The position numbers were made by a program, and so were the translations under genes. Source: Acidovorax sp. CF316 (GTDB lineage: Bacteria > Pseudomonadota > Gammaproteobacteria > Burkholderiales > Burkholderiaceae_C). Taken from it: 64,000 nucleotides of DNA. The first letter of the stretch is position 1. Each line of letters starts with the position of its first letter. Where the stretch lies: the NCBI RefSeq assembly GCF_000276605.1, contig NZ_AKJX01000089.1, forward strand, positions 1-64,000, given 5' to 3'. The notes under the pieces were generated by a model, which worked only from the letters and a program-made list of their open reading frames with translations, made no database searches and was not told the origin of the DNA. Positions 1 to 64,000 of this stretch are shown piece by piece.

Positions 1-401
1 CCGGCGGCAGCCGCCGCGGCCACCCCCCGGGCAGAGGGGGCGGTGCCAGGAGCGGTCGCGGGCGGAGCGCCGGGCTCCGGCAGGCGCCACAGGGGCCAGT
101 TGCGGCGCACCTCTTCGGGCAGGGGTGGGTTGGCACCCGCCACCGCCGAGGCGATGCCCAGCTGCAGGGCGGTGTAGGCGGCGGCAGACTGCAGCACATA
201 GGCTTCCTGCAATGCCTCCTTTTCGCGGGCGAGCAACTGCGCATCCAGGCGCAGCGAGACCGAGACGCCCAGCACCACCGTGGTCACCACGGCCATCAGG
301 CCCAGCGCAAACAGCAGGATGTAGCCGCGTTCGCCGGCGCGGCCGGCCCGGTGGGCGCGGCGCTGCGGGGGCCGGAGGGGCTGCAGGGTGCGGGTGGTCA
401 T
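1..401 (-). CDS. gspK: GspK-like minor pseudopilin / T2SS protein, partial (3' end beyond left edge)
   Basis: An open frame starts with ATG at 401 and runs off the window at position 1, giving about 133 residues. The start overlaps the gspJ stop in an ATGA arrangement, so the two are translationally coupled. The N-terminus has an Arg-rich cytoplasmic segment followed by one hydrophobic helix (about residues 27-48, starting RGYILLFALG) and then a heptad-like stretch rich in Ala, Gln and Glu, as expected of a membrane-anchored pseudopilin helix. GspK caps the pseudopilus tip together with GspI and GspJ. The assignment rests mainly on position after gspJ; the cleavage motif is poor (no clear GFTLLE), so another type II secretion component is possible. 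Confidence 0.55.
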   Translation of the reverse strand, partial: MTTRTLQPLRPPQRRAHRAGRAGERGYILLFALGLMAVVTTVVLGVSVSLRLDAQLLAREKEALQEAYVLQSAAAYTALQLGIASAVAGANPPLPEEVRRNWPLWRLPEPGAPPATAPGTAPSARGVAAAAAA

Positions 402-1042
402 GGTGCGCCAGCCTCGCTGCGGGCCTTGTAGACCAGGGCTGGCATGTCGTCGCGCACACCCGACAGTCCCATGCGCAGCAGGTCGGGCGGCTGGCGCAGT
501 TGCTCCCACTTGGCCAGCCAGGTGGGGATGGGCTTGCCTTCGCGGTTGGGCAGGCGGGTCAGGTAGGAGAAGGCACACATGCGCAGGCCCGAGGCCAGTA
601 CCTGGGTGTCGAGCAGGGTCGGGGTCGGTCGGTTGCCGGTGTTCGTGGGGGTGGCGGGGGGCAGCGTTTTCACGCGGTGCACCAGCGCCAGGCTGTTGCT
701 GCCTTCGGCGGTTTCGCAGGCATATTCCACGCGCGCAATGGCCGGGGCCGCACCGGGCGTGCCCATCACCGGGTGCAGGGTGTCGAACTCCAGCGTGGTG
801 GCACTGCCCTTGACGGAGATGCCGCGCGTCGTCCATTCGTGGCGCAGGATGCGTTCGGCACCGCGCACTTCCTCGCGCGAGCGGGCACGGTCGCTGTTGC
901 GGCCGTAGAAATCGAGCGCCGTGGACATGGCCGAGGCGCCGATCACCGCCACCACGGCCGAGATGGCGAGCGCCACCATCAGCTCCAGCAGCGTAAAGCC
1001 GCCCTGGGCGCCGGGGTGCGAAGTGGGGTGGCGGCGCATCAT
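398..1042 (-). CDS. gspJ: Type II secretion minor pseudopilin GspJ
   Basis: This 214-residue protein carries a type IV prepilin leader ending GGFTLLELMVAL (about residues 14-25), the site where prepilin peptidase GspO cuts after Gly and methylates the new N-terminal Phe. One hydrophobic helix follows to about residue 38, then a periplasmic domain with two Cys. Length and position between gspI and gspK fit GspJ, a minor pseudopilin of the tip complex. The start at 1042 overlaps the gspI stop by 4 bases; a second Met follows immediately. Family membership as a pseudopilin is clear, the letter J rests on order and length. Confidence 0.85.
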   Translation of the reverse strand: MMRRHPTSHPGAQGGFTLLELMVALAISAVVAVIGASAMSTALDFYGRNSDRARSREEVRGAERILRHEWTTRGISVKGSATTLEFDTLHPVMGTPGAAPAIARVEYACETAEGSNSLALVHRVKTLPPATPTNTGNRPTPTLLDTQVLASGLRMCAFSYLTRLPNREGKPIPTWLAKWEQLRQPPDLLRMGLSGVRDDMPALVYKARSEAGAP

Positions 1043-1575
1043 GGCGAGGGCCGCACGGGGTTCTGTGGATTCGCCGGGGTCGACGAGGTGGGCGCTGCCG
1101 AGCCGCCCGCAGTGCGCTCACCCGGCGGGGGCGGTGCCAGGCGGTAGCTGTTCAGGCGGTAGACCTGCTGGTTGCCCTTGGGGCCCCAGAAGACCTCGAC
1201 CTCCACCTCTTCGAGCTTCTGCCGGAAGGCCGGAATCCGCTCCTGCTGCGCGCGGGTCAGGGCCTCGAAGGGGCGCAGGTGGACGCGGTAGCCGAAATCG
1301 GTGCCGGCATAGCCCTGGTCCACGGCGTCGTCGGCCACGGCGAAGGTGGGGCTGGCCAGCGCTTCGTCGAGTTTGGCCTGGGCCAGCGCCATGGCGGCGG
1401 TGTGGCCGTTGATCTTGTCGTCCAGGCGTGCCGTGCCCGAGATCGCGGTGAACGCGATCGCCAGGCCGAAGCCGATCAGCACCATGGCCACCAGCACCTC
1501 CAGCAGCGTGAAGCCGTGTTGCTGCAGGGCGCGCGGCCGGGCAGGCACGGGCTTACTGTTCGGTCGGCGCGGCAT
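1039..1575 (-). CDS. gspI: Type II secretion minor pseudopilin GspI
   Basis: This 178-residue protein starts at the ATG at 1575, just inside the 3' end of gspH (23-base overlap). The leader ends in HGFTLLEVLVAM (about residues 20-31), a standard prepilin peptidase site with the conserved Glu at mature position 5, followed by a hydrophobic helix. The region after the helix (ALAQAKLDEAL) resembles the conserved GspI helix, and the C-terminal tail is Pro/Ser/Thr rich. GspI nucleates the tip of the pseudopilus in the inner membrane. The frame stays open far upstream, but that part is antisense-style GC-rich sequence lying inside gspH and is not used. Confidence 0.85.
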   Translation of the reverse strand: MPRRPNSKPVPARPRALQQHGFTLLEVLVAMVLIGFGLAIAFTAISGTARLDDKINGHTAAMALAQAKLDEALASPTFAVADDAVDQGYAGTDFGYRVHLRPFEALTRAQQERIPAFRQKLEEVEVEVFWGPKGNQQVYRLNSYRLAPPPPGERTAGGSAAPTSSTPANPQNPVRPSP

Positions 1576-2032
1576 CTTTTCTTTCAATGCGTCCGCTGAC
1601 GCGGGCCATGCGGAACTGCTGCTGCACGCCCGAGGGGGTGCGCACCAGAAAGGCCGCCTCCTGCGCGGTGCCATCGGGGTAGAAGAGCAGCTGCAGGGTT
1701 TCGTCCTCGGCCCGGGTGGCCGTGGCCGCCGTGCGCGGGCGGTCCGCGGGGCTGGCAATGAGGCGGTAGTTGCCGGGCAGCTCCAGCACATTGCCGGCCG
1801 CCGTGGCGATGCGCCCCGAGTCAAAGTACACCGTGGCTTCCACCAGCGCCCCCCCGAGCACGGCCCGGTTGCGCAGGCGCTTGAGCTCCTGCTGCGTGCG
1901 GTCGAGCCAGCGGCGCTCCTCTGCGCGGCCGGCCAACTGGTCCACCGAGACCATGGCCAGGCCCGTGCCGATGCCGACCAGCACCAGCACCAGCAACAGC
2001 TCAAGCAGCGTGAACCCGGCGGTCTTTTTCAT
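1553..2032 (-). CDS. gspH: Type II secretion minor pseudopilin GspH
   Basis: From the ATG at 2032 the protein has 159 residues and begins MKKTAGFTLLELLLVLVLVG, a very short leader followed by the classic prepilin cleavage site and hydrophobic helix. A GTG at 2044 would add four residues; I prefer the ATG because it gives the usual short basic leader. The remainder is a GspH/FimT-like beta-rich domain with charged segments. GspH is a minor pseudopilin that joins the pseudopilus between the GspG fibre and the I-J-K tip. It lies 27 bases after gspG and overlaps gspI, in one transcription unit. Confidence 0.83.
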   Translation of the reverse strand: MKKTAGFTLLELLLVLVLVGIGTGLAMVSVDQLAGRAEERRWLDRTQQELKRLRNRAVLGGALVEATVYFDSGRIATAAGNVLELPGNYRLIASPADRPRTAATATRAEDETLQLLFYPDGTAQEAAFLVRTPSGVQQQFRMARVSGRIERKDAAPTEQ

Positions 2033-2059
2033 GCGCAACCGCACGGAGCCCCAAAGGCG

Positions 2060-2518
2060 TTATTCCCAGCTGCGGATGTCGGCGTCGTCCCCGCTGCCGC
2101 CTTCCTTGCCGTCGGCGCCCAGGGACGAGAGCTCGTAGTCGCTCTTCTCGCCCGGTGCACGGTAGACGTAGCTGTTGCCCCAGGGGTCCTTGTCCACCTT
2201 CTTCTTGAGGTAGGGGCCGCGCCAGCGGGCCGCCTCGGCCGCGTCGGCGGGCTTTTCCGACAGGGCGGCGATGCCCTGCTCGGTGCTCGGGTAGCGCGAC
2301 ATGTCCAGGCGGTAGGTGTCCATGGCGGCGCCCAGCATCTCGATCTGGGTGCGCGCTGCCTTGACCTTGGAGGCGTCGAGCTGGCCGAACAGGCGCGGGC
2401 CGACCAGCGAGGCCAGCAGGCCCAGGATGACCATGACGATCAGCAGTTCGATCAGCGTGAAGCCGCCTGCGCGGCGCAGCGCGGGCTTGCGGGAGGGGAG
2501 CTTGAAGGGCATGTGCAT
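2060..2518 (-). CDS. gspG: Type II secretion major pseudopilin GspG
   Basis: This 152-residue protein has the leader RRAGGFTLIELLIVMVILGL (about residues 15-34), the cleavage site and hydrophobic helix of the major pseudopilin that builds the periplasmic piston-like fibre. Downstream it shows the GspG hallmarks: the helix segment KVKAARTQIEMLGAAMDTYRLD, then RYPSTEQGIAAL, WRGPYLKK and the C-terminal DPWGNSYVYRAPG and SDYELSSLGADG, which in homologues forms a calcium-binding loop. A second in-frame ATG at 2512 is possible. It is separated from gspF by 38 unusually AT-rich bases, the only real gap inside this operon. Confidence 0.92.
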   Translation of the reverse strand: MHMPFKLPSRKPALRRAGGFTLIELLIVMVILGLLASLVGPRLFGQLDASKVKAARTQIEMLGAAMDTYRLDMSRYPSTEQGIAALSEKPADAAEAARWRGPYLKKKVDKDPWGNSYVYRAPGEKSDYELSSLGADGKEGGSGDDADIRSWE

Positions 2519-2556
2519 TGGAAAAAACCTACTTACTTACTACGTCACTTGTTCAT

Positions 2557-3756
2557 TTACAGGGGCATGTCGTTGATCGAGAAGATGGCGGTCAGCATCG
2601 ACACCACGATGGTGCCGATCAGCCCGCCCATCAGCAGGATCATCATGGGCTCGAACAGCGCCACCAGGTTGCGGGTGGCCTTCTGGATGTCCTTCTCATA
2701 CTGGTCGGCCACCTTCACGAGCATGGCATCGAGCGCGCCCGACTCCTCCCCCACCGCGGCCAACTGGCCCAGCAGGCGGGGAAAGAACGGGTCGGCGCGC
2801 ACCGGGCCCGACACGCCTTTGCCTTCCTGCACAGCGCGCACCAGCCGGTCCAGCGCCTTGCGCAAGGGGATGTGCTCGGTCAGTTCGCGCACGATGCGCA
2901 TGCCGGTGAGTATCGGAACCCCGCTGGCCAATAGAGTTCCCCAGGTGCGGCAGACATGGGCCAGCTGGATCTTGAGCAGCAGGGGCCCCAGGATGGGCAT
3001 GCGCAGCAGCAGCAGTTGCCAGCGCTCGCGCCATTTGTCGTCGCGCAGGGCCATCACGAAGCCGGTAAGGGCCACGGCGATCACCCCCAGGATGTACAGG
3101 CCATAGGTCTTCAAGAACTCGCCGGTGCCGATCAGCACGGCCGCCGCTGTGGGCAGCTCCTGGTGCATGTCGGTGAAGATCTGGCCGAACTTGGGCAGCA
3201 CGAACACCGTGAGCCCGAGCAGCGCGCTGACGCCGAAGAAGAACAGCAGCACCGGGTAGATCGACGAGGTGACCAGGAACGAGCGGAACTCGATGCTGCG
3301 CGTGTAGAACTCCACCAGCCGCTGCATCACCACGGGCAGCACGCCGCCTTCCTCGCCGGCGCGCACCATGTTCACGTACAGGCGCGGGAACACCGAGGGG
3401 TGGCGCATGAAGGCATCGCCCAGCGAATTGCCCTTTTCCACGTCCACCACCACGGCCTGCATCACGCCGCGAAAGAAGGGCTGCTCGATGCTGCTCTGGC
3501 AGATGTGCAGTGCCCGGTCCAGCGGCAGGCCGGCGTCGAGCAGGGTCAGCAACTGCTCGGTCATGGCCAGCACATGCTTGATGCCCACGCGCTTGCTGCC
3601 GCCGAGCGAGGCGGTCCAGCCGGTGCCGGACGCAGCCGGCTTCTGCTCGGACGCCAGTGGCAGGTGCTGGGCGGTGTCGGCCGGCGGGGGGCTGATGCCC
3701 GCTTCGGCGGCAATCCCCTGGCTGGCGGCCCCTGAGGTACCCGGCCGCGGCCTCAC
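2557..3756 (-). CDS. gspF: Type II secretion inner-membrane platform protein GspF, atypical N-terminus
   Basis: This 399-residue protein starts at a GTG (3756) that overlaps the gspE stop (GTGA). It has two copies of the T2SSF helical domain (about 60-185 and 260-385) and three strong membrane segments, around residues 160-190, 215-235 and 370-395. GspF forms the inner-membrane platform that couples the GspE ATPase to pseudopilus growth. The usual first about 60 residues of GspF/PilC, with an F-x-Y-x-A-x-D motif, are absent. In their place is a low-complexity stretch rich in Ala, Pro, Gly and Ser up to about residue 53. Other starts inside that stretch cannot be ruled out. Confidence 0.87.
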   Translation of the reverse strand: MRPRPGTSGAASQGIAAEAGISPPPADTAQHLPLASEQKPAASGTGWTASLGGSKRVGIKHVLAMTEQLLTLLDAGLPLDRALHICQSSIEQPFFRGVMQAVVVDVEKGNSLGDAFMRHPSVFPRLYVNMVRAGEEGGVLPVVMQRLVEFYTRSIEFRSFLVTSSIYPVLLFFFGVSALLGLTVFVLPKFGQIFTDMHQELPTAAAVLIGTGEFLKTYGLYILGVIAVALTGFVMALRDDKWRERWQLLLLRMPILGPLLLKIQLAHVCRTWGTLLASGVPILTGMRIVRELTEHIPLRKALDRLVRAVQEGKGVSGPVRADPFFPRLLGQLAAVGEESGALDAMLVKVADQYEKDIQKATRNLVALFEPMMILLMGGLIGTIVVSMLTAIFSINDMPL

Positions 3757-5351
3757 GTCATCTCCTGGCGCGTGACGCGCGCCAGCTCTTCGAGGGTGGT
3801 GATGCCCGCCAGCACCTTGCTGATGCCGTCGGCGCGCATGGTGCGCACCCCTTGCTCGATGGCCTTGCGGCGCACGCCTTCGGCAGGCATCTTCTGGATG
3901 ATGGCTTCCTTGATCGCCGTGGTCATGGGCAGCATCTCGTAGATGCCCGTGCGGCCGATGTAGCCCGACTGGCCGCAGTGGTGGCAGCCCTTGCCGTGGA
4001 ACAGCTCGGTCACCTGGTGGGCCTCGACACCCTCTTCCGCCAGGAACAGCAGGTCGGCCGAGGTGGGCGTGGTGCTTTCGCGGCAGTGCGGGCAGATCAC
4101 GCGCACCAGGCGCTGCGCCACGATGAGTACCACCGAGGAGGCGATCAGGTAGCTCTCCACGCCCATCTCCATGAGCCGGTGGGGCGCGCCGAACGAGTCG
4201 TTGGTGTGCAGGGTCGAGAACACCAGGTGGCCCGTGAGGGCGGACTGGATGGAGATCTCGGCCGTCTCACGGTCACGGATTTCGCCGACCATGATGATGT
4301 CCGGGTCCTGCCGCACGATGGAGCGCAGCGCGCTCGCAAAGGTCAGGTCGATCTGCGACTTGACCTGGATCTGGTTGATGCCGTCGATCTGGTACTCGAC
4401 CGGGTCTTCCACGGTGATGATCTTGTTGCCCGGCAGATTCACCTGGCCCAGCGAGGCGTACAGCGTGCTGGTCTTGCCGCTGCCGGTGGGGCCGGTCACG
4501 AGGATCATGCCGTGCGGCTGCACGATGGCGGCCTCGAGCATGGCCAGCGCCTCGGCGTTCAGGCCGAGTGAGTCCATGCCCATCATGCCGGGGCCCTGGT
4601 CCAGGAGGCGGATGACCATGCTCTCGCCGTACACCGTGGGCACGGTGGAGACGCGCATGTCGATCTGGCGGCCACCGACTTCCATCTTCATGCGGCCGTC
4701 CTGGGGCAGGCGGCGCTCGGCGATGTTCATCTTGGCGCGCAGCTTCAGGTGCGAGATGGACGCCATGTACATGCGCCGCGGGGGCGATTCGGCGTCGAAC
4801 AGCACGCCGTCGATGCGGTAGCGCACGCGGAACTTCTGCTGGCTGACCTCCAGGTGCAGGTCGGATGCCCGGCTTTCCACCGCGCGCAGCAGCAGCGACT
4901 GCACCAGGCGCACCACGGGGGCATCCTCGGCCAGGGCCTTGAGGGTTTCGAGGTCGTCGTCCTGGTTCTCGGAGCCCGATGCGTTCTCGTCGTCGAAGGC
5001 GGCCAGGTTGGCGTTCTCGGGGCGGTAGACCTGGTCCAGGCCGGAGTGGATCCACATGCGCGGCGCCAGGTGCAGGCGCGTGGGCACGGAAAAGAACTGC
5101 TTCAGGGCATCGAGCGCGGCCAGCTGCACGGGCACGCTGGAGGCGATGTGCACCGCTTCGTCCGTGACCGAAAAGGGCAGCAGCGAGTTCGTGCGCAAAA
5201 AGGCTGGCGACAGGCCCTCGATCGGGGACACGTCCTGCAGCGCATGCGTCATGGTGTTGAGCAGCGGCACCTTGAGGTTGCGCGCGAACTGGGCCAGAAG
5301 CTCGGCTTCCTGGTTGCCGGCGTCATCGGTGCCGATGGGGAGACTGCTCAT
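3753..5351 (-). CDS. gspE: Type II secretion ATPase GspE
   Basis: From the ATG at 5351 (MSSLPIGTDD) the protein has 532 residues. It is the cytoplasmic hexameric ATPase that powers pseudopilus assembly. The core shows the Walker A motif GPTGSGKT, the Asp box around ITVEDPVEYQIDG, Walker B in DPDIIMVGEIRDRETAE, the His box TGHLVFSTLHTND, and a tetracysteine zinc module with CPHC and CHHC pairs. An N1E-type domain precedes the core, followed by an acidic linker (DDENASGSENQDDD). The frame is open upstream to 5525 with another ATG at 5390, but those extra residues are Pro/His-rich and not conserved-looking. gspF overlaps its stop. Confidence 0.92.
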   Translation of the reverse strand: MSSLPIGTDDAGNQEAELLAQFARNLKVPLLNTMTHALQDVSPIEGLSPAFLRTNSLLPFSVTDEAVHIASSVPVQLAALDALKQFFSVPTRLHLAPRMWIHSGLDQVYRPENANLAAFDDENASGSENQDDDLETLKALAEDAPVVRLVQSLLLRAVESRASDLHLEVSQQKFRVRYRIDGVLFDAESPPRRMYMASISHLKLRAKMNIAERRLPQDGRMKMEVGGRQIDMRVSTVPTVYGESMVIRLLDQGPGMMGMDSLGLNAEALAMLEAAIVQPHGMILVTGPTGSGKTSTLYASLGQVNLPGNKIITVEDPVEYQIDGINQIQVKSQIDLTFASALRSIVRQDPDIIMVGEIRDRETAEISIQSALTGHLVFSTLHTNDSFGAPHRLMEMGVESYLIASSVVLIVAQRLVRVICPHCRESTTPTSADLLFLAEEGVEAHQVTELFHGKGCHHCGQSGYIGRTGIYEMLPMTTAIKEAIIQKMPAEGVRRKAIEQGVRTMRADGISKVLAGITTLEELARVTRQEMT

Positions 5352-5577
5352 AGTTGCTGTGGGAATGGCCGGTTCGGCACTGGGGGGCATGGGGTGGAAG
5401 GGGTTTGCCAGCGGCCCATGGCCTGCAGGATGGGCGCTGAACGGCCCGTGCGGCCACAGGCCGGGGGTGTTCTGGCACCACCCGGCATTGTAGTTTGTTC
5501 GCCTTTCGCGGGGCACCCCCTGCATGGGTGGGCTTGTGCCGGCGCGCGTAACAAAGATGAGTGCGTGTTAATGGGGG

Positions 5578-7707
5578 TCAGATCGCGAGGGGGTCGACAT
5601 CCACCAGCCAGCGGATCAGTCCCTTGTGGGCCGGATCGCTGCGCGTGGCCTGCAGCACCGGCTGCCAGGCGGCCAGAAAGCGTTGCAGGGCCGTGCGGCT
5701 CTCGCTCTCCAGCAGCATCTGGGCGCGCTCCACATTGGCGATGCGCTGGATGGTCAGCGGCACGGGCGGGTACAGGGTGACATGGTCCACGCCCGGCAGG
5801 CCGTGCTCCCGGGCGGCGGCGCTGGCCGCGGTCAGGAAGGCCTGGGCCACCTCTTGGGTGCGGGCGTCGGCGCGCACCAGGGCCTGGTAGGCGAAGGGGG
5901 GCATGCCTGCCTCCTGGCGCTCCTTGAGCTGCTGGGCCGCGAAGGCGGGGTAGTCGTGTGTGCGCAGCGCCTCGAACACGGCATGCGTGGGGTGGAAACT
6001 CTGCACCCACATCTCGCAGGGGGCGCCGCCCTGGGCCGCCATGTAGGCCGCGTCGCGGCCGGCGCGCCCCCCGGCCTGCATGAGCAGTGCGAACAGCCGC
6101 TCGGCCGAGCGGAAGTCGCTGGAGAACAGCGCGCCGTCGGGCTGCACGGCAGCCACCAGGGTGATGCGGCGAAAGTCGTGGCCCTTGGCGATCATCTGCG
6201 TGCCCACCAGCACGTCCACCTCGCCCGAATGCACCTGGGCCAGCTGGCTTTCGAGCGCGCCCTTGGCCTTGGTGGTGTCGGCATCGATGCGCGCGATGCG
6301 CGCGGGCGAGCCGTCGGGCCGCAGCACCTCGGACAGCAGGCCGGCCAACTGCTCCTCGAGCTGCTCGGTGCCCCGGCCCATGGACAGGATGTCGGGGCTG
6401 CCGCAGGTAGGGCAGTGGCGCGGCACGCGCACGGTGTAGCCGCAGTGGTGGCAGCGCAGGGTGCGGTCGGCCTTGTGGAACACCTGGTGCGCACTGCAGT
6501 GGGGGCAGTCGCTCTTCCAGCCGCAGTCGGCGCAGTGCAGCACGGGGGCATAGCCGCGTCGGTTGAGGAGGACCATGCATTGTTCGCCGCGCTGCACGCG
6601 CTCGGTGATGGCGGCCAGCAGCGGCGCGGTGAACACCGCGCGCTTGGGCTGCTGGTTCATGTCCACCCGGCGCACCCGCGGCAACTGCCCGGCGCCGATG
6701 CGGCTGGGCATGTGCAGGCGCAGGTAGCGGCCGCCCTCGGGGTCCTCGGGCGTGGGCGGGCGGCTGGCGTGCCAGCTTTCCAGCGACGGTGTGGCCGAGC
6801 CCAGCAGCACCTTGGCGCCCTGCTCGCGCCCGCGCCACACGGCCAGGTCGCGCGCCGAGTAGCGGGCGCCCTCCTGCTGCTTGTAGCTGGGGTCGTGTTC
6901 CTCGTCCACCACGATCAGGCGCAGGCCCGGCATGCTGGCGAACACCGCCATGCGCGTGCCCAGCACGATGCGCGCCGCGCCGCTGTGGGCGGCCAGCCAG
7001 CTCTTGAGGCGCTGCGGGTTGGTCATGCCGCTGTGCAACGAGACCACGGCCTGGGCGCCGAAACGCGGCGCGAAGCGGGCGGTGAAGCGCTCTTCGAGCT
7101 GGGGGGTGAGGTTGATCTCGGGCACCATCACCAGGGCCTGGGCGCTCGGATCGGCGTCCAGCACCTCCTGCGCGCAGCGCAGGTAGACCTCGGTCTTGCC
7201 GCTGCCAGTGCTGCCGAACAGCACGAACGGGCCTTTTTCGGCGGCGATCTGCGCGCGCGCGCTTTCCTGCTCGGGTGTCAGGGCCACGCTGGGCAGGGTC
7301 TGGCCGGAGTCGCCGGCGGGCAATGCCGGGCGGCGCAGGCGCCGGGCCAGCTGCTCAGGGCCCAGGTCGCGCAACTGGGGCGGCAGGGCGGCCAGCGCCA
7401 CCTCGCCCAGCGCGCGCTGGTAGTAGCGTGCCGCAAACCCGACCAGGCGGCGCCAGGGCGCGTCGAGCGGCGCCACGCCGGCCAGCACCCCAGCGATGGG
7501 GCGCATGGTCGTGCCTTCGGGCAGCTCGCCGGTGGCCTCTTCCGCGTCCCAGACCACGCCCAGTACCTCGCGGGTGCCAAAGGGCACCCGCACCAGCGTC
7601 CCGGGGGGCAGCGGATCGGGGCTGGCATAGCTCAGCAGATCGCCCACGCCGCTGTGCGAGGGGGCGTGCAGGGCCACATGGACGGTGGTGGTGGATGGAG
7701 GCGGCAA
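5578..7707 (-). CDS. priA: Primosomal protein N' (PriA), replication-restart 3'-5' helicase
   Basis: This 709-residue protein reloads the replisome at stalled forks. It has the N-terminal 3'-DNA-binding domain (about 1-110), a DEAD-like helicase with GSTGSGKTEVYL (about 165-176), the DEEHD box, LLGSATPS (motif III) and a C-terminal helicase lobe with QMIAKGHDF. Between the lobes are eight Cys arranged as zinc-binding pairs (CADC, CPHC, CHHC, CPTC), as in PriA. The start used is TTG at 7707: no in-frame ATG or GTG lies immediately upstream, and the residues just after it (TVHVALHAP) match the PriA N-terminal strand. It borders the DnaA-box region, an apt neighbour for a replication gene. Confidence 0.93.
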   Translation of the reverse strand: MPPPSTTTVHVALHAPSHSGVGDLLSYASPDPLPPGTLVRVPFGTREVLGVVWDAEEATGELPEGTTMRPIAGVLAGVAPLDAPWRRLVGFAARYYQRALGEVALAALPPQLRDLGPEQLARRLRRPALPAGDSGQTLPSVALTPEQESARAQIAAEKGPFVLFGSTGSGKTEVYLRCAQEVLDADPSAQALVMVPEINLTPQLEERFTARFAPRFGAQAVVSLHSGMTNPQRLKSWLAAHSGAARIVLGTRMAVFASMPGLRLIVVDEEHDPSYKQQEGARYSARDLAVWRGREQGAKVLLGSATPSLESWHASRPPTPEDPEGGRYLRLHMPSRIGAGQLPRVRRVDMNQQPKRAVFTAPLLAAITERVQRGEQCMVLLNRRGYAPVLHCADCGWKSDCPHCSAHQVFHKADRTLRCHHCGYTVRVPRHCPTCGSPDILSMGRGTEQLEEQLAGLLSEVLRPDGSPARIARIDADTTKAKGALESQLAQVHSGEVDVLVGTQMIAKGHDFRRITLVAAVQPDGALFSSDFRSAERLFALLMQAGGRAGRDAAYMAAQGGAPCEMWVQSFHPTHAVFEALRTHDYPAFAAQQLKERQEAGMPPFAYQALVRADARTQEVAQAFLTAASAAAREHGLPGVDHVTLYPPVPLTIQRIANVERAQMLLESESRTALQRFLAAWQPVLQATRSDPAHKGLIRWLVDVDPLAI

Positions 7708-7866
7708 GGTCGGTGGTTCAGGGGCAACCGGGAATCGTACGCCAATCCTCCTGGGGGCTCGGGCTGTCCGCGGTGTGGGGAGGTTGCGCGTGCTACTTCA
7801 TGTGCTGTGGCGGTGTCAGCGCTAAGTCGCTGATCGTGCTGCTTTTTTCAAGTCATCCCACAAATC

Positions 7867-7875
7867 TGTGGATAA
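7867..7875 (-). other. DnaA box (perfect)
   Basis: TGTGGATAA on the + strand, TTATCCACA on the - strand, the strongest DnaA-binding form. It is followed by CTTTGTTGACATCC, shared with the copy at 8566. Confidence 0.75.
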
Positions 7876-8055
7876 CTTTGTTGACATCCTGTCTTCACCG
7901 TGGCCCAGGCCGCATGGATACTGGGCTGGAACAAACTGCCTGTAAATCCAGCAGAGAGAAAAAATCCATATGAATCAATCATCTGAAGATTTTTGGAGGG
8001 CTTTTTTGTGTTAATCGCCGGCGGGTGCATTTTTGCTGCGCCGCATCACGTTTTG

Positions 8056-8064
8056 TGTGCATAA
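8056..8064 (-). other. DnaA box (consensus TTATNCACA)
   Basis: TGTGCATAA on the + strand fits the DnaA consensus TTATNCACA read on the - strand. Its counterpart in the second module is at 8754. Confidence 0.6.
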
Positions 8065-8202
8065 GTCGAGCCTGCCCGGTTCGTCAAGGGGAGAATGGCC
8101 ACCATTTCTGTGCTAGCCGATCGAGTCGGTATGCAGTGTTTTCTGTGATGTCGCCCGCAAGTGCTTGATTTTGCAAGGCTTTTGCGAGAAGTTCAGAATT
8201 TC

Positions 8203-8211
8203 TGTGGATAA
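8203..8211 (-). other. DnaA box (perfect)
   Basis: TGTGGATAA followed by CTTTGTTGATATCCCC, shared with the copy at 8901. Confidence 0.75.
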
Positions 8212-8565
8212 CTTTGTTGATATCCCCTGCGCGCAGCCCGCCAGCCCTTGAAAAACCGTGCTTCCGGTAGGTTGCCCGCCAAAAGTGCAATCGAAGGATA
8301 TCCATATGAATCAACCACTTGCGTCGCTGCCAAAATAAAGTGGCGCCCCAGAAACAGCGCGATTGAATTTTTCAAGGATGCGCTGCCAGTGTGCACAACT
8401 CCGGCTATTTCCCGCCTGCTGGAGGGCTTCGAGGGGCTCTCTCGATGCCCTCCGACGAGATGGCTGGACTTTTTTTTTGCCAGCGTACCCGGGTGCTGGC
8501 GCACGGGTGCGATGGATCGCCTGGCCGAAGATTCCGCCCCGCCCTGCCAAGTCATCCCGGAAATC

Positions 8566-8574
8566 TGTGGATAA
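8566..8574 (-). other. DnaA box (perfect)
   Basis: TGTGGATAA followed by CTTTGTTGACATCC; second-module counterpart of the box at 7867, 699 bases away. Confidence 0.75.
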
Positions 8575-8753
8575 CTTTGTTGACATCCTGTCTCCAGTGC
8601 GCCGCAGGCCGCATGGATGCTGGGCTGCGACAGAATGCCTGTCAAAACGGCAGGGTCAAAAAATCCATATGAATCAATCATCTGAGGATTTTTGCTGCAC
8701 CTTCTTGTGCTAGTGCCGCAGCATTGGCTTTTGCTGCGCCGCATTACCTTTTG

Positions 8754-8762
8754 TGTGCATAA
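8754..8762 (-). other. DnaA box (consensus TTATNCACA)
   Basis: TGTGCATAA; counterpart of the site at 8056, 698 bases away. Confidence 0.6.
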
Positions 8763-8900
8763 GTGCAGTTCGCGCGGTTCGTCAAGAGGACATTGCCCGC
8801 CATTCCCGTGCCCGCGGTGTAGGACGATGTCCACTGATTCTTGCAGTTCACGCCGCAAGTGCTTGATCTGTCACAGTTTTTTCATGAAATTCAGAATTTC

Positions 8901-8909
8901 TGTGGATAA
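8901..8909 (-). other. DnaA box (perfect)
   Basis: TGTGGATAA followed by CTTTGTTGATATCCCC; counterpart of the box at 8203, 698 bases away. Confidence 0.75.
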
Positions 8910-9030
8910 CTTTGTTGATATCCCCTGTGTTCTGGCTGCCAGCCCTTGAAAAACCGTGCTTCTGGTAGATTGCCCAGCAAAAGAGCAGCGCATGAATGCC
9001 TATACAAATCAATGGCTTGCATGCGGTCCG

Positions 9031-9058
9031 AAAAAAAGGGCCGTCCAATGGACGGCCC
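9031..9058 (-). terminator. Rho-independent terminator of hemE
   Basis: On the - strand a perfect 9-bp stem (GGGCCGTCC / GGACGGCCC) with a 3-base loop is followed directly by seven T residues. It lies about 70 bases after the hemE stop and would insulate the DnaA-box region from hemE transcription. Confidence 0.92.
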
Positions 9059-9129
9059 GATAGATTTTCTTGCAGATGCACCACTGCTGTGCACAACCCA
9101 GGCTATCCCGCAACCCGGGAGAGCGCTTT

Positions 9130-10245
9130 TCAACCCGCGCTGCGCTGATTGCGTGAATGGCTGTGCACGGTTTCCACCAGCGCCGCCACATGCTCGGGTG
9201 GCGTGAACTGGCTGATGCCGTGGCCCAGGTTGAAGATATGCGTGGGGCCGGTGGTGCTGCGGTCGGTGTGCGGCGTGCCGAAGCTGTCCAGCACCCGGCG
9301 CGCCTGGGCTGCGATCTGCTCGGGCGGCGCAAACAGCACGTTCGGGTCGATATTGCCCTGCAGGGCCTTGCCCGGGCCGCCCACGGCGCCACCCACCAGG
9401 GCCCGGGCGCGCGCCAGGTTCGCGGTCCAGTCCAGGCCCAGCACCTCGCAGTCCAGGGGCTTCATGTCTTCCAGCCACAGGGCGCCGCCCTTGGTGAAGA
9501 CCAGGCGCGGTACATCGGTGCCGTCCACGCCGGTGCGCTTGAGCTGGGCCAGCACCCGCGCCGTGTAGGCCAGGCTGAACTCCTGGAAGGCCCCGTCGGC
9601 CAGCACGCCGCCCCAGCTGTCGAAAATCATCACCGCCTGGGCGCCCGCGTCGATCTGGGCGTTCAGGTAGGCGGCCACGGCGTCGGCATTGGTGGCCAGG
9701 ATGCGGTGCATCAGGTCCGGGCGCGCATACATCAGGCTCTTGACCAGGCGGTAGTCGTCACTGCCCTTGCCTTCCACCATGTAGCAGGCCAGCGTCCAGG
9801 GGCTGCCCGAAAAGCCGATCAGCGGCACCCGGCCGGTCAATGCCTTTCGAATGCTGGTCACGGCGTCGAACACATAGCGCAGCTTGTCCATGTCGGGCAC
9901 GGCCAGTTCGGCCACCGCGGCCTCGTCGCGTACCACCTTGGCAAAGCGCGGGCCCTCGCCCTCGGCGAACGACAGGCCCAGGCCCATGGCATCGGGCACC
10001 GTGAGGATGTCGCTGAACAGAATGGCCGCATCGAGCGGAAAGCGCTCCAACGGCTGCAGCGTCACTTCGGTCGCGTAATCCACGTTGGTGGCCAGGCCCA
10101 TGAAGCTGCCGGCCTGGGCGCGCGTGGCCTTGTACTCGGGCAGGTAGCGCCCTGCCTGGCGCATCAGCCACAGGGGCGTGTAGTCGGTGGCCTGGCGACG
10201 GCAGGCGCGCAGGAAGGTGTCGTTGGAAAGGGGGGCGAAGCTCAT
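9130..10245 (-). CDS. hemE: Uroporphyrinogen III decarboxylase
   Basis: This 371-residue cytoplasmic enzyme decarboxylates the four acetate side chains of uroporphyrinogen III to give coproporphyrinogen III in haem synthesis. It shows the family signature [15 protein letters not shown] near residues 24-38 with the conserved Arg pair, the [12 protein letters not shown] segment containing the substrate-contacting Asp, and the second signature [16 protein letters not shown]. Length is typical. The ATG at 10245 ([14 protein letters not shown]) fits the family start; the open frame upstream to 10374 is not used. It ends in a strong terminator and lies next to the DnaA-box region. Confidence 0.96.
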
Positions 10246-10354
10246 GCCCCGATTGTCGCAGGGCCCGGAAACTGGACGGAATCGCCAGAGCAGATGGGGT
10301 TGGGTGTGCTGCCTGCGCAGATGTCGCGGAGGCCTGCAACAAAGGCCTTCATGG

Positions 10355-10453
10355 GCAGGGCCGCGGCCCTGCAAGCGCCACCGTGGATCCGGCTTTGCCG
10401 GTCCACCGGAGGCGTCCCCCTCAGGGGGAAGACGCGCAGCGGCTCAGGGGGAG
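10355..10453. repeat. Cluster of GC-rich palindromic hairpins (REP-like intergenic element)
   Basis: Between hemE and the MFS gene lie three consecutive perfect or near-perfect stem-loops. One is GCAGGGCC/GGCCCTGC at 10355-10372. One at 10383-10406 has GTGGA/TCCAC outside CCGGC/GCCGG with TTT as loop. One at 10412-10435 has GCGTC/GACGC around CCCCT/AGGGG. Such hairpin trains are typical of REP-like intergenic repeats in this family (family knowledge, not checked). They follow the 3' end of the MFS gene and could protect its mRNA end. No T-run follows. Confidence 0.6.
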
Positions 10454-12034
10454 CTATCTCTCCGCGATGTAGTGCGACATGCGCACGACCTCCCCTGGCG
10501 CGAGGAAGGCGCGCACCTCGGTCTCCAGCGTCTGGTCGGCCATGGTGGCGCGGGCGCGCTGGTGCAGGTAGTCGGCCCAGGATTCGACGATGAAGCGCTC
10601 CACATAGCGGGTGGGATCGCCCAGGTCCTTGTAGACGCGCCAGAAGGTGGCGCCATCGCGCCGGCGCGGGGCCTTCATGCGGCTGATGGTGTCCAGGAAG
10701 GCCGCGTCCGTGCCTTCGGCGATGCGGTAGCTCACCTCCACGGCCACCGGGCCTGCCTCGGGCAGGGGTTCGGCCTCGATGAAGAGTTCGTCCCAGGGCG
10801 TGGCCTGGGTCACCTCGTGCAGGGCGCCCATGCGCAGCGGCATGGGGCGCGCGAGCAGCAGGCCCACGGCCATGCAGGCCGCGGCGGCTACCAGCGTGGG
10901 CGCCAGGCCCACGATGTCCGAGGCAGCCCCCCAGATGGCCGAGCCCATGGCGAAGGCGCCCAGGGCCGTCACCATGTGCATGGCCACGGCGCGCGAGCGC
11001 ACCCAGGGCGGTGCGCTGGCCTGGGTGGCGGTGTTGAAGGTGGACATCGCCGACATCCAGGCCGCACCGCCAAACATCATCGCCAGATAGACCACGATGG
11101 CGGTGTGCGAGAACGCGGCCACCAGCATGGCGCCTGCGAACACCACGCAGGCCACGTTGACGATGACTTCCAGCCCGAAGCGCGCGCGCAGCTTGCCAAT
11201 GACCAGGCCCACGGCCACGGCGCCCGTGCCCAGGCAGCCCATGAGCAGGCCAAAGCCCTGGGCGCCTGCACCCAGCTGGCGCTGGGCGATCACCGGCAGC
11301 AGCGCCCACAGGGCCGAGCCGGCCGCGCTGAAGGCCGTCACGCGCACCAGCTGCGCCAAAATCATGTGCGAATGCCAGGCAAAGCGCAGCCCGCTCAGGG
11401 TGCCGCCCCACAGGCGCTCGGCCGGCAGCCGGGTGGGCGCATGCGGGCGCGGCGGCCAGCGGCGAATGGACTCCCACATCACCATGGTGGTGACGGCCGC
11501 GATGGCGAACACCCAGCCTGCGCCCAGCTGGGCGAACACCAGGCCGGCCAGCGTGGGCCCCACGGCGCGCGCCGCGTTGTAGGCGATGCTCACGGCCGTG
11601 ATGGCCTGCGGCCACTCGTCGCGCGGCACCGGGTCGATGACCGAGGAGTTCCAGGCCGGCGTGAGCACCGCCGTGCAGCAGCCGCAGACGAACACCAGGA
11701 ACAGCACCGAGGCCGGCCCGCCCTTGCCCGCCAGCACCAGTACCGCCAACAGGCTGCAGGCGGCGATCTGCGCGATCAAGGCGCCGGAGATCAGCCGGCG
11801 CCGGTCGGTGGTGTCGGCCAGCACACCGGCCGGCAGCGCCAACAAAAACATGGGCATGAACACGGCTGTCTGCACCAGCGCGGCCAGGAAGGACGAGCCC
11901 GACAGCTCCACCATCAGCCAGGCCGCCGCCATGGTCTGCATGCCGCTGCCGATGAAGAAAACCCCGCCGCAGATCCACAGGCCCCGGAAAGCAGGTTGGC
12001 GCAGCGGACTCCAGAGCGAGGTGGATGAGGACAT
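10454..12034 (-). CDS. MFS exporter (MFS_3/EntS-like) with C-terminal monooxygenase-fold-like domain
   Basis: This 526-residue protein starts at ATG 12034 (MSSSTSLWSPLRQ). Residues about 15-400 form twelve hydrophobic segments of the major facilitator superfamily, of the MFS_3 type that includes the enterobactin exporter EntS, with the loop ADTTDRRR matching the MFS motif A region. After the last helix, residues about 405-526 form a soluble alpha/beta domain with WDELFIEAEPLP, FWRVYKDLGDPTRYVERFIVESWADYL and RMSHYIAE, resembling the small antibiotic-monooxygenase fold. That appendage is a recurring extra of this MFS subgroup. Substrate unknown. The upstream MarR gene is the likely regulator. 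Confidence 0.82.
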   Translation of the reverse strand: MSSSTSLWSPLRQPAFRGLWICGGVFFIGSGMQTMAAAWLMVELSGSSFLAALVQTAVFMPMFLLALPAGVLADTTDRRRLISGALIAQIAACSLLAVLVLAGKGGPASVLFLVFVCGCCTAVLTPAWNSSVIDPVPRDEWPQAITAVSIAYNAARAVGPTLAGLVFAQLGAGWVFAIAAVTTMVMWESIRRWPPRPHAPTRLPAERLWGGTLSGLRFAWHSHMILAQLVRVTAFSAAGSALWALLPVIAQRQLGAGAQGFGLLMGCLGTGAVAVGLVIGKLRARFGLEVIVNVACVVFAGAMLVAAFSHTAIVVYLAMMFGGAAWMSAMSTFNTATQASAPPWVRSRAVAMHMVTALGAFAMGSAIWGAASDIVGLAPTLVAAAACMAVGLLLARPMPLRMGALHEVTQATPWDELFIEAEPLPEAGPVAVEVSYRIAEGTDAAFLDTISRMKAPRRRDGATFWRVYKDLGDPTRYVERFIVESWADYLHQRARATMADQTLETEVRAFLAPGEVVRMSHYIAER

Positions 12035-12198
12035 GGATGGCGTGGGGCGTGGTTCTATAGATAGAGAAGACAGACAGGGCGTGTGGCGACCCTTTGCCAC
12101 AGGATAGCGGCAGCCGACGCATTGCGGTGCGCCAAAGCCCGTTTTTCCTGTACGGCGGCCAATGGAGTGTGGGAATGGGGCCGGCTGTGGGCGTACCG

Positions 12199-12744
12199 CT
12201 ACTCCGGGTGCCGCCCGCCGCGCAGCCGGTAGGTGCGCGGCACGTCGGTGCGGGTGGCCACCAGGGCCTCGGCCTGGCGCTGCATGTGGACCAGGCTGGC
12301 ATCGAGTGTGTCGAGGGCACGGGCATCCAGCCCGGTGAGCAGGGCCTGGTTGAGCGCCTTGATCTGCGGGAACAGGGCGTCGTGCACCGCCTGGCCAGCC
12401 GGGGTGAGCGAGAGCACCGCCTGGCGCCGGTCCCCCGGCATGGCTTCGCGCGTGATGAGCTTCTTGCCCAGGAGCGAGGTGATGGCACGCGAGGTGCGGG
12501 CCCGGTCCAGGCCCAGGCGCTCGGCCAGTTCAGCCGGGGGCATGCCGGGTCGCTCGGCCAGCCACATCAACAGGCCCCACTCGCGCCGCGTGATGCCGTA
12601 GCCGCCCTCGCACAGGCGCACCACCAGGCTGCCGGCCACGGCCAGCAAGCGGTTGAGCCGGTACATCAGCAGGTGCCGGGCCGCCTCGGGGTCGGCCAGC
12701 CGCAGCGGGTCATCGGGTTCGGGCATCAGGGTAAACACGGGCAT
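12199..12744 (-). CDS. MarR-family transcriptional regulator
   Basis: This 181-residue protein has a winged-helix MarR domain (about 40-150). It includes the recognition region PPAELAERLGLDRARTSRAITSLLGKKLITR and the wing MPGDRRQAVLSLTPAGQ, where the D-R-R motif contacts the minor groove. MarR proteins are usually ligand-released repressors of divergent or downstream genes. It is divergent from a Bug receptor-sulfatase pair and precedes the MFS exporter on the same strand by 165 bases, so it may control either side. A palindrome lies 14 bases from its start codon. Confidence 0.87.
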   Translation of the reverse strand: MPVFTLMPEPDDPLRLADPEAARHLLMYRLNRLLAVAGSLVVRLCEGGYGITRREWGLLMWLAERPGMPPAELAERLGLDRARTSRAITSLLGKKLITREAMPGDRRQAVLSLTPAGQAVHDALFPQIKALNQALLTGLDARALDTLDASLVHMQRQAEALVATRTDVPRTYRLRGGRHPE

Positions 12745-12757
12745 GGATTGTTTAGAT

Positions 12758-12767
12758 CAATCGATTG
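12758..12767. promoter_or_regulatory. Palindrome in marR/Bug divergent promoter, candidate MarR operator
   Basis: A perfect 10-bp palindrome CAATCGATTG lies in the 78-bp gap between the divergent genes, with a second palindrome TATCGATA at 12796-12803. MarR proteins bind short palindromes overlapping their own promoter; assignment is by position only. Confidence 0.4.
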
Positions 12768-12822
12768 TGGCCCTTCTAAAGTGCGCCATTCCTTCTATCG
12801 ATATCCATTCGGGAGCCTTGCC

Positions 12823-13776
12823 ATGTGGAAACCCCTCGCCTCCGTGTTCACCGCCGTGCTGGCGCTATCGGCCGCACTGGCCCAGGCGCAGGAGGCTCCA
12901 CTGCGCATCGTCGTCGGCTATGCGCCGGGCGGCTCCAGCGACCGCGTGGCCCGCATCGTGGCCGACAAGCTGCAGGCCAAGCTGGGCTCGCCCGTGATCG
13001 TGGAGAACCGCACCGGCGCCGGCGGCCGCCTGTCGGCCCAGGCCGTCAAGAGTGCGCCGGCCAACCAGCCTGCGCTGCTGCTGGCCAACCCGGCCGTGAT
13101 GCTGGTGGCGCCCCTGGTTTTCCCCGACGCGGGCTATGACGCGGAGCGCGATTTCCGCCCGGTGAGCCATGTCAACAGCTACGAGTTCGGCGTGGCTGTC
13201 TCCGCCGCCGTGCCCGTGCGCGAGCTGCCGCACCTGATCGCCTGGCTGCGCGCCAACCCCGACAAGGCCAACTTCGGCGTGCCCGCCACGGGCAGCTTGC
13301 CGCACTTCTTCGGGCTCATGGTGGGCGATGCCGCCAAGGTCAGCGCCGAGGTGGTCGGCTACCGCGGCTCGGCCCCGCTGCTCAACGACCTGATCGGCGG
13401 CCAGGTGCCCGTGGCCTTCGACACCTTCGACACCCTGCTGCCCCAGCACGAGGCGGGCAAGGTCCGCATCCTGGCGGTGTCCAGCGCCAAGCGCAGCCCG
13501 CTCGATCCCAAGATCCCCACCTTCAAGGAAGGCGGCCTGGACCTGGCCGCCACGGGCTGGAACACCTTCTTCGCGCCCATGAGCATGCCCAAGGCCCAGG
13601 CCGAGCGCCTGGCCGGCCTGATCCACGAAGTGATGAAGGACCCCGACACGCGCCGCAAGTTCGAGGCCGCCAAGATGGAGCCCGTGGCCAGCAGCATGGT
13701 GCAGACCGAGGCCATGCTCAAGGCCTACCGCGCCCAGTGGGCACCCGTGGTGCAGCGCTCCGGCTTCAAGCCCTGA
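12823..13776 (+). CDS. Bug-family tripartite tricarboxylate transporter receptor protein
   Basis: This 317-residue periplasmic solute-binding protein has a clear signal peptide (about residues 1-23, ending ALAQAQ) and then the Bug/TctC opening LRIVVGYAPGGSSDRVARIVADKL and VIVENRTGAGG. Later segments YRGSAPLLNDLIGGQVPVAFD and PTFKEGG are also standard. Bug proteins are very numerous in Burkholderiales and mostly bind carboxylated organic acids. No TctA/TctB membrane partners are nearby, as is common. A GGAG site precedes the ATG at 12823. It is followed after 9 bases by a sulfatase, suggesting its ligand may be a sulfate ester or its product. Confidence 0.9.
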   Translation: MWKPLASVFTAVLALSAALAQAQEAPLRIVVGYAPGGSSDRVARIVADKLQAKLGSPVIVENRTGAGGRLSAQAVKSAPANQPALLLANPAVMLVAPLVFPDAGYDAERDFRPVSHVNSYEFGVAVSAAVPVRELPHLIAWLRANPDKANFGVPATGSLPHFFGLMVGDAAKVSAEVVGYRGSAPLLNDLIGGQVPVAFDTFDTLLPQHEAGKVRILAVSSAKRSPLDPKIPTFKEGGLDLAATGWNTFFAPMSMPKAQAERLAGLIHEVMKDPDTRRKFEAAKMEPVASSMVQTEAMLKAYRAQWAPVVQRSGFKP

Positions 13777-13785
13777 GGCAGCTTC

Positions 13786-15117
13786 ATGAGCCATACACGT
13801 CCCAACATCGTCTTCATCGTCGCCGACGACCTGGGCTATGCCGACCTGGGCTGCTACGGCGGGCGCGAGGCCGCGTTCGGCCCCGTCTCGCCCGTGCTCG
13901 ACGGCCTGGCCGCACAAGGCCTCAAGCTCACGCAGGGCTATTCGAACTCGCCGGTGTGCTCGCCCACGCGCTTCGGGCTGATGACGGCGCGCTACCAGTA
14001 CCGCCTGCGCGGCGCGGCCGAGGAGCCCATCAACAGCAAGAGCCGGGGCAGCAGCACCCTGGGCCTGCCGCCCTCGCACCCCACGCTGCCCTCGCTGCTG
14101 CGTGCCGGCGGCTACCGCACGGCGCTCATGGGCAAGTGGCACCTGGGCTACCCGCCGGCCTTCGGGCCGCTGCAGTCGGGCTACGAGGAGTTCTTCGGCC
14201 CCATGTCGGGCGGGGTGGACTATTTCACGCACTGCAGCTCCGCTGGCCAGCACGACCTGTACCTGGGCGAGACCGAGCAGCAGGAGGACGGCTACCTCAC
14301 CGACCTGATCACCGACCACGCGCTCGATTTCGTGGAGCGCATGGCGCCCGGTGCTCAGGCGGGCACGCCCTTCTTCCTGAGCCTGCACTACACGGCACCG
14401 CACTGGCCCTGGGAGACGCGCGACGACGCGGCGCTGGCCGAGGAGGTGCGCCAGAATTTGTTCCACCTGCACGGCGGCAACATCGAGACCTACCGCCGCA
14501 TGATCCACCACATGGACGAGGGCATCGGCCGCATCATGGCCGCCCTCGCCCGCCATGGCATCGATCGCGACACGCTGGTAGTCTTCACCAGCGACAACGG
14601 CGGCGAGCGCTTCTCGGACAACTGGCCCCTGGTGGGCGGCAAGATGGACCTGACCGAGGGCGGCATCCGCGTGCCCTGGATCGCCCATTGGCCCGCCGTG
14701 ATCGCGCCGGGGGGCGAGAGCGTGCACAGCTGCATGACCATGGACTGGTCCGCAACGATGCTCGATGCGGCCGGCGTGCCGGCCGATGCCGACTACCCGC
14801 TCGATGGCGTCTCGCTCATGCCGTTGCTGCGCGATGCCGGGTGGGACTGCGAGCGCCCGCTGTTCTGGCGCATGAACCACCGCGGCCAGCGCGCCATGCG
14901 CCTGGGCGAGTGGAAGTACCTGCGCGTGGATGGCAACGACTACCTGTTCCTCCTGGCCGACGACGAGCGCGAGCGCGCCAACCGCGCCGGAGTCGATCCC
15001 GAGCGCCTGGCCGCGATGCGCGCGGCATGGGAGGCGTGGAACGCCACCATGCCGGCCATCCCGGAGGACGCCACGGTCAGCCTTGGTTACTCAGTCAAGG
15101 ACATGCCGCAGCGGTAG
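13786..15117 (+). CDS. Type I sulfatase (arylsulfatase family)
   Basis: This 443-residue enzyme belongs to the alkaline phosphatase-like sulfatases that hydrolyse sulfate esters using a formylglycine. The modification signature C-x-P-x-R is present as CSPTR with Cys58. The metal-binding DD pair is in IVADDLGYADLGCYG, and other hallmarks are LMGKWHLGY, the LHYTAPHWPW segment and FTSDNGGE with the C-terminal metal ligands. There is no signal peptide, so activity is expected in the cytoplasm unless export is cryptic. A formylglycine-generating enzyme or anSME is not in this window. It is co-transcribed with the preceding Bug receptor (9-base gap). Confidence 0.92.
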   Translation: MSHTRPNIVFIVADDLGYADLGCYGGREAAFGPVSPVLDGLAAQGLKLTQGYSNSPVCSPTRFGLMTARYQYRLRGAAEEPINSKSRGSSTLGLPPSHPTLPSLLRAGGYRTALMGKWHLGYPPAFGPLQSGYEEFFGPMSGGVDYFTHCSSAGQHDLYLGETEQQEDGYLTDLITDHALDFVERMAPGAQAGTPFFLSLHYTAPHWPWETRDDAALAEEVRQNLFHLHGGNIETYRRMIHHMDEGIGRIMAALARHGIDRDTLVVFTSDNGGERFSDNWPLVGGKMDLTEGGIRVPWIAHWPAVIAPGGESVHSCMTMDWSATMLDAAGVPADADYPLDGVSLMPLLRDAGWDCERPLFWRMNHRGQRAMRLGEWKYLRVDGNDYLFLLADDERERANRAGVDPERLAAMRAAWEAWNATMPAIPEDATVSLGYSVKDMPQR

Positions 15118-15126
15118 CTCTCTCTA

Positions 15127-16797
15127 CTAGACAGTTGGCGCAGCCACATGTTCGCGCCGCTGCACGATCACGAAGCGGTCGGCCACGAAGGCCAGGTTGG
15201 TGTAGCTGGCGTTGGCGGCCGGGTTGCCGCCCGTGGCGTGGTAGTCCGAGAACGACGCCGATTGGTTCACGAACACACCCTGCGTGAGGTTGATGGACAG
15301 GGCCACGCGCGTGCGCCGGCCCAGGGCGATGGCGGCGTCGATGTAGGCGCGGTCGGTGGAGTACACGCCCAGCGTCAGCGCGCCATGCTCGCGCAGCGTG
15401 GCCTCGGCCACCTGCAGGCTGGCGGCGCCCGAGTCGGTGGCCACCAGGTAGGACACGGGGCCGAAGCATTCCTGGCCGTAGATGGCGCTGTCGGCCTGCT
15501 CCAGCGCCACGATCACCGGCGTGTGGATCTGCGCGTTCGCGAACTCGGGGTGGGGCAGGGCACGCGAGGCCAGCACCAGGCGGCCCTGGCCGCTGGCCTG
15601 CTGCATGCGGGCCACGGTCTCGGGCGAGCCCACGGCGCCCAGCACCGAGGTGGCCACGCGCGGGTTCGAGGCCAGCTCGGTCACGGCGGCGGCCAGGTCC
15701 GCACCCACCTGCTCGAAGCTCTTGTGCCCTTCGTCGGTGGCGATGCCGCTACGCGGCACCAGGAGGTTCTGCGTGGTCGTGCACATCTGGCCGCTGTACA
15801 GCGACAGCGTGAACGCCAGGTTGCGCAGCAGGGCCGCGTACTGGTCGGTGGATTCGATGATCACCGTGTTCACGCCGGCCATCTCGGCATACACGCGCGC
15901 CTGGCGGGCGTTGTCGATGAGCCAGCGGCCGAACTGGTTGCTGCCCGTGAAGTCGATGCTGGCCACCGCGCTGTGCGTGGCCAGGGCCTGGGTGTCTTCG
16001 GCACGGGGGCTCAGTGCCAGGGTCACGGTGTTCGGGTCCAGCCCCTGCTCGGCCAGCACCTCGCGCAGGATGTTCACCGAGATCGCGGCCGGCAGCACGG
16101 CATTGGGGTGCGGCTTGACGATGACCGGGTTGCCCGTGGCCAGCGCGGCGAACAGGCCGGGGTAGGTGTTCCAGGTGGGGAAGGTGGCGCAGCCCACCAC
16201 CAGCGCGACGCCGCGGCCTACGATCTCGTAATGCTTTTGCATCACCAGCGACGGGTTCTTGCCCTGGGGCTTGTCCCACAGCGCCTGGCCTGGCACGTCG
16301 GCCATGGCCTTCCAGGCGTAGGCGATGGCTTCGAGTGCACGGTCCTGCGCATGCGGGCCGCCGGCCTGGAAGGCCATCATCGGGCCCTGGCCGGTGGTCA
16401 GCATCACGGCGTGCGCGATCTCGTGGCTGCGGCGGTGTATGCGCACCAGCGCCTCCAGCAGCACGCCCGTGCGGCCCTGCGTGCCCAGTGCCTGCCACGC
16501 GGGTTCGGCCGCCTGGGCCGCATCCAATAGGGCATGCACGTCGCAATCGGGGTAGCGCACGTCCAGCGCCACGCCGTAGGGCGAGCGCTCGGTGGCCAGG
16601 CGGCCTTGCTCGCCGGGCTGCTGCAGCGCAAAGTCCTTGCCCAGCAGGGCATTCACGGCCGCCTGGCCGTCGGCCTGGCCGGTCTCGCCATAGACCTTGG
16701 GCGAGGGCGATTCGGGGAAGGGCGTCCAGTGGCCGCGGGTGGCCAGGGCGGCAAGGGCTCCCTCCAGGAGGGCACGGTGGGTATCGAACAAGGGCAT
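15127..16797 (-). CDS. paaN: Phenylacetic acid degradation protein PaaN (aldehyde dehydrogenase)
   Basis: This 556-residue protein belongs to the aldehyde dehydrogenase superfamily in the PaaN branch. It acts after ring epoxidation, on the opened seven-membered ring product of phenylacetyl-CoA. The NAD(P) and catalytic regions are visible: VALVVGCATFPTWNTYPGLFAALATGNPVIVKPHP, the IDFTGSNQFG loop, and the nucleophile in SGQMCTTTQNLLVP. Unlike E. coli PaaZ it has no C-terminal MaoC hydratase domain. The ATG at 16797 has a GGAGAC site; the frame extends upstream to 16938 through the operator, so that start is rejected. It is divergent from paaG. Confidence 0.9.
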   Translation of the reverse strand: MPLFDTHRALLEGALAALATRGHWTPFPESPSPKVYGETGQADGQAAVNALLGKDFALQQPGEQGRLATERSPYGVALDVRYPDCDVHALLDAAQAAEPAWQALGTQGRTGVLLEALVRIHRRSHEIAHAVMLTTGQGPMMAFQAGGPHAQDRALEAIAYAWKAMADVPGQALWDKPQGKNPSLVMQKHYEIVGRGVALVVGCATFPTWNTYPGLFAALATGNPVIVKPHPNAVLPAAISVNILREVLAEQGLDPNTVTLALSPRAEDTQALATHSAVASIDFTGSNQFGRWLIDNARQARVYAEMAGVNTVIIESTDQYAALLRNLAFTLSLYSGQMCTTTQNLLVPRSGIATDEGHKSFEQVGADLAAAVTELASNPRVATSVLGAVGSPETVARMQQASGQGRLVLASRALPHPEFANAQIHTPVIVALEQADSAIYGQECFGPVSYLVATDSGAASLQVAEATLREHGALTLGVYSTDRAYIDAAIALGRRTRVALSINLTQGVFVNQSASFSDYHATGGNPAANASYTNLAFVADRFVIVQRREHVAAPTV

Positions 16798-16855
16798 CAA
16801 ATTGTCTCCGCTAGGGTTTGCCCTGATGGGTTTGACTTGCATCAGGATTCGGGAA

Positions 16856-16884
16856 AGTTTATTCTCTACCGAACGGTCGGTCAA
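16856..16884 (-). promoter_or_regulatory. Probable paaN promoter
   Basis: On the - strand TTGACC (16884-16879) and TAAACT (16861-16856) are separated by exactly 17 bases, close to the sigma-70 pattern. The PaaR-type palindrome overlaps the -35 box and spacer, where a bound repressor would block RNA polymerase. Confidence 0.5.
16868..16881. promoter_or_regulatory. Candidate PaaR operator
   Basis: ACCGAACGGTCGGT carries the inverted pair ACCGA/TCGGT around a 4-base centre. It is in the shared promoter region of paaN and paaG, 59 bases before the paaG start and 70 before paaN. TetR-type PaaR operators in proteobacteria are known to be ACCGNNCGGT-like; the match is by eye. Confidence 0.6.
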
Positions 16885-16940
16885 TAATGTTTGCGATCGC
16901 TCAACACCAGATTTCCCCACCTTGATAGGCAGGAGCATCC

Positions 16941-17744
16941 ATGTCTGAATCCCTGGTCCTCGTGACGCAGTCGGGCGCCGTGCAAACGCTGGCGCTCAAC
17001 CGGCCCGCCGCGCTCAACAGCTTCACGGCCGAGCTGCATGCCCAGCTGCTGGCGGCGCTGGAGGCGGCCGCAGCCAATGCAGAGGTGCGCTGCGTGGTGC
17101 TCACGGGCTCGGGCCGGGCCTTCTGCGCGGGGCAGGACCTGGCCGACCCGGCCGTGGCGCCCGACCTCACGCCGGGCGCCGCGCCCAAGGACCTGGGCGA
17201 GGTGATCGACAAGCTGTACGGCCCCCTGTGCCTGCGCATCCGCAGCATGCCCATCCCCGTGGTGGCCGCCGTCAACGGTGTGGCCGCCGGCGCGGGCGCC
17301 AACCTGGCGCTGGGTTGTGACCTGGTGCTGGCTGCGCGCTCGGCCAGCTTCATCCAGGCCTTCACCAAGATCGGCCTGGTCCCCGATACCGGCGGCACCT
17401 GGCTGCTGCCGCGCCTGGTCGGCCGCGCCCAGGCCCTGGGCCTGGCGCTGCTGGGCGACAAGCTGCCAGCGGCCGATGCCGAGCGCCTGGGCCTGATCTG
17501 GCGCTGCGTGGACGATGCGGCCCTGCAGGACGAAGCCCAGGCCCTGGCCCAGCGCCTGGCCGCCATGCCCGTGAAGGCGCTGGTGGCCACGCGCAATGCG
17601 ATGGATGCCTCCGCGCAGATGGACTACGGCCAGGCCCTGGCCCGTGAGGCGGCCGTGCAGCGCACGCTGGGCGCCTCGGCCGACTACCGCGAGGGCGTCG
17701 AGGCCTTCATTGGCAAGCGCGCCCCCGTCTTCAAAGACCGCTGA
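16941..17744 (+). CDS. paaG: PaaG, 1,2-epoxyphenylacetyl-CoA isomerase
   Basis: This 267-residue crotonase-superfamily enzyme converts ring-1,2-epoxyphenylacetyl-CoA to the oxepin-CoA, the step after the PaaABCE oxygenase. Visible features are the oxyanion-hole region GSGRAFCAGQDLADP, the second oxyanion loop AAVNGVAAGAGANLALGCDLVLA and FTKIGLVPDTGGTWLLPRLVG, where the conserved Asp of the PaaG subgroup lies. It is the first gene of the + strand paa operon, with the PaaR-type operator just upstream, and paaI follows after 12 bases. The name rests on family signature plus the surrounding paa genes. Confidence 0.93.
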   Translation: MSESLVLVTQSGAVQTLALNRPAALNSFTAELHAQLLAALEAAAANAEVRCVVLTGSGRAFCAGQDLADPAVAPDLTPGAAPKDLGEVIDKLYGPLCLRIRSMPIPVVAAVNGVAAGAGANLALGCDLVLAARSASFIQAFTKIGLVPDTGGTWLLPRLVGRAQALGLALLGDKLPAADAERLGLIWRCVDDAALQDEAQALAQRLAAMPVKALVATRNAMDASAQMDYGQALAREAAVQRTLGASADYREGVEAFIGKRAPVFKDR

Positions 17745-17756
17745 TCGAGTAGCCCC

Positions 17757-18221
17757 ATGGATTCCTCTACCACCGCCATGGACCCCCAGGCCATCGCCGA
17801 GCATGTGCGCGCCGGCATGCTCGCCAACGACCGCGCCACGCAGGGCCTGGGCATCGCCATCACCGCCATCGCACCAGGGCAGGCGACGCTCGAGATGACC
17901 GTGCGTGCCGACATGCTCAACGGCTTTGCCATCTGCCACGGCGGCTTCATCACCACGCTGGCCGACTCGGCGTTCGCCTTCTCGTGCAATGCGCGCAACG
18001 AGATGACCGTGGCCTCGGGCCTGTCCATCGACTTCCTGGCACCCGCACGCGAGGGCGACCGCCTCACGGCCGTGGCCACCGAGGTCTCGCTGGCCGGCCG
18101 CACCGGCGTGTACGACGTGAACGTGCACAACCAGCGCGGCGAGGCCATCGCCGTGTTCCGCGGCCGCTCGTACTGCATGAAGGGCAAGCCCACCGTGCCG
18201 CTGGACGCTGCCGCCCGCTGA
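17757..18221 (+). CDS. paaI: PaaI, hydroxyphenylacetyl-CoA thioesterase
   Basis: This 154-residue hotdog-fold thioesterase hydrolyses dead-end aryl-CoA intermediates and frees CoA during phenylacetate breakdown. The motif GFAICHGGFITTLADSAFAF contains the His-Gly-Gly segment and catalytic Asp of the PaaI family, and VASGLSIDFLAPAREGD matches the substrate-binding strand. A later Met at 17778 (MDPQAIAEHV) is an alternative start. It lies between paaG and paaK in the operon with short gaps. Confidence 0.92.
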   Translation: MDSSTTAMDPQAIAEHVRAGMLANDRATQGLGIAITAIAPGQATLEMTVRADMLNGFAICHGGFITTLADSAFAFSCNARNEMTVASGLSIDFLAPAREGDRLTAVATEVSLAGRTGVYDVNVHNQRGEAIAVFRGRSYCMKGKPTVPLDAAAR

Positions 18222-18252
18222 CCCCCCTACCCAGAACCCACAGGAGACATCC

Positions 18253-19560
18253 ATGGCCGTGCGCCAACCTGCCCCAGGCGACCTGGAGCCCATCGAAACC
18301 GCCAGCCGCGACGAAGTCCAGTCCCTGCAGCTGCAGCGCCTGCGCTGGACGCTGCAGCACGCCTACGACAACGTGCCGCACTACCAACGCGCCTTCGATG
18401 CCAAGGGCGTGCACCCGTCGGACCTCAAGCAGCTGTCTGACCTCTCCAAGTTCCCCTTCACGGTCAAGAAGGACCTGCGCGACAACTACCCCTTCGGCAT
18501 GTTCGCCGTGCCGCGCGAAAAGGTGGCCCGTATCCACGCCTCCTCGGGCACCACGGGCAAGCCCACGGTGGTGGGCTACACATTGAAGGACATCGATACC
18601 TGGGCCGACCTGGTGGCACGCTCCATCCGCGCGGCCGGCGGGCGCGCGGGCGACCTGATCCACATCGCCTATGGCTACGGCCTGTTCACGGGCGGCCTGG
18701 GCGCGCACTACGGCGCCGAGCGCGCGGGCTGCACGGTGATCCCCATGTCGGGCGGCCAGACCGAAAAGCAGGTGCAGCTGATCCGCGACTTCGGGCCCAG
18801 CATCATCATGGTCACGCCCTCGTACATGCAGGTCATCAACGAGGAGTTCGTGCGCCAGGGGCTGGACCCGCGCGAGAGCTCGCTCAAGGTCGGCATCTTC
18901 GGCGCCGAGCCCTGGACCGAGGCCATGCGCCGCGAGATCGAGACCAAGGCCGGCATCGACGCGGTGGACATCTACGGCCTGTCCGAAGTGATGGGTCCGG
19001 GCGTGGCCAGCGAGTGCATCGAGAGCAAGGACGGCCCCGTGGTCTGGGAAGACCACTTCTACCCCGAGATCATCGACCCCGAAACGGGCGAGGTGCTGCC
19101 CGACGGCCAGGAGGGCGAACTCGTCTTCACCTCGCTGAGCAAGGAGGCGCTGCCAATGATCCGCTACCGCACGCGCGACCTCACGCGCCTCTTGCCGCCC
19201 ACCTCGCGCGCCTTCCGCCGCATGGGCAAGATCGTGGGCCGCTCGGACGACATGCTCATCATCCGCGGCGTGAACGTGTTCCCCACGCAGATCGAAGAGA
19301 TCGTGCTGCAGAACGAAAAACTCTCGGGCCAGTACCAGATCCTCGTGGCGCGCGACGGCAACCTCGACCAGGTGACCGTGCGCTGCGAGCTGCAGCCAGG
19401 CGTGGCCGATGGCGAGCGCCCGGACCTCACCGGTTGGGTGCAGCAGCGCATCAAGACCCTGGTGGGCATCACCTGCCAGGTCGAGGTGCTGGCCACCGAT
19501 TCCATCGAACGCACGCTGGTGGGCAAGGCCCGCCGCGTGATCGACCAGCGCGCGCGCTGA
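18253..19560 (+). CDS. paaK: PaaK, phenylacetate-CoA ligase
   Basis: This 435-residue AMP-forming ligase activates phenylacetate to phenylacetyl-CoA, the entry step of the pathway. The P-loop-like adenylate motif [15 protein letters not shown] lies near residues 95-110. The core motif [17 protein letters not shown] and the C-terminal hinge and lid [21 protein letters not shown] are intact, and length is normal for the family. A purine-rich AGGAGAC site precedes the ATG at 18253. It is 31 bases after paaI and 29 before paaA. Confidence 0.95.
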
Positions 19561-19589
19561 AGCAGCCCCCCGAACGAAAGGACACCACC

Positions 19590-20597
19590 ATGTACACCCA
19601 GGCCATGGACACCATGGGCAAGGAAGGCGGCGACGCCAAGGCCCTGCGCAGCGCCGAGGAGATGCAGCGCCAGGAGGCCTTCGATGCGCGCATCGACGCG
19701 GGCGAATTCATCGAGGCCAAGGACTGGATGCCCGACCACTACCGCAAGACCCTGCTGCGCCAGATCAGCCAGCATGCGCACTCGGAGATCGTCGGCATGC
19801 TGCCCGAGGGCAACTGGATATCGCGCGCCCCCACGCTCAAGCGCAAGGCCATCCTGCTGGCCAAGGTGCAGGACGAGGGCGGCCATGGCCTGTACCTGTA
19901 CGCCGCGGCCGAGACCCTCGGGACCTCGCGCGACCAGATGCTGGATGCCCTGCACACCGGGCGCGCCAAGTACAGCTCCATCTTCAACTACCCCACGCTG
20001 ACCTGGGCCGACATGGGCACCATCGGCTGGCTGGTCGATGGCGCCGCCATCATGAACCAGGTGCCGATCTGCCGCTGCTCCTACGCGCCGTATGCACGGG
20101 CCATGGTGCGCATCTGCCGGGAAGAGAGCTTCCACCAGCGCCAGGGCTACGACGCGCTGCTCACCATGATGCAGCAGGGCACCGATGCCCAGCGTGCCAT
20201 GGTGCAGGACGCGGTGAACCGCTGGTGGTGGCCCTCCATCATGATGTTCGGCCCGCCCGACGACCAGTCGCCCAACTCCGCGCAGTCCATGCGCTGGGGC
20301 ATCAAGCGCATCTCCAACGACACCCTGCGCCAGAAGTTCATCGACGCCACGGTGGAGCAGGCCCGCGTGCTCGGCGTGACCCTGCCCGACCCCGACCTGC
20401 AATGGAACGAGGAGCGCCAGGCGCACGACTACGGCGCCATCGACTGGAGCGAGTTCTGGCGCGTGATCGGCGGCGACGGCCCCTGCAACGAAGAACGCCT
20501 GGGCGCGCGCGTCAAGGCCTGGGACGACGGTGCCTGGGTGCGCGAAGCCGCCCTGGCCCATGCCGCCAAGCACGCCCCGGTGCGTGCTGCCGCCTGA
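19590..20597 (+). CDS. paaA: PaaA, phenylacetyl-CoA epoxidase catalytic subunit
   Basis: This 335-residue di-iron subunit of the multicomponent oxygenase inserts one oxygen atom into the ring of phenylacetyl-CoA. The ligand-bearing helices are visible as [17 protein letters not shown] and [13 protein letters not shown], each holding an E-x-x-H pair, and the [13 protein letters not shown] segment is characteristic. The ATG at 19590 follows a GAAAGGACA ribosome site. The open frame extends back to 19014 inside paaK but that portion is a shadow. paaB follows after 25 bases. Confidence 0.96.
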
Positions 20598-20622
20598 TTT
20601 CACCGAGATCCGAGATTTCCCC

Positions 20623-20952
20623 ATGACGACCCCATCCTCTCCCTCCACCCCCGCCGCCGATCCCGCGATGGCCACCGAATGGCCGCTGTGGGAAGTCTTC
20701 GTGCGCAGCAAGGCCGGCCTGGACCACAAGCACTGCGGCAGCCTGCATGCGGCCGACCCGCGCATGGCCATCCAGCTGGCGCGCGACGTCTACACCCGGC
20801 GCCAGGAAGGCACCAGCGTCTGGGTCGTGCGCTCCGACCAGATCGTGGCCAGCGACCCCGGCGAGAAATCCATGTACTTCGACCCGGCGCAGGACAAGGT
20901 CTACCGCCACCCCACCTTCTACGTGCTGCCCCAGTCCGTGGACCACATGTGA
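20623..20952 (+). CDS. paaB: PaaB, phenylacetyl-CoA epoxidase structural subunit
   Basis: This 109-residue protein bridges PaaA-PaaC heterodimers in the epoxidase complex. The conserved core is WPLWEVFVRSKAGLDHKHCG, then RDVYTRRQEGTSVWVV and the C-terminal DKVYRHPTFY. The first about 18 residues are a low-complexity Thr/Pro/Ala stretch, and an inner Met (MATEWPLWEV) could be the functional start. Its stop overlaps a possible GTG start of paaC. Confidence 0.94.
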   Translation: MTTPSSPSTPAADPAMATEWPLWEVFVRSKAGLDHKHCGSLHAADPRMAIQLARDVYTRRQEGTSVWVVRSDQIVASDPGEKSMYFDPAQDKVYRHPTFYVLPQSVDHM

Positions 20953-20963
20953 GCGCCACTGCC

Positions 20964-21740
20964 ATGCAAGCCACCAGCATCCACATCAGCCAGGACCCGG
21001 GCGTGCAGTACCTGCTGCGCATCGGCGATACCTGCCTCGTCCTGGCCCAGCGCCTGTCCGAATGGTGCGGCCACGGCCCCGTGCTCGAAGAGGACATCGC
21101 CCTGTCCAACATGGCGCTCGACCTCGTGGGCCAGGCGCGCGCCGTGCTCACCCGGGCCGGCCAGATTGAAGGCCGCGGCCACGACGAGGACCAACTGGCC
21201 TTCCTGCGCGACGAGCGCGACTATGTCAACGTGACCCTGGTGGAGCTGCCGCGCGGTGACTTCGCCTTCACCATGGTGCGCAATGCCATGGTGGCCACTC
21301 TCTTCAAGCTGCTGTGGGAGCGCCTGGCCAGCTCCAGCGACACGGAGCTGGCCGCCATTGCCGGCAAGGCCGTCAAGGAGGCGCGCTACCACCAGCAGCA
21401 TGCGGCCGACTGGGTCGTGCGCCTGGGCGACGGCACGGCCGAATCGCGCCGCCGCACCGAAGCGGCCCTCAAGGCCCTGTGGCGCTACACGCCCGAGCTG
21501 TTCGTGGTCGATGCGGTGGACGAATCCGCCCACGCCACGGGTCTGGGCCCGCGCTGGGCCGACCTCAAGGACGCCTGGACCGGCGAGATGGCACAGATCC
21601 TGGCCGCTGCCAGCCTGGCGACGCCCCAGGAGTCGGCGTTTCGCAGCACCGGCAAGCAGGGCGTGCACAGCGAGCACATGGGCTACATCCTGACCGAGAT
21701 GCAGTACCTGCAGCGCAGCTTTCCCGGGGGCGTGTGGTGA
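20964..21740 (+). CDS. paaC: PaaC, phenylacetyl-CoA epoxidase structural subunit
   Basis: This 258-residue helical ferritin-like protein pairs with PaaA but lacks catalytic iron. Conserved stretches are LAQRLSEWCGHGPVLEEDIALSNMALDLVGQAR, DERDYVNVTLVELPRGDFAFT and GKQGVHSEHMGYIL. I use the ATG at 20964; an in-frame GTG at 20949 overlaps the paaB stop and is an alternative. Its stop overlaps the paaD start by one base, indicating translational coupling. Confidence 0.94.
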   Translation: MQATSIHISQDPGVQYLLRIGDTCLVLAQRLSEWCGHGPVLEEDIALSNMALDLVGQARAVLTRAGQIEGRGHDEDQLAFLRDERDYVNVTLVELPRGDFAFTMVRNAMVATLFKLLWERLASSSDTELAAIAGKAVKEARYHQQHAADWVVRLGDGTAESRRRTEAALKALWRYTPELFVVDAVDESAHATGLGPRWADLKDAWTGEMAQILAAASLATPQESAFRSTGKQGVHSEHMGYILTEMQYLQRSFPGGVW

Positions 21741-22294
21741 TGGTGGCCGAAGCCATCGACCGCCCGGACGCAGCGGACACCTTCGCCGACGCACGCATTG
21801 CGCGCGCGTGGGAGGTGCTCGACAGCGTGCCCGATCCCGAGGTGCCCGCGGTCTCCGTGTGCGACCTGGGCATCGTGCGCGCCGTGCGCCTGGCGGGCGA
21901 TGGCCTGGAGATCGTGCTCACCCCCACCTATTCGGGCTGCCCGGCCACCGAGGTGATCGAACACGACGTGCTCGCCGCCATCGTGGCGGCCGGCCTCGGC
22001 CCGGCCCACGCCACGCTGCAGCGCGCACCGGCCTGGACCACCGACTGGATCACCGAACGCGGCCGCGCCCGCCTGCTGGCCTACGGCATCGCGCCGCCGG
22101 GCCCGCTGCCGCCGGGTACCGAGGTGCCGCTGCGCTTCATGCCGCGCGCCAACGCGGCTGCCCCGGCGCTGGCCTGCCCGCGCTGCGGCAGCCTGCAGAC
22201 CGAGCGGCTCTCGGCCTTCGGCTCCACGGCTTGCAAGGCGCTGTACCGCTGCATGGCCTGCCGCGAGCCCTTCGAGCACTTCAAGCCCTTGTGA
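21740..22294 (+). CDS. paaD: PaaD, MIP18/DUF59-family iron-sulfur maturation protein
   Basis: This 184-residue protein is needed for phenylacetyl-CoA epoxidase activity and is thought to help load the iron-sulfur cluster of PaaE. The N-terminal DUF59 domain shows DSVPDPEVPAVSVCDLGIV and TPTYSGCPATEVIE with the conserved Cys. The C-terminal zinc-ribbon-like part has CPRCGS and CMAC pairs. The ATG at 21740 overlaps the paaC stop; a GTG at 21737 is also in frame. paaE follows after 34 bases. Confidence 0.93.
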   Translation: MVAEAIDRPDAADTFADARIARAWEVLDSVPDPEVPAVSVCDLGIVRAVRLAGDGLEIVLTPTYSGCPATEVIEHDVLAAIVAAGLGPAHATLQRAPAWTTDWITERGRARLLAYGIAPPGPLPPGTEVPLRFMPRANAAAPALACPRCGSLQTERLSAFGSTACKALYRCMACREPFEHFKPL

Positions 22295-22328
22295 AGCACC
22301 CTTCTTCGCCCCCACCCAAGACACCGAC

Positions 22329-23414
22329 ATGAGCGTCATCTTCCATCCCCTGCGCGTGCGCGCCATCGAGCCCGACACGGCCGAGGCCGTCATCGTCTCC
22401 TTCGACGTGCCGCCCGAGCTGCGCGAGGTCTTCGGCTTCACCCAGGGCCAGTACCTCACGCTGCGCACCGACATCGGCGGCCAGGACCTGCGCCGCTCGT
22501 ACTCCATCTGCGCAGGCGTGGACGACGCCGAGCTGCGCGTGGGCGTGCGCAAGGTCAACGGCGGCGTGTTCTCCAACTGGATCAACGCGCAGCTGCAGGT
22601 GGGCGACACGCTGCAGGTCATGGCACCGCAAGGCCGCTTCTTCGTGCCGATCCAGGCCCAGGCGCAGCGCCACTACCTGGGGATCGCGGGCGGCAGCGGC
22701 ATCACGCCCATCCTGTCCATCATGAAGACGGTGCTCGCGCGCGAACCCGGCAGCCGCTTCACGCTGATCTACGGCAACCGCACGCTGCAGTCCACCATGT
22801 TCAAGGAGGAGATCGAGGACCTCAAGAACCGCTACCTCACGCGCCTGGTGCTGCACCATGTGTTCTCGGCCGAGCAGACCGACGCGCCGCTGAACATGGG
22901 CTTCGTGAACCGCGAGAAGCTCGCCGAGTTTCTGAAGGCCCTGATCCCCGCGCAGAAGATCGACGAGGCCTTCATCTGCGGCCCCTTCCAGATGAACGAC
23001 GAGGCCGAGGCCGCGCTGCTGGCCGGCGGCGTGCCGGCCGAGCGCATCCACGTGGAGCGCTTCGGCGTGGCCCTGCCGGCGGGTGGGCAGGTCGGCGCGG
23101 TGGTTCACGAGGCGTTGCCCGGCGACGCCAAGACCTCCCGCATCGCCATCGTGCGCGACGGCCTGCGGCGCGAATTCCCGTTCTCGGGCGAGCAGGCCAG
23201 CATCCTCGATGCGGCCTCGGCCGCCGGGCTGGAGGTGCCGTTCTCGTGCACCTCGGGCGTGTGCGGCACCTGCCGCGCCAAGTGCGTGCAGGGCGAGGTG
23301 CGCATGGAGCGCAACTTCGCGCTCGACAAGGCCGAGGTGGCCGCCGGCTTCGTGCTCACCTGCCAGTGCCGCCCCCTGACCGACAGCGTGGTGCTGTCGT
23401 TCGACGAACGTTGA
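22329..23414 (+). CDS. paaE: PaaE, phenylacetyl-CoA epoxidase reductase
   Basis: This 361-residue NADPH-dependent reductase feeds electrons to the PaaA di-iron centre. In order it has an FAD domain (LRRSYSICAG), an NAD(P) domain (LGIAGGSGITPILSIMKT and FICGPFQMN) and a C-terminal plant-type 2Fe-2S domain with the Cys ligands in CTSGVCGTCRAKC and the final Cys in LTCQCRP. Length and domain order match PaaE. It ends the oxygenase block; paaR follows after 134 bases on the same strand. Confidence 0.95.
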   Translation: MSVIFHPLRVRAIEPDTAEAVIVSFDVPPELREVFGFTQGQYLTLRTDIGGQDLRRSYSICAGVDDAELRVGVRKVNGGVFSNWINAQLQVGDTLQVMAPQGRFFVPIQAQAQRHYLGIAGGSGITPILSIMKTVLAREPGSRFTLIYGNRTLQSTMFKEEIEDLKNRYLTRLVLHHVFSAEQTDAPLNMGFVNREKLAEFLKALIPAQKIDEAFICGPFQMNDEAEAALLAGGVPAERIHVERFGVALPAGGQVGAVVHEALPGDAKTSRIAIVRDGLRREFPFSGEQASILDAASAAGLEVPFSCTSGVCGTCRAKCVQGEVRMERNFALDKAEVAAGFVLTCQCRPLTDSVVLSFDER

Positions 23415-23548
23415 TGGTCGCGATGACGGCACCCACCGCTGCACGCGCTGCCGGGTCCCGCCAGGGATTCTGGCAGCGAGGGGCCACGGTGCCTGCGCAT
23501 GCGGCAAGATGGCGGCCCTTCACTACCGGATGCAAAGGAAAACTGCCC

Positions 23549-24178
23549 ATGGCCCGAGGACGCTCCCCCGGATACGACGACCAGCGCGAAATGATCCTCC
23601 GCCATGCCGCCGAGCTGTTTGCACGCCGCGGCTATCCGGCCACGTCGATGAACGAGGTGGCCGAGGCCTGCGGCCTGTCCAAGCCCACGCTGTACCACTA
23701 CTTTCGCGACAAGTACAACCTGCTCGTGCACATCGCCGACGGCCACGTCTCGCGCCTGCAGGCGCTGGTGGAAGAAGTCGAAGCCAAGCAGCTCGCGCCC
23801 GAGGCGCGGCTGCGCGAACTGATCCACCGCTTCGTCGAGGAGTATGCCGAGGCCCAGCACGCCCACCGCGTGCTGACCGAGGACGTGCGCTTCCTGCAAG
23901 CCGAGGACAGCGAGCGCATCCTGGGCAAGGAACGCGCCGTGGTGGCCGTTTTTGCAGAGGCGCTGGCGCAGATGCGGCCCGACACCGATGCCGCCGGCCT
24001 GACCAAGGCATTGACCATGCTGCTGTTCGGCATGATCAACTGGATGTTCACCTGGCTCAAGCCCGACGGCGAACTCGACTACGGGACCATGGCGCCCATC
24101 GTTGCGGACCTGTTCTTTGGTGGATTTCCTGCCGTCCGAATGCCCATTGAACTGGCCCAAAGGCCTGCGCGTCCATGA
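23549..24178 (+). CDS. paaR: PaaR-type TetR-family regulator
   Basis: This 209-residue TetR-family protein has the helix-turn-helix at about residues 10-57, with SMNEVAEACGLSKPTLYHYFRDKYNLL as the recognition region, followed by a helical ligand domain. Location at the end of the paa operon and the ACCG-N-CGGT-type palindrome in the paaN/paaG promoter support the role of phenylacetyl-CoA-responsive repressor. The start MARGRSPG at 23549 is favoured over longer in-frame options. No operator copy was found directly upstream of this gene, so it may be read through from paaE. Confidence 0.85.
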   Translation: MARGRSPGYDDQREMILRHAAELFARRGYPATSMNEVAEACGLSKPTLYHYFRDKYNLLVHIADGHVSRLQALVEEVEAKQLAPEARLRELIHRFVEEYAEAQHAHRVLTEDVRFLQAEDSERILGKERAVVAVFAEALAQMRPDTDAAGLTKALTMLLFGMINWMFTWLKPDGELDYGTMAPIVADLFFGGFPAVRMPIELAQRPARP

Positions 24179-24303
24179 CAATGGCCACGCACCTTCACCA
24201 CCGCGTACCCGATACCGGCCGACAAGAGCCGGACCAGCGCTGAATCTTCCTTGCTTGCCTGCGCTGACAACACCATCCTTTCTTTTCCACAGGAGACAAA
24301 CGC

Positions 24304-25461
24304 ATGAAAAAGACCCGCTTCGCACAACTCGCGCTCGTGGCCGCAGCCGCCGCCATGGCCTGCGGCGCCGCCCTGGCCGACATCACCGTCGGTGTCACGG
24401 TGTCGGCCACCGGCCCGGCCGCCTCGCTGGGCATTCCCGAGAAGAACACCATCGCCCTGATGCCGCGCACCATCGGCGGCCAGAAGGTCAACTACATCGT
24501 GCTCGACGATGCCTCAGACACGACCACGGCCGTGGGAAACACGCGCAAGCTGATCAGCGAAAGCAAGGTCGACATCATCCTGGGATCGAGCACCACGCCC
24601 AACTCGCTGGCCATGATCGACGTGGTCGCCGAGGCGCAGACGCCCATGATCTCCATGGCCGCCTCGGCGCGCATCGTCGAGCCCATGGACGCCAAGAAGA
24701 AGTGGGTCTTCAAGACCCCGCAGAACGACATCATGATGTCGCTGGCCATCGTGGACCACATGGCCAACGCCGGCGTGAAGACCGTGGCCTTCATCGGCTT
24801 TGCCGACGCCTACGGCGAAGGCTGGTACCAGGAGTTCGGCAAGGCCGCCGCCATCAAGAAGATCCAGATCGTGGCCAACGAGCGCTATGCGCGCACCGAC
24901 ACCTCGGTGACCGGCCAGACGCTGAAGATGATCTCGGCCAAGCCTGACGCGGTGCTCATCGCCGGCTCCGGCACGCCGGCCGCATTGCCCCAGAAGGCGC
25001 TCAAGGAGCGCGGCTTTGCCGGCAAGGTCTACCAGACCCACGGCGTGGCCAATGCCGACTTCCTGCGCGTGGGCGGCAAGGACGTGGAAGGCACCTTCCT
25101 GCCCTCCGGCCCCGTGCTCGTGGCTTCGCAGCTGCCCGCCTCGCACCCGGTGAAGAAGTCGGCCAGCGCCTATGTGGCCGCCTATGAGGCCGCCAACGGC
25201 AAGGACAGCGTCTCCACCTTCGGCGCCCACGGCTGGGATGCCGGCGTGCTGATGGCCGCTGCCGTGCCCGTGGCGCTCAAGAAGGCCAAGCCCGGCACCG
25301 TGGAGTTCCGCACGGCCCTGCGCGATGCGCTCGAGCAGATCAAGGAAGTGCCCGGCGCGCACGGCATCTTCAACATGTCCGAGAACGACCACCTGGGCCT
25401 GGACCAGCGCGCCCGCGTGATGGTCAAGATCGAGAACGGCACCTGGAAATACCAGCCCTGA
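24304..25461 (+). CDS. ABC transporter substrate-binding protein (LivJ-like)
   Basis: This 385-residue periplasmic receptor has a signal peptide (about 1-26, ending GAALA) and then the type I periplasmic fold of the branched-chain amino acid receptor family: ITVGVTVSATGPAASLGIPEKN, a YIVLDDASD strand and TAVGNTRKLI. The C-terminal EVPGAHGIFNMSENDHLGLDQRARVMVKIENG is typical of receptors for aromatic or other carboxylates linked to LivFGHM-type transporters. Adjacent to the paa cluster, it may serve phenylacetate or a related acid; the ligand cannot be read from sequence. An AGGAGA site precedes the ATG. Confidence 0.9.
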   Translation: MKKTRFAQLALVAAAAAMACGAALADITVGVTVSATGPAASLGIPEKNTIALMPRTIGGQKVNYIVLDDASDTTTAVGNTRKLISESKVDIILGSSTTPNSLAMIDVVAEAQTPMISMAASARIVEPMDAKKKWVFKTPQNDIMMSLAIVDHMANAGVKTVAFIGFADAYGEGWYQEFGKAAAIKKIQIVANERYARTDTSVTGQTLKMISAKPDAVLIAGSGTPAALPQKALKERGFAGKVYQTHGVANADFLRVGGKDVEGTFLPSGPVLVASQLPASHPVKKSASAYVAAYEAANGKDSVSTFGAHGWDAGVLMAAAVPVALKKAKPGTVEFRTALRDALEQIKEVPGAHGIFNMSENDHLGLDQRARVMVKIENGTWKYQP

Positions 25462-25484
25462 CCGAGCAGAGCGAGGTCTGACGG

Positions 25485-25539
25485 CGCAGGGATGAGGGCG
25501 GCGGGCTGATGAAGTGCCCGCTGCCGGCGCAGCCCTGCG
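25485..25539 (+). promoter_or_regulatory. Nested hairpin between receptor gene and livH
   Basis: An inner 10-bp stem (25497-25506 with 25516-25525, one wobble) sits inside an outer CGCAGGG/CCCTGCG stem (25485-25491 with 25533-25539). There is no T-run, so it is more likely an mRNA-stabilising or partial-readthrough structure that lets the receptor be made in excess of the membrane parts. Confidence 0.5.
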
Positions 25540-25572
25540 GCCCACCTGACTTCAATAGACAGAAAGCCGAAT

Positions 25573-26601
25573 ATGGATTTGCAGATCGCCCTGCTCTTGG
25601 GGCAGGACGGCATTGTCAACGGCGCCATCTATGGACTGATGGCGCTGGCGTTGGTGCTGGTTTTTTCCGTGACCCGGGTGATCTTCATCCCCCAGGGCGA
25701 GTTCGTGGCCTTCGGGGCGCTGACCATGGCCATGATGCAGGGCGGGCGCATTCCCGCCACGCTGTGGCTGCTGGTGGGCATGGCCGCGGTGGTGCTGGTG
25801 GTCGAGGTGGTGCGCTTTCAGCGCGGCAGCCCCGTGAACTGGCCCGCCACCGCGGTCTGGTGCCTGGTGCTGCCGCTGCTGGCCACAGCGCTGATCCTCG
25901 GGCTGCGCCCCACCTCGCTGGGCATGCAGGCGCTCACCACGCTGATCCTGATCACGCCCATGGGGCCGCTGCTGTACCGCCTGGCGTATCGCCCACTGGC
26001 CGATGCCACGGTGCTGATGCTGCTCATCGTCTCGGTAGCGCTGCATGGCGTGCTGGTGGGCCTGGGCCTGCTGTTCTTCGGCGCCGAAGGCTCGCGCACG
26101 CCACCGTTCTCGGAGGCGCGCTTCGACCTCGGCGGCATCCCCGTCTCGGGCCAGTCGCTGGTGGTGCTGGGTGTCACGCTGGCGCTGGTGATGCTGCTGT
26201 TCCTGTTCTTCGGCCGCTCCATGGTCGGCAAGGCGCTGCGCGCCACGGCCCTCAACCGCGTGGGGGCGCGCCTCATGGGCATTCCCACCGAGCTGTCGGG
26301 CGATGTGAGCTTTGCCCTGGCCGCGCTGATCGGCGCGGTCTCGGGCCTGTTGATCGCCCCGCTCACCACCGTGTACTACGACACGGGTTTCCTGATCGGC
26401 CTCAAGGGCTTCGTCGCGGCCATCGTGGGCGGCCTGGGCAGCTACCCCATGGCGCTGCTCGGCGCGCTGATCGTGGGCCAGCTGGAGGCCTTTGCTTCGT
26501 TCTGGGCCAGTGCCTACAAGGAGGTTCTCGTGTTCACCCTGATCGTGCCCGTGCTGTGGTGGCGTTCGCTCAACAGCCGCCATGTGGAGGATGAGGAATG
26601 A
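25573..26601 (+). CDS. livH: ABC transporter permease (LivH-like)
   Basis: This 342-residue inner-membrane permease has about eight hydrophobic segments and the LivH-type opening DGIVNGAIYGLMALALVLVFSVTRVIFIPQGEFVAFGA. The cytoplasmic coupling loop is around LRATALNRVGARLMGIP. It pairs with the permease half of the next gene. The stop overlaps the start of livM-G by 4 bases (ATGA). The symbol indicates family resemblance; the substrate is probably not limited to branched-chain amino acids given the paa context. Confidence 0.9.
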   Translation: MDLQIALLLGQDGIVNGAIYGLMALALVLVFSVTRVIFIPQGEFVAFGALTMAMMQGGRIPATLWLLVGMAAVVLVVEVVRFQRGSPVNWPATAVWCLVLPLLATALILGLRPTSLGMQALTTLILITPMGPLLYRLAYRPLADATVLMLLIVSVALHGVLVGLGLLFFGAEGSRTPPFSEARFDLGGIPVSGQSLVVLGVTLALVMLLFLFFGRSMVGKALRATALNRVGARLMGIPTELSGDVSFALAALIGAVSGLLIAPLTTVYYDTGFLIGLKGFVAAIVGGLGSYPMALLGALIVGQLEAFASFWASAYKEVLVFTLIVPVLWWRSLNSRHVEDEE

Positions 26602-28504
26602 CCGCGCCCGTCAAGACAGATATGGCTGCCGGCGCACACGATGCAGGCACCTCGCGCGGCATCGCCACGCGCACCCAGCTCACGCTGGCGGCCGTGGCGC
26701 TGCTGGCCCTGTGCTGGGGCTTCCTGCCCGACTTCACCGTGGTCGTGCTCAGCTACATCGGCCTGTACGCCATCGTCGCGGCGGGCCTGGTCATGCTCAC
26801 CGGCGTGGGCGGCATGACCTCCTTCGGCCAGGCGGCCTTCGTGGGCGTCGGTGCCTATGCCACGGCCTGGATCTGCACGGCGCCCGCGTCGGTGCAGGCG
26901 CTCTCGGGCCTGGTCGGTATGGCCGGCCTGCCCTGGGTGGGCCTGGTGCTCGGCCTTACGATCACCTTCGCGCTGGCCTGGGGCCTGGGCTCGGTCACGC
27001 TCAAACTCTCGGGCCACTACCTGCCGCTGTGCACCATCGCCTGGGGCCTGTCGCTGTACTACCTGTTCGGCAACATGGAATTCCTCGGCGGGCAGACCGG
27101 CATCACCGGCATCCCGCCGCTCGTCGTGGCCGGCGTCTCGCTGGCCTCGCCGCGCGCCATCGGCGTGCTGATCTGGGCGGTGCTGCTGGTGTCGCTGTGG
27201 CTGCTGCACAACCTGCTCGACTCGCGCGAGGGCCGCGCCATCCGCGCGCTCAAGGGCGGGCGGGTGATGGCCGAGTCCATGGGCGTGGACACGGCGCGTT
27301 ACCGCATCAAGCTTTTCGTGCTGGCGGCGCTGCTGGCGGCGATCTCGGGCTGGCTGTATGCGCACCTGCAGCGCTTTGTCAGCCCCACGCCGTTCAACCT
27401 CAACATCGGCATCGAGTACCTGTTCATGGCCGTGGTCGGTGGTGCCGGCCACCTCTGGGGTGCGGTGCTGGGCGCCACGCTCATCACCCTGCTCAAGGAA
27501 AAGCTGCAGGACGTGCTGCCCTCGCTGCTGGGCACCAGCGGCAACTTCGAGGTCATCGTCTTCGGCCTGCTCATGGTCTTCGTGCTGCAGCGCTTTGCCG
27601 ACGGCCTGTGGCCCACGCTGAACCGCCTGGGCGAGCGCTGGCTGCGCCGCGAGGCGCCGCGCACGGCAGGCCAGGCCACCGAACTGGCGCAGCGCACGCT
27701 GCCCACGGCCGGCACGGTGCTGCTGCAGGCACGCAACGTGACCAAGCGCTTCGGCGGCCTGGTCGCCAACAACAATGTCTCCATGGACGTGAAGGCCGGC
27801 GAGGTGCACGCGCTGATCGGGCCCAACGGCGCCGGCAAGAGCACCTTCTTCAACATGGTCTCGGGCGTGGACGACGCCACCGAGGGCGAGGTGCGCCTGG
27901 TGGACCAGGCCATGCTGCGCCGCCCCTCGCGCGCCTTCGCCCGCCTGGGCATGGCGCGCACCTTCCAGCACGTGCGCCTGCTGGGCCAGCGCAGCGTGGT
28001 CGAGAACGTCGCCCTGGGCGCGCACCAGCGTGCGCACCGCGGCTGGCTCGCCTCCATGCTGCGCCTGGACCGCGCCGAAGAGGCGGCCCTGCTGGCCGAG
28101 GCGCGTCGCCAGATCGAGCGCTGCGGCCTGGGGGTCCATGCCGATGCGCCCGCCGCCTCGCTGGCCCTGGGGCAGCAGCGCATCGTCGAGATCGCGCGTG
28201 CTTTGGCCGGCCAGCCGGCCATCCTGCTGCTCGACGAACCCGCCGCCGGCCTGCGCCACCTGGAAAAGAAGGCCCTGGCCGACCTGCTGCGCCAACTGCG
28301 CGCCGAGGGCCTGGGCATCCTGGTGGTGGAGCATGACATGGAGTTCGTGATGAACCTGGCCGACCGCATCACCGTGCTGGAGTTCGGCACCGTGATCGCC
28401 GAGGGCACGCCCGCACAGGTGCAGAGCAACCAGCGCGTGCTCGATGCCTACCTGGGTGGCGCCGACGACGACCTGCCCGCCGCCATTGCTGAAGGAGCCA
28501 CCGC

Positions 28505-28508
<4 letters not shown>
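26598..28508 (+). CDS. Fused ABC transporter permease and ATP-binding protein (LivM-LivG fusion)
   Basis: This 636-residue protein joins a LivM-type permease (about 30-345, with GLVMLTGVGGMTSFGQAAFVGVGAYA) to a LivG-type ATPase (about 375-620) through a short linker. The ATPase has Walker A GPNGAGKST near residue 408, Walker B ILLLDEPAAGL near 545 and an H-loop in VVEHDMEFV. The usual LSGGQ signature is replaced by LALGQQ, a recurring LivG variant. Fusions of these two parts are known in Burkholderiales. Both ends overlap neighbours by 4 bases, so the membrane and ATPase genes are translated as a coupled unit. Confidence 0.92.
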
Positions 28509-29260
<752 letters not shown>

Positions 29261-29305
29261 GCCCGCAGAGGACCGCCGTGTAACGCAGCGACCGTCCCGT
29301 TTTCA

Positions 29306-29341
29306 CCCTTTCGCAGGCCCTGGGGCTGCGGAAGGGTTTTT
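29306..29341 (+). terminator. Rho-independent terminator after livF
   Basis: An 11-bp stem (CCCTTTCGCAG with CTGCGGAAGGG, one wobble pair) with a 9-base loop is followed by five T residues. It separates the transporter operon from the second receptor gene, which then needs its own promoter or readthrough. Confidence 0.88.
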
Positions 29342-29379
29342 GCGTTGTGAAGATCCATAAATACGACAGGAGACAAAGC

Positions 29380-30546
29380 ATGAAGACAGGCGTTCGGCCG
29401 GGGTTGGCGCGCAGGGAGTTTTTGCGTTCGGGTGGGGCATTGGCCGCGGGCCTGGCGGGCACGGCCTGGGCCCAGGACAGCGCGGGCGGGGCCGATGGCG
29501 AGATCGTCATCGGCCAGTCCTGCCAATTGAGCGGTCCATTGGCCGCGCTCACCACCGAGGTGCGCCAGGGTGCAAGCCTCTACTTCGACCACGTGAATGC
29601 CTCGGGAGGCGTGCGCGGCCGCAAGATCCGCGTGGTCGCCATCGACGACGCCTACGACCCCAAGAAGGCCGCCGAGAACACGAAGAAGCTGATCGACGAG
29701 GACAAGGTGCTGGCGCTGTTCCAGTACGCCGGCACGCCGCCCGCGCTGGCCGCCCTGCCGATTGCCGAGGAGCGCGGCGTGCCCTTCATCGCGCCGTTCA
29801 CCGGCTCGGACGGCCTGCGCCAGCCTGGCAGCCGCTATGTCTTCAACATCAAGGCCGGCTATGCGGCCGAGCTCGACGCCACGGTCAAGCAACTGGCCTC
29901 GGTGGGCATCTCGCGCATCGCCGCGGTCTACCTCAACAACCCGTTCGGCACGGGCGGACTGGCCTCGGTCGAGAAGTCCGTGCAGGTCCACAAGGTGACC
30001 CTGGCGGTCAAGGCCCCGCTGGAGGTGGACGGCTCGAAGATGGCGGACGCCGTGGCCACCGTGGCCAAGGAGTCGCCCCAGGCCATCATCGTCATCAGCG
30101 CGGGCAAGCCCAGCGTGGATTTCGTCGATGCCTACCTCAATGCCGGCCACCGCTCCACCTTCTACATGCTCTCGGTGATCAGCAATTCCCAGCTCGTGAA
30201 AGCGCTGGGCGAGCGCGCACGGGGCGTGGTGGTGTCGCAGGTCGTGCCCTCGCCCTGGAACCAGAGCATGCCGATCTCGCGCGAGTTCCAGACCCTGGCC
30301 AAGGCCAAGGGCATCACCGAGTACACCTTCAGCCAGATGGAGGGCTTCATTTCCGCCCGCTTCCTGGTCGAGGCGCTGCAGCGCGCCGGCGCCAAGCCCA
30401 CCCGCGCCGGCCTGGTCCAGGCCATGGAGTCGATGAAGAACCTGAACCTGGGCGGCTACCCCGTGGAGCTGTCGGCCACCCAACACAGCTCGGGCAAGTT
30501 CGTCGATCTGCTCATGATGGGCCGCGACGGCCGTTTCACGAAGTAG
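29380..30546 (+). CDS. ABC transporter substrate-binding protein, Tat-like signal
   Basis: This 388-residue receptor has an N-terminal RREFLRSGGALAAGLAG signal with twin Arg, resembling a Tat signal, cut near TAWAQ. The mature part has the type I periplasmic fold with IVIGQSCQLSGPLAAL, ASLYFDHVNASGGVRGRKI and DDAYDPKKAAENTKKLI, as in LivJ-type receptors. It follows the liv-like operon but after a terminator, so it may give the transporter a second substrate range. An AGGAGACA site precedes the ATG at 29380; a GTG at 29347 is in frame but less likely. The stop codon lies at the edge of an inverted-repeat element. Confidence 0.88.
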   Translation: MKTGVRPGLARREFLRSGGALAAGLAGTAWAQDSAGGADGEIVIGQSCQLSGPLAALTTEVRQGASLYFDHVNASGGVRGRKIRVVAIDDAYDPKKAAENTKKLIDEDKVLALFQYAGTPPALAALPIAEERGVPFIAPFTGSDGLRQPGSRYVFNIKAGYAAELDATVKQLASVGISRIAAVYLNNPFGTGGLASVEKSVQVHKVTLAVKAPLEVDGSKMADAVATVAKESPQAIIVISAGKPSVDFVDAYLNAGHRSTFYMLSVISNSQLVKALGERARGVVVSQVVPSPWNQSMPISREFQTLAKAKGITEYTFSQMEGFISARFLVEALQRAGAKPTRAGLVQAMESMKNLNLGGYPVELSATQHSSGKFVDLLMMGRDGRFTK

Positions 30547-30920
30547 GAGCGACTCAAAAACTCTTCTGGCGTCGTTGCTGCGTCTTGTCGTACTAGAGCC
30601 TGTCCACGGCCTTTTACGGGGATGCGCATGCAGTCCACGGTGCGTCCGTCTAGGCGCGCGCCGCTGCCCATGCCGGTGGCATGGGCAAGGTGGGCAACGA
30701 CGAGGGGCGGGGCGTGGGCTGCATGCCCTTCGGGTTGCCACCTCCGGCAGGCCCATGCGGCGTTGCCCATCCTTGATGGACATGCGTCCATCTGCGGTGG
30801 GCGCCTTGCCTGATCCTCCCGGAGGAGGCAACGCAACCCCGTAAAAGGCCGTGGACGGGCTCCGACTGCCTGCGACGCAGCGCCTAGCCAGAACCGCTTC
30901 GCTGAGCTTTTGAGCCGCTC
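30546..30920. mobile_element. Nested inverted-repeat element (MITE-like or structured intergenic element)
   Basis: Outer arms of 18 bp (30546-30563 and 30903-30920, two mismatches) enclose inner arms of 26 bp (30596-30621 and 30837-30862, one mismatch). The core contains more perfect hairpins: GCCCATGCC/GGCATGGGC (about 30667-30688) and GATGGAC/GTCCATC (about 30775-30793). There is no credible coding capacity and no clear target-site duplication. The left end touches the stop codon of the preceding receptor gene. Size and shape fit a non-autonomous element or a large folded RNA; it fills the gap between two convergent genes. Confidence 0.55.
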
Positions 30921-30938
30921 CGAGGCGGGGCCCGCTGC

Positions 30939-31844
30939 TCAGGAGTTCAGCAGCGCGCCGCCCTCGGAGGACTCCAGCAGGCGCGTGAGCAGCGGGTGCA
31001 TGACCTTGCGCGCGTTGTAGATCAGGTGGAACTGCTCCTGCACGTCGGGCGTAGCGCCCACCTGCACCAGCCCATGGGTCTTTTGCAGGTGCGCGCCCAC
31101 CGACATGGGCGCCGGCATCACACCCATGCCCGTGGCGGCAAAGGTGCTGAGCAGGGCGCTGTCCTCGAACTCGCCCGCAATGCGCGGGCGGATGCGCTCG
31201 CGCTCCAGCCAGTGGTCGATGCGCGCACGCATGGCGGCATGGTCGGTGGGCAGCAGCACGGGCACCACGGCCAGGCTCTGCGGAAACTGCTGCGCCGCCG
31301 CCTCGGCCCATACGGGTGGGGCGTACCAGGCCACGGCACTCGTGCCCAGCAGCTGGCTGGTGGTCTTGAGGGCCGGGTTGGGCGGTGCGGCGCGGTCGGC
31401 CAGCACCGCGTCGAGCTTGTGCAGCGCGAGCTCGCCGAGCAGCGGCTGGAACTCCCCCTCGTGGCACAGCAGGCGCAGGTGCGGTTCGTCGAGCACCGGC
31501 GTCAGCAGCCGGTGCATGGCCAGCTTGGCGATGCCGTCCGAGATGCCCAGGTTCAGCCGCAGCGTCTGGCCGCTGGCGGCTTCGCGCACGCGGTGCGTCA
31601 ACTGCTCACCCAGGGCAAAGATGTGGTCGGCCTCGTGCAAGGCGGCCACGCCGGCTTCGGTCAGCACCAGGCTGCGCCCCTCGGTGCGCAGCAGGCTGGT
31701 GCCCAGGGCCTGCTCGAGCAGGCGCACCTGGGCGCTGATTGTCTGCACGGCCATGTCCAGCCGCTCGGCGGCGCGCGCGATGCCGCCCTCCTTGGCGACC
31801 ACCCAGAAGTAGTACAGATGGCGGTAGTTGAAGCTCTGGCTCAT
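30939..31844 (-). CDS. nhaR: NhaR-type LysR-family regulator
   Basis: This 301-residue LysR regulator opens with FNYRHLYYFWVVAKEGGIARAAERLDMAVQTISAQVRLLE. Its YFW segment and AVQTIS recognition helix are typical of NhaR, the activator of sodium-proton antiporter genes. The co-inducer domain follows from about residue 90 and includes GISDGIAKLAMHRLL and FEDSALLSTFAATGMGV. No nhaA is in view; it is divergent from terC with a 255-base gap, so terC or a distant antiporter could be its target. The frame stays open upstream to 33515 but only as an antisense shadow of terC. Confidence 0.85.
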   Translation of the reverse strand: MSQSFNYRHLYYFWVVAKEGGIARAAERLDMAVQTISAQVRLLEQALGTSLLRTEGRSLVLTEAGVAALHEADHIFALGEQLTHRVREAASGQTLRLNLGISDGIAKLAMHRLLTPVLDEPHLRLLCHEGEFQPLLGELALHKLDAVLADRAAPPNPALKTTSQLLGTSAVAWYAPPVWAEAAAQQFPQSLAVVPVLLPTDHAAMRARIDHWLERERIRPRIAGEFEDSALLSTFAATGMGVMPAPMSVGAHLQKTHGLVQVGATPDVQEQFHLIYNARKVMHPLLTRLLESSEGGALLNS

Positions 31845-31994
31845 GGTCTGGGTTGTCCCACCGGTGGAAAGGGGTATCCGTAAAAAGTGTTTGGTTCGTA
31901 AAAACCAGATGAATGGTATCGAAAAGACAGGTTTTAAAGATGCAAAGGCATCCCTACAGTGCGGGCTTGCCTTGAATTTCCCAGGAGATACCTC

Positions 31995-32069
31995 ATGCAC
32001 GACACCGCCGTCCACACCCCCGCCACCCCGACCCCGGGCCTGCCACCCCTGCCGCGTTCGCGGCGCTGA
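31995..32069 (+). CDS. Candidate proline-rich leader peptide upstream of terC
   Basis: A 24-codon frame begins at ATG 31995, eight bases after an AGGAG site, and ends at TGA 32067. The peptide is proline-rich (TPATPTPGLPPLP) and basic at its end (RSRR). Its stop codon lies in the loop of a perfect stem GCGGCG-CTGA-CGCCGC (32060-32075). That stem competes with GCCGC-GTTC-GCGGC (32051-32064). The terC ribosome site (32086-32090) is just downstream. This layout is what a translational attenuator would look like; function is inferred. Confidence 0.45.
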   Translation: MHDTAVHTPATPTPGLPPLPRSRR

Positions 32070-32075
32070 CGCCGC
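32051..32075 (+). promoter_or_regulatory. Mutually exclusive hairpins ahead of terC
   Basis: Two perfect stems share the bases 32060-32064, so only one can form at a time. The second holds the leader stop codon in its tetraloop. Ribosome position on the leader would decide which forms, about ten bases before the terC ribosome site. No yybP-ykoY manganese riboswitch core was found. Confidence 0.4.
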
Positions 32076-32099
32076 CGCTGCGCGAAGGAGAACGACATC

Positions 32100-33074
32100 A
32101 TGGAAACCATTGGAACCTGGTGGATGTGGGCGGGATTCGCCGTCTTCGTGGTCGTTGCCATCGGCATCGACCTGTTGGTGATGGAGCGCCAGGGCGCGCA
32201 CAAGGTCACGACCAAGGAGGCCCTCAAGTGGAGCGCCCTGTGGTTCTCGCTGGCCTTCGTCTTCGTGGCCGGCCTGTGGTGGTACCTGGACGGCAGCCAG
32301 GGCCGCGAGGTGGCCAACACCGTGTCGATGCAGTTCATCACCGGCTACCTGGTGGAGAAAAGCCTGTCCATCGACAACATCTTCGTGTTCCTGATGCTGT
32401 TCAGCTACTTCGCGGTACCGGCACAACACCAGAAGCGCGCGCTGATCATCGGCATCATCGGCGCCATCGTGCTGCGCACGCTGCTGATCCTGGCAGGCGC
32501 CTGGCTGCTGGCTTCGTTCCACTGGCTGCTCTATGTCTTCGGTGCCTTCCTGGTGTTCACGGGTGCCAAGATGTGGTTCGCTGCCGGCCAGGAGCCCGAC
32601 ATCGCGACCAACCCGGTGCTGCGCTTTTTGCGCAAGCGCATCCGCATCGCCGACGTGTTCGATGGCGAGAAGCTGACCACCACCATCAACGGCGTCAAGC
32701 ACTACACGCCGCTGTTCGTGGTGCTCATCCTGATCGGCACCACGGACATCATCTTCGCGGTGGACAGCATCCCGGCCATCTTCGCGATCACCAGCGACCC
32801 GTTCATCGTGCTCACGGCCAACATCTTCGCCATCCTGGGCCTGCGTGCGCTGTACTTCCTGCTCGCCGACCTGGCCGACCGCTTCCACCTGCTGGCCTAT
32901 GGCCTGGCCCTGGTGCTGGTGTTCATCGGCAGCAAGATGCTGCTCATCGACCTGGTGAAGATCCCGATCGGCTACGCTCTGCTGGTCACGGCAGGCCTGA
33001 TCGCCGGCTCCATCGTGCTGTCGCTGCGCAGCTCGGCCGGCAGCCCGCCCGCTGCACAGCCTCCCAAGCCCTGA
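32100..33074 (+). CDS. terC: TerC/Alx-family membrane protein
   Basis: This 324-residue integral membrane protein has nine or so hydrophobic segments. The acidic intramembrane motifs of TerC/Alx proteins are EKSLSIDNIFVFLMLFSYF and GTTDIIFAVDSIPAIFAITSDPFIV. Members are linked to manganese export, to metallation of exoenzymes, and to tellurite or alkaline-pH responses. An AGGAG site lies nine bases before the ATG at 32100. Upstream are the leader peptide and alternative hairpins; downstream two small membrane genes follow in the same direction. Confidence 0.93.
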   Translation: METIGTWWMWAGFAVFVVVAIGIDLLVMERQGAHKVTTKEALKWSALWFSLAFVFVAGLWWYLDGSQGREVANTVSMQFITGYLVEKSLSIDNIFVFLMLFSYFAVPAQHQKRALIIGIIGAIVLRTLLILAGAWLLASFHWLLYVFGAFLVFTGAKMWFAAGQEPDIATNPVLRFLRKRIRIADVFDGEKLTTTINGVKHYTPLFVVLILIGTTDIIFAVDSIPAIFAITSDPFIVLTANIFAILGLRALYFLLADLADRFHLLAYGLALVLVFIGSKMLLIDLVKIPIGYALLVTAGLIAGSIVLSLRSSAGSPPAAQPPKP

Positions 33075-33086
33075 AGGAAACCTGCC

Positions 33087-33245
33087 ATGGACATGATCGA
33101 ATCGGTGATGCTCACCCTGCTGGTGGCCCTGGCGGGCACGGCCTTGATGGCCTGGCGCCTGGGCAACGAGCGGCGCGACGTGGGCCTGCTCACCGCCCTG
33201 GCGGCGCTGTGGGGCCTGGCCACCGCCGCAGCCTTCAGCTGGTGA
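33087..33245 (+). CDS. Small two-helix membrane protein (52 residues)
   Basis: An ATG at 33087, 12 bases after terC and preceded by a purine-rich GAAGGAAA site, opens a 52-residue frame ending at TGA 33243-33245. It begins MDMIESVMLTLLVALAGTAL and shows two hydrophobic stretches (about 5-20 and 33-50) around a charged loop (WRLGNERRDVG). The next gene starts 10 bases later, so it sits inside a tight operon. No family is recognised; coding is supported by ribosome site, spacing and composition. Confidence 0.6.
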   Translation: MDMIESVMLTLLVALAGTALMAWRLGNERRDVGLLTALAALWGLATAAAFSW

Positions 33246-33255
33246 CCGCAGGACC

Positions 33256-33822
33256 ATGCGGATGCTGAGCACCCTGCGCCGCAAGCTGCGGCACCTGGAG
33301 CCAAGCGTGCGCGACCAGCTGGCGCGCACGGCATTGGCCCGTGCCGTGCCCTGGATGGAGCAGCGCGCGCTGTTCCGCTTCCAGCGCGAGCCGCTGGCGC
33401 GCGGGGTGGCTGCCGGCCTGTTCTGCGGGCTCATCCCCGGCCCGCTGCAATTGGTGGGGGCGGTCGGTGCCTGCGCCTGGCTGCGCGGCAATGTGGTCGC
33501 CGGCGGCGTCACCACCTTCTACACCAACCCGCTGACCACCGTGCCCCTGTACGTGCTGGCCTTCCAAATGGGCTCGCTGGTGCTCCCTGGCGAACAGTCG
33601 CTGCCGGCCTTCAACGCGGACGGCCCGGCCGGCGCCTTCAGCGTGCAAGCGCTGGCCGAGTGGATGCAGGCCCTGGGCACGCCATTGCTGGTCGGCCTGC
33701 CGGTGCTGGGTCTGGTCCTGGCAGTGCTGGGCTATGCAGTGGTGCAGGCCCTGTGGCTGGCCCCCGTACTGCAGCGCGGGCGCCGCCTGCAGCGTGCGCG
33801 GGCCCTGCGCGGCCCGCCGTGA
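33256..33822 (+). CDS. DUF2062 membrane protein
   Basis: This 188-residue protein carries the DUF2062 core with GVAAGLFCGLIPGPLQLVGAVGACAWLRGN and TTFYTNPLTTVPLYVLAFQMGSLVLPG. A second hydrophobic segment is near residues 140-165. Function of the family is unknown; it is an inner-membrane protein widespread in proteobacteria. It follows the 52-residue gene by 10 bases and converges on a Bug gene 9 bases away. Confidence 0.85.
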   Translation: MRMLSTLRRKLRHLEPSVRDQLARTALARAVPWMEQRALFRFQREPLARGVAAGLFCGLIPGPLQLVGAVGACAWLRGNVVAGGVTTFYTNPLTTVPLYVLAFQMGSLVLPGEQSLPAFNADGPAGAFSVQALAEWMQALGTPLLVGLPVLGLVLAVLGYAVVQALWLAPVLQRGRRLQRARALRGPP

Positions 33823-33831
33823 GCCGGCGGT

Positions 33832-34803
33832 TCAATCCAGCTTGACGCCGACCTTGGTAATCACACGGCCCCATTTTTCGCGCTCGGCGCGCGCATAGCT
33901 GCCCATCTGGGCCGGGGTGCCGGGCAGGGGCTCCACGCCCAGGGCCTGCAGGCGCGCCCGGGTGCGCGTGTCGGCCAGGGCGGTCTGCAGCGCCTTGCTG
34001 AACTGGGCCACGGCCTCGGGCGAGGTGCCCGTGGGGGCCACCAGCCCCTGCCATGCATAGCCCTCGAATCCCTGCAGCCCCTGCTCCTGGATGGTCGGCA
34101 CATCGGGCATGGTCGCCACGCGCTGCGGGCTGGCCACACCGATGGCGCGCACCTTGTTCGTGGCGAGGAAGGGGTAGACCGTGGCGCTGTCGATCCACAT
34201 CGCCGGCACCTGGCCGCCGATCACGTCCTGGATGGCCGGGGCCGCGCCGCGGTAGGGCACGTGGGTGAGCTTGAGGCCGCTCTGCTCGCGGAACAGCTCG
34301 CCCACCAGGTGGTGCGGGCTGCCCGGCCCGGCGGATGCCCAGTTCACGCCATCGGCGTTGCCCTTGGCCCAGGCCATGAACTCCTTGAGGTTCCTGGCGG
34401 GCACGCTGTTCGAGACCACCAGAAACATCGGAAAGCGCACCAGCAGCCCCACGGGCTGGAAGTCCTTCTCGGCGTTGTAGCTCAGCTTGCTGAACAAGAA
34501 GGGGTTGGCCGCCAGCGTGGCGAAGTCGGCCGAGAAGATCAGGTTGCCCAGGTCCTTGCTGCGCGCCGCATAGTCGGCCGCGATGTTGGTGCCCGCGCCC
34601 GGCTTGTTGTTGATGATGACGGGGCGGCCCAGGCTGGCGCCCATGGATTCGGCGATGGTGCGCGCCACGATGTCCGAGCCGCCCCCGGCGGCATAGCCGA
34701 CCACCCATTCCAGGGGCTTGCCGTTGTCCTGCGCATGCAGGGGCAGGGCGAGGGGCGTGAGTGCCAGTCCCGCAAGGGTGGCGAGGAAGTGTTTGCGCAG
34801 CAT
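33832..34803 (-). CDS. Bug-family tripartite tricarboxylate transporter receptor protein
   Basis: This 323-residue periplasmic receptor has a signal peptide (about 1-24, ending LPLHAQ) and the Bug core LEWVVGYAAGGGSDIVARTIAESMG, VIINNKPGAGTNIAADYAA, HVPYRGAAPAIQDVIGGQVPAMW and DVPTIQEQG. It is the last gene of a - strand set with DUF2783, a flavin hydroxylase and an MBL-fold protein, which suggests its ligand is an aromatic acid handled by that set. The ATG at 34803 (MLRKHFLATL) is favoured; an upstream in-frame start gives a poor signal. Confidence 0.9.
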   Translation of the reverse strand: MLRKHFLATLAGLALTPLALPLHAQDNGKPLEWVVGYAAGGGSDIVARTIAESMGASLGRPVIINNKPGAGTNIAADYAARSKDLGNLIFSADFATLAANPFLFSKLSYNAEKDFQPVGLLVRFPMFLVVSNSVPARNLKEFMAWAKGNADGVNWASAGPGSPHHLVGELFREQSGLKLTHVPYRGAAPAIQDVIGGQVPAMWIDSATVYPFLATNKVRAIGVASPQRVATMPDVPTIQEQGLQGFEGYAWQGLVAPTGTSPEAVAQFSKALQTALADTRTRARLQALGVEPLPGTPAQMGSYARAEREKWGRVITKVGVKLD

Positions 34804-34912
34804 GGTGTTGTCTCCGGTGGTCAAGGGGGGATGGTTTGGGCACAGCGGCGCCGCAGGCCCTGTCTGTGCAGGGCTTGCGCGGTGGCTGAATGGTGGGCGG
34901 TTGTGGGCGGCG

Positions 34913-35170
34913 TCAGGCCGCAGCGTGTACCGGGGCGACCGGTGTCACGGGCGCGATGCCCGCGCTGCCGGCGGGCACCGTGGTGCCGCGTGCGAACTGC
35001 AGTGCCTGCAGCAGCGTGGCCTGGTCGCCGATGTGGTTGGCCAGCAGCAGGATCAGGCGGGCGTTCATCGCATGGCTCTCGGGCGGGGTCAGGCCGTTGT
35101 GGCTGGTGATCAGGGCCTCGTAGAAATCGTCGCAGGCCTGCAGGCGGGGCTGGGTGTCGAGCATGCTCAT
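34913..35170 (-). CDS. DUF2783 small protein
   Basis: This 85-residue protein resembles DUF2783, a family found beside FAD-dependent aromatic hydroxylases. The conserved part is CDDFYEALITSHNGLTPPESHAMNARLILLLANHIGD. The last about 20 residues are an Ala/Pro/Val tail. The start at 35170 is 10 bases after the hydroxylase stop; a second Met at 35164 is possible. Biochemical role is unknown; constant pairing suggests a partner or stabiliser of the hydroxylase. Confidence 0.8.
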   Translation of the reverse strand: MSMLDTQPRLQACDDFYEALITSHNGLTPPESHAMNARLILLLANHIGDQATLLQALQFARGTTVPAGSAGIAPVTPVAPVHAAA

Positions 35171-35180
35171 GGCTCCTTTG

Positions 35181-36875
35181 TCAGGCGGTTGCGAGGTCGG
35201 CAGGGGCGGCTGCAGCCTGGTGGCTGCTGGCAGTCGCTGTGGCCGTGGCCAGCGCGGCGCGCACGGCGGCTTCGCTCAGGCCGCGCCAGCGCGCGCACAC
35301 ATGCTGGTCGGGCCGCACCAGGTAGGCCGTGCCGGGCCGCGCGTCCAGGCGCTGCGTGAGCAGGCCCTGCGCGTCGACCACGTCGCTGCCCACCTGCAGC
35401 AGTTTCACCTGGGGCAGGGTCGTGGCCCAGGCCGGCGCGGGGCCGAACACCAGCAGGGTGAAATCCGGCCCCAGCGTGCGCAGCAGCCAGGCGCCATGGC
35501 CGCCCTGCAGCACCGGTGCGTCGAGCAGCACGGCGCCGGGCACCTGGGTGCCTGCGAAGGTGCCGCCATCCGGCGTGTTGAGCGCCGAGCCGTGCAGCGT
35601 GGCCGGCACCGACAGGCGCCCGCTGTTGACGATGCGGCGCGCAAACGGGTGCGTGCGCGCCAGCTCCAGCGCGGCATCGCGGAACAGCCGGCTGATCTCG
35701 CTCTTGGGCGTGATGAAGTCGGTGGCACGGGTCGAGTTGGCAATGTTCTCGTCGGCCGCGTACTCGCGCTCCGGGCCGTAGGTGGCCAGCAGTTCCGCGC
35801 CGGCGCGGCCGCGCAGCACCCAGTCGAGCTTCCAGGCCAGGTTCTCGGCGTCCTGCACGCCGCTGTTGGCACCGCGCGCACCGAAGGGCGAGACGCCGTG
35901 GGCACTGTCGCCTGCGAAGACCACGCGGCCGTGCACGAAGCGGTCCATGCGCAGGCAGGCGAAGGTGTAGACACTGGCCCATTCGAGCTCGAACTGCGCA
36001 TCGGGCCCGAGCAGTGCACGCACGCGCGGCAGGATGTTCTCGGGCTTTTTCTCTTCCTCCGGGTCGGCGTCCCAGCCCAGCTGGAAGTCGATGCGCCAGA
36101 CATTGTCGGGCTGGCGGTGCAGCAGCACGCTCTGGTTGGGGTGGAAGGGCGGGTCGAACCAGAACCAGCGCTCGGTCGGGAAGTCGGTGCTGCCGGCCAT
36201 CTTCACGTCGGCGATCAGAAACCGGTCCTGGAAGATGCGGCCCTTGCTCTCCAGGCCCAGCAGCTGGCGCATGGGCGAGCGCGAGCCGTCGCAGGCGGCG
36301 ATCCACTGCGCGTCGATGCGGTAGTCGCCCTCGGGAGTCGCGATGGTCAGCAGTGCGCCGTCACCGCGCGGCGCCACGCCCGTGACCTTGTTGTGCCAGC
36401 GCAGCTCGATGTTGGGCAACTGCAGCGCCCGCTCCACCAGGTAGGCCTCGGCGTAGTACTGCTGCAGGTTGATGAAGGCCGGGCGCTCGTGGCCCTCTTC
36501 GGGCAGCAGGTCGAACTCGTACAGCGGGGCGTCGTGGAAGAACACCTTGCCTACGTTCCACGACACGCCCTTGTCCACCATGCGCTGGCCCACGCCCAGG
36601 CGGTCCCAGATCTCCAGGGTGCGCTTGGCAAAGCAGATGGCACGCGAGCCGGTGGACAGCTTGCAGTCGTTGTCCAGCACCACCACGTGCTGGCCGCGCT
36701 GGGCCAGATCGATGGCCAGCGACAGGCCCACGGGGCCCGCGCCCACCACCACGATGGGGTGTTGCGCCGGGCTGGTTGCATCCTGGTCCGGGGAGCGCCG
36801 GTAGGCGAATTCGATGGCTTGCACCTGGGCGCCAGTTCCGTCGAAGGCGGGTGGCGCGGACGCTGTTGTTGTCAT
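35181..36875 (-). CDS. FAD-dependent aromatic hydroxylase (MhpA-like)
   Basis: This 564-residue protein belongs to the class A flavin monooxygenases (FAD_binding_3). The dinucleotide motif GAGPVG is at about 45-50. The second FAD motif is FAGDSAHGVSPFGARGANSGVQDAENLAWKL, including the GD pair and a Pro-rich loop. A C-terminal thioredoxin-like domain (about 420-550) resembles the one in phenol and 3-hydroxyphenylpropionate hydroxylases. It likely hydroxylates a phenolic acid using NAD(P)H. No ring-cleavage dioxygenase is nearby. It is flanked by DUF2783 and an MBL-fold protein under probable IclR control. Confidence 0.87.
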   Translation of the reverse strand: MTTTASAPPAFDGTGAQVQAIEFAYRRSPDQDATSPAQHPIVVVGAGPVGLSLAIDLAQRGQHVVVLDNDCKLSTGSRAICFAKRTLEIWDRLGVGQRMVDKGVSWNVGKVFFHDAPLYEFDLLPEEGHERPAFINLQQYYAEAYLVERALQLPNIELRWHNKVTGVAPRGDGALLTIATPEGDYRIDAQWIAACDGSRSPMRQLLGLESKGRIFQDRFLIADVKMAGSTDFPTERWFWFDPPFHPNQSVLLHRQPDNVWRIDFQLGWDADPEEEKKPENILPRVRALLGPDAQFELEWASVYTFACLRMDRFVHGRVVFAGDSAHGVSPFGARGANSGVQDAENLAWKLDWVLRGRAGAELLATYGPEREYAADENIANSTRATDFITPKSEISRLFRDAALELARTHPFARRIVNSGRLSVPATLHGSALNTPDGGTFAGTQVPGAVLLDAPVLQGGHGAWLLRTLGPDFTLLVFGPAPAWATTLPQVKLLQVGSDVVDAQGLLTQRLDARPGTAYLVRPDQHVCARWRGLSEAAVRAALATATATASSHQAAAAPADLATA

Positions 36876-36896
36876 GCTTGTCTCCTCCGGGGCGCC

Positions 36897-37853
36897 TCAG
36901 CCTTCGAGCGACTTCCACATCTGGATGTCGCGCTCGGCGGTCCAGATGCGCGGGTCCGGGTACTGTGTGGCCTCGTCGTAGGCGCGCGTCACGTCGAACG
37001 GCATGCAGTGGTTGAAGATCACCCAGTGGCCGTACTTGGGTTGCAGCTTCGCGAACGTGGCCTCGTAGACCTTGCGCAGGTCCTCGCCTTGGGCGGCGCT
37101 GGCCTTGACGCTTTCGTACAGGTCGCTGATGAAGGCGCGCGTGCCGGCCAGGCCGGCCTGCACCTGCTCGGGCGTCTGCAGCGCCGCACCGCGTCCGGGC
37201 ACCAGCTTCTCGGGCTTCAGGGCGGCCAGGTTATCGAGGGTCTGCGGCCAGTCCTGGAAGTAGGCATCGCCCGCATACGGCGTGGCATCGAACTCCACCA
37301 GATCGCCGGAGAACAGGATCTTTTCCGCAGGCAACCAGGCCACGGTGTCGCCCTTGGTGTGGCCGCGGCCCAGCTGCAGGATCTGCACCTCGAGCTTGCC
37401 CAGCCACAGGGTCATCTTCTTGTTGAAGGTCATGGTCGGCCATGTCAGACCGTCGGGCACGCTCTCCACGTTCTGGAACAGGCGCGGGAAGCGGCCGATC
37501 TCGCTGTCCTTGTCGAACTGGCCGCGCTCGACGATCAGGTCGCGCGTGTCCTCGCTGGCGATGATGTGCTCGGCCCCGTAGGCGCTGGCACCGAGCACGC
37601 GCACGGCGTGGTAGTGCGACAGCAGCACGTACTTGATGGGCTTGTCGGTCACTTCGCGGATGCGGCGGATCACGTCCTGCGCCATGACCGGCGTGGCCTG
37701 GGTGTCGATGACCATCACGGCGTCGTCGCCAATGATGATGCCGGTGTTGGGGTCGCCCTCGGCCGTGTAAGCGTAGGCATGGTCGGAGAGCTTGTCGAAG
37801 CTCACCTTCTTGACTTCCAGGTCGGCGGCGGAGGCGAAGGTCTTGGTGCTCAT
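36897..37853 (-). CDS. Metallo-beta-lactamase-fold hydrolase with incomplete metal site
   Basis: This 318-residue protein has the MBL fold, visible as GIIIGDDAVMVIDTQ, LLSHYHAVRVLGASAYGA, GRGHTKGDTVAWLP and ILFSGDLVEFD. The first-site ligands H80, H82 and the His of GHTKGD are kept, and so is the bridging Asp of SGD. The usual Asp-His of H-x-H-x-D-H is replaced by Val84-Arg85, and the late His by Arg in VPGRGA. It may hold one metal or act differently. The ATG at 37853 (MSTKTFASAA) is preferred over 37889. First gene of the set divergent from the IclR regulator. Confidence 0.83.
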   Translation of the reverse strand: MSTKTFASAADLEVKKVSFDKLSDHAYAYTAEGDPNTGIIIGDDAVMVIDTQATPVMAQDVIRRIREVTDKPIKYVLLSHYHAVRVLGASAYGAEHIIASEDTRDLIVERGQFDKDSEIGRFPRLFQNVESVPDGLTWPTMTFNKKMTLWLGKLEVQILQLGRGHTKGDTVAWLPAEKILFSGDLVEFDATPYAGDAYFQDWPQTLDNLAALKPEKLVPGRGAALQTPEQVQAGLAGTRAFISDLYESVKASAAQGEDLRKVYEATFAKLQPKYGHWVIFNHCMPFDVTRAYDEATQYPDPRIWTAERDIQMWKSLEG

Positions 37854-37874
37854 GGGTGGTACCGGTTGATTTGG

Positions 37875-37898
37875 TTTAGTGGAATGCATTCACCTAAA
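37875..37898. promoter_or_regulatory. Candidate IclR operator
   Basis: A 24-bp imperfect palindrome pairs at 10 of 12 positions, with TTTAG/CTAAA outer arms and a GAATGCATTC centre, in the AT-rich gap between the MBL gene and the IclR gene. A second half-site-like GTTTAAGTGGAAA lies at 37949-37960, resembling GTTTAGTGGAA here. Confidence 0.45.
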
Positions 37899-38006
37899 CG
37901 GAATGTTTTGATCATAGGCAATAAATTCGTTAATGTCTAATTCATTTGTTTAAGTGGAAACCCCAGGGTGGACAGGATCGCTGCAGGCTCGGTGGACAAT
38001 GGCGCC

Positions 38007-38819
38007 ATGGACGACCTTTCCCGTGACCTTGCCTCAGCCGACGACGAAGACAGCCCCCGTGCGCCGCGCGGCATCCAGAGCGTGGAGGTGGGCGGGCAAC
38101 TGCTCAAGGTGCTGGCCCGCACCGGCCGGCGCATGGCCCTCAAGGATCTGGCGCGTGCCGCCGACATGACGCCCGCCAAGGCCCACCCCTACCTCGTGAG
38201 CTTTGGCAAGCTGGGGCTCATCGAGCAGGACGCCGTGAGCGGCCACTATGGCCTGGGGCCGCTGGCCATGCAACTGGGCTTGATCAGCCTGCAGCAGGTC
38301 GACCCGGTGCGGCTGGCGATTGCCGAGCTGCCGGCCCTGGCCCAGCGCATCGGCTACACCGTGTCGGCATCGGTCTGGGGCGACAGCGGGCCCACCATCA
38401 TCCGGGTGGAAGAGGGGCCCACCGCCGTCTACGTGGCCATGCGCCATGGCACGACCGCATCGGTTCGGCACACGGCCACGGGCAAGGTGTTCGCGGCCTT
38501 CGGCCCGCGCGAGCGCACCCTTGCCGCCCTGGCCGCAGACGGCCATGCCGGGGCGCTCGACGACCCGGCCTTTGCCGCGGAACTGGACGCCGTGCGCACC
38601 CACCAGGTGGCCGAGGTCACCGACCAGTTGCTGCCCGGCATCAGCGCCCTGGCCACGCCGGTCTTCGACGGCTTCGGCCAGTTGGTGCTGTGCTTGGCCG
38701 TGATCGGCCCGAGCGCCACTCTGCGCACCGGGCCGGACAGTGCCGCGGCAGGGCATCTGCGCGAGACGGCGCGCAGCCTGTCGCAGCGGCTGGGCGCCGC
38801 ACAGGGCGGCGAGCGCTAG
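38007..38819 (+). CDS. IclR-family transcriptional regulator
   Basis: From ATG 38007 the protein has 270 residues; a GTG at 37968 would add 13. The N-terminal winged helix shows VEVGGQLLKVLARTGRRMALKDLARAADMTPAKAHPYLVSFGKLGLIEQ. The C-terminal effector domain includes SVWGDSGPTIIRVEEG and TGKVFAAFGP. IclR proteins often regulate aromatic acid breakdown; it is divergent from the hydroxylase-MBL set. Its 3' end overlaps the convergent metY gene by 4 bases. Confidence 0.87.
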   Translation: MDDLSRDLASADDEDSPRAPRGIQSVEVGGQLLKVLARTGRRMALKDLARAADMTPAKAHPYLVSFGKLGLIEQDAVSGHYGLGPLAMQLGLISLQQVDPVRLAIAELPALAQRIGYTVSASVWGDSGPTIIRVEEGPTAVYVAMRHGTTASVRHTATGKVFAAFGPRERTLAALAADGHAGALDDPAFAAELDAVRTHQVAEVTDQLLPGISALATPVFDGFGQLVLCLAVIGPSATLRTGPDSAAAGHLRETARSLSQRLGAAQGGER

Positions 38820-40114
38820 GTTTTCGACAGCGCCTGGTCGATGTCCCAGAGGATGTCGTCCAGGTCCTCGATGCCCACCGACAGGCGCACCATGTCGGCA
38901 CTCACGCCGGCGCGGGCCAGTTCCTCGTCGTTGAGCTGCCGGTGCGTGGTCGAGGCCGGGTGGATCACCAGGGTCTTGGCGTCGCCGATGTTGGCCAGGT
39001 GGCTCAGGAACTCGCAGGCGTCGATGAACTTCTCGCCCGCCGCGGCGCCGCCCTGGATGCCGAAGGTCAGGATGCCCGAGGCCCCCGGCGTGCCGTCCAC
39101 CGCGCGGAACTGCTTGTGCGCCAGGGCGTAATACGGCGAGTCGGCCAGGCCCGGGTAGTTGACCCAGGCCACCTTGGGGTGGCTCTGCAAAAACTTGGCC
39201 ACGGCCAGCGTGTTGCGGCAGTGCTCGCGCATGCGCAGGTGCAGGGTCTCGGCGCCCTGCAGCAGCTGCCAGGCGTTCATGGGCGAGAGCACGCCGCCGA
39301 AGGTGCGGTTGATCTCCATGCGCGCCTTCATGGTGTAGCCGAAGTCGCCGAAGGTCTCGTAGAACTTCACGCCGTGGTAGGCGCGGCTGGGCTCGACCAT
39401 CTCGGGGAATCGGCCGTTGTCCCACGGGAACTTGCCACCCTCCACCACCACGCCGCCCATGGTCGTGCCATGGCCGCCGATGTACTTGGTGGCGCTGTGC
39501 ACCACGATGTCGGCGCCGAAGGCCAGCGGGTTGCACAGGTAGGGGCTGGCCACCGTGTTGTCGATGACCAGGGGCACGCCGTGGGCGTGCGCTACGTCGG
39601 CCACGGCCGCGATGTCGAGCACGTTGACCAGCGGGTTGCCGATGGTCTCGCCGTACACGGCGCGGGTCGTGGGGCGCACGGCGCGCTCAAAATTCTCCGG
39701 GTCGGCCGGGTCCACGAACGTGGTCTCGATCCCCAGGCGCGCAAAGCCCACGCCGAGCTGGCCCACCGTGCCACCGTAGAGCGTGCTGGCCGCCACGATG
39801 TGGTCGCCGGTCTTGAGGATGGCCAGCAGCGCCGCCATCTGCGCGGCCATACCGCTGGCGCAGGCCAGGGCGGCGCGGCCGTTCTCCAGGCTGGCGATGC
39901 GTTCCTCGAACACGGCCACCGTGGGGTTGCTGATGCGGCTGTAGACGTTGCCGAAGGTCTGCAGGTTGAACAGGCTGCTGGCGTGCTCGGCGCTGTCGAA
40001 GACGAAGCTCGTCGTCTGGTGGATGGGCGTGGCGCGTGCGCCGGTCACCGGGTCGGGAATGGCGCCCGCATGGATGGCGCGCGTGCCGAAGCCGTAGTCT
40101 CTGTCCTTTTCCAT
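38816..40114 (-). CDS. metY: O-acetylhomoserine sulfhydrylase / aminocarboxypropyltransferase
   Basis: This 432-residue PLP enzyme of the Cys/Met metabolism family makes homocysteine from O-acetylhomoserine and sulfide. Hallmarks are YSRISNPTVAVFEERIASLENGRAALACASGMAA, the phosphate-binding GGTVGQL segment, VIDNTVASPYLCNP and the PLP lysine in HSATKYIGGHGT. The C-terminal LVIHPASTTHRQLNDEE and VRLSVGIEDLDDI match MetY. Length is typical for MetY rather than the shorter MetB/MetZ. Ends in a 4-base overlap with the iclR gene. Confidence 0.93.
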   Translation of the reverse strand: MEKDRDYGFGTRAIHAGAIPDPVTGARATPIHQTTSFVFDSAEHASSLFNLQTFGNVYSRISNPTVAVFEERIASLENGRAALACASGMAAQMAALLAILKTGDHIVAASTLYGGTVGQLGVGFARLGIETTFVDPADPENFERAVRPTTRAVYGETIGNPLVNVLDIAAVADVAHAHGVPLVIDNTVASPYLCNPLAFGADIVVHSATKYIGGHGTTMGGVVVEGGKFPWDNGRFPEMVEPSRAYHGVKFYETFGDFGYTMKARMEINRTFGGVLSPMNAWQLLQGAETLHLRMREHCRNTLAVAKFLQSHPKVAWVNYPGLADSPYYALAHKQFRAVDGTPGASGILTFGIQGGAAAGEKFIDACEFLSHLANIGDAKTLVIHPASTTHRQLNDEELARAGVSADMVRLSVGIEDLDDILWDIDQALSKT

Positions 40115-40144
40115 GGGCGGATGTCTCTCTGGTGTTCTTCTTGT

Positions 40145-40621
40145 TCAGTAGGGCAATTGCTGCGGGCGCTTGGCCGAGATCACGCGCGTGTTCACACCCG
40201 CCCAGTTGAGCCCGCCGAACAGGCGCGCATGCTCGATCTTCACGCAGCGGTCCATCACCACCGCCAGGCCCGCCGCACGGGCCCGCGCCGCCGCAGCCTC
40301 ATGAACGACACCGAGCTGCAGCCACAGGCACTTCGCGCCGATGGCAATGGCTTCTTCGGCCAGCGGCGGGATGTCCTCGCTCTTGCGAAAACAGTCCACC
40401 ATGTCGATGCGGTGGTCGGCCGCCGCGGCGGTGACGCTGGGGTAGCAGCGCTCGCCCAGGATCTCGCTCGCCATGGGGTTCACCGGCACGATGCGGTAGC
40501 CATGAGCCTGCATGTACTTGGCCGCAAAGAAACTGGGCCTGTGCCATTGCGGCGACAGGCCCACGACCGCGATGGTGCGGCAGCTTGCGAGGATATGGCG
40601 CAGTTCGCTGATGGTGCTCAT
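40145..40621 (-). CDS. CoA-binding domain protein (YccU-like)
   Basis: This 158-residue cytoplasmic protein consists of one Rossmann-like CoA-binding domain. It contains RTIAVVGLSPQWHRPSFFAAKYMQAHGYRIVPVNP, MVDCFRKSEDIPPLAEEAIAIGAKCLWLQLGV and a C-terminal VVMDRCVKIEHARL. Homologues are small stand-alone proteins of unknown function related to the N-terminal part of acyl-CoA synthetases. It lies 30 bases upstream of metY on the same strand. Confidence 0.88.
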   Translation of the reverse strand: MSTISELRHILASCRTIAVVGLSPQWHRPSFFAAKYMQAHGYRIVPVNPMASEILGERCYPSVTAAAADHRIDMVDCFRKSEDIPPLAEEAIAIGAKCLWLQLGVVHEAAAARARAAGLAVVMDRCVKIEHARLFGGLNWAGVNTRVISAKRPQQLPY

Positions 40622-40645
40622 GCCACCAGTGTAGGGCGCAGTGCC

Positions 40646-41260
40646 CTATGCCGGGTCTTTGTACTTGATGCTGCAGCCGTAGGGGCGCGTGGTGGATGCA
40701 GTGAGCGGTTTGCCGGCCAGCGCCTCTGCCAGCCCGGTTTTCACATAGTTGGTGGCGCGCTGGATATCGTCGACCTTGGACGAGGGAATGCTGTCGATGC
40801 CGCCGGCATAGATCAGCTGGCCCTGCGGGTTCACGATGTACATGTGCGGCGTGGTGCGCGCGCCGTAGGCGCGGCCGGCCGTGCCTTCCTCGTCCATGAG
40901 GATGGCGGTGGGTGCCGACTGGCGTTCCTTGAGCCAGCTGGTCAGCCTGGCGGGCTCCAGGTAGTCACCGCTGGCCTTTTCGGTGGAGTTGACCGCGAGC
41001 CACACGACGTCCTTGCCGGCCGCGTCCTTCTGCGTGGCGGGCATGTTGCCGCTGTCGTAGTGCTTGCGCACGAAGGGGCAGCCGGGGTTGGTCCATTCGA
41101 GCACCACATGCTTGCCCTTGAAGTCCGACAGGCGCACGGTCTTGCCCGTGGTGTCCTTGAGGGTGATGTCGGGGGCCGGCTGGCCCACGGTGGCGGCAGC
41201 CTGTGCTCCGGCGGCGGCCAGCAGCAGGGGCAGGGCGATGAGGGTACGTCGAAGCAGCAT
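40646..41260 (-). CDS. Exported redoxin / thioredoxin-like protein
   Basis: This 204-residue protein has a signal peptide (about 1-22, ending GAQAA) and a peroxiredoxin-like thioredoxin fold: VGQPAPDITLKDTTGKTVRLSDFKGKHVVLEWTNPGCPFVRKHY. The N-P-G-C-P-F-V segment provides a single likely active Cys (C61) without the C-x-x-C pair. The late GARTTPHMYIVNPQGQLIYAGGID is typical of this group. A periplasmic peroxide- or thiol-linked role is likely. It is downstream of a DsbD-like reductase, its plausible electron source. Confidence 0.85.
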   Translation of the reverse strand: MLLRRTLIALPLLLAAAGAQAAATVGQPAPDITLKDTTGKTVRLSDFKGKHVVLEWTNPGCPFVRKHYDSGNMPATQKDAAGKDVVWLAVNSTEKASGDYLEPARLTSWLKERQSAPTAILMDEEGTAGRAYGARTTPHMYIVNPQGQLIYAGGIDSIPSSKVDDIQRATNYVKTGLAEALAGKPLTASTTRPYGCSIKYKDPA

Positions 41261-41353
41261 GGATGAAAGATCTCCAGGTGAGGGACGGTGGTGGGGCAGT
41301 ATGGGTGATGCGGCCCTGGATTTCCAGGCGGAGCCCCTGCCGACCGGCTGGTC

Positions 41354-43546
41354 TTACAGCGCCGCCACGGCGGCGCGCAGTTCCGCTTCGCCGAGGATCT
41401 CGGAGAACACCACGGGTGCCTTGCCCGGGGCGTGCAGCACATACACCGGCACGCCGCTGCGGCCCAGCTGGGCCAGGGCTGCGGTGATGGCCGGGTCGCG
41501 GCGCGTCCAGTCGGCGCGCAGCAGGGCCACGTTCTTGGCCGCGAAATCGGCCTGCACGCCGGCATCGGCCAGCGTGGTCTTCTTGTTGTACTGGCAGGTC
41601 ACGCACCAGGCGGCCGTGAAGTCCACGAACACGGGGCGGCCACTCGCGATGAGCTGCTCGGCCGCTCCGGGTGTCCAGGCCTGCCACTGCGCACCGGTGG
41701 TGCTGGTCGTGGCAGTGGACGTGGGCGCGGCAGCAACGCTGGTGATGTGGGGCGCAAAGGTCCAGGCCAGCAGCGCCAGCGCCAGCACGGAGACCGGCGC
41801 CATGAAGCGGCGCGCCGTGCCCGCGAGCGACAGCGCCCAGGCCACCATGCCCAGCGCCACCAGCAGGATCAGCAGCGCGCCCGCGCCGTCGATGCCGCTT
41901 TGCTGGCCCAGCACCCAGACCAGCCAGACCACGGTGGCCAGCATGGGGAAGGCCATGAACTTGCGCAGCGTGTCCATCCATGCGCCGGGGCGCGGCAGGG
42001 CGCGCGCCACCGCAGGCACGAAGGCGGCCGCCAGGTAGGGCAGGGCCAGGCCCAGGCCCAGCACTGCGAACACGGCCAGCGCCTGCGGTCCCGGCAGCGT
42101 GGCCGTGAGGCCCAGCGAGGCGCCCATGAACGGGGCGGTGCAGGGCGAGGCCACGGCCACGGCGAGCACGCCGGTGAGGAAGGAGTCGGCCACCGGGTGG
42201 CGCGCCTGCAGGCTGGCCACCGAGGAAGGCAGGAAATGCCCGAACTCGAACACCCCCGCCAGGTTCAGCGCGATCAGCGTGAACAAGGCCGCCAGGCCCG
42301 CCACCACGGCCGGCGACTGCAGCTGGAAGCCCCAGCCGATGGCCTCGCCCGCGGCGCGCAGGCCCAGCATCAGAGCGCCGAGCGCCAGGAAGGACAGCAC
42401 CACGCCCGCGGTGTAGGCGATGCCGCTGAGCCGGTGGGCGCGCCGGTCCTGGCCATGCTGGGCAAAGCCCACGACCTTGATGGCCAGCACCGGGAACACG
42501 CAGGGCATGAGGTTCAGGAGCAGACCGCCCAGCAGGGCTCCGAGCAGGGCTGCCGCCAGTGTGGCGGCGGGTGCCGGGGTGGTGGCTGGCGGGCCGGGCG
42601 GGGCAGCTGCCGCATTGGCCTTGAGCGCCGCCTCCAGCGCGGGCGATACCGCGGCCGCGGCAGCCACCGCGGGCCAGGCGCCCAGCACCTTGAGCTCGGC
42701 GCGGTAGCCCTGGCCATCGGCGGCCAGCACCACGGGCATGGGGTCGGGGCTGTTGCTGCGCTGGGCCGAGAGCGGGACCTCGGCGGTCCAGACCGCGCCC
42801 TTCCAGGCCTGGGTCCAGGCGGCGGCGTTTTCGATGACCTCGGGGGTCTCGGGGAACATCTCCAGCGTCTTGCCGCGCAGCGCCTCGGGCAGGCCCTGCA
42901 CGCTCAGCTGCAGGGTACCGCCCTCAATACGGGCCTGGCTGTCCTGGCCCGCCACGGGCCGGGGCTGGGCCGCCAGGGCCGCATCGAAGGCCGCGCCGTG
43001 CATGGCCGTCGTGCTGCGCGCGGGGATGGTCAGGGTGAAGTCGCCCTCTTCAGGAATGCATTCCTTGCGGCACACCAGCCAGGTGGCGTGCAGGCGCACC
43101 GTGGCATCGTTCGACAGGGCCTTGGGCGCGAAGGTGCTGGCCACGGTGACCGGCACGGGCAGCAGCACCGTGCCCTCGTAGCCGTAGTTGGCCAGGGTGC
43201 CGATGGGGATCTTTTTGGGCAGCGGCCAGGCGATCTCGCCCGCGTCCAGCCCGGCCGGCAGGGTCCAGGCCATCTCGATGGGCAGGCCCGAATCGCCGGG
43301 GTTCTTCCAGTAGGTGTGCCACTCGGGCTGGTGCGTGATCTGCAGGCCCAGCCACAGCGGCTGGCCGGGCTCGATGCCCTGCGGTGCGTGGGCGATGAGT
43401 TCGGCGCGCACATGGGGGGTGGTGACCACGGCGCTGGCGGCGCCGCTGCCCTTGGTGGGCAATTGGGCCCAGCTGCCTGCGCCGGCAAGCAGAAATGCTA
43501 TGAAAAATATAGCTTTGACGAGCAGGGACGGCGGGCGGTGGGGCAT
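41354..43546 (-). CDS. DsbD-like thiol:disulfide interchange protein
   Basis: This 730-residue inner-membrane protein moves reducing power from cytoplasmic thioredoxin to the periplasm. It has a signal segment (about 10-27, ending GSWAQ) and an N-terminal periplasmic domain to about residue 320 containing CRKEC. The DsbD transmembrane domain has the Cys-bearing LMPCVFPVLAIKVVGF and ASPCTAPFMGASLG. The C-terminal thioredoxin domain has the redox pair in AAWCVTCQYNKK. The start MPHRPPSL at 43546 is preferred. The following redoxin is a likely client. Confidence 0.9.
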   Translation of the reverse strand: MPHRPPSLLVKAIFFIAFLLAGAGSWAQLPTKGSGAASAVVTTPHVRAELIAHAPQGIEPGQPLWLGLQITHQPEWHTYWKNPGDSGLPIEMAWTLPAGLDAGEIAWPLPKKIPIGTLANYGYEGTVLLPVPVTVASTFAPKALSNDATVRLHATWLVCRKECIPEEGDFTLTIPARSTTAMHGAAFDAALAAQPRPVAGQDSQARIEGGTLQLSVQGLPEALRGKTLEMFPETPEVIENAAAWTQAWKGAVWTAEVPLSAQRSNSPDPMPVVLAADGQGYRAELKVLGAWPAVAAAAAVSPALEAALKANAAAAPPGPPATTPAPAATLAAALLGALLGGLLLNLMPCVFPVLAIKVVGFAQHGQDRRAHRLSGIAYTAGVVLSFLALGALMLGLRAAGEAIGWGFQLQSPAVVAGLAALFTLIALNLAGVFEFGHFLPSSVASLQARHPVADSFLTGVLAVAVASPCTAPFMGASLGLTATLPGPQALAVFAVLGLGLALPYLAAAFVPAVARALPRPGAWMDTLRKFMAFPMLATVVWLVWVLGQQSGIDGAGALLILLVALGMVAWALSLAGTARRFMAPVSVLALALLAWTFAPHITSVAAAPTSTATTSTTGAQWQAWTPGAAEQLIASGRPVFVDFTAAWCVTCQYNKKTTLADAGVQADFAAKNVALLRADWTRRDPAITAALAQLGRSGVPVYVLHAPGKAPVVFSEILGEAELRAAVAAL

Positions 43547-43603
43547 GTTGCAGGGTGTGAGCGCTGGAACCGGCGATTGGTTCCAGCGCAATGGAGTGGC
43601 CCC

Positions 43604-46600
43604 TTATTGTGTCGCCAGGCTCATCTGCGCCTGGGGAGACCATTTTTCCGGCTGGGTTCCTGCCCGCGGCGCGGCCAGGAACAGGCGCTCCACGGGCAGC
43701 TTCTGCGCCAGCAGGTAGCTGCGCACGGCCTGGCCCCGCTGGGTGGCCAGTTCCTGCGCCATGGCCTCGGTGGCAGGCTGGTTGGCCAGCAGCAGGGCTT
43801 CCATCTCGGCCGTGGTCAGCTCGCGCGCCAGTCCCACCAGGTTGCGCGGCTTGGGGATGTCGGCGCGGCGGTACACCTCCTTGAGCAGGGCGGGGTATTC
43901 GGCGGCCTGCACCGGCGCCGTGTCGGCCGGGCTGGCGCGGCGCTTCTCGGCCAGCACCAGCTGCTGCAGGTGTTCGCGCTGGATGCCTTCGCGCTCGGCC
44001 TGCAGGCTGGCCAGGCCGGTCACGGTGATGCGCAGGTTGGGCCGGTCGGTCAGCGCCTTGACCACCTTGGCCAGGTTCTGCTGCGCCTCGGGGCTCAGCG
44101 TGGCGCTGCCCGGGGCGAACGGCACGCTGCTCAGCTCGTCGCCGCCGCCCAGCGCGCTGGCCAGCAGGCTGAAGGGCGAGGTCAGGGCCTTGCCGATCAG
44201 GTTGACGATGATCTTCCAGATCACCGGGCCGACGCGGAACTCGGGATCGTTGAGCGAGCCGCTGAGCGGCAAGTCCAGGTCGATCACGCCCTGGCGGTCG
44301 GCCAGCAGCGCCACGGCCAGCTTCACGGGCAGGCTGTTGGGCGCTCCGGCCACGGCCTCGCCAAAGGTCAGCTGGTTGAGCACCAGCCGGTTGCTGGCCG
44401 TGAGCTGGCCGCTCGGCAGCACCTTGTAGGCCACGTCCACGCTGAGCTTGCCGCGCTCGATGCCGTGGCCCGCATACTTCACCGCGTAGGGCGACAGCGG
44501 CGGCAGCTCCAGGTCGCGCACCTTGCCCGCGATGTCCAGCGCCAGCGGCTTGGCCAGCGGGTTGAGCTTGCCGGTGATTTCCAGCGAGGCCGTGCCCTCG
44601 GCCTTGCCGCGCAGCTCCAGGTCGGCCAGCACCGGCTCGCCGCCGGGCGCTGCCGTGGAAAAGGCGCTGAGCTTGCCCGTGAGTTCCGACAGGTCGGCCG
44701 AGTAGTTGGGCTTGATGAAGAAGTCCGAGAACAGCACCTTGCCGTTGACCAGGCTCACCGGGCCGAACTGCACCACCGGTGCCAGCGGGTCCACTGGCGC
44801 TGCCGCCACGGCGGCGGACGCGGTGGACGCAGCAGGCACCGGCGCGGGGGGCACCGATTTGGCGGCGCTGGCAGCATTGGCCGCCTGGGCCTCGGCCGGC
44901 GTCTTGGCGATGTCGCCCAGGTTGATGCGGCCGGCCTCGTTGATGGTGATGCGCGCGAAGAAGTCGGCCAGGCTGGTCTCCTTGACCTCGAGCCGCGGCG
45001 CCGTGCCGGGCGCGGTGGCCAGGGCCAGTCCACGCAGGTTCAGGCTCTTCCAGGCCAGCAGTTCCTCGCCCACCTGGGCCTCGGTCTTGGGGGTGGAGGC
45101 CGAGGTGCTGTTGGCCTTCAGGTCATCGACCACGGCGTCGCCCGACAGGCGCAGGCTGGGCCCCTTGTCATTCTGGGAAAAAGCCACCTGTCCGCGAAAG
45201 CCCACATCGGCGCGCAGCAGCTCGACGGACAGCTGGCTGGCCAGGTAGCCGTCCAGCGCATGCAGCGGCAGGCGCGTGGCGCTGAGTTTGCCCTCCATGG
45301 CCAGCGGCTGCAGCGCCAGCGTGCCCTGGTAGTCGAGCTTGCCGGGCGTGCTGCCCTTGCCGGTGGCGACCTGGGCCGAGAGCTGCAGTGCTTCGGGCTT
45401 GCTGCCGTCGGTCGCCAGGTTCTTCGCCGTGATGCCCAGGGTCGACAGCTCCAGCGCCACGGGGCGGGCCTGGGCCCTGTCGGCCAGCGAGACGGTGCCG
45501 CCCTGCAGCGCGAAGTCGGCCACGCGCAGCACCCATGGGGCTGCGGCAGCAGGCGCGGTGGCAGCGCTTTCGTCTGCTGCCGCGGGCTGGGTCTTCATCC
45601 AACGCTCGAACATCCAGCGGCCATCGGCGTCGCGGTCCACAGTGACTTTAGGCTGCGTGACCACCAGGCTCTCCAGCGTGGCGGTGCGCTTGTCCAGGGG
45701 CAGTTGCAGGCCCTTGAGCTCCAGCCGGCCCAGGCTGGCCAGCTGTGACTTGCCCTGGCGCAGGGCCAGTTGCTCCAGCGCCAGCGGCCCGGCCGTGAGC
45801 GTGATGCCGGTGGCCGCCGGTGTGTCGGCCGCAGCCCACTGCACGCCGATGTCGCCCGTGAGTTGGCCCGCAACGGTGGGCTCCAGCACCTGGGCGAGGT
45901 AGGGTGCGGCCAAGGGCAAGGCCAGCGCATTCAGGCTGGCCTGCACCTGGGCCTTCTGGTCCGTGGCCTCGCCTTGGAAGGCCAGGCTGCCATCCTGCAG
46001 CTTCAGGCCGCCCTCGAACGTGACAGGGTGGGCCCAGGGCAGGGCCAGGTCCTTGGCGTCCAGCGTGAATTCGCGCGCCTCCAGGGCCGCGGCGGGGCGG
46101 GTGGACTGGTCAGCCCAGCGCAGCGTGCCGCCGCGCACGATCGTGTGGGCCACTTCCACGGTCCAGGGCCTGGCGGCAGCGGCCTTGCCGCTGGCCGACG
46201 ATGCGGGGCGAGAGGCTGCGCTGGCTGGCACTGCATCCGCTGGCGGTGTGGCCGGTGCCAGCTGCGCCAGGTTGACCTGGCCTGCGGCATCGCGGCGGGC
46301 GCTGAGCACCGGGGCGATGAGCTCCACCTGCGACAGCCGTACCACCTGGTCGAGCGGGCGCACGTCGGCCAGATCGATCTTCAGGCGCTCGTAGGCCAGC
46401 AGGTCCTGGCCAGCGCGGTCCGCCAGGCGCACATTGCTGGCCTGCACGCTGCCCGTGAGCTTCACGGCCATTGTCGGGGCCTGCTCGAAGGCCACCTTCA
46501 GGTTCACATCGAGCGTGGCGCCCTGCACTTTCACGGGCAGGCTGGCAGGCAGGTAGGCCAGGTAGGGGGCCAGGTCCACGCCCTCCCAGCGCACAGCGGC

Positions 46601-47308
46601 ATCGGTCTTGCCGGTCTGGGCAAACGGCGTGCCCTGGGCCGACGAATCGAAGCGGCTGCCGTTGAGGCTGAAGGCCAGGTGCGGCTCCACCTTCACCTCG
46701 CGCTGCGAGGGCAGGGTGCTGATGAAGGGCACCTTGAGCGCCAGGTCGCGCAGGCTGTGCTTTTTGCCCACGCTGCGGTCGTCGTAGTCGATGCTGCCGC
46801 CCACCAGCGCCAGGTTGTACAGCGCCAGGCGGGCGGGGCCGGTGTCCGGCTGGGGTTCTGCGGGCGGGGCGGTGAGCTTGGCGATGACGTCGTCCACGTC
46901 GTAGCGGCCCTCGCCCAGGTGGGCGATGTGCAGCACGGGCGACTCCACGGTGAACTCGTCCACCACGGGCGCCAGGCGCAGCAGCGACTGCAGCTCGCCA
47001 TCCACATGCACGCGGGCGATGGTGAGCTGCGGTGTGCCGCCATCGGCACCGGCCACGGCAATGTCGCGCAGCGTGAGCTCCAGCGACCAGGGCTGGAAAT
47101 CGATGGCACCCACCGTCACCGCGCGGCCCAGTTGCTCACTGGCCGCGCGCTGCAGCGGCCCCTTGAGCAGGGGCGGTACGGCCAGCCAGGTCAGCAGCCA
47201 CAGGGCCAGCAAGGCCGCCAGCGCAACGGCCGCGCGGCGGGCCCAGCGGTGCTGGCGCAGGGCAGCCAGGGAAGGGCGGGTCAGGGAAAGGCGCTTGGGA
47301 AAGGACAT
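43604..47308 (-). CDS. Large DUF748/AsmA-like envelope protein
   Basis: This 1234-residue protein has one N-terminal transmembrane helix (about 24-47) and a long periplasmic part of repeated beta-rich AsmA/DUF748 units, for example PVVDEFTVESPVLHIAHLGEGRYDVDDVIAKL. These proteins form long grooves thought to handle lipids or outer-membrane assembly between the membranes. Near the C-terminus FAPGSATLSPEAQQNLAKVVKALTDRPNLRITVTGLA looks like a partial OmpA-type peptidoglycan-binding segment. It lies upstream of the dsbD-like gene with a 57-base gap. Exact function unknown. Confidence 0.86.
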   Translation of the reverse strand: MSFPKRLSLTRPSLAALRQHRWARRAAVALAALLALWLLTWLAVPPLLKGPLQRAASEQLGRAVTVGAIDFQPWSLELTLRDIAVAGADGGTPQLTIARVHVDGELQSLLRLAPVVDEFTVESPVLHIAHLGEGRYDVDDVIAKLTAPPAEPQPDTGPARLALYNLALVGGSIDYDDRSVGKKHSLRDLALKVPFISTLPSQREVKVEPHLAFSLNGSRFDSSAQGTPFAQTGKTDAAVRWEGVDLAPYLAYLPASLPVKVQGATLDVNLKVAFEQAPTMAVKLTGSVQASNVRLADRAGQDLLAYERLKIDLADVRPLDQVVRLSQVELIAPVLSARRDAAGQVNLAQLAPATPPADAVPASAASRPASSASGKAAAARPWTVEVAHTIVRGGTLRWADQSTRPAAALEAREFTLDAKDLALPWAHPVTFEGGLKLQDGSLAFQGEATDQKAQVQASLNALALPLAAPYLAQVLEPTVAGQLTGDIGVQWAAADTPAATGITLTAGPLALEQLALRQGKSQLASLGRLELKGLQLPLDKRTATLESLVVTQPKVTVDRDADGRWMFERWMKTQPAAADESAATAPAAAAPWVLRVADFALQGGTVSLADRAQARPVALELSTLGITAKNLATDGSKPEALQLSAQVATGKGSTPGKLDYQGTLALQPLAMEGKLSATRLPLHALDGYLASQLSVELLRADVGFRGQVAFSQNDKGPSLRLSGDAVVDDLKANSTSASTPKTEAQVGEELLAWKSLNLRGLALATAPGTAPRLEVKETSLADFFARITINEAGRINLGDIAKTPAEAQAANAASAAKSVPPAPVPAASTASAAVAAAPVDPLAPVVQFGPVSLVNGKVLFSDFFIKPNYSADLSELTGKLSAFSTAAPGGEPVLADLELRGKAEGTASLEITGKLNPLAKPLALDIAGKVRDLELPPLSPYAVKYAGHGIERGKLSVDVAYKVLPSGQLTASNRLVLNQLTFGEAVAGAPNSLPVKLAVALLADRQGVIDLDLPLSGSLNDPEFRVGPVIWKIIVNLIGKALTSPFSLLASALGGGDELSSVPFAPGSATLSPEAQQNLAKVVKALTDRPNLRITVTGLASLQAEREGIQREHLQQLVLAEKRRASPADTAPVQAAEYPALLKEVYRRADIPKPRNLVGLARELTTAEMEALLLANQPATEAMAQELATQRGQAVRSYLLAQKLPVERLFLAAPRAGTQPEKWSPQAQMSLATQ

Positions 47309-47456
47309 GGGGCAGCGGAAAACGGCAGGCGGTCAAGTGGCGGTGCCGCGAACGGGCGGCAGGCCGCCCAAGGTACCACCGCGCAGCGTGGCGCAGTGTA
47401 TCCAGGGGTTGGGTTGATGTTTTTTGACGATTGACCCGGCGGTGAGGGCCCTGGCC

Positions 47457-48209
47457 TCAGGCAGCAAAGCCCAGCACCACGCGCCGCGTGGTGGCGCTTT
47501 TCTTCTCGATCTTGGTCACCACGATGGCGCCGATCTCCGCCGTATTGGCCACGTGCGTTCCGCCGCAGGGCTGCAGGTCGATCAGCGGGGCATCGCCTTC
47601 GCCGCCGATGCGGATGGTGCGGATGCGCCCCGAACCGCGCGGCGGCTGCACGCTCATGCTCTTGACCAGGGCCGGGTTGGCGTCAAGCTCCTCGTCGCTG
47701 ATCGAGGCCACGGTGAGCGGGTGGGCGGCTGCGACCAGCGCGGCGATGCCGGCCGTCAGCGCATCCTTGTCGAGCGGGTCGGTCATGGAGAAATCCAGGC
47801 GCGCGTACTCGGGCGTGATGGAGCAGCCATTGACCAGTTGCGGTACCAGGTGGCACAGCAGGTGGGTGGTGGTGTGCAGGCGCATCAGGCGGTGGCGGCG
47901 CTCCCAGTCGATGCGCGCGGTGACGGGCGTGCCGGTGGCGAGCGCGGCCAGCTGCGCTTCCTGGCCCGGGTCCGGCACGTGCACGATGTCGGCGGTGGGT
48001 TGGCCGTCGGCGTCCTTGCCCTTGCGCGTGTCGGCAATGGTGATGGCTGTGCCATCGGCCAGCAGCAGGTTGCCGGCGTCGCCGGCCTGGCCGCCGCCCA
48101 GCGGGTAGAACACCGTGCGGTCGAGCACGATGCCGGCCTCGGTGATCGCGGTGATGCGGGCGCTGCATTCGCGCAGGTAGCCGTCTTCTCGGAACAGATC
48201 GTGGGTCAT
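47457..48209 (-). CDS. Alanyl-tRNA editing protein (AlaX family)
   Basis: This 250-residue protein is a free-standing copy of the alanyl-tRNA synthetase editing domain, which clears tRNA-Ala mischarged with Ser or Gly. It shows the FYPLGGGQAGD strand, the zinc-binding HTTTH pair and the second pair in QPCGGTHVANTAEIG. The N-terminal barrel and editing core suggest AlaX-M type. The ATG at 48209 (MTHDLFREDG) is used; upstream frame is antisense to the next gene. It is divergent from the DUF1569 gene by 57 bases. Confidence 0.92.
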   Translation of the reverse strand: MTHDLFREDGYLRECSARITAITEAGIVLDRTVFYPLGGGQAGDAGNLLLADGTAITIADTRKGKDADGQPTADIVHVPDPGQEAQLAALATGTPVTARIDWERRHRLMRLHTTTHLLCHLVPQLVNGCSITPEYARLDFSMTDPLDKDALTAGIAALVAAAHPLTVASISDEELDANPALVKSMSVQPPRGSGRIRTIRIGGEGDAPLIDLQPCGGTHVANTAEIGAIVVTKIEKKSATTRRVVLGFAA

Positions 48210-48266
48210 CCCCGCATGGTAGCGGCAGCGCCGTGCGGCTGCAGGGGGCGCTACCATCGGTGCACC

Positions 48267-48779
48267 ATGAAACGCCGCACCGCCCTGATCGCCGCCCCTT
48301 TGGTCCTGGTCCCCGCCCTCGGCTGGGCCGATGAGCCCAAGGTCGCCGACCTGTCCGGCGCGCTGCGCTGGCTGGACAAGCTGGAGGCCACACCCCAGGC
48401 CCGCACCACGGGCGCCTGGCCGCTGGTGGCCGTGCTCGAGCACCTGTCGCAGAGCATCGAGATGAGCATGGACGGCTTCCCCAAGGAAAACAGCGCCCTG
48501 TTCCAGCGCACCCTGGGTGCTGCAGCATTCGGCTTCTTCGGCTGGCGCGGGCGCATGTCGCATGGCTTGGCCGAGCCCATTCCCGCGGCGCCGGCGCTCA
48601 CCATGTCGGGCGACTGGAAGCCGGCGGCCCAGCGTTTGCGCGCTGCCATCGCGCGGTTCAACGCCCACGCCGGGGCGCTGCGCCCGCATTTCGCCTACGG
48701 CGCGCTGGACAAGGCCGACTTTGCGCGTGCCCACACCTTCCACATCGCGAACCACCAGGACGAGATCGTTCTGGGCTGA
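48267..48779 (+). CDS. DUF1569 protein
   Basis: This 170-residue protein has an N-terminal hydrophobic signal-like segment (TALIAAPLVLVPALGWA) and then a DUF1569/DinB-like helical domain: WPLVAVLEHLSQSIEMSMDGFPKENSALFQRTLGAAAF, and the closing HFAYGALDKADFARAHTFHIANHQDEI with conserved His residues. The His pattern could bind a metal as in DinB-fold proteins. Function unknown. Followed after 19 bases by a creatininase-family gene. Confidence 0.82.
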   Translation: MKRRTALIAAPLVLVPALGWADEPKVADLSGALRWLDKLEATPQARTTGAWPLVAVLEHLSQSIEMSMDGFPKENSALFQRTLGAAAFGFFGWRGRMSHGLAEPIPAAPALTMSGDWKPAAQRLRAAIARFNAHAGALRPHFAYGALDKADFARAHTFHIANHQDEIVLG

Positions 48780-48798
48780 CACCGCTACCATGGCGGGC

Positions 48799-49677
48799 AT
48801 GACGCAGCCACCGGTGCCTCCCTCTTCCCCACCCGCCGCCACGCCCCCGCGCTGGTGGGCCGATCTCGGCACGCGCGATTTCGCGCAGCGCAAGGCCTCG
48901 GGCCTGGCGGCGCAGACCGTGGCCGTGCTGCCGGTGGCGGCCATCGAGCAGCACGGGCCGCACCTGCCGCTGTCGGTCGATGCCACGCTGCTGCAGGGCG
49001 TGATCGATGCCGCGCTGCCGCTGCTGCCGGCGGATCTGCCGGTGCTCTTTTTGCCGCCGCAGAACGTGGGCCTGAGCCCCGAGCACATCCGCTACCCCGG
49101 CACGCTCACGCTCTCGCCGGCCACCATCATCGCGCTGTGGACCGAGCTGGGCGAGTGCGTGGCGCGCGCCGGCGTGAAGAAGCTCTTGCTGTTCAACGGC
49201 CATGGCGGCCAGGTCAGCGTGATGGACATCGTGGCGCGCGAGCTGCGCACGCGCTGCGACCTCCTGGTCTACAGCGCCAGCTGGTTCAGCCTGCCGCTGC
49301 CCGATGCCGTGGCCGGCCAGTTCAGTGCACAGGAGCACCGCTTCGGCATCCATGCGGGCGAGATCGAGACCTCGATGATGCTGCACCTGGCGCCCGGTAC
49401 CGTGCACATGGCGCATGCGCAGGATTTCCGCTCCACCTCGCAGGACCGCTCGGAGCAGTACGCCCTCCTGGGCAACGGCAAGAGCGCCAAGCTCGGTTGG
49501 CAGATGCAGGACTACCATCCGGCCGGCGCCGTGGGCAATGCCGCCGCCGCCACGGCCGACAAGGGCCGGCAGGTGGTCGATGCCGCAGCCACGCAGCTCG
49601 TGGCCCTGTTGCAGGAGATGGTGGCATTGCCGCTGAGCACCCTGCGCGACGCGCCGGACGGCGCCAGCCCGCCCTGA
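48799..49677 (+). CDS. Creatininase-family amidohydrolase
   Basis: This 292-residue protein belongs to the creatininase/MftE-like metallohydrolases. The metal-binding signatures are AIEQHGPHLPLSVD, LLFNGHGGQ and HAGEIETSMMLHL. The family includes creatinine amidohydrolase, formamide-type hydrolases and peptide-cutting enzymes, so the substrate cannot be named. The first 17 residues are Pro-rich. An in-frame ATG at 48790 (MAGMTQ) is an alternative start; neither has a strong ribosome site. Its stop is separated from the convergent protease gene by one base. Confidence 0.86.
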   Translation: MTQPPVPPSSPPAATPPRWWADLGTRDFAQRKASGLAAQTVAVLPVAAIEQHGPHLPLSVDATLLQGVIDAALPLLPADLPVLFLPPQNVGLSPEHIRYPGTLTLSPATIIALWTELGECVARAGVKKLLLFNGHGGQVSVMDIVARELRTRCDLLVYSASWFSLPLPDAVAGQFSAQEHRFGIHAGEIETSMMLHLAPGTVHMAHAQDFRSTSQDRSEQYALLGNGKSAKLGWQMQDYHPAGAVGNAAAATADKGRQVVDAAATQLVALLQEMVALPLSTLRDAPDGASPP

Positions 49678-49678
49678 G

Positions 49679-50896
49679 TCAGACCAGTTCCCGCAGCACC
49701 AGCGTGGCCTGGCGCTCGGCACCATCGGCGGCACGCAGCTGCAAGGCGAGTGCCGTGCCGGGTGCCGCTGCCAGTTGCGCGCGCAGCCAGCCGACATCGC
49801 TGGCACCCAGGCCATGTCCCTGCACCGCCAGCAGTGCTTCGCCTGGCCGCACACCCGCCTGGTCCGCGGGGCTGCCGGCCACCACATGGAGCACCTCGAA
49901 GCGCTCGCCATTCCAGCGCGCCATCAGGCCGCTGCGCGGCCCGGCAAACGGCTCGGTGAACGCCGCCTGGGGCTCCAGGTACAGCGCGCCGCCGGCCACG
50001 TCGATGGTGACGGCAAAGCGCCGCCACAGTTCGCCCCCCAGGTTGCCCATCCAGGCGTCGCTGCCGAACAGCCCCCCTGTGGCGAGAGACAGGTGCACCG
50101 GTACCCGTGGCCATTGCCAGGGGCCCAGTTCGAACACGGGCAGGCGTGCCACATCCGCCCAGGTGGTGCCGCCCACGCTCACCCCGGTGGGCATGCGCAC
50201 CGAGGGCTGCAGCGCCCTGCGCAGGCCCAGCCGCTCCACCGCGGGGCGAAACAGCGTGACGGCCCCGCCATCGCCGGTGTCCACCGAGAACCAGCCGGTG
50301 TGCCCTGCGGCGCTGGCCTGGACCAGCATCTTGCCGCCGGGCAGCACCTGCAGGGGCAGGCGCACGGCCCCCGGTGGTGGTGCCAGCCGGCCCACGGGCG
50401 CCAGCGTGAGCTCGCCACGGCCATAGTCCAGGCGCGCGGCGAAAGCGCGCCAGAACGTGGCGCCCAGGATGCCGTCGTGGGTGAATTCGTCGGGCAGCGG
50501 TATGACGAAGGCCACTTCGCGCCGCAGGTGCGCGGCATCACCCACAGCCAGGTCGTCCAGCACCGTCCAGGGCACGGGCGGGGCCGATGCCTCGGCCCCG
50601 GAACTGGGCACCCGCTCCTCGGACAGGGGCAGGCCCAGCATGGCCGCCGCGCGCGGCGTGAGCACATTGTGGTCCGCCCCTGTGTCGAGCAGAAAGCGCA
50701 GGGGCTGGCCGTTGGCACGCACCGCCACCGACACATGGGGGTGTTGTTGCCGTTGCATTGGAACCGTGACGCCGCCGGGCGCGAAGACCTCGGCCTGGGG
50801 ACTGGTGGCGCCCAGGGAGCCGCCGCAGCCGCTCAGGGCGCCGAGCAGCGGAAAAGGGGTCAGCAGGGCATGGCCCAACAGGTGGCGGCGGCGCAT
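49679..50896 (-). CDS. Retropepsin-like aspartyl protease lipoprotein with PDZ domain
   Basis: This 405-residue protein has a lipoprotein signal with lipobox LSGC (Cys24), so it is anchored to a membrane. Two retropepsin-like units follow, each with an Asp motif: FLLDTGADHNVL near residue 71 and WFSVDTGDGGAV near 205. A C-terminal PDZ-like segment reads HVVAGSPADQAGVRPGEALLAVQGHGL. A protein with both halves in one chain could act as an internal dimer, like pepsin. The ATG at 50896 is part of a perfect inverted repeat that would also bury the ribosome site. Confidence 0.83.
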   Translation of the reverse strand: MRRRHLLGHALLTPFPLLGALSGCGGSLGATSPQAEVFAPGGVTVPMQRQQHPHVSVAVRANGQPLRFLLDTGADHNVLTPRAAAMLGLPLSEERVPSSGAEASAPPVPWTVLDDLAVGDAAHLRREVAFVIPLPDEFTHDGILGATFWRAFAARLDYGRGELTLAPVGRLAPPPGAVRLPLQVLPGGKMLVQASAAGHTGWFSVDTGDGGAVTLFRPAVERLGLRRALQPSVRMPTGVSVGGTTWADVARLPVFELGPWQWPRVPVHLSLATGGLFGSDAWMGNLGGELWRRFAVTIDVAGGALYLEPQAAFTEPFAGPRSGLMARWNGERFEVLHVVAGSPADQAGVRPGEALLAVQGHGLGASDVGWLRAQLAAAPGTALALQLRAADGAERQATLVLRELV

Positions 50897-50927
50897 GGCA
50901 ACTCCAGACAGTGCATGGAGTTGCCAT
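50895..50927 (-). promoter_or_regulatory. Perfect 12-bp hairpin covering ribosome site and start codon of the protease gene
   Basis: Arms 50895-50906 and 50916-50927 pair perfectly around a 9-base loop. On the mRNA the 3' arm is TGGAGTTGCCAT, so it contains the GGAG ribosome site and the first two bases of the ATG. Folding would block initiation, as in RNA thermometers or protein-controlled leaders; as DNA it could also be an operator. Confidence 0.6.
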
Positions 50928-51000
50928 TAAACAGCAAATAATTATTGTTTTGCAATAAATTTATCTAAGCTAACCAGCCAACCAGCCAGGCTGGATGCCT

Positions 51001-51672
51001 TTACGCGTGCGTCAGCCAGTCCGCATGCTCCAGCGCCTGCAGGTGCGGCAGGGTGTTGAAGGTCTGCAGCATCAGGCGCTTGGGGGCAATGCTGAACTCC
51101 GTCACCGCGCTGTTGCGGATGCGCATGTTGAGCGCAATCGTCACCTCGGGCGCGGTGCCCAGCACCTGGCCCACGGCGGTCGATATCGGGCCGCCGCTGC
51201 TCACCAGCAGCACGTTGTGGCCCACATGGTGCTGGCGCACATGGTCGAGCGCAGACCGCACGCCGGCACTGAATTCGTTCCAGCTGGGCATGCCCTGGGG
51301 GCTGATCACCCCGGCCATCCACTGCGCGAGCGCATCGCACAGCAGGCGGAAATGGTGGCGGTAGAGCTCGGGTGTATCGGGCTTGGGCAGGGGCTGGGGG
51401 TGGATGGCGGTGATCAGCGCATGGCTGTCGTATTCATTGAGGCCGGGCATCTGCAGCACCTCGGGGGTGGTCTGCAGGCCTTCGGCAATGCCTTCGAGCG
51501 TCTGCGTGTGGCGGCGCAGCGTGCCGGTGATCACGGCATCGAAGACCTGGCCGCGCTCGCGCCAGTGCTCGCCCAGGCGCACCGCCTGTTCGCGCCCGCG
51601 CGCGCTCAGCTGGTCATAGTCGTCTGCGCCAAACGAGGCCTGGCCGTGGCGCACGAGGTAAAGGGTTCCCAT
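51001..51672 (-). CDS. Histidine phosphatase superfamily protein
   Basis: This 223-residue protein has the phosphoglycerate-mutase-like fold with the N-terminal R-H-G motif in TLYLVRHGQASFG, the DAVITGTLRRHTQT strand and an acidic NEYD. The second catalytic His, normally in a V-x-H-G-G motif, appears as Ser in LLVSSGGPIS. That change is seen in some bacterial members and may lower or shift activity. The ATG at 51672 (MGTLYL) is favoured. It lies 96 bases after the PLP lyase gene and may be a separate unit. Confidence 0.86.
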   Translation of the reverse strand: MGTLYLVRHGQASFGADDYDQLSARGREQAVRLGEHWRERGQVFDAVITGTLRRHTQTLEGIAEGLQTTPEVLQMPGLNEYDSHALITAIHPQPLPKPDTPELYRHHFRLLCDALAQWMAGVISPQGMPSWNEFSAGVRSALDHVRQHHVGHNVLLVSSGGPISTAVGQVLGTAPEVTIALNMRIRNSAVTEFSIAPKRLMLQTFNTLPHLQALEHADWLTHA

Positions 51673-51768
51673 GCGCCGGATTGTGGGCAGGCACCGGCCT
51701 GGCCGTTTGTCTCCCAAGCGACCGGAGCCGTGGCGCCAGTAGCCTTGGAGACAGTGCCGTGGTGCGGC

Positions 51769-52755
51769 TCAGCCCGCCAGCACGCGGCTGAACACCGGTG
51801 CGTCGACATTGCCGCCCGTGAGCGCCAGCCCCACCGCCAGGCCGCGCAGGCTCTCGCGCTCCTGCAGCGCCGCGGCCAGGGCGGCGGCACCCGCGCCCTC
51901 GGCCACGTTGTGCGTGTCGGTGTAGATCGCGTGCATGGCGGCGGCCACCTGGGCATCGCTGACCTGCACGATGTGGTCAATGTGCGGCGCCAGGATGGCC
52001 AGCGCCTGCGCATCGGCCACGCGGCAGGCCATGCCGTCGGCCAGCTCGGTGGTCACGGGCGCCTCGACCACGCGGCCCGCGGCCAGCGAATCGGCATAGG
52101 TGGTGGCATGGCTGCTCACCACACCGACGATGCGCACGCCATGGCCAAGCGCCAGCTTGGCCGCAATGGCCGAACATGCGCCCGAACCCTGGCCAATGGG
52201 CACGTACACCACGCCGAGCTGCGGAACCGCGCGCAGGAACTCCCACCAGTAGGTGCTCACGCCGCGCAGCAGGTCGGCATGGAAGCTTGGCACCATGTGC
52301 GCGCCGCGCTCGGCGGCCAGTTGCATGGCATGCTCGCGCGCCTCCTGGAAGTCGCTGCCATGCTCGATCAGCGTGACGCCCAGGGCGCGCATGGCGGCGT
52401 TCTTCTCCACCGAGTTGCCCCGGGGCACGACGATGGTGCAGGCCACGCCGTGGCGCCGCGCGGCCCAGCCCATGCTTTGGCCATGGTTGCCGCGCGTGGC
52501 GCTGACCACCTCGCGCGGCAGGGCACCGCGCGTTGCGAGCTGGTCGAAATAGGTCAGCCCGCCACGGATCTTGAAGGCACCCACGGGCGTGTGGTTCTCG
52601 TGCTTGAGCCAGCAGTCGGTGCCCAGGCGCTCGCTGAGCAGGCCCCAGCGGTACTGCGGCGTGGGCGCGAAGTCGCGGTACACGACTTCGGCCGCCGCCT
52701 CGATGTCGGCCAGGCCCGGCAGCCAGGGCAGGGGGGTGGAGGGCCGGGCACTCAT
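51769..52755 (-). CDS. PLP-dependent threonine dehydratase-like enzyme
   Basis: This 328-residue fold-type II PLP enzyme resembles catabolic threonine/serine dehydratases. The PLP lysine is K62 in HTPVGAFKIRGGLTYF, SATRGNHGQSMGWAARRHG carries the substrate loop, and VYVPIGQGSGACSAIAAKL the phosphate-binding Gly loop. The end, GLAVGLALTGGNVDAPVF, is also typical. There is no C-terminal ACT regulatory domain, consistent with a catabolic enzyme. The start overlaps the stop of the LysE gene (ATGA). Substrate may be a hydroxy amino acid made within this operon. Confidence 0.87.
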   Translation of the reverse strand: MSARPSTPLPWLPGLADIEAAAEVVYRDFAPTPQYRWGLLSERLGTDCWLKHENHTPVGAFKIRGGLTYFDQLATRGALPREVVSATRGNHGQSMGWAARRHGVACTIVVPRGNSVEKNAAMRALGVTLIEHGSDFQEAREHAMQLAAERGAHMVPSFHADLLRGVSTYWWEFLRAVPQLGVVYVPIGQGSGACSAIAAKLALGHGVRIVGVVSSHATTYADSLAAGRVVEAPVTTELADGMACRVADAQALAILAPHIDHIVQVSDAQVAAAMHAIYTDTHNVAEGAGAAALAAALQERESLRGLAVGLALTGGNVDAPVFSRVLAG

Positions 52756-53390
52756 GCGGCAGGCCTCTTTTCGGTGAGCAGGCGCACGGCCAAGAGGCCC
52801 AGCACTGTGCCCATCACATAGCGCTGGGCGCGCATCCAGCCCTGGCTGCGGTTCATGAACAGCGCCACGCGGGCTGCGAACAGCACCAGCAGGGCGTTGA
52901 CCAGCCCACTGATGCTGATCTGCACGGCGCCCAGGCTCAGGCTCTGCAGCAGCCACTGGCCGCGTTCAGGGTGCAGGAACTGCGGAAAGAACGACAGGTA
53001 GAACATGGCCACCTTGGGATTGAGCAGGTTGGTCATGAAACCCATGAGGAAGAGCTTGCGCGGCGTGTCGTGCGGCAGGTCGCGCGCCTCGAAGGGCGCG
53101 GCGCCCCCCGGCTTCACGGCCTGCCAGGCCAGCCACAGCAGGTAGGCCGCACCCGCGAGGCGGATGGCGTCGAAGGCCATGGGCACGGCCGCCAGCAGGG
53201 CCGTGAGGCCGAGCGAGGCCGCCAGCAGGTGCACGCCAAAACCCGCCAGCACACCGGCCAGCGAGAGCAGGCCGGCGCGCGGGCCCTGGGTGAGGCTGCG
53301 CGAGACGCAGTAGACCATGTTGGGCCCGGGCGTGAGCACGAGCAGCAGCGCGGCGAGCGCAAAGAGCATCAGTTCCTGGGGTGCGAGCAT
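52752..53390 (-). CDS. LysE-family amino acid exporter (first of two)
   Basis: This 212-residue inner-membrane protein has six hydrophobic segments and the LysE/RhtB motif LLVLTPGPNMVYCVSRSLTQGPRAGLLSLAGVLAG at the N-terminus. MGFMTNLLNPKVAMFYLSFFPQFL marks the central loop. Such exporters discharge amino acids or their derivatives. It is coupled to the dehydratase-like gene (4-base overlap) and follows the VOC gene by 6 bases. Confidence 0.92.
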   Translation of the reverse strand: MLAPQELMLFALAALLLVLTPGPNMVYCVSRSLTQGPRAGLLSLAGVLAGFGVHLLAASLGLTALLAAVPMAFDAIRLAGAAYLLWLAWQAVKPGGAAPFEARDLPHDTPRKLFLMGFMTNLLNPKVAMFYLSFFPQFLHPERGQWLLQSLSLGAVQISISGLVNALLVLFAARVALFMNRSQGWMRAQRYVMGTVLGLLAVRLLTEKRPAA

Positions 53391-53396
53391 GGTGGC

Positions 53397-54122
53397 CTAC
53401 TCCGTCGATGGGGTGGAAGGGGGCGGGGCCGAGCGCAAGGCCACGGGGCCGCGCGGCGTAGAAAGTGCCGCCTGCAGCAGAGGTGCCGGGCCGGCAAGGG
53501 CCGTGGCGATGGCGCGCAGGCCTGCGGCATCGCAGGCCGCACCCAAACCGGCGGCGTCCGGGTGCTGCAGCGTGAGCGACTGCAGCTGCACGCCGCTGGC
53601 AGGCAGGTGATCGCAGGGGTGCGCGGCGCCCCACTGGATCAGCGTGGGCAGGCAGCCGTCCCACAACCGCTGGCCGTCGGGGCGCACGGTGATCTGCCAC
53701 TGCAGCAGGCCCTGGGGCGTGGGGCGGCTGGCCGTGATGGCCCGGCCCCGGTCCACGCCCAGGGCAGCGAGTGCAGCCAGGCTGGCCGCCACGTCGGGCA
53801 CCGAGGCCACCCAGTGGATGAGCTGCGGGCCGTGCTCGGCCACCTGCTGCTGCAGGGCGGCCTCGTCCATGTCGAACCAGCGCCGGTCGCTTTCGGGAAT
53901 GCTCCTGGTGCCCTGCGGATTGATCGCGATGACCTCCAGGTAGGCGCGCGGATGGGCCGGGCTGGAGACATTGAGCAGGCGGTTGTGCGTGCCCATCAGC
54001 GGGTGCTCGCCACCTGCGGCGGGCGTGACGCCGAGCGTGCGCTCGCACCACTCCACGCCTGTGGCCAGGTCGCGCGCCAGCACCACCAGGTGGTCGATGC
54101 AGGCAGCGGTCTGTGCCGTCAC
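53397..54122 (-). CDS. VOC/glyoxalase-like domain protein
   Basis: This 241-residue protein has the glyoxalase-like domain seen as IDHLVVLARDLATGVEWCERTLGVTPAAGGEHPLMGTHNRLLN and YLEVIAINPQG, with His and Glu residues that could bind a metal. The second half is a weaker repeat of the fold. The start is a GTG at 54122 that overlaps the PhzF stop (GTGA). Function in the operon is unknown. Confidence 0.82.
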   Translation of the reverse strand: MTAQTAACIDHLVVLARDLATGVEWCERTLGVTPAAGGEHPLMGTHNRLLNVSSPAHPRAYLEVIAINPQGTRSIPESDRRWFDMDEAALQQQVAEHGPQLIHWVASVPDVAASLAALAALGVDRGRAITASRPTPQGLLQWQITVRPDGQRLWDGCLPTLIQWGAAHPCDHLPASGVQLQSLTLQHPDAAGLGAACDAAGLRAIATALAGPAPLLQAALSTPRGPVALRSAPPPSTPSTE

Positions 54123-54997
54123 AGCAGCACCTCGCCCTGCACGCAGGTCACCGAATGGCCGCCGATCCAGATCTCGCTGCCCTCCTGGTGCACGTGTACC
54201 CGCCCGGCGCGGCCCAGGGCCGTGCCCTGGCTGGCGACATAGCTGGCGGGTGCCAGGCCTTCGCCGATCAGCCATTGCGCCAGGGCCGCGTTCAGGCTGC
54301 CGGTCACCGGGTCCTCGGCCAGGCCGGCATTGCCGGGGAAGAAGGCGCGCACCTCGAAGGCGATGTCCTCGCGCGCGGTGTCGGCGCCGATCACGCCGAC
54401 CTTGCCGCGCGGGCCCACCACGCCGATATCCAGGCCCGCGAGGATGGCGCTGTCGGGCCGCAGTGCCAGCACCTGCTCGGCCGATTTCAGCATCACGCCG
54501 CGCCACTTGGGGCCGTTGTCGCACCAGGCGTGGTGCAGGATGTCGGCGCGGTCCACGCCCAGGCCGCGAGCGATCAGCGCCACGTCGGCCTCGTCCAGCG
54601 GGCCGCTGCGCAGGCGCTCGGGCGCGGCAAAGGCCAGGCGCTCGCCGTCCTGGCGCAGCGGCACCAGGCCGACGCCGCATTCCTGCACCACGCGGCCCGG
54701 CGTCTGCGGCTTGCCGCCCGCGCCCAGCCAGGCATGGCAACTGCCCAGCGTGGGGTGGCCGGCAAACGGCAGCTCGCGCCCGGGGCAGAAAATGCGCACG
54801 CGGTAGTCGGCCCCCGCTGCGCGGCCTTCGGGCGTGGGCGGCAGCAGGAAGGTGGCCTCGGACAGGTTGGTCCAGTTGGTGAACTCCTGCATGGCCTCGG
54901 TGGTGATGTCCTCGCCATCGAGCACCACGGCCAGCGGGTTGCCGCGGTAGGCCTGGTCGGTGAAGACGTCGACTTGCTGGAAGGGGCGCAGTTTCAT
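54119..54997 (-). CDS. PhzF-family isomerase/epimerase, paralogue 1
   Basis: This 292-residue protein has the PhzF fold of two similar halves. The catalytic Glu (E47) is in NLSEATFLLPP, and RIFCPGRELPFAGHPTLGSCHAWL and the late DPVTGSLNAALAQWL complete the active-site cleft. PhzF members catalyse hydrogen shifts without cofactor on diene or amino-acid-like substrates. A close paralogue lies 139 bases upstream. The gap between them is the largest in this gene run. Confidence 0.9.
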   Translation of the reverse strand: MKLRPFQQVDVFTDQAYRGNPLAVVLDGEDITTEAMQEFTNWTNLSEATFLLPPTPEGRAAGADYRVRIFCPGRELPFAGHPTLGSCHAWLGAGGKPQTPGRVVQECGVGLVPLRQDGERLAFAAPERLRSGPLDEADVALIARGLGVDRADILHHAWCDNGPKWRGVMLKSAEQVLALRPDSAILAGLDIGVVGPRGKVGVIGADTAREDIAFEVRAFFPGNAGLAEDPVTGSLNAALAQWLIGEGLAPASYVASQGTALGRAGRVHVHQEGSEIWIGGHSVTCVQGEVLL

Positions 54998-55136
54998 GGG
55001 ATGCCTGTGTCAGTGGGGATGGTGGAACAAAGAGCGGTCACTGGCCGGGCCACGCCTGGGGGCTGGCCTGGGCCTCTTTCCGTGGTGCCGGGCTGCAATC
55101 AGCCGCTGGCGTGAAGGGGAACGGGTCGGGGCTTCA

Positions 55137-55997
55137 TCACAGCAGCACCGTGCCTTCGATGCAGGTGACGGAGCGTCCGCCCACCCACACCTGGTGGCCG
55201 TCCTGGCGGATCTGCACCCGCCCTGCGCGGCCCAGGCACTCGCCCTGCGAGACCTGGTAACTGTGCGGTGCCAGGCCTTCGGCGATCAGCCATTCGGCCA
55301 GGCTGGCGTTGAGGCTGCCGGTCACCGGGTCTTCGCGGTTGCCCATGGGGGCTGCAAAGGCGCGCACCACCACGCCGGGCCGGCTGGTGTCGCTGGCATG
55401 CGGGCCCACATGCACCACGCCCACCGACTGGCCCAGGTCCATGAGCCGCGCATGGTCGGGCTGCAGGCCGAGCACGGTGTCGGCGCTGTCGAGCAGCATG
55501 CCCAGCCACACGGGGCCGTTGTCGAGCAGCTGCGTGCCCAGGATCTGCGCCGGGCGCACGCCCAGGGCGCTGGCGATCAACGGCACCAGGGCCGGGCTGG
55601 GCGCACTGCGCTTGAGCGGTGGCGCGGCAAAGGCCAGGGTGTGGTCCTCGCGCCGGATGCGCACCAGGCCCAGCGCGCATTCCTGTACCACCAGGCCCTC
55701 CAACCGTGGCGCATGGCCGGCCTGCAGCCAGGCATGGCAGGTGCCCAGCGTGGGGTGGCCGGCAAACGGCAGCTCACCCTGCGGGCTGAAGATGCGCAGG
55801 CGGTAGTCGGCCCCTTGCGCGCGGCCGGCCTCGGTGGGCGGCAGCAGGAAGGTGGTTTCCGACAGGTTCATCCACGCGGCAAAGCGGCGCATGTCCGCAT
55901 CGCCCAGGTCTTCGGCCTCCAATACCACGGCCACGGGGTTGCCATCGCCGGGGTGGTCGCTGAAGACGTCGATCTGCTTGAAGGGGCGTGGCTGCAT
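55137..55997 (-). CDS. PhzF-family isomerase/epimerase, paralogue 2
   Basis: This 286-residue paralogue of the preceding PhzF protein keeps the catalytic Glu (E47 in NLSETTFLLPP), RIFSPQGELPFAGHPTLGTCHAWL and DPVTGSLNASLAEWL. The two differ mostly in the middle, where the substrate cleft varies, so they probably act on different substrates or steps. It follows the GST gene by 28 bases. Confidence 0.9.
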   Translation of the reverse strand: MQPRPFKQIDVFSDHPGDGNPVAVVLEAEDLGDADMRRFAAWMNLSETTFLLPPTEAGRAQGADYRLRIFSPQGELPFAGHPTLGTCHAWLQAGHAPRLEGLVVQECALGLVRIRREDHTLAFAAPPLKRSAPSPALVPLIASALGVRPAQILGTQLLDNGPVWLGMLLDSADTVLGLQPDHARLMDLGQSVGVVHVGPHASDTSRPGVVVRAFAAPMGNREDPVTGSLNASLAEWLIAEGLAPHSYQVSQGECLGRAGRVQIRQDGHQVWVGGRSVTCIEGTVLL

Positions 55998-56025
55998 GGT
56001 GCGGTCTTGCGGGCGGATGGTCCCG

Positions 56026-56652
56026 TCAGGATAACGCCTGGTCGAGCACGCCGCGTGCGCCCGAGCGCGAGCTCACCGCCTGGTACCAGCGGTCCAGGTT
56101 CGGCCGGGCGGCCCTCTCCTGGGGCAGGCCCCACCAGCGGTGGATCTCGCAGCCCACCGGGATGTCGGCCATGGTGAAGCGCTCTCCCACCATGAAGGGC
56201 TGGTGCGCCAGGTGCGTGTCCAGCAGGTCCAGCAGCGGCTCGGTGGCGGCCACCGAGGCGGCGATCAGCGACTCGTTGCGCTGCGCGGCCGGTGTGCGCA
56301 CCCACTGGATGAAGGCATCACGCCCCGCCGGGTTCAGCGTGGTCTGCTGCCAGTCCATCCACTGCTCGGCCGCAAAGCGCTCGGGCAGCTCCTCGGGGTA
56401 GAGGTCGCCCGGCGCATGGCGGGCACACAGGTAGCGCACGATGGGGTTCGACTCCCACAGCACCAGGCCCGTGTCTTCGTCCTCGACCAGCGGCACCAGG
56501 CCGTTGGGGTTCATGGCGAGGTAGCGGGCCTCGCGCACGATGCCGAACTGCCCGCCGGCATCGGTGCGCTGCAGGCTGATGCCAAGCTCCTGCGCGGCCC
56601 ACACGACCTTGCGCACGTTGATCGACGACAGCCGTCCCCACAGGCGCAGCAT
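56026..56652 (-). CDS. Glutathione S-transferase family protein
   Basis: This 208-residue cytosolic GST has the thioredoxin-like N-terminus with RLSSINVRKVVWAAQELGI, the glutathione-binding NPNGLVPLVED (cis-Pro) and LWESNPIVRYL, and a helical C-terminal domain with MVGERFTMADIPVGCEIHRWW. The Ser-Ser at the active-site position fits beta/theta-like classes. It lies only 5 bases after the aminotransferase gene, suggesting thiol conjugation or isomerisation in the same pathway. Confidence 0.9.
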   Translation of the reverse strand: MLRLWGRLSSINVRKVVWAAQELGISLQRTDAGGQFGIVREARYLAMNPNGLVPLVEDEDTGLVLWESNPIVRYLCARHAPGDLYPEELPERFAAEQWMDWQQTTLNPAGRDAFIQWVRTPAAQRNESLIAASVAATEPLLDLLDTHLAHQPFMVGERFTMADIPVGCEIHRWWGLPQERAARPNLDRWYQAVSSRSGARGVLDQALS

Positions 56653-56657
56653 GCCGC

Positions 56658-57872
56658 TCAGCCCTTGGCCTGGTGGTCGCGGATGGCAGCGGCCAGCGCG
56701 GCGATGCCGGTGGCGATCTGCTCGGCCGTGGAGGTCACGAACGACAGGCGCAGCGTGCGGTGGTCGGCATCGTCGGCATAGAAGGCCGCACCGGGCACGA
56801 AGGCCACGTTGCGCTCCACGGCCTTGGGCAGCAGTTCGATGGCGCTCATGCCCTCGGGCAGGCGCACCCACAGGAACATGCCGCCGTCCGGCTTGTTCCA
56901 CTCGACGGACAGGCCCTGCATCTCCTTGTCCAGCGCGGTCAGCATCGCATCGCGCTGCTGCTTGTACAGCGCGCGGATGGTGGGCACGTGCCGGTCCAGG
57001 AAGCCACCCTTCATGACCTCGGCCACCATGCGCTGGTTGTAGCCGGGGGTGTGCAGGTCGGCCGCCTGCTTGGCCTGCAGCAACTTGGGGTAGACCGACT
57101 TGGGCGCCACCAGGAAGCCCAGGCGCAGGCCCGGGGCCAGCACCTTGGAGAACGAGCCCATGTAGATGCAGCCCTCGGGGTTGCGCGCGGTCAGCGGGGC
57201 GGGTGGCGGGCTGTCGAACCACAGGTCGCCGTAGGGGTTGTCCTCCACCAGCGGCAGGTTCAGCTCGGCCGCCTTGGCCACCAGCTCGGCACGGCGCGCA
57301 TCGCTCATGGTGCGGCCCGTGGGGTTCTGGAAATTGGGCAGCACGTACAGGAAGCGTGCCCTGTCGGCACCCGTGCCGACCTTGGCCACCAGGTCGTCGA
57401 TGAGCACGCCCTGGTCATCGCTGGCCACCGCCACCACCTTGGGTTCCATGGGCGTGAAGGCCTGGATGGCACCCAGGTAGGTCGGCGTTTCCACCAGCAC
57501 GCGGCTGTCGGTGTCGATCAGCACCTTGGCGATCAGGTCCAGGCCCTGCTGCGAACCGGTGGTGATCAGCACTTGCTCCGGGTCCACTTCCCAGGGCAGG
57601 AAGGCGGCGATGGCCTCGCGCAGCGGGCCGAAGCCTTCGCTCGCCGCGTACTGCAGGGCCGAGGGGCCGTCGTTGGCCAGCACGGCGGCCGAGGCGGCGG
57701 CAAAGGCCTCGACCGGGAAGGTCTTGGGCGAGGGCAGGCCGCCGGCCAGGCTGATGATGCCGGGCTTCTCGGTGACCTTGAGGATTTCGCGGATCACCGA
57801 GGGGTTCATGCGCTCGGCGCGGCGTGCCAGCGTCCAGGGGTTGCTGGTGAGGGGCAGGTCGTTCAGTTTCAC
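56658..57872 (-). CDS. PLP-dependent aminotransferase (2-aminoadipate type)
   Basis: This 404-residue fold-type I aminotransferase resembles the LysN/2-aminoadipate and AvtA-like group. Visible are ISLAGGLPSPKTFP, TTGSQQGLDLIAKVL, LPNFQNPTGRTMS, LVEDNPYGDLWF and the PLP lysine in YMGSFSKVLAPGLRLGFLV. The start is a GTG at 57872 with a strong GGAGGAG site, overlapping the cupin stop by 4 bases. It lacks the HTH domain of the MocR protein encoded at 60250, which belongs to the same fold. Confidence 0.9.
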   Translation of the reverse strand: MKLNDLPLTSNPWTLARRAERMNPSVIREILKVTEKPGIISLAGGLPSPKTFPVEAFAAASAAVLANDGPSALQYAASEGFGPLREAIAAFLPWEVDPEQVLITTGSQQGLDLIAKVLIDTDSRVLVETPTYLGAIQAFTPMEPKVVAVASDDQGVLIDDLVAKVGTGADRARFLYVLPNFQNPTGRTMSDARRAELVAKAAELNLPLVEDNPYGDLWFDSPPPAPLTARNPEGCIYMGSFSKVLAPGLRLGFLVAPKSVYPKLLQAKQAADLHTPGYNQRMVAEVMKGGFLDRHVPTIRALYKQQRDAMLTALDKEMQGLSVEWNKPDGGMFLWVRLPEGMSAIELLPKAVERNVAFVPGAAFYADDADHRTLRLSFVTSTAEQIATGIAALAAAIRDHQAKG

Positions 57873-58192
57873 TCTCGTTCTCCTCCGGATGGTCCCCAAA
57901 AGACCACCCATGTTGCAAAGTCGTCGGTAAATTCTTCAAAGCGGTGGGGTTGGCCCGCCGGTACGAAAAACGCATCGCCAGGCGCAAAGCGGTGCCGCTC
58001 TTCGCCCTGGACGAATTGTCCCCGCCCGCTGTGGATGAAGTACAGCTCATCCTGTGCGTGCGGTTGCTGCGGGTCGTGCCCGCGCGGTGCATACAGTTCC
58101 GTGCGCATGCTGCCATGCGCGATCAGTTCGGCAAAACGCTCTCCCGCCGGGCCGGGAAGCCGCGCGAGGCCTTGTTCCACCGAGTATTTCAT
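57869..58192 (-). CDS. Cupin-domain protein
   Basis: This 107-residue single-domain cupin has the first motif in YAPRGHDPQQPHAQDELYFIHSGRGQFV and the second in FAPGDAFFVPAGQPHRFEEF, with His and Glu ligands for a metal. Small cupins of this kind act as isomerases, decarboxylases or dioxygenases; the substrate is unknown. The ATG at 58192 follows a second, different cupin gene by 20 bases. Confidence 0.88.
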   Translation of the reverse strand: MKYSVEQGLARLPGPAGERFAELIAHGSMRTELYAPRGHDPQQPHAQDELYFIHSGRGQFVQGEERHRFAPGDAFFVPAGQPHRFEEFTDDFATWVVFWGPSGGERE

Positions 58193-58212
58193 AGCACAAG
58201 AGCCCTTGCCGT

Positions 58213-58542
58213 TCAGTCCACGATGAACAGCGTGGCGCCCTTGGGCGCGGTCGAACGGTGCGCTTCGGCATTGTCCGCCACCTGGTAGCTCATGCCCGGC
58301 GTGAGGGTGAACTGCCGGCCATCTTCGAGTTCCGTGTGCAGCTCGCCTGCCAGGCACAGCAGCACATGGCCCTTGCGGCACCAGTGGTCCGACACATAGC
58401 CCGGGGTGTACTCCACCTTGCGCACGCGCAGCTCACCGTACTGCAGCGTCTGCCAGAAGGCCTGGCCGGCCTGGGCGCTCTTTTGCACTCGCTCGACCGT
58501 GCTCCAGTCGGTGGCGGCGAAGGGAATATTGTTCATCTGCAT
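58213..58542 (-). CDS. DHCW-motif cupin-fold protein
   Basis: This 109-residue protein belongs to the small cupin-fold group named for its DHCW-like motif, here DHWCRKGHVLLCLAGELHTEL. The first metal motif is degenerate; the second region is LTPGMSYQVADNAEAHRS. Function unknown. It is separated from the EamA gene by 34 bases and from the next cupin by 20. Confidence 0.85.
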   Translation of the reverse strand: MQMNNIPFAATDWSTVERVQKSAQAGQAFWQTLQYGELRVRKVEYTPGYVSDHWCRKGHVLLCLAGELHTELEDGRQFTLTPGMSYQVADNAEAHRSTAPKGATLFIVD

Positions 58543-58576
58543 GGCGGGTCGGCCTTTCAGGTGTGCAATGGGTTCG

Positions 58577-59491
58577 TCATGCGGTGGCGGCCTGGTGGAC
58601 GGGCATTTTCTTGCCCACGAACACCGTGGCGATCACGGCCAGCGCGAACCCGGCCGTGGCCAGGTCCAGGCGTTCGCCCACCAGCGGCACGGCGAACAGC
58701 AGGCTCAGGAAGGGCTGGATCAGCTGGATCTGGCTGACCCGCACGGCGCCCAGCGCCAGCGCGCGGTACCAGGCGAAGAAGCCGATCCACATCGAGAACA
58801 GGGCCACATAGGCAAAGCCCAGCCAGCTCATGCTGCCGATGGACGAAGGCACGGCCGGCGCGAACCACCAGGTCACGGGCAAGGTCAGTGGCAGGGCACA
58901 GGCCAGCACCCAGCAGATCACCTGCTCGGCGCCCAGGCTGGGCGTGAGCCGCGCACCGCCGATGTAGCCCAGGGCGCCCGTGGTCATGGAGATGATCAGG
59001 TAGATGTTGGCCGCGCCCAGGTAGAAGCCGCCTGCGCGCCAGGTCATGAAGGCCAGCACCAGGCCGCTGCCCAGCACGGCACAGGCCCAGAAGCCGGCCG
59101 AGGGGCGCTGCCGGTACCACAGGGCACCGAGCACCGCCGTGGACAGGGGCAGCAGCGCGGTGACCACGGCCCCGTGCGTGCTGGGCACATGGCGCAGCGC
59201 CAGCGCCAGGAACAGCGGAAAGCCGACGATGACGCCGAAGGCCGTGACACCCAGCACGGGCCACTGCGACCGCACGGGGACCCGCAGACGCCCCTGGGCG
59301 TGCTGCCAGCCCAGGTAGGCCAGCGACAGCAGCCCGGCCACGGCGGCCCGCCCGAAGGTGACGAACCAGGGGGACAGTTGCGGTGCATCGGTGGAGCCGA
59401 CCGCCAGGCGCGTCATCGGCAGCGTGGCGGCAAACAGCGTGACGCCCACCAGGCCCCAGAGCAGGGCTTCGCGTTCCTGGCTGCGGTTCAT
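58577..59491 (-). CDS. EamA/DMT-family transporter
   Basis: This 304-residue inner-membrane protein has ten hydrophobic segments in two EamA repeats, with PMTRLAVGSTDAPQLSPWFVTFGRA in the first and FAYVALFSMWIGFFAWYRALALGAVRVSQIQLIQPFLSLL in the second. Members export amino acids and metabolites. The ATG at 59491 overlaps the LysE stop (ATGA), so the two exporters are made together. Confidence 0.9.
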   Translation of the reverse strand: MNRSQEREALLWGLVGVTLFAATLPMTRLAVGSTDAPQLSPWFVTFGRAAVAGLLSLAYLGWQHAQGRLRVPVRSQWPVLGVTAFGVIVGFPLFLALALRHVPSTHGAVVTALLPLSTAVLGALWYRQRPSAGFWACAVLGSGLVLAFMTWRAGGFYLGAANIYLIISMTTGALGYIGGARLTPSLGAEQVICWVLACALPLTLPVTWWFAPAVPSSIGSMSWLGFAYVALFSMWIGFFAWYRALALGAVRVSQIQLIQPFLSLLFAVPLVGERLDLATAGFALAVIATVFVGKKMPVHQAATA

Positions 59492-60102
59492 AGCGTCACC
59501 ATCCAGGCGGCCGTCACCACCAGCACCAGGGCCAGGGCGCGGTTGAACCACAGCAGGCGGCGGCCCTGTGCCAGCCACTGGCGCAGCAGGGAGCCCATCA
59601 GGGCATAGACGAAATTGCTCGTGAAGGCGAACACCATCATCACCACGCAGATGATGGCCAGGCGTTCACCCGGGTTGCTGGAGGGCTGGCCGGCCGCATT
59701 CACCACCCAGCCCGCGCTGAGCGTGAGCGCCAGCATCCAGGCCTTGATGTTCACGAACTGCAGGCCCACGCCCTGCCAGAAGGTCACCGACAGGCGCGAG
59801 CTGTCCACGTCGGAGAGCTGGCCCGCGCGGCTGAGCTTCCAGGCCAGCCAGAGCATGTAGGCCACGCCCAGCAGGGTCACGGCCATGCGCAGGGTCGGCA
59901 CGCCGGTGATCAGGGCGCCCAGGCCCAGCCCGCTGACCAGCATCAGCAGTGTCCAGCCGGTGGGCACGGCCAGGCAGAAGTTGAGCGCCCGGCGCAGCCC
60001 CAGGTTGGCCGCGAGCGCCGTGGACAGGGTGGTGTTCGGCCCCGGCGAAAAGCTCATCGCGGTGCAGAAGACCAGCAGGGCAGTGAGTTCGGCGGCGGTC
60101 AT
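59488..60102 (-). CDS. LysE-family amino acid exporter (second of two)
   Basis: This 204-residue inner-membrane protein has six hydrophobic segments and the LysE/RhtB motif FCTAMSFSPGPNTTLSTALAANLGLRRALNFCLAVPTGWTLLM, then GLQFVNIKAWMLALTLSAGWV. It is the first gene of the - strand run that is divergent from the MocR regulator, and it overlaps the EamA gene by 4 bases. It differs clearly from the other LysE gene at 52752. Confidence 0.91.
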   Translation of the reverse strand: MTAAELTALLVFCTAMSFSPGPNTTLSTALAANLGLRRALNFCLAVPTGWTLLMLVSGLGLGALITGVPTLRMAVTLLGVAYMLWLAWKLSRAGQLSDVDSSRLSVTFWQGVGLQFVNIKAWMLALTLSAGWVVNAAGQPSSNPGERLAIICVVMMVFAFTSNFVYALMGSLLRQWLAQGRRLLWFNRALALVLVVTAAWMVTL

Positions 60103-60168
60103 GGGTGGGGTTCTGGAATCGTGGGCTTGTCAGCGTCTGGCCTTCACTGTAATCTTCTGTGCCAGTAC

Positions 60169-60215
60169 ACAACCAGTACAGTACAACAGCGCAGTTGGTG
60201 ATCTGTATTGGTTGT
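60169..60215. promoter_or_regulatory. Inverted and direct repeats in the MocR/LysE divergent promoter
   Basis: ACAACCAGTACA (60169-60180) and TGTATTGGTTGT (60204-60215) form an inverted pair with one mismatch. CAGTACA also occurs as direct copies at 60163, 60174 and 60221. Combined direct and inverted repeats are typical of MocR-type operators such as those of GabR and PdxR. Confidence 0.55.
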
Positions 60216-60249
60216 GATGACAGTACACGTGTTTTGCGAGGACGCCGCC

Positions 60250-61716
60250 ATGTTGATGAAGACCAGCACCCAATCGCTGACCGAGCAGCTCTCGGCGCGC
60301 TTCGGCGAGCGCATCCGCAACCGGCTGCTGGCGCCGGGCGCGCGCCTGCCCTCGGTGCGCCAGTGCGCGCTGCAGCACAGCGTGAGCCCCTCCACCGTGG
60401 TGGCGGCCTACGACCAGTTGCTGGCGCAGGGCCTGGTGGAGGCGCGCAAGAACCGCGGTTTCTTCGTGCGCGAGGTGGCCCCCGCGGGCGCCGAGGCGCC
60501 GGAGGCCGTGGACGTCGCGGCCATGGAGGCGGCGGGCGGCAACTGGACCACCGCCCACTGGTTCGCGGCGCGCGGCGCCGGGCGCGGTTCGCCGCCGGTG
60601 AACGCCACGGCGCTGATCCGGGGCATGTTCCACAAGATCAGCGACAAGCCCCAGCCCGGCATGGGCGTGCTGCCGCCGCAATGGCTCGAATCCACCTTCA
60701 TGCCGGCCGCGGTGCGCAAGGTCACGAGCACCCGGGCGCTGCAGGAGTACTCGCTGCAGTACGGCGAGCCGCTGGGCGACAGCGGCCTGCGCCGCCTGCT
60801 GGTCAAGAAGCTGGCCCAGTTGAGCGTGCACACCGCGCCCGAGAACATCATCACCACCGTGGGCGCCACGCATGCCCTCGACATCGTGAGCCGCACGCTG
60901 CTGCGCCCCGGCGACCCGGTGATGGTCGAGGAGCCCGGCTGGGCCGTGGAGTTCGCGCGCCTGTCGGCGCTGGGCATGCACATCCTGCCGGTACCGCGCC
61001 GCGCCGATGGCCCGGATCTGGAGGTGATGGCGCGCTACTGCGAAGTGCACAAGCCCAAGCTCTACGTGAGCGTCAGCGTGTTCCACAACCCCACGGGCTA
61101 CTGCCTGTCGCCGGGCAGCGCGCACCGCATCCTGCAGTTGGCCAACCAGCACAACTTCCACATCGTCGAGGACGACACCTACAGCCACATCGCGCCCGAA
61201 CATGCGACGCGGCTCACGGCGCTCGACGGCCTGCAGCGCACCATCTACGTGAGCGGCTTTGCCAAGATCCTCGCGCCCAACTGGCGCATCGGCTTCCTGG
61301 CCGCGCCGCCGGCCCTGGTCGAGCAACTGCTCGACACCAAGCTGCTGGCCACGCTGACCACGCCCGCGCTGCTGGAGAAGGCGCTGGCACTGTGCATCGA
61401 ACAGGGCCAGCTGCGCCGGCATGCCGAGCGCATCCGCACCCGGCTCGACGCGGCACGGGCGCGCAGCGTCAAGCTGGCACTGAGTGCGGGTTGTACCTTC
61501 GCGGCCGACCCGGTGGGCCTGTTCGGCTGGGTGGACACGGGGGTGGATACCGATGCGCTGTCGCAGCGCATGCTCGACGAGGGCTACCTGCTCGCGCCCG
61601 GCGCGCTGTTCCATGCCGAGCGCAAACCCAGCACCCTGATGCGCATCAACTTCGCGACCACGCAGGACGCGACCTTCTGGCGCACCTTCGAGCGCGTCGT
61701 CAAGCAAAGCCGGTGA
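60250..61716 (+). CDS. MocR-family regulator (GntR HTH fused to aminotransferase-like domain)
   Basis: From ATG 60250 the protein has 488 residues. The N-terminal GntR winged helix (about 8-80) reads GARLPSVRQCALQHSVSPSTVVAAYDQLLAQGLVEA. The fold-type I aminotransferase-like domain (about 120-480) has VGATHALDIVSRTLL, VFHNPTGYCLSP, VEDDTYSHIAP and the PLP lysine in YVSGFAKILAPNWRIGFL. MocR proteins sense PLP-amino acid adducts and usually control the divergent operon. Here that is the LysE-EamA-cupin-aminotransferase run. Confidence 0.9.
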   Translation: MLMKTSTQSLTEQLSARFGERIRNRLLAPGARLPSVRQCALQHSVSPSTVVAAYDQLLAQGLVEARKNRGFFVREVAPAGAEAPEAVDVAAMEAAGGNWTTAHWFAARGAGRGSPPVNATALIRGMFHKISDKPQPGMGVLPPQWLESTFMPAAVRKVTSTRALQEYSLQYGEPLGDSGLRRLLVKKLAQLSVHTAPENIITTVGATHALDIVSRTLLRPGDPVMVEEPGWAVEFARLSALGMHILPVPRRADGPDLEVMARYCEVHKPKLYVSVSVFHNPTGYCLSPGSAHRILQLANQHNFHIVEDDTYSHIAPEHATRLTALDGLQRTIYVSGFAKILAPNWRIGFLAAPPALVEQLLDTKLLATLTTPALLEKALALCIEQGQLRRHAERIRTRLDAARARSVKLALSAGCTFAADPVGLFGWVDTGVDTDALSQRMLDEGYLLAPGALFHAERKPSTLMRINFATTQDATFWRTFERVVKQSR

Positions 61717-61766
61717 TGGGCGCACTGCCTACAATCGCCACCTGATCCCACTACCGCGAAGGAACC

Positions 61767-63266
61767 ATGGACGTAAAAGGGCGCTGGGCCGCAATGACCG
61801 ATGGCCTGCAGTCCATGGTGCAGTTCTTTCCTGGCGGGCATGAAGGACTGCTGACGACGGTCTCCGTCACCTGGAGCCTGTACATCGCGGTATTGGCGGT
61901 CTGGATCGTGCTGCAAAAGCGCCCCCCGGTTTCCACGCTCAGCTGGATCCTGTCGATGGCGCTGCTGCCCTTCGTGGGCTATGTGATCTATTACTTCTTC
62001 GGCCCGCAGCGGCTGCGCAAGCAGCGCATCAAGCGCATGCGCAGCCAGTCGGCGCTGTACGCCCATGCCGACTTCGCCAGCCTGCGCCAGACGGCCGCTG
62101 CTGCTCCCGAGGCCCTGCGGCAACTGGTGCTGCTGGGCGAGGCCAGTTGCGAGCTGCGCGTCTCCACCGCCACCCGGGTGGATCTGCTGGTCGACGGCGC
62201 CGAGACCTTCGATGCGATCTTCGACGCCATCCGCGCGGCGCGCCACCACGTGCACCTGGAGTACTACATCTTCGAGCCCGATGGCATCGGCACGGCCCTG
62301 CGCGACCTGCTGGCCGAGAGAGCGCGCCAGGGGGTGATCGTGCGGCTGCTGGTCGACGCCCTGGGCTCCAAGCGGCTGGGAAAGCGTTTCCTCGCGCCGC
62401 TGCTCGATGCGGGCGTGCAGGTGGCGTTCTTCCATGCCTCGCGCATCGGCCGGCGTGTGCGGCCCGTGATCAACTTCCGCACCCACCGCAAGATCGTGGT
62501 CTGCGACGGCGTCGTGGGGTTCACGGGCGGCATCAACGTCACCGACGAGGAAGACCAGCGCGCGCGGCGCGATGCCTACCACGACGTACACCTGCGCATC
62601 GAGGGCGGGGCCGTGCGCCTGTTGCAGATGACCTTCATGGAGGACTGGGTGTACACCACGGGCGAGGGCCCCGGTGCCGTGGCGCGCGAGAGCCGGCACC
62701 TGCTGCCCGCCACCGAGCCGGGCGACCACCCGGTGCAGATCCTCACCTCGGGACCGGACAACGCCAACGAGGCCATCCACCGCGTGTATGTGGCCGCCAT
62801 CCACATGGCGGTGGACCGGGTCTGGCTCACCACGCCGTATTTCGTGCCCGGCGAGCCGGCGCTCATGGCGTTGACCAGCGCGGCGCTGCGCGGGGTGGAC
62901 GTGCGCCTGCTGGTGCCCCGGCGCAGCGATTCCTTCGTGGTCAGCGCGGCGGCACGCTCCTACTTCGACGAGTTGATCGCCGCCGGCGTCAAGGTCTGGG
63001 AGTACACGGCCGGCATGCTGCATTCCAAGACCATGCTGGTGGACGACAACTGCGCCTTCATCGGCACGGCCAACTTCGACAACCGCAGCTTCCGGCTCAA
63101 CTTCGAGGTCTGCGCGGTGGTCTACGGGTCGGCGCTGGCTTTGCCACTGGCGCGCCAGTTCGAGGCAGACATGCGCAATGCCCGGGCTGTACCCACCCGC
63201 CGCCGCCAGGCCTTCGTGCCGCGCCTGTGCGATGCCACGGCGCGGCTGTTCTCGCCGCTGCTGTAG
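61767..63266 (+). CDS. cls: Cardiolipin synthase (phospholipase D family)
   Basis: This 499-residue membrane protein condenses phosphatidylglycerol to cardiolipin. Two N-terminal hydrophobic segments (about 27-50 and 55-80) are followed by a hydrophilic domain with two H-x-K-D motifs: HRKIVVCDGVVGFTGGIN and HSKTMLVDDNCAFIGTANFD. The phrase SWILSMALLPFVGYVIYYFFGP is typical of the ClsA-type N-terminus, and length is normal. An AAGGAACC site precedes the ATG at 61767. It follows the mocR gene by 50 bases but looks like a separate housekeeping gene. Confidence 0.93.
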   Translation: MDVKGRWAAMTDGLQSMVQFFPGGHEGLLTTVSVTWSLYIAVLAVWIVLQKRPPVSTLSWILSMALLPFVGYVIYYFFGPQRLRKQRIKRMRSQSALYAHADFASLRQTAAAAPEALRQLVLLGEASCELRVSTATRVDLLVDGAETFDAIFDAIRAARHHVHLEYYIFEPDGIGTALRDLLAERARQGVIVRLLVDALGSKRLGKRFLAPLLDAGVQVAFFHASRIGRRVRPVINFRTHRKIVVCDGVVGFTGGINVTDEEDQRARRDAYHDVHLRIEGGAVRLLQMTFMEDWVYTTGEGPGAVARESRHLLPATEPGDHPVQILTSGPDNANEAIHRVYVAAIHMAVDRVWLTTPYFVPGEPALMALTSAALRGVDVRLLVPRRSDSFVVSAAARSYFDELIAAGVKVWEYTAGMLHSKTMLVDDNCAFIGTANFDNRSFRLNFEVCAVVYGSALALPLARQFEADMRNARAVPTRRRQAFVPRLCDATARLFSPLL

Positions 63267-63277
63267 CCGCCGCCGGT

Positions 63278-64000
63278 TTAGCGCTGTACCTCGATGTCGG
63301 AGAGCACGCGCAGCAGGCCGCGGTTGACCTCCTCGAGGTCCATCTCCTGCGTCTCGCACAGGTGGCGGATGGCGCTGGCGTCGCCGGTCTCCAGCGCACA
63401 GGCCATCTGCAGGCTGGCGGCATAGGGGCCGGTGCGCAGCACGGTGGCGTCGTAGATGCGCTCGGACAACGGGATGCGGCGCAGGATGGTGCCCAGGGGC
63501 TCTTGCAGCAGCTCGTCGATCTGCGACAGCAGGCCGCACAGGTAGATCTCGCGGCGCAGGTCGTTCTCGATCCCGGCGTTGAGCAACTGCGTCATGAGCT
63601 TGGCGCGCAGCACCATGGACTCGCGCACGGGCAGCATGTTGGGGTCGGTGCTGGCATGGGGCAACTGGTCGGACAGCCAGCGCTTGATGGAGCCGTAGCC
63701 CATCATCACCAGCCCGCGGCGCAGCGAGTCGATGCCGGTGCGCAGGCCCAGTGCCGCCGAGTTGGTGTAGACCATGAAGCGGTAAGCCAGCAGCGGGTCC
63801 TCGCCCATGATGTCCTCGAAGGTCTCGAGCGACTGCTCCGCGTCGATGGCCTTCTGCAGCTTGGCGATCACGGCGTGCGAAGGTTGCTGGGGCGTGTGGC
63901 GCACGCTGTAGAGCACGTCCTCGGTGGGCCAGCCGGCCAGGGCCAGGGCATTGTGCTGGTCCAGGCAGTGCTCCATCAGGGCGCGGCTGGGAATGTTCTC
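63278..64000 (-). CDS. HDOD-domain signalling protein, partial (5' end beyond right edge)
   Basis: The frame is open from the right edge (64000) to the TAG/CTA stop region at 63278, giving about 240 residues of a longer protein. It matches the C-terminal HDOD domain, with LQKAIDAEQSLETFEDIMGEDPLLAYRFMVYTNSAALG, IDSLRRGLVMMGYGSIKRWL and REIYLCGLLSQIDELLQ. In two-domain relatives (YuxH type) a degenerate EAL domain precedes it, so a cyclic-di-GMP-linked or stress-signalling role is likely. A Met at 63976 lies in frame but is probably internal. Convergent with cls, 11 bases apart. Confidence 0.82.
   Translation of the reverse strand, partial: ENIPSRALMEHCLDQHNALALAGWPTEDVLYSVRHTPQQPSHAVIAKLQKAIDAEQSLETFEDIMGEDPLLAYRFMVYTNSAALGLRTGIDSLRRGLVMMGYGSIKRWLSDQLPHASTDPNMLPVRESMVLRAKLMTQLLNAGIENDLRREIYLCGLLSQIDELLQEPLGTILRRIPLSERIYDATVLRTGPYAASLQMACALETGDASAIRHLCETQEMDLEEVNRGLLRVLSDIEVQR

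Follow-up and report, generated by a model that had tools for sequence, protein, structure and literature searches.

A tandem array of DnaA boxes and IHF sites between priA and hemE of Acidovorax sp. CF316, a candidate datA-like locus for the control of DnaA

The window, that is, the whole stretch of 64,000 nucleotides analysed here, belongs to contig C89 (NZ_AKJX01000089.1) of the draft genome of Acidovorax sp. CF316, which is in 315 contigs. The gap between its priA and hemE genes, located upstream of priA and past the 3' end of hemE, has a G+C content of 53% as compared to 69% for the window. Two modules repeating at an offset of 698-699 bp occupy this gap, and both they and the six DnaA boxes ascribed to them in an initial annotation of the sequence (four perfect and two consensus boxes in one orientation) were recovered, all boxes lying on the minus strand. 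What the initial annotation had overlooked is that each module is itself a tandem pair, with units 335-336 bp apart, so that there are four units in all. Every unit follows the same plan: a perfect DnaA box TTATCCACA (box II) at position 0, a weak box (box III) at +12, an IHF consensus at +106 and a distal box at +187 to +189, which is the consensus box TTATGCACA in units 1 and 3 and TTGTGCACA, with one mismatch, in units 2 and 4. The latter two units carry, in addition, an extra IHF or IHF-like site at -45. The features are as follows.

5578-7707, minus strand: priA, flanking gene (NCBIfam TIGR00595, E 2.8e-148)
7849-8408, no strand: module 1 (units 1 and 2), repeat families D1-D3
7853-7861, plus strand: unit 1, degenerate stretch where the opposing DARS box I would lie, 4 mismatches
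7867-7875, minus strand: unit 1 box II, TTATCCACA
7879-7887, minus strand: unit 1 weak box III, 3 mismatches, 12 bp on
7973-7985, plus strand: unit 1 IHF consensus, 1 mismatch, +106
8056-8064, minus strand: unit 1 distal box TTATGCACA, +189
8158-8170, minus strand: unit 2 upstream IHF consensus, perfect, -45
8203-8211, minus strand: unit 2 box II, TTATCCACA
8215-8223, minus strand: unit 2 weak box III, 2 mismatches
8309-8321, plus strand: unit 2 IHF consensus, perfect, +106
8390-8398, minus strand: unit 2 distal box TTGTGCACA, 1 mismatch, +187
8548-9106, no strand: module 2 (units 3 and 4), aligned blocks 74-83% identical to module 1
8566-8574, minus strand: unit 3 box II, TTATCCACA
8578-8586, minus strand: unit 3 weak box III, 3 mismatches
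8672-8684, plus strand: unit 3 IHF consensus, 1 mismatch, +106
8754-8762, minus strand: unit 3 distal box TTATGCACA, +188
8856-8868, minus strand: unit 4 upstream IHF-like site, 1 mismatch, -45
8901-8909, minus strand: unit 4 box II, TTATCCACA
8913-8921, minus strand: unit 4 weak box III, 2 mismatches
9007-9019, plus strand: unit 4 IHF consensus, perfect, +106
9088-9096, minus strand: unit 4 distal box TTGTGCACA, 1 mismatch, +187
9130-10374, minus strand: hemE, flanking gene (NCBIfam TIGR01464, E 6e-117)

Farther out, the window carries type II secretion genes (gspE, gspF and a gspG-like gene, 2060-5525) and genes for phenylacetate degradation (paaN, a paaG-like gene, paaI, paaK and paaE, 15127-23414).

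The two modules are 83%, 82% and 74% identical over their three aligned blocks and, when limits of the motif stretches were set by hand, 127 of 139 positions were identical within these stretches and 290 of 432 in the remainder. An assembly artefact is ruled out by the differences of 17-26% between the aligned blocks and is also countered by Acidovorax sp. A1169 (L137), in which four boxes stand in the same order. The 7.09-Mb genome contains 14 perfect boxes, 4 of them at the hemE-priA locus, and a Poisson estimate of the probability of finding at least 4 perfect boxes in 1043 bp is about 7e-13. The others are found in an array on contig C202 (three boxes), as a pair on C283 and at five single sites; C112 has one of these single sites, upstream of dnaA, and C207 another. 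Scattering of the same repeats over many intergenic sites, which the initial annotation had named as evidence against its reading, was not observed: a 19-mer, with up to 2 mismatches allowed, occurs at four places here and at one elsewhere in the genome, in a sister element on C207, and a scattered repeat family is thereby ruled out. A known structured RNA is likewise ruled out, as an Rfam scan of 7400-9400 gave no family match at E up to 0.1. A gene for ihfA is present in the genome (122.1 bits as compared to a cut-off of 120.25).

The sister element on C207 (L292:4654-4770; C207:31153-31269) lies between an exbB-like gene and xseA and has the core spacing of E. coli DARS. It is one of 20 non-hemE loci, a mixed set picked by box II and the IHF site, so that only boxes I and III are free tests in them; an opposing box at -14 averages 1.65 mismatches and a box at +12 averages 1.85, in both cases the best of the scanned offsets. 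Among the seven non-hemE loci for which a neighbour was scanned, xseA stands beside four (L281, L285, L291, L292) and was not found at L277, L279 and L287, for each of which one neighbour was scanned. The array on C202 (L126:3133-3580) has a different layout, with three TTATCCACA boxes at a spacing of 137-138 bp and an IHF consensus 36 bp after each, and is located between a DUF427 gene and a DUF938 gene. Similar arrays occur in G010 and G033, and three boxes were seen in G014.

Conservation was analyzed in a set of relatives selected by HemE and thus independently of the motif, namely the best 80 of at least 595 relatives, which are therefore near relatives (Acidovorax, Paracidovorax, Comamonas, Simplicispira, Variovorax, Hydrogenophaga, Limnohabitans and others). 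Nine of the 80 hemE loci lack an adjacent priA and were dropped (L145, L149, L162, L168, L185, L190, L202, L204, L206). TTATCCACA is present in 69 of the 71 hemE-priA gaps of these best 80 relatives, and the two box-less gaps, L163 and L166, are only 46 and 15 bp long. One unit was found in 45 of the 69 loci and two or more in 24. Among the 96 units of these near relatives, a perfect IHF consensus at +103 to +107 is present in 65 (on the plus strand exactly at 105 or 106 in 59), a consensus box at +178 to +200 in 77, and an upstream IHF site at -46 to -40 in 63. Letter shuffles, carried out for two of these features, gave 0 both for the IHF site at +103 to +107 and for the distal box. Most distal boxes fall at 185-189 or at 197-199 (75 places among the offsets listed), two ranges that differ by about one helical turn, and all three flanking sites occur together in only 45 of the 69 loci. 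In the 45 single units, the region from +40 to +61 from box II has the consensus AAGCCTTGAAAATCAAGGCTT, an inverted repeat, and TTGCC at about +69 is found in 7/45 single, 10/24 first and 12/24 last units.

Within the genus, an exact 18-mer consisting of box II and the next bases was detected in 33 of 36 genomes with 1 to 6 copies each (27 genomes have two copies, 1 has a single copy and 5 have four to six), the exceptions being G002, G018 and G030, and in none of 24 genomes of other families. The 29 modules of the genus alignment were picked by this 18-mer, so its constancy there proves nothing. A stricter pattern of box and extension was found in only 29 of 299 genomes of the family. At the order level, at least 140 of 399 genomes have a box followed by a gap of 95-98 bp and an IHF site, and at the class level 98 of 369 have box II with TGTG at +12 and an IHF site; in the rows shown of the order and class searches, the count for the reversed control patterns was always 0. 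The class-level pattern does not fit the window units, in which +12 reads TGTT, and within this genome it is matched only by the C207 copy. Among the order-search matches listed, the position between hemE and priA was found for 8 of 15 loci retrieved and for 7 of 20 further hand-picked stretches. At the class level, G964 has five and G801 four separate elements of box II, box III and IHF site.

In the genus, priA adjoins 28 of 30 loci. Three genomes, G021, G033 and G035, have an additional module on the far side of hemE and of the gene that follows it (an MFS gene in G021); these extra modules (L127:6968-7400 in G021, L128:2316-2973 and L129:2285-2718) look as if copied to the neighbouring gap. 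Together with the copy-number variants, the extra modules suggest a dosage element.

The probable origin is a different locus of the genome. On C283, DnaA-trio motifs (CTACTACTAC) lie beside A+T-rich stretches in two tandem copies (L125:6755-7523; C283:14754-15522), and PMC8287927 reports that the core of origin unwinding consists of such trios next to a DnaA box. When the genus pattern was searched with up to 1 mismatch, these two copies were the only matches in the genome, with no match on C89, and of 19 genomes examined 17 contained the pattern, the other two being G002 (two contigs), which also lacks the exact 18-mer, and G255. All genus genomes examined except G002 (10 of 11) have two trio copies, 477-874 bp apart. 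In nine closed or nearly closed genus genomes, each consisting of one or two contigs, the trio locus is 23-86 kb away from dnaA and is separated from the hemE-priA locus by 0.47-0.69 Mb, corresponding to 0.124 ± 0.010 of the chromosome (range 0.108-0.140). The C283 locus is probably the true oriC of the genus and, because two trio copies are found in 10 of the 11 genomes, this origin is itself probably tandemly duplicated. In Acidovorax sp. CF316, dnaA, whose position the initial annotation had proposed to compare with the hemE-priA locus, is on C112 and thus separate from the window contig.

The skew analyses cover two relatives, G014 and G033, in place of the fragmented genome of Acidovorax sp. 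CF316. For G014, the most densely sampled relative, origin and terminus were fitted to 60 samples of 20 kb, and the best-fit origin was at 0.10 Mb by summed GC and TA skew and at 0.20 Mb by GC skew alone. The trio locus at 0.087 Mb scored 0.03% (sum) and 0.8% (GC alone) below the best, whereas the hemE-priA locus at 0.69 Mb scored 12% and 9% below it (summed scores: 392,304 for the bin of the trio locus, 392,417 for the best and 346,415 for the hemE-priA locus). This fit is coarse, as any origin in the arc that begins at 4.88 Mb, crosses 0 and ends at 0.44 Mb is within 5% of the best sum, and up to 0.52 Mb on GC alone; 0.68 Mb is outside this range. In G033 (20 samples), nine consecutive samples that extend to both sides of the locus, from 0.70 to 1.42 Mb, share a negative GC skew, and toward dnaA and the trio locus the skew is near zero and later weakly positive, so that the switch is blurred. 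The initial annotation had proposed a GC-skew minimum at the locus as a check; in these two relatives no sign switch was found at hemE-priA, and the skew of G014 switches near the trio locus. An E. coli-type dif pattern, searched as a marker of the terminus, gave no match in 10 genomes, and counts of GGGCAGGG polarity were too sparse per sample for use.

We consider it quite likely that the hemE-priA locus is not an origin and serves in the control of DnaA in one way or another, as a member of the datA/DARS class. Most likely, it would be a conserved landing pad for DnaA and IHF which tunes the timing of initiation and which is present here in four tandem copies. To the narrower reading, that the locus is datA-like and would lower DnaA activity, we give slightly less than an even chance, both the effect and its sign being predicted. 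DnaA would bind to the strong box II, to the weak box III 12 bp on and to the distal box about 188 bp away, and IHF bound between the boxes would bend the DNA and so bring DnaA molecules of the same direction together. After the locus has been copied, at about 0.6 Mb from oriC in relatives, ATP-DnaA would be held and inactivated, and four tandem units would make this effect stronger. A datA-like outcome would be expected over a DARS-like one because the boxes all point in one direction and the opposing box I is eroded. The label "datA-like" is used instead of datA, since the chief datA feature accessible from sequence is present and the activity is predicted from this likeness.

A DARS, which would promote the release of ADP from DnaA and favour initiation, would also be a site for the control of DnaA, and the units share several features with it. 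The cores of E. coli DARS1 and DARS2 have boxes at -14, 0 and +12, and in E. coli DARS2 IHF-like sites were located at +79 and +95, with the 3 bp between them that PMC4245941 describes for IBS1 and IBS2. The 12-bp spacing of boxes II and III recurs in the window units, where the putative box III has 2-3 mismatches; in the HemE-based relatives it has a mean of 2.16-3.04 mismatches, and in each of the five sets no reverse offset scores better than +12. The IHF site at +106, found in 4/4 window units with 0-1 mismatch, is 11 bp, or one helical turn, from the DARS2 IHF-like site at +95. A box I with up to 2 mismatches is kept in 8 of 16 hemE-priA units of other families, a distal box (up to 1 mismatch) is found in 15 of these 16, the C207 sister element has a recognizable core, and the -14/0/+12 core is carried by the non-hemE sister loci. 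However, in all four window units the place of the opposing box I, 14 bp before box II, has 4-5 mismatches to TTATCCACA. PMC8682772 attributes the function of DARS to boxes I and II, the opposing orientation of which it describes as the basis of the head-to-head interaction. The distal box of the window units also points opposite to the TTATCCACA box at +197 of E. coli DARS2. In the near relatives, a box I with up to 2 mismatches was found in 9/45 single, 1/24 first and 2/24 last units, and among forward offsets -14 ranks first in single units (mean 3.76), is tied in last units (4.21) and comes third in first units (5.38). Box I is thus eroded in the HemE-based relatives, and what remains reads as the datA-like part. 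The locus is not filed as a DARS, one tested DARS feature having failed, and that it acts as one is unlikely.

As to the occurrence of DARS elsewhere, conservation of the DARS2 core is described for gamma-proteobacteria related to E. coli (PMC4245941), that of DARS for beta or gamma species close to E. coli (PMC5742627), and DARS-like sequences for many proteobacteria (PMC10380432). The papers differ on the extent of DARS conservation, and DARS-like sequences outside enterics are not new as such, because papers already report them in other proteobacteria. Among open-licence papers, no report of an element such as the one described here was found for this order.

A passive sink, which titrates DnaA and leaves its bound nucleotide unchanged, would be a third form of DnaA control, and titration of DnaA is argued for E. 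coli in PMC12371093. The many strong boxes and the variable copy number would suit such a sink, but the spacing of IHF sites and boxes fixed in relatives would be unneeded for it, and we regard it as improbable. The proposal of the initial annotation that the locus is a DnaA-titration site comes near to the best reading, although the fixed IHF sites point more to a built nucleoprotein device than to a plain sink. A shade less probable still is a regulatory region from which DnaA and IHF control transcription of priA. Such a role is in line with the adjacency of priA in the genus loci mentioned above and in all 69 HemE-based loci with a unit, and with the location of the C207 sister element beside xseA, another gene of DNA metabolism. 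Yet boxes and IHF sites extending over 560-1250 bp exceed, in our judgement, the usual needs of a promoter, and the extra modules of G021, G033 and G035 lie beyond hemE and the next gene, which in G021 encodes an MFS protein. That the locus is the chromosome origin with a duplicated core, as the initial annotation proposed in view of the perfect boxes clustered in an A+T-richer gap beside hemE and of the hemE-linked origins of Caulobacter, is very improbable and is rejected in view of the trio locus elsewhere and the skew data. The duplication itself is real, and what is duplicated is an element which is mostly single in the related genera sampled. The probable origin of the genus lies at the trio locus. 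Where perfect DnaA boxes cluster beside hemE, they can thus be wrongly taken for oriC.

Returning to the datA-like reading, its history might be sketched as follows. An old DARS-like activator may have lost the opposing box I and so become a datA-like inactivator in Comamonadaceae, which was then multiplied in Acidovorax, while the sister element beside xseA kept the DARS core; this scenario is possible, if doubtful. If it is true, one locus switched the sign of its effect on replication initiation. The control of DnaA by non-coding chromosomal sites has been worked out mainly in E. coli, and a precisely spaced DnaA-IHF element, which the sampled relatives keep at hemE-priA and which is akin to elements in much of the class, would offer non-enteric sites for tests of the datA/DARS principle, in which the natural variants in copy number could serve as a dosage series.

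Clusters of DnaA boxes away from oriC, said to repress untimely initiation, are described for Bacillus subtilis and Streptomyces in PMC5742627 and resemble the locus by description; they differ from the window units, which are built round fixed IHF sites. The probable oriC on C283 shares with the hemE-priA locus the arrangement of DnaA boxes in a tandemly duplicated intergenic region and differs from it by the trio motifs next to A+T-rich stretches. Among the closest known systems is also E. coli datA, in which two consensus boxes of the same direction lie 162 bp from each other and enclose an IHF-like site whose relative orientation is that seen in the units. PMC5742627 and PMC10380432 ascribe the function of datA to boxes of one direction and an IHF site, the spacing of which matters. 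Two same-direction DnaA boxes of predicted high affinity flank an IHF site in 4/4 window units when 1 mismatch is allowed, which for units 1 and 3 concerns the IHF site and for units 2 and 4 the distal box. Read on the minus strand, box, IHF site (minus) and box of unit 3 have the order and orientation of those of E. coli datA and stand at 0/+78/+188, as compared to 0/+65/+162 in datA, the unit spacing being about 26 bp longer. PMC5742627 reports for datA a third box in this direction, of low affinity; in the window units the putative weak box at +12 has 2-3 mismatches. E. coli datA is located at 0.101 of the chromosome from oriC and the hemE-priA locus of relatives at about 0.1, a distance that may be mere synteny; among E. 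coli strains, datA and the DARSs are reported to keep their relative distance from oriC (PMC4585315). The two loci differ in gene context, which is hemE-priA in the window and glyVXY-queG in the case of datA, and the window locus is further distinguished from datA by a weak box 12 bp from the strong one, by the upstream IHF sites of units 2 and 4, and by its tandem copies.
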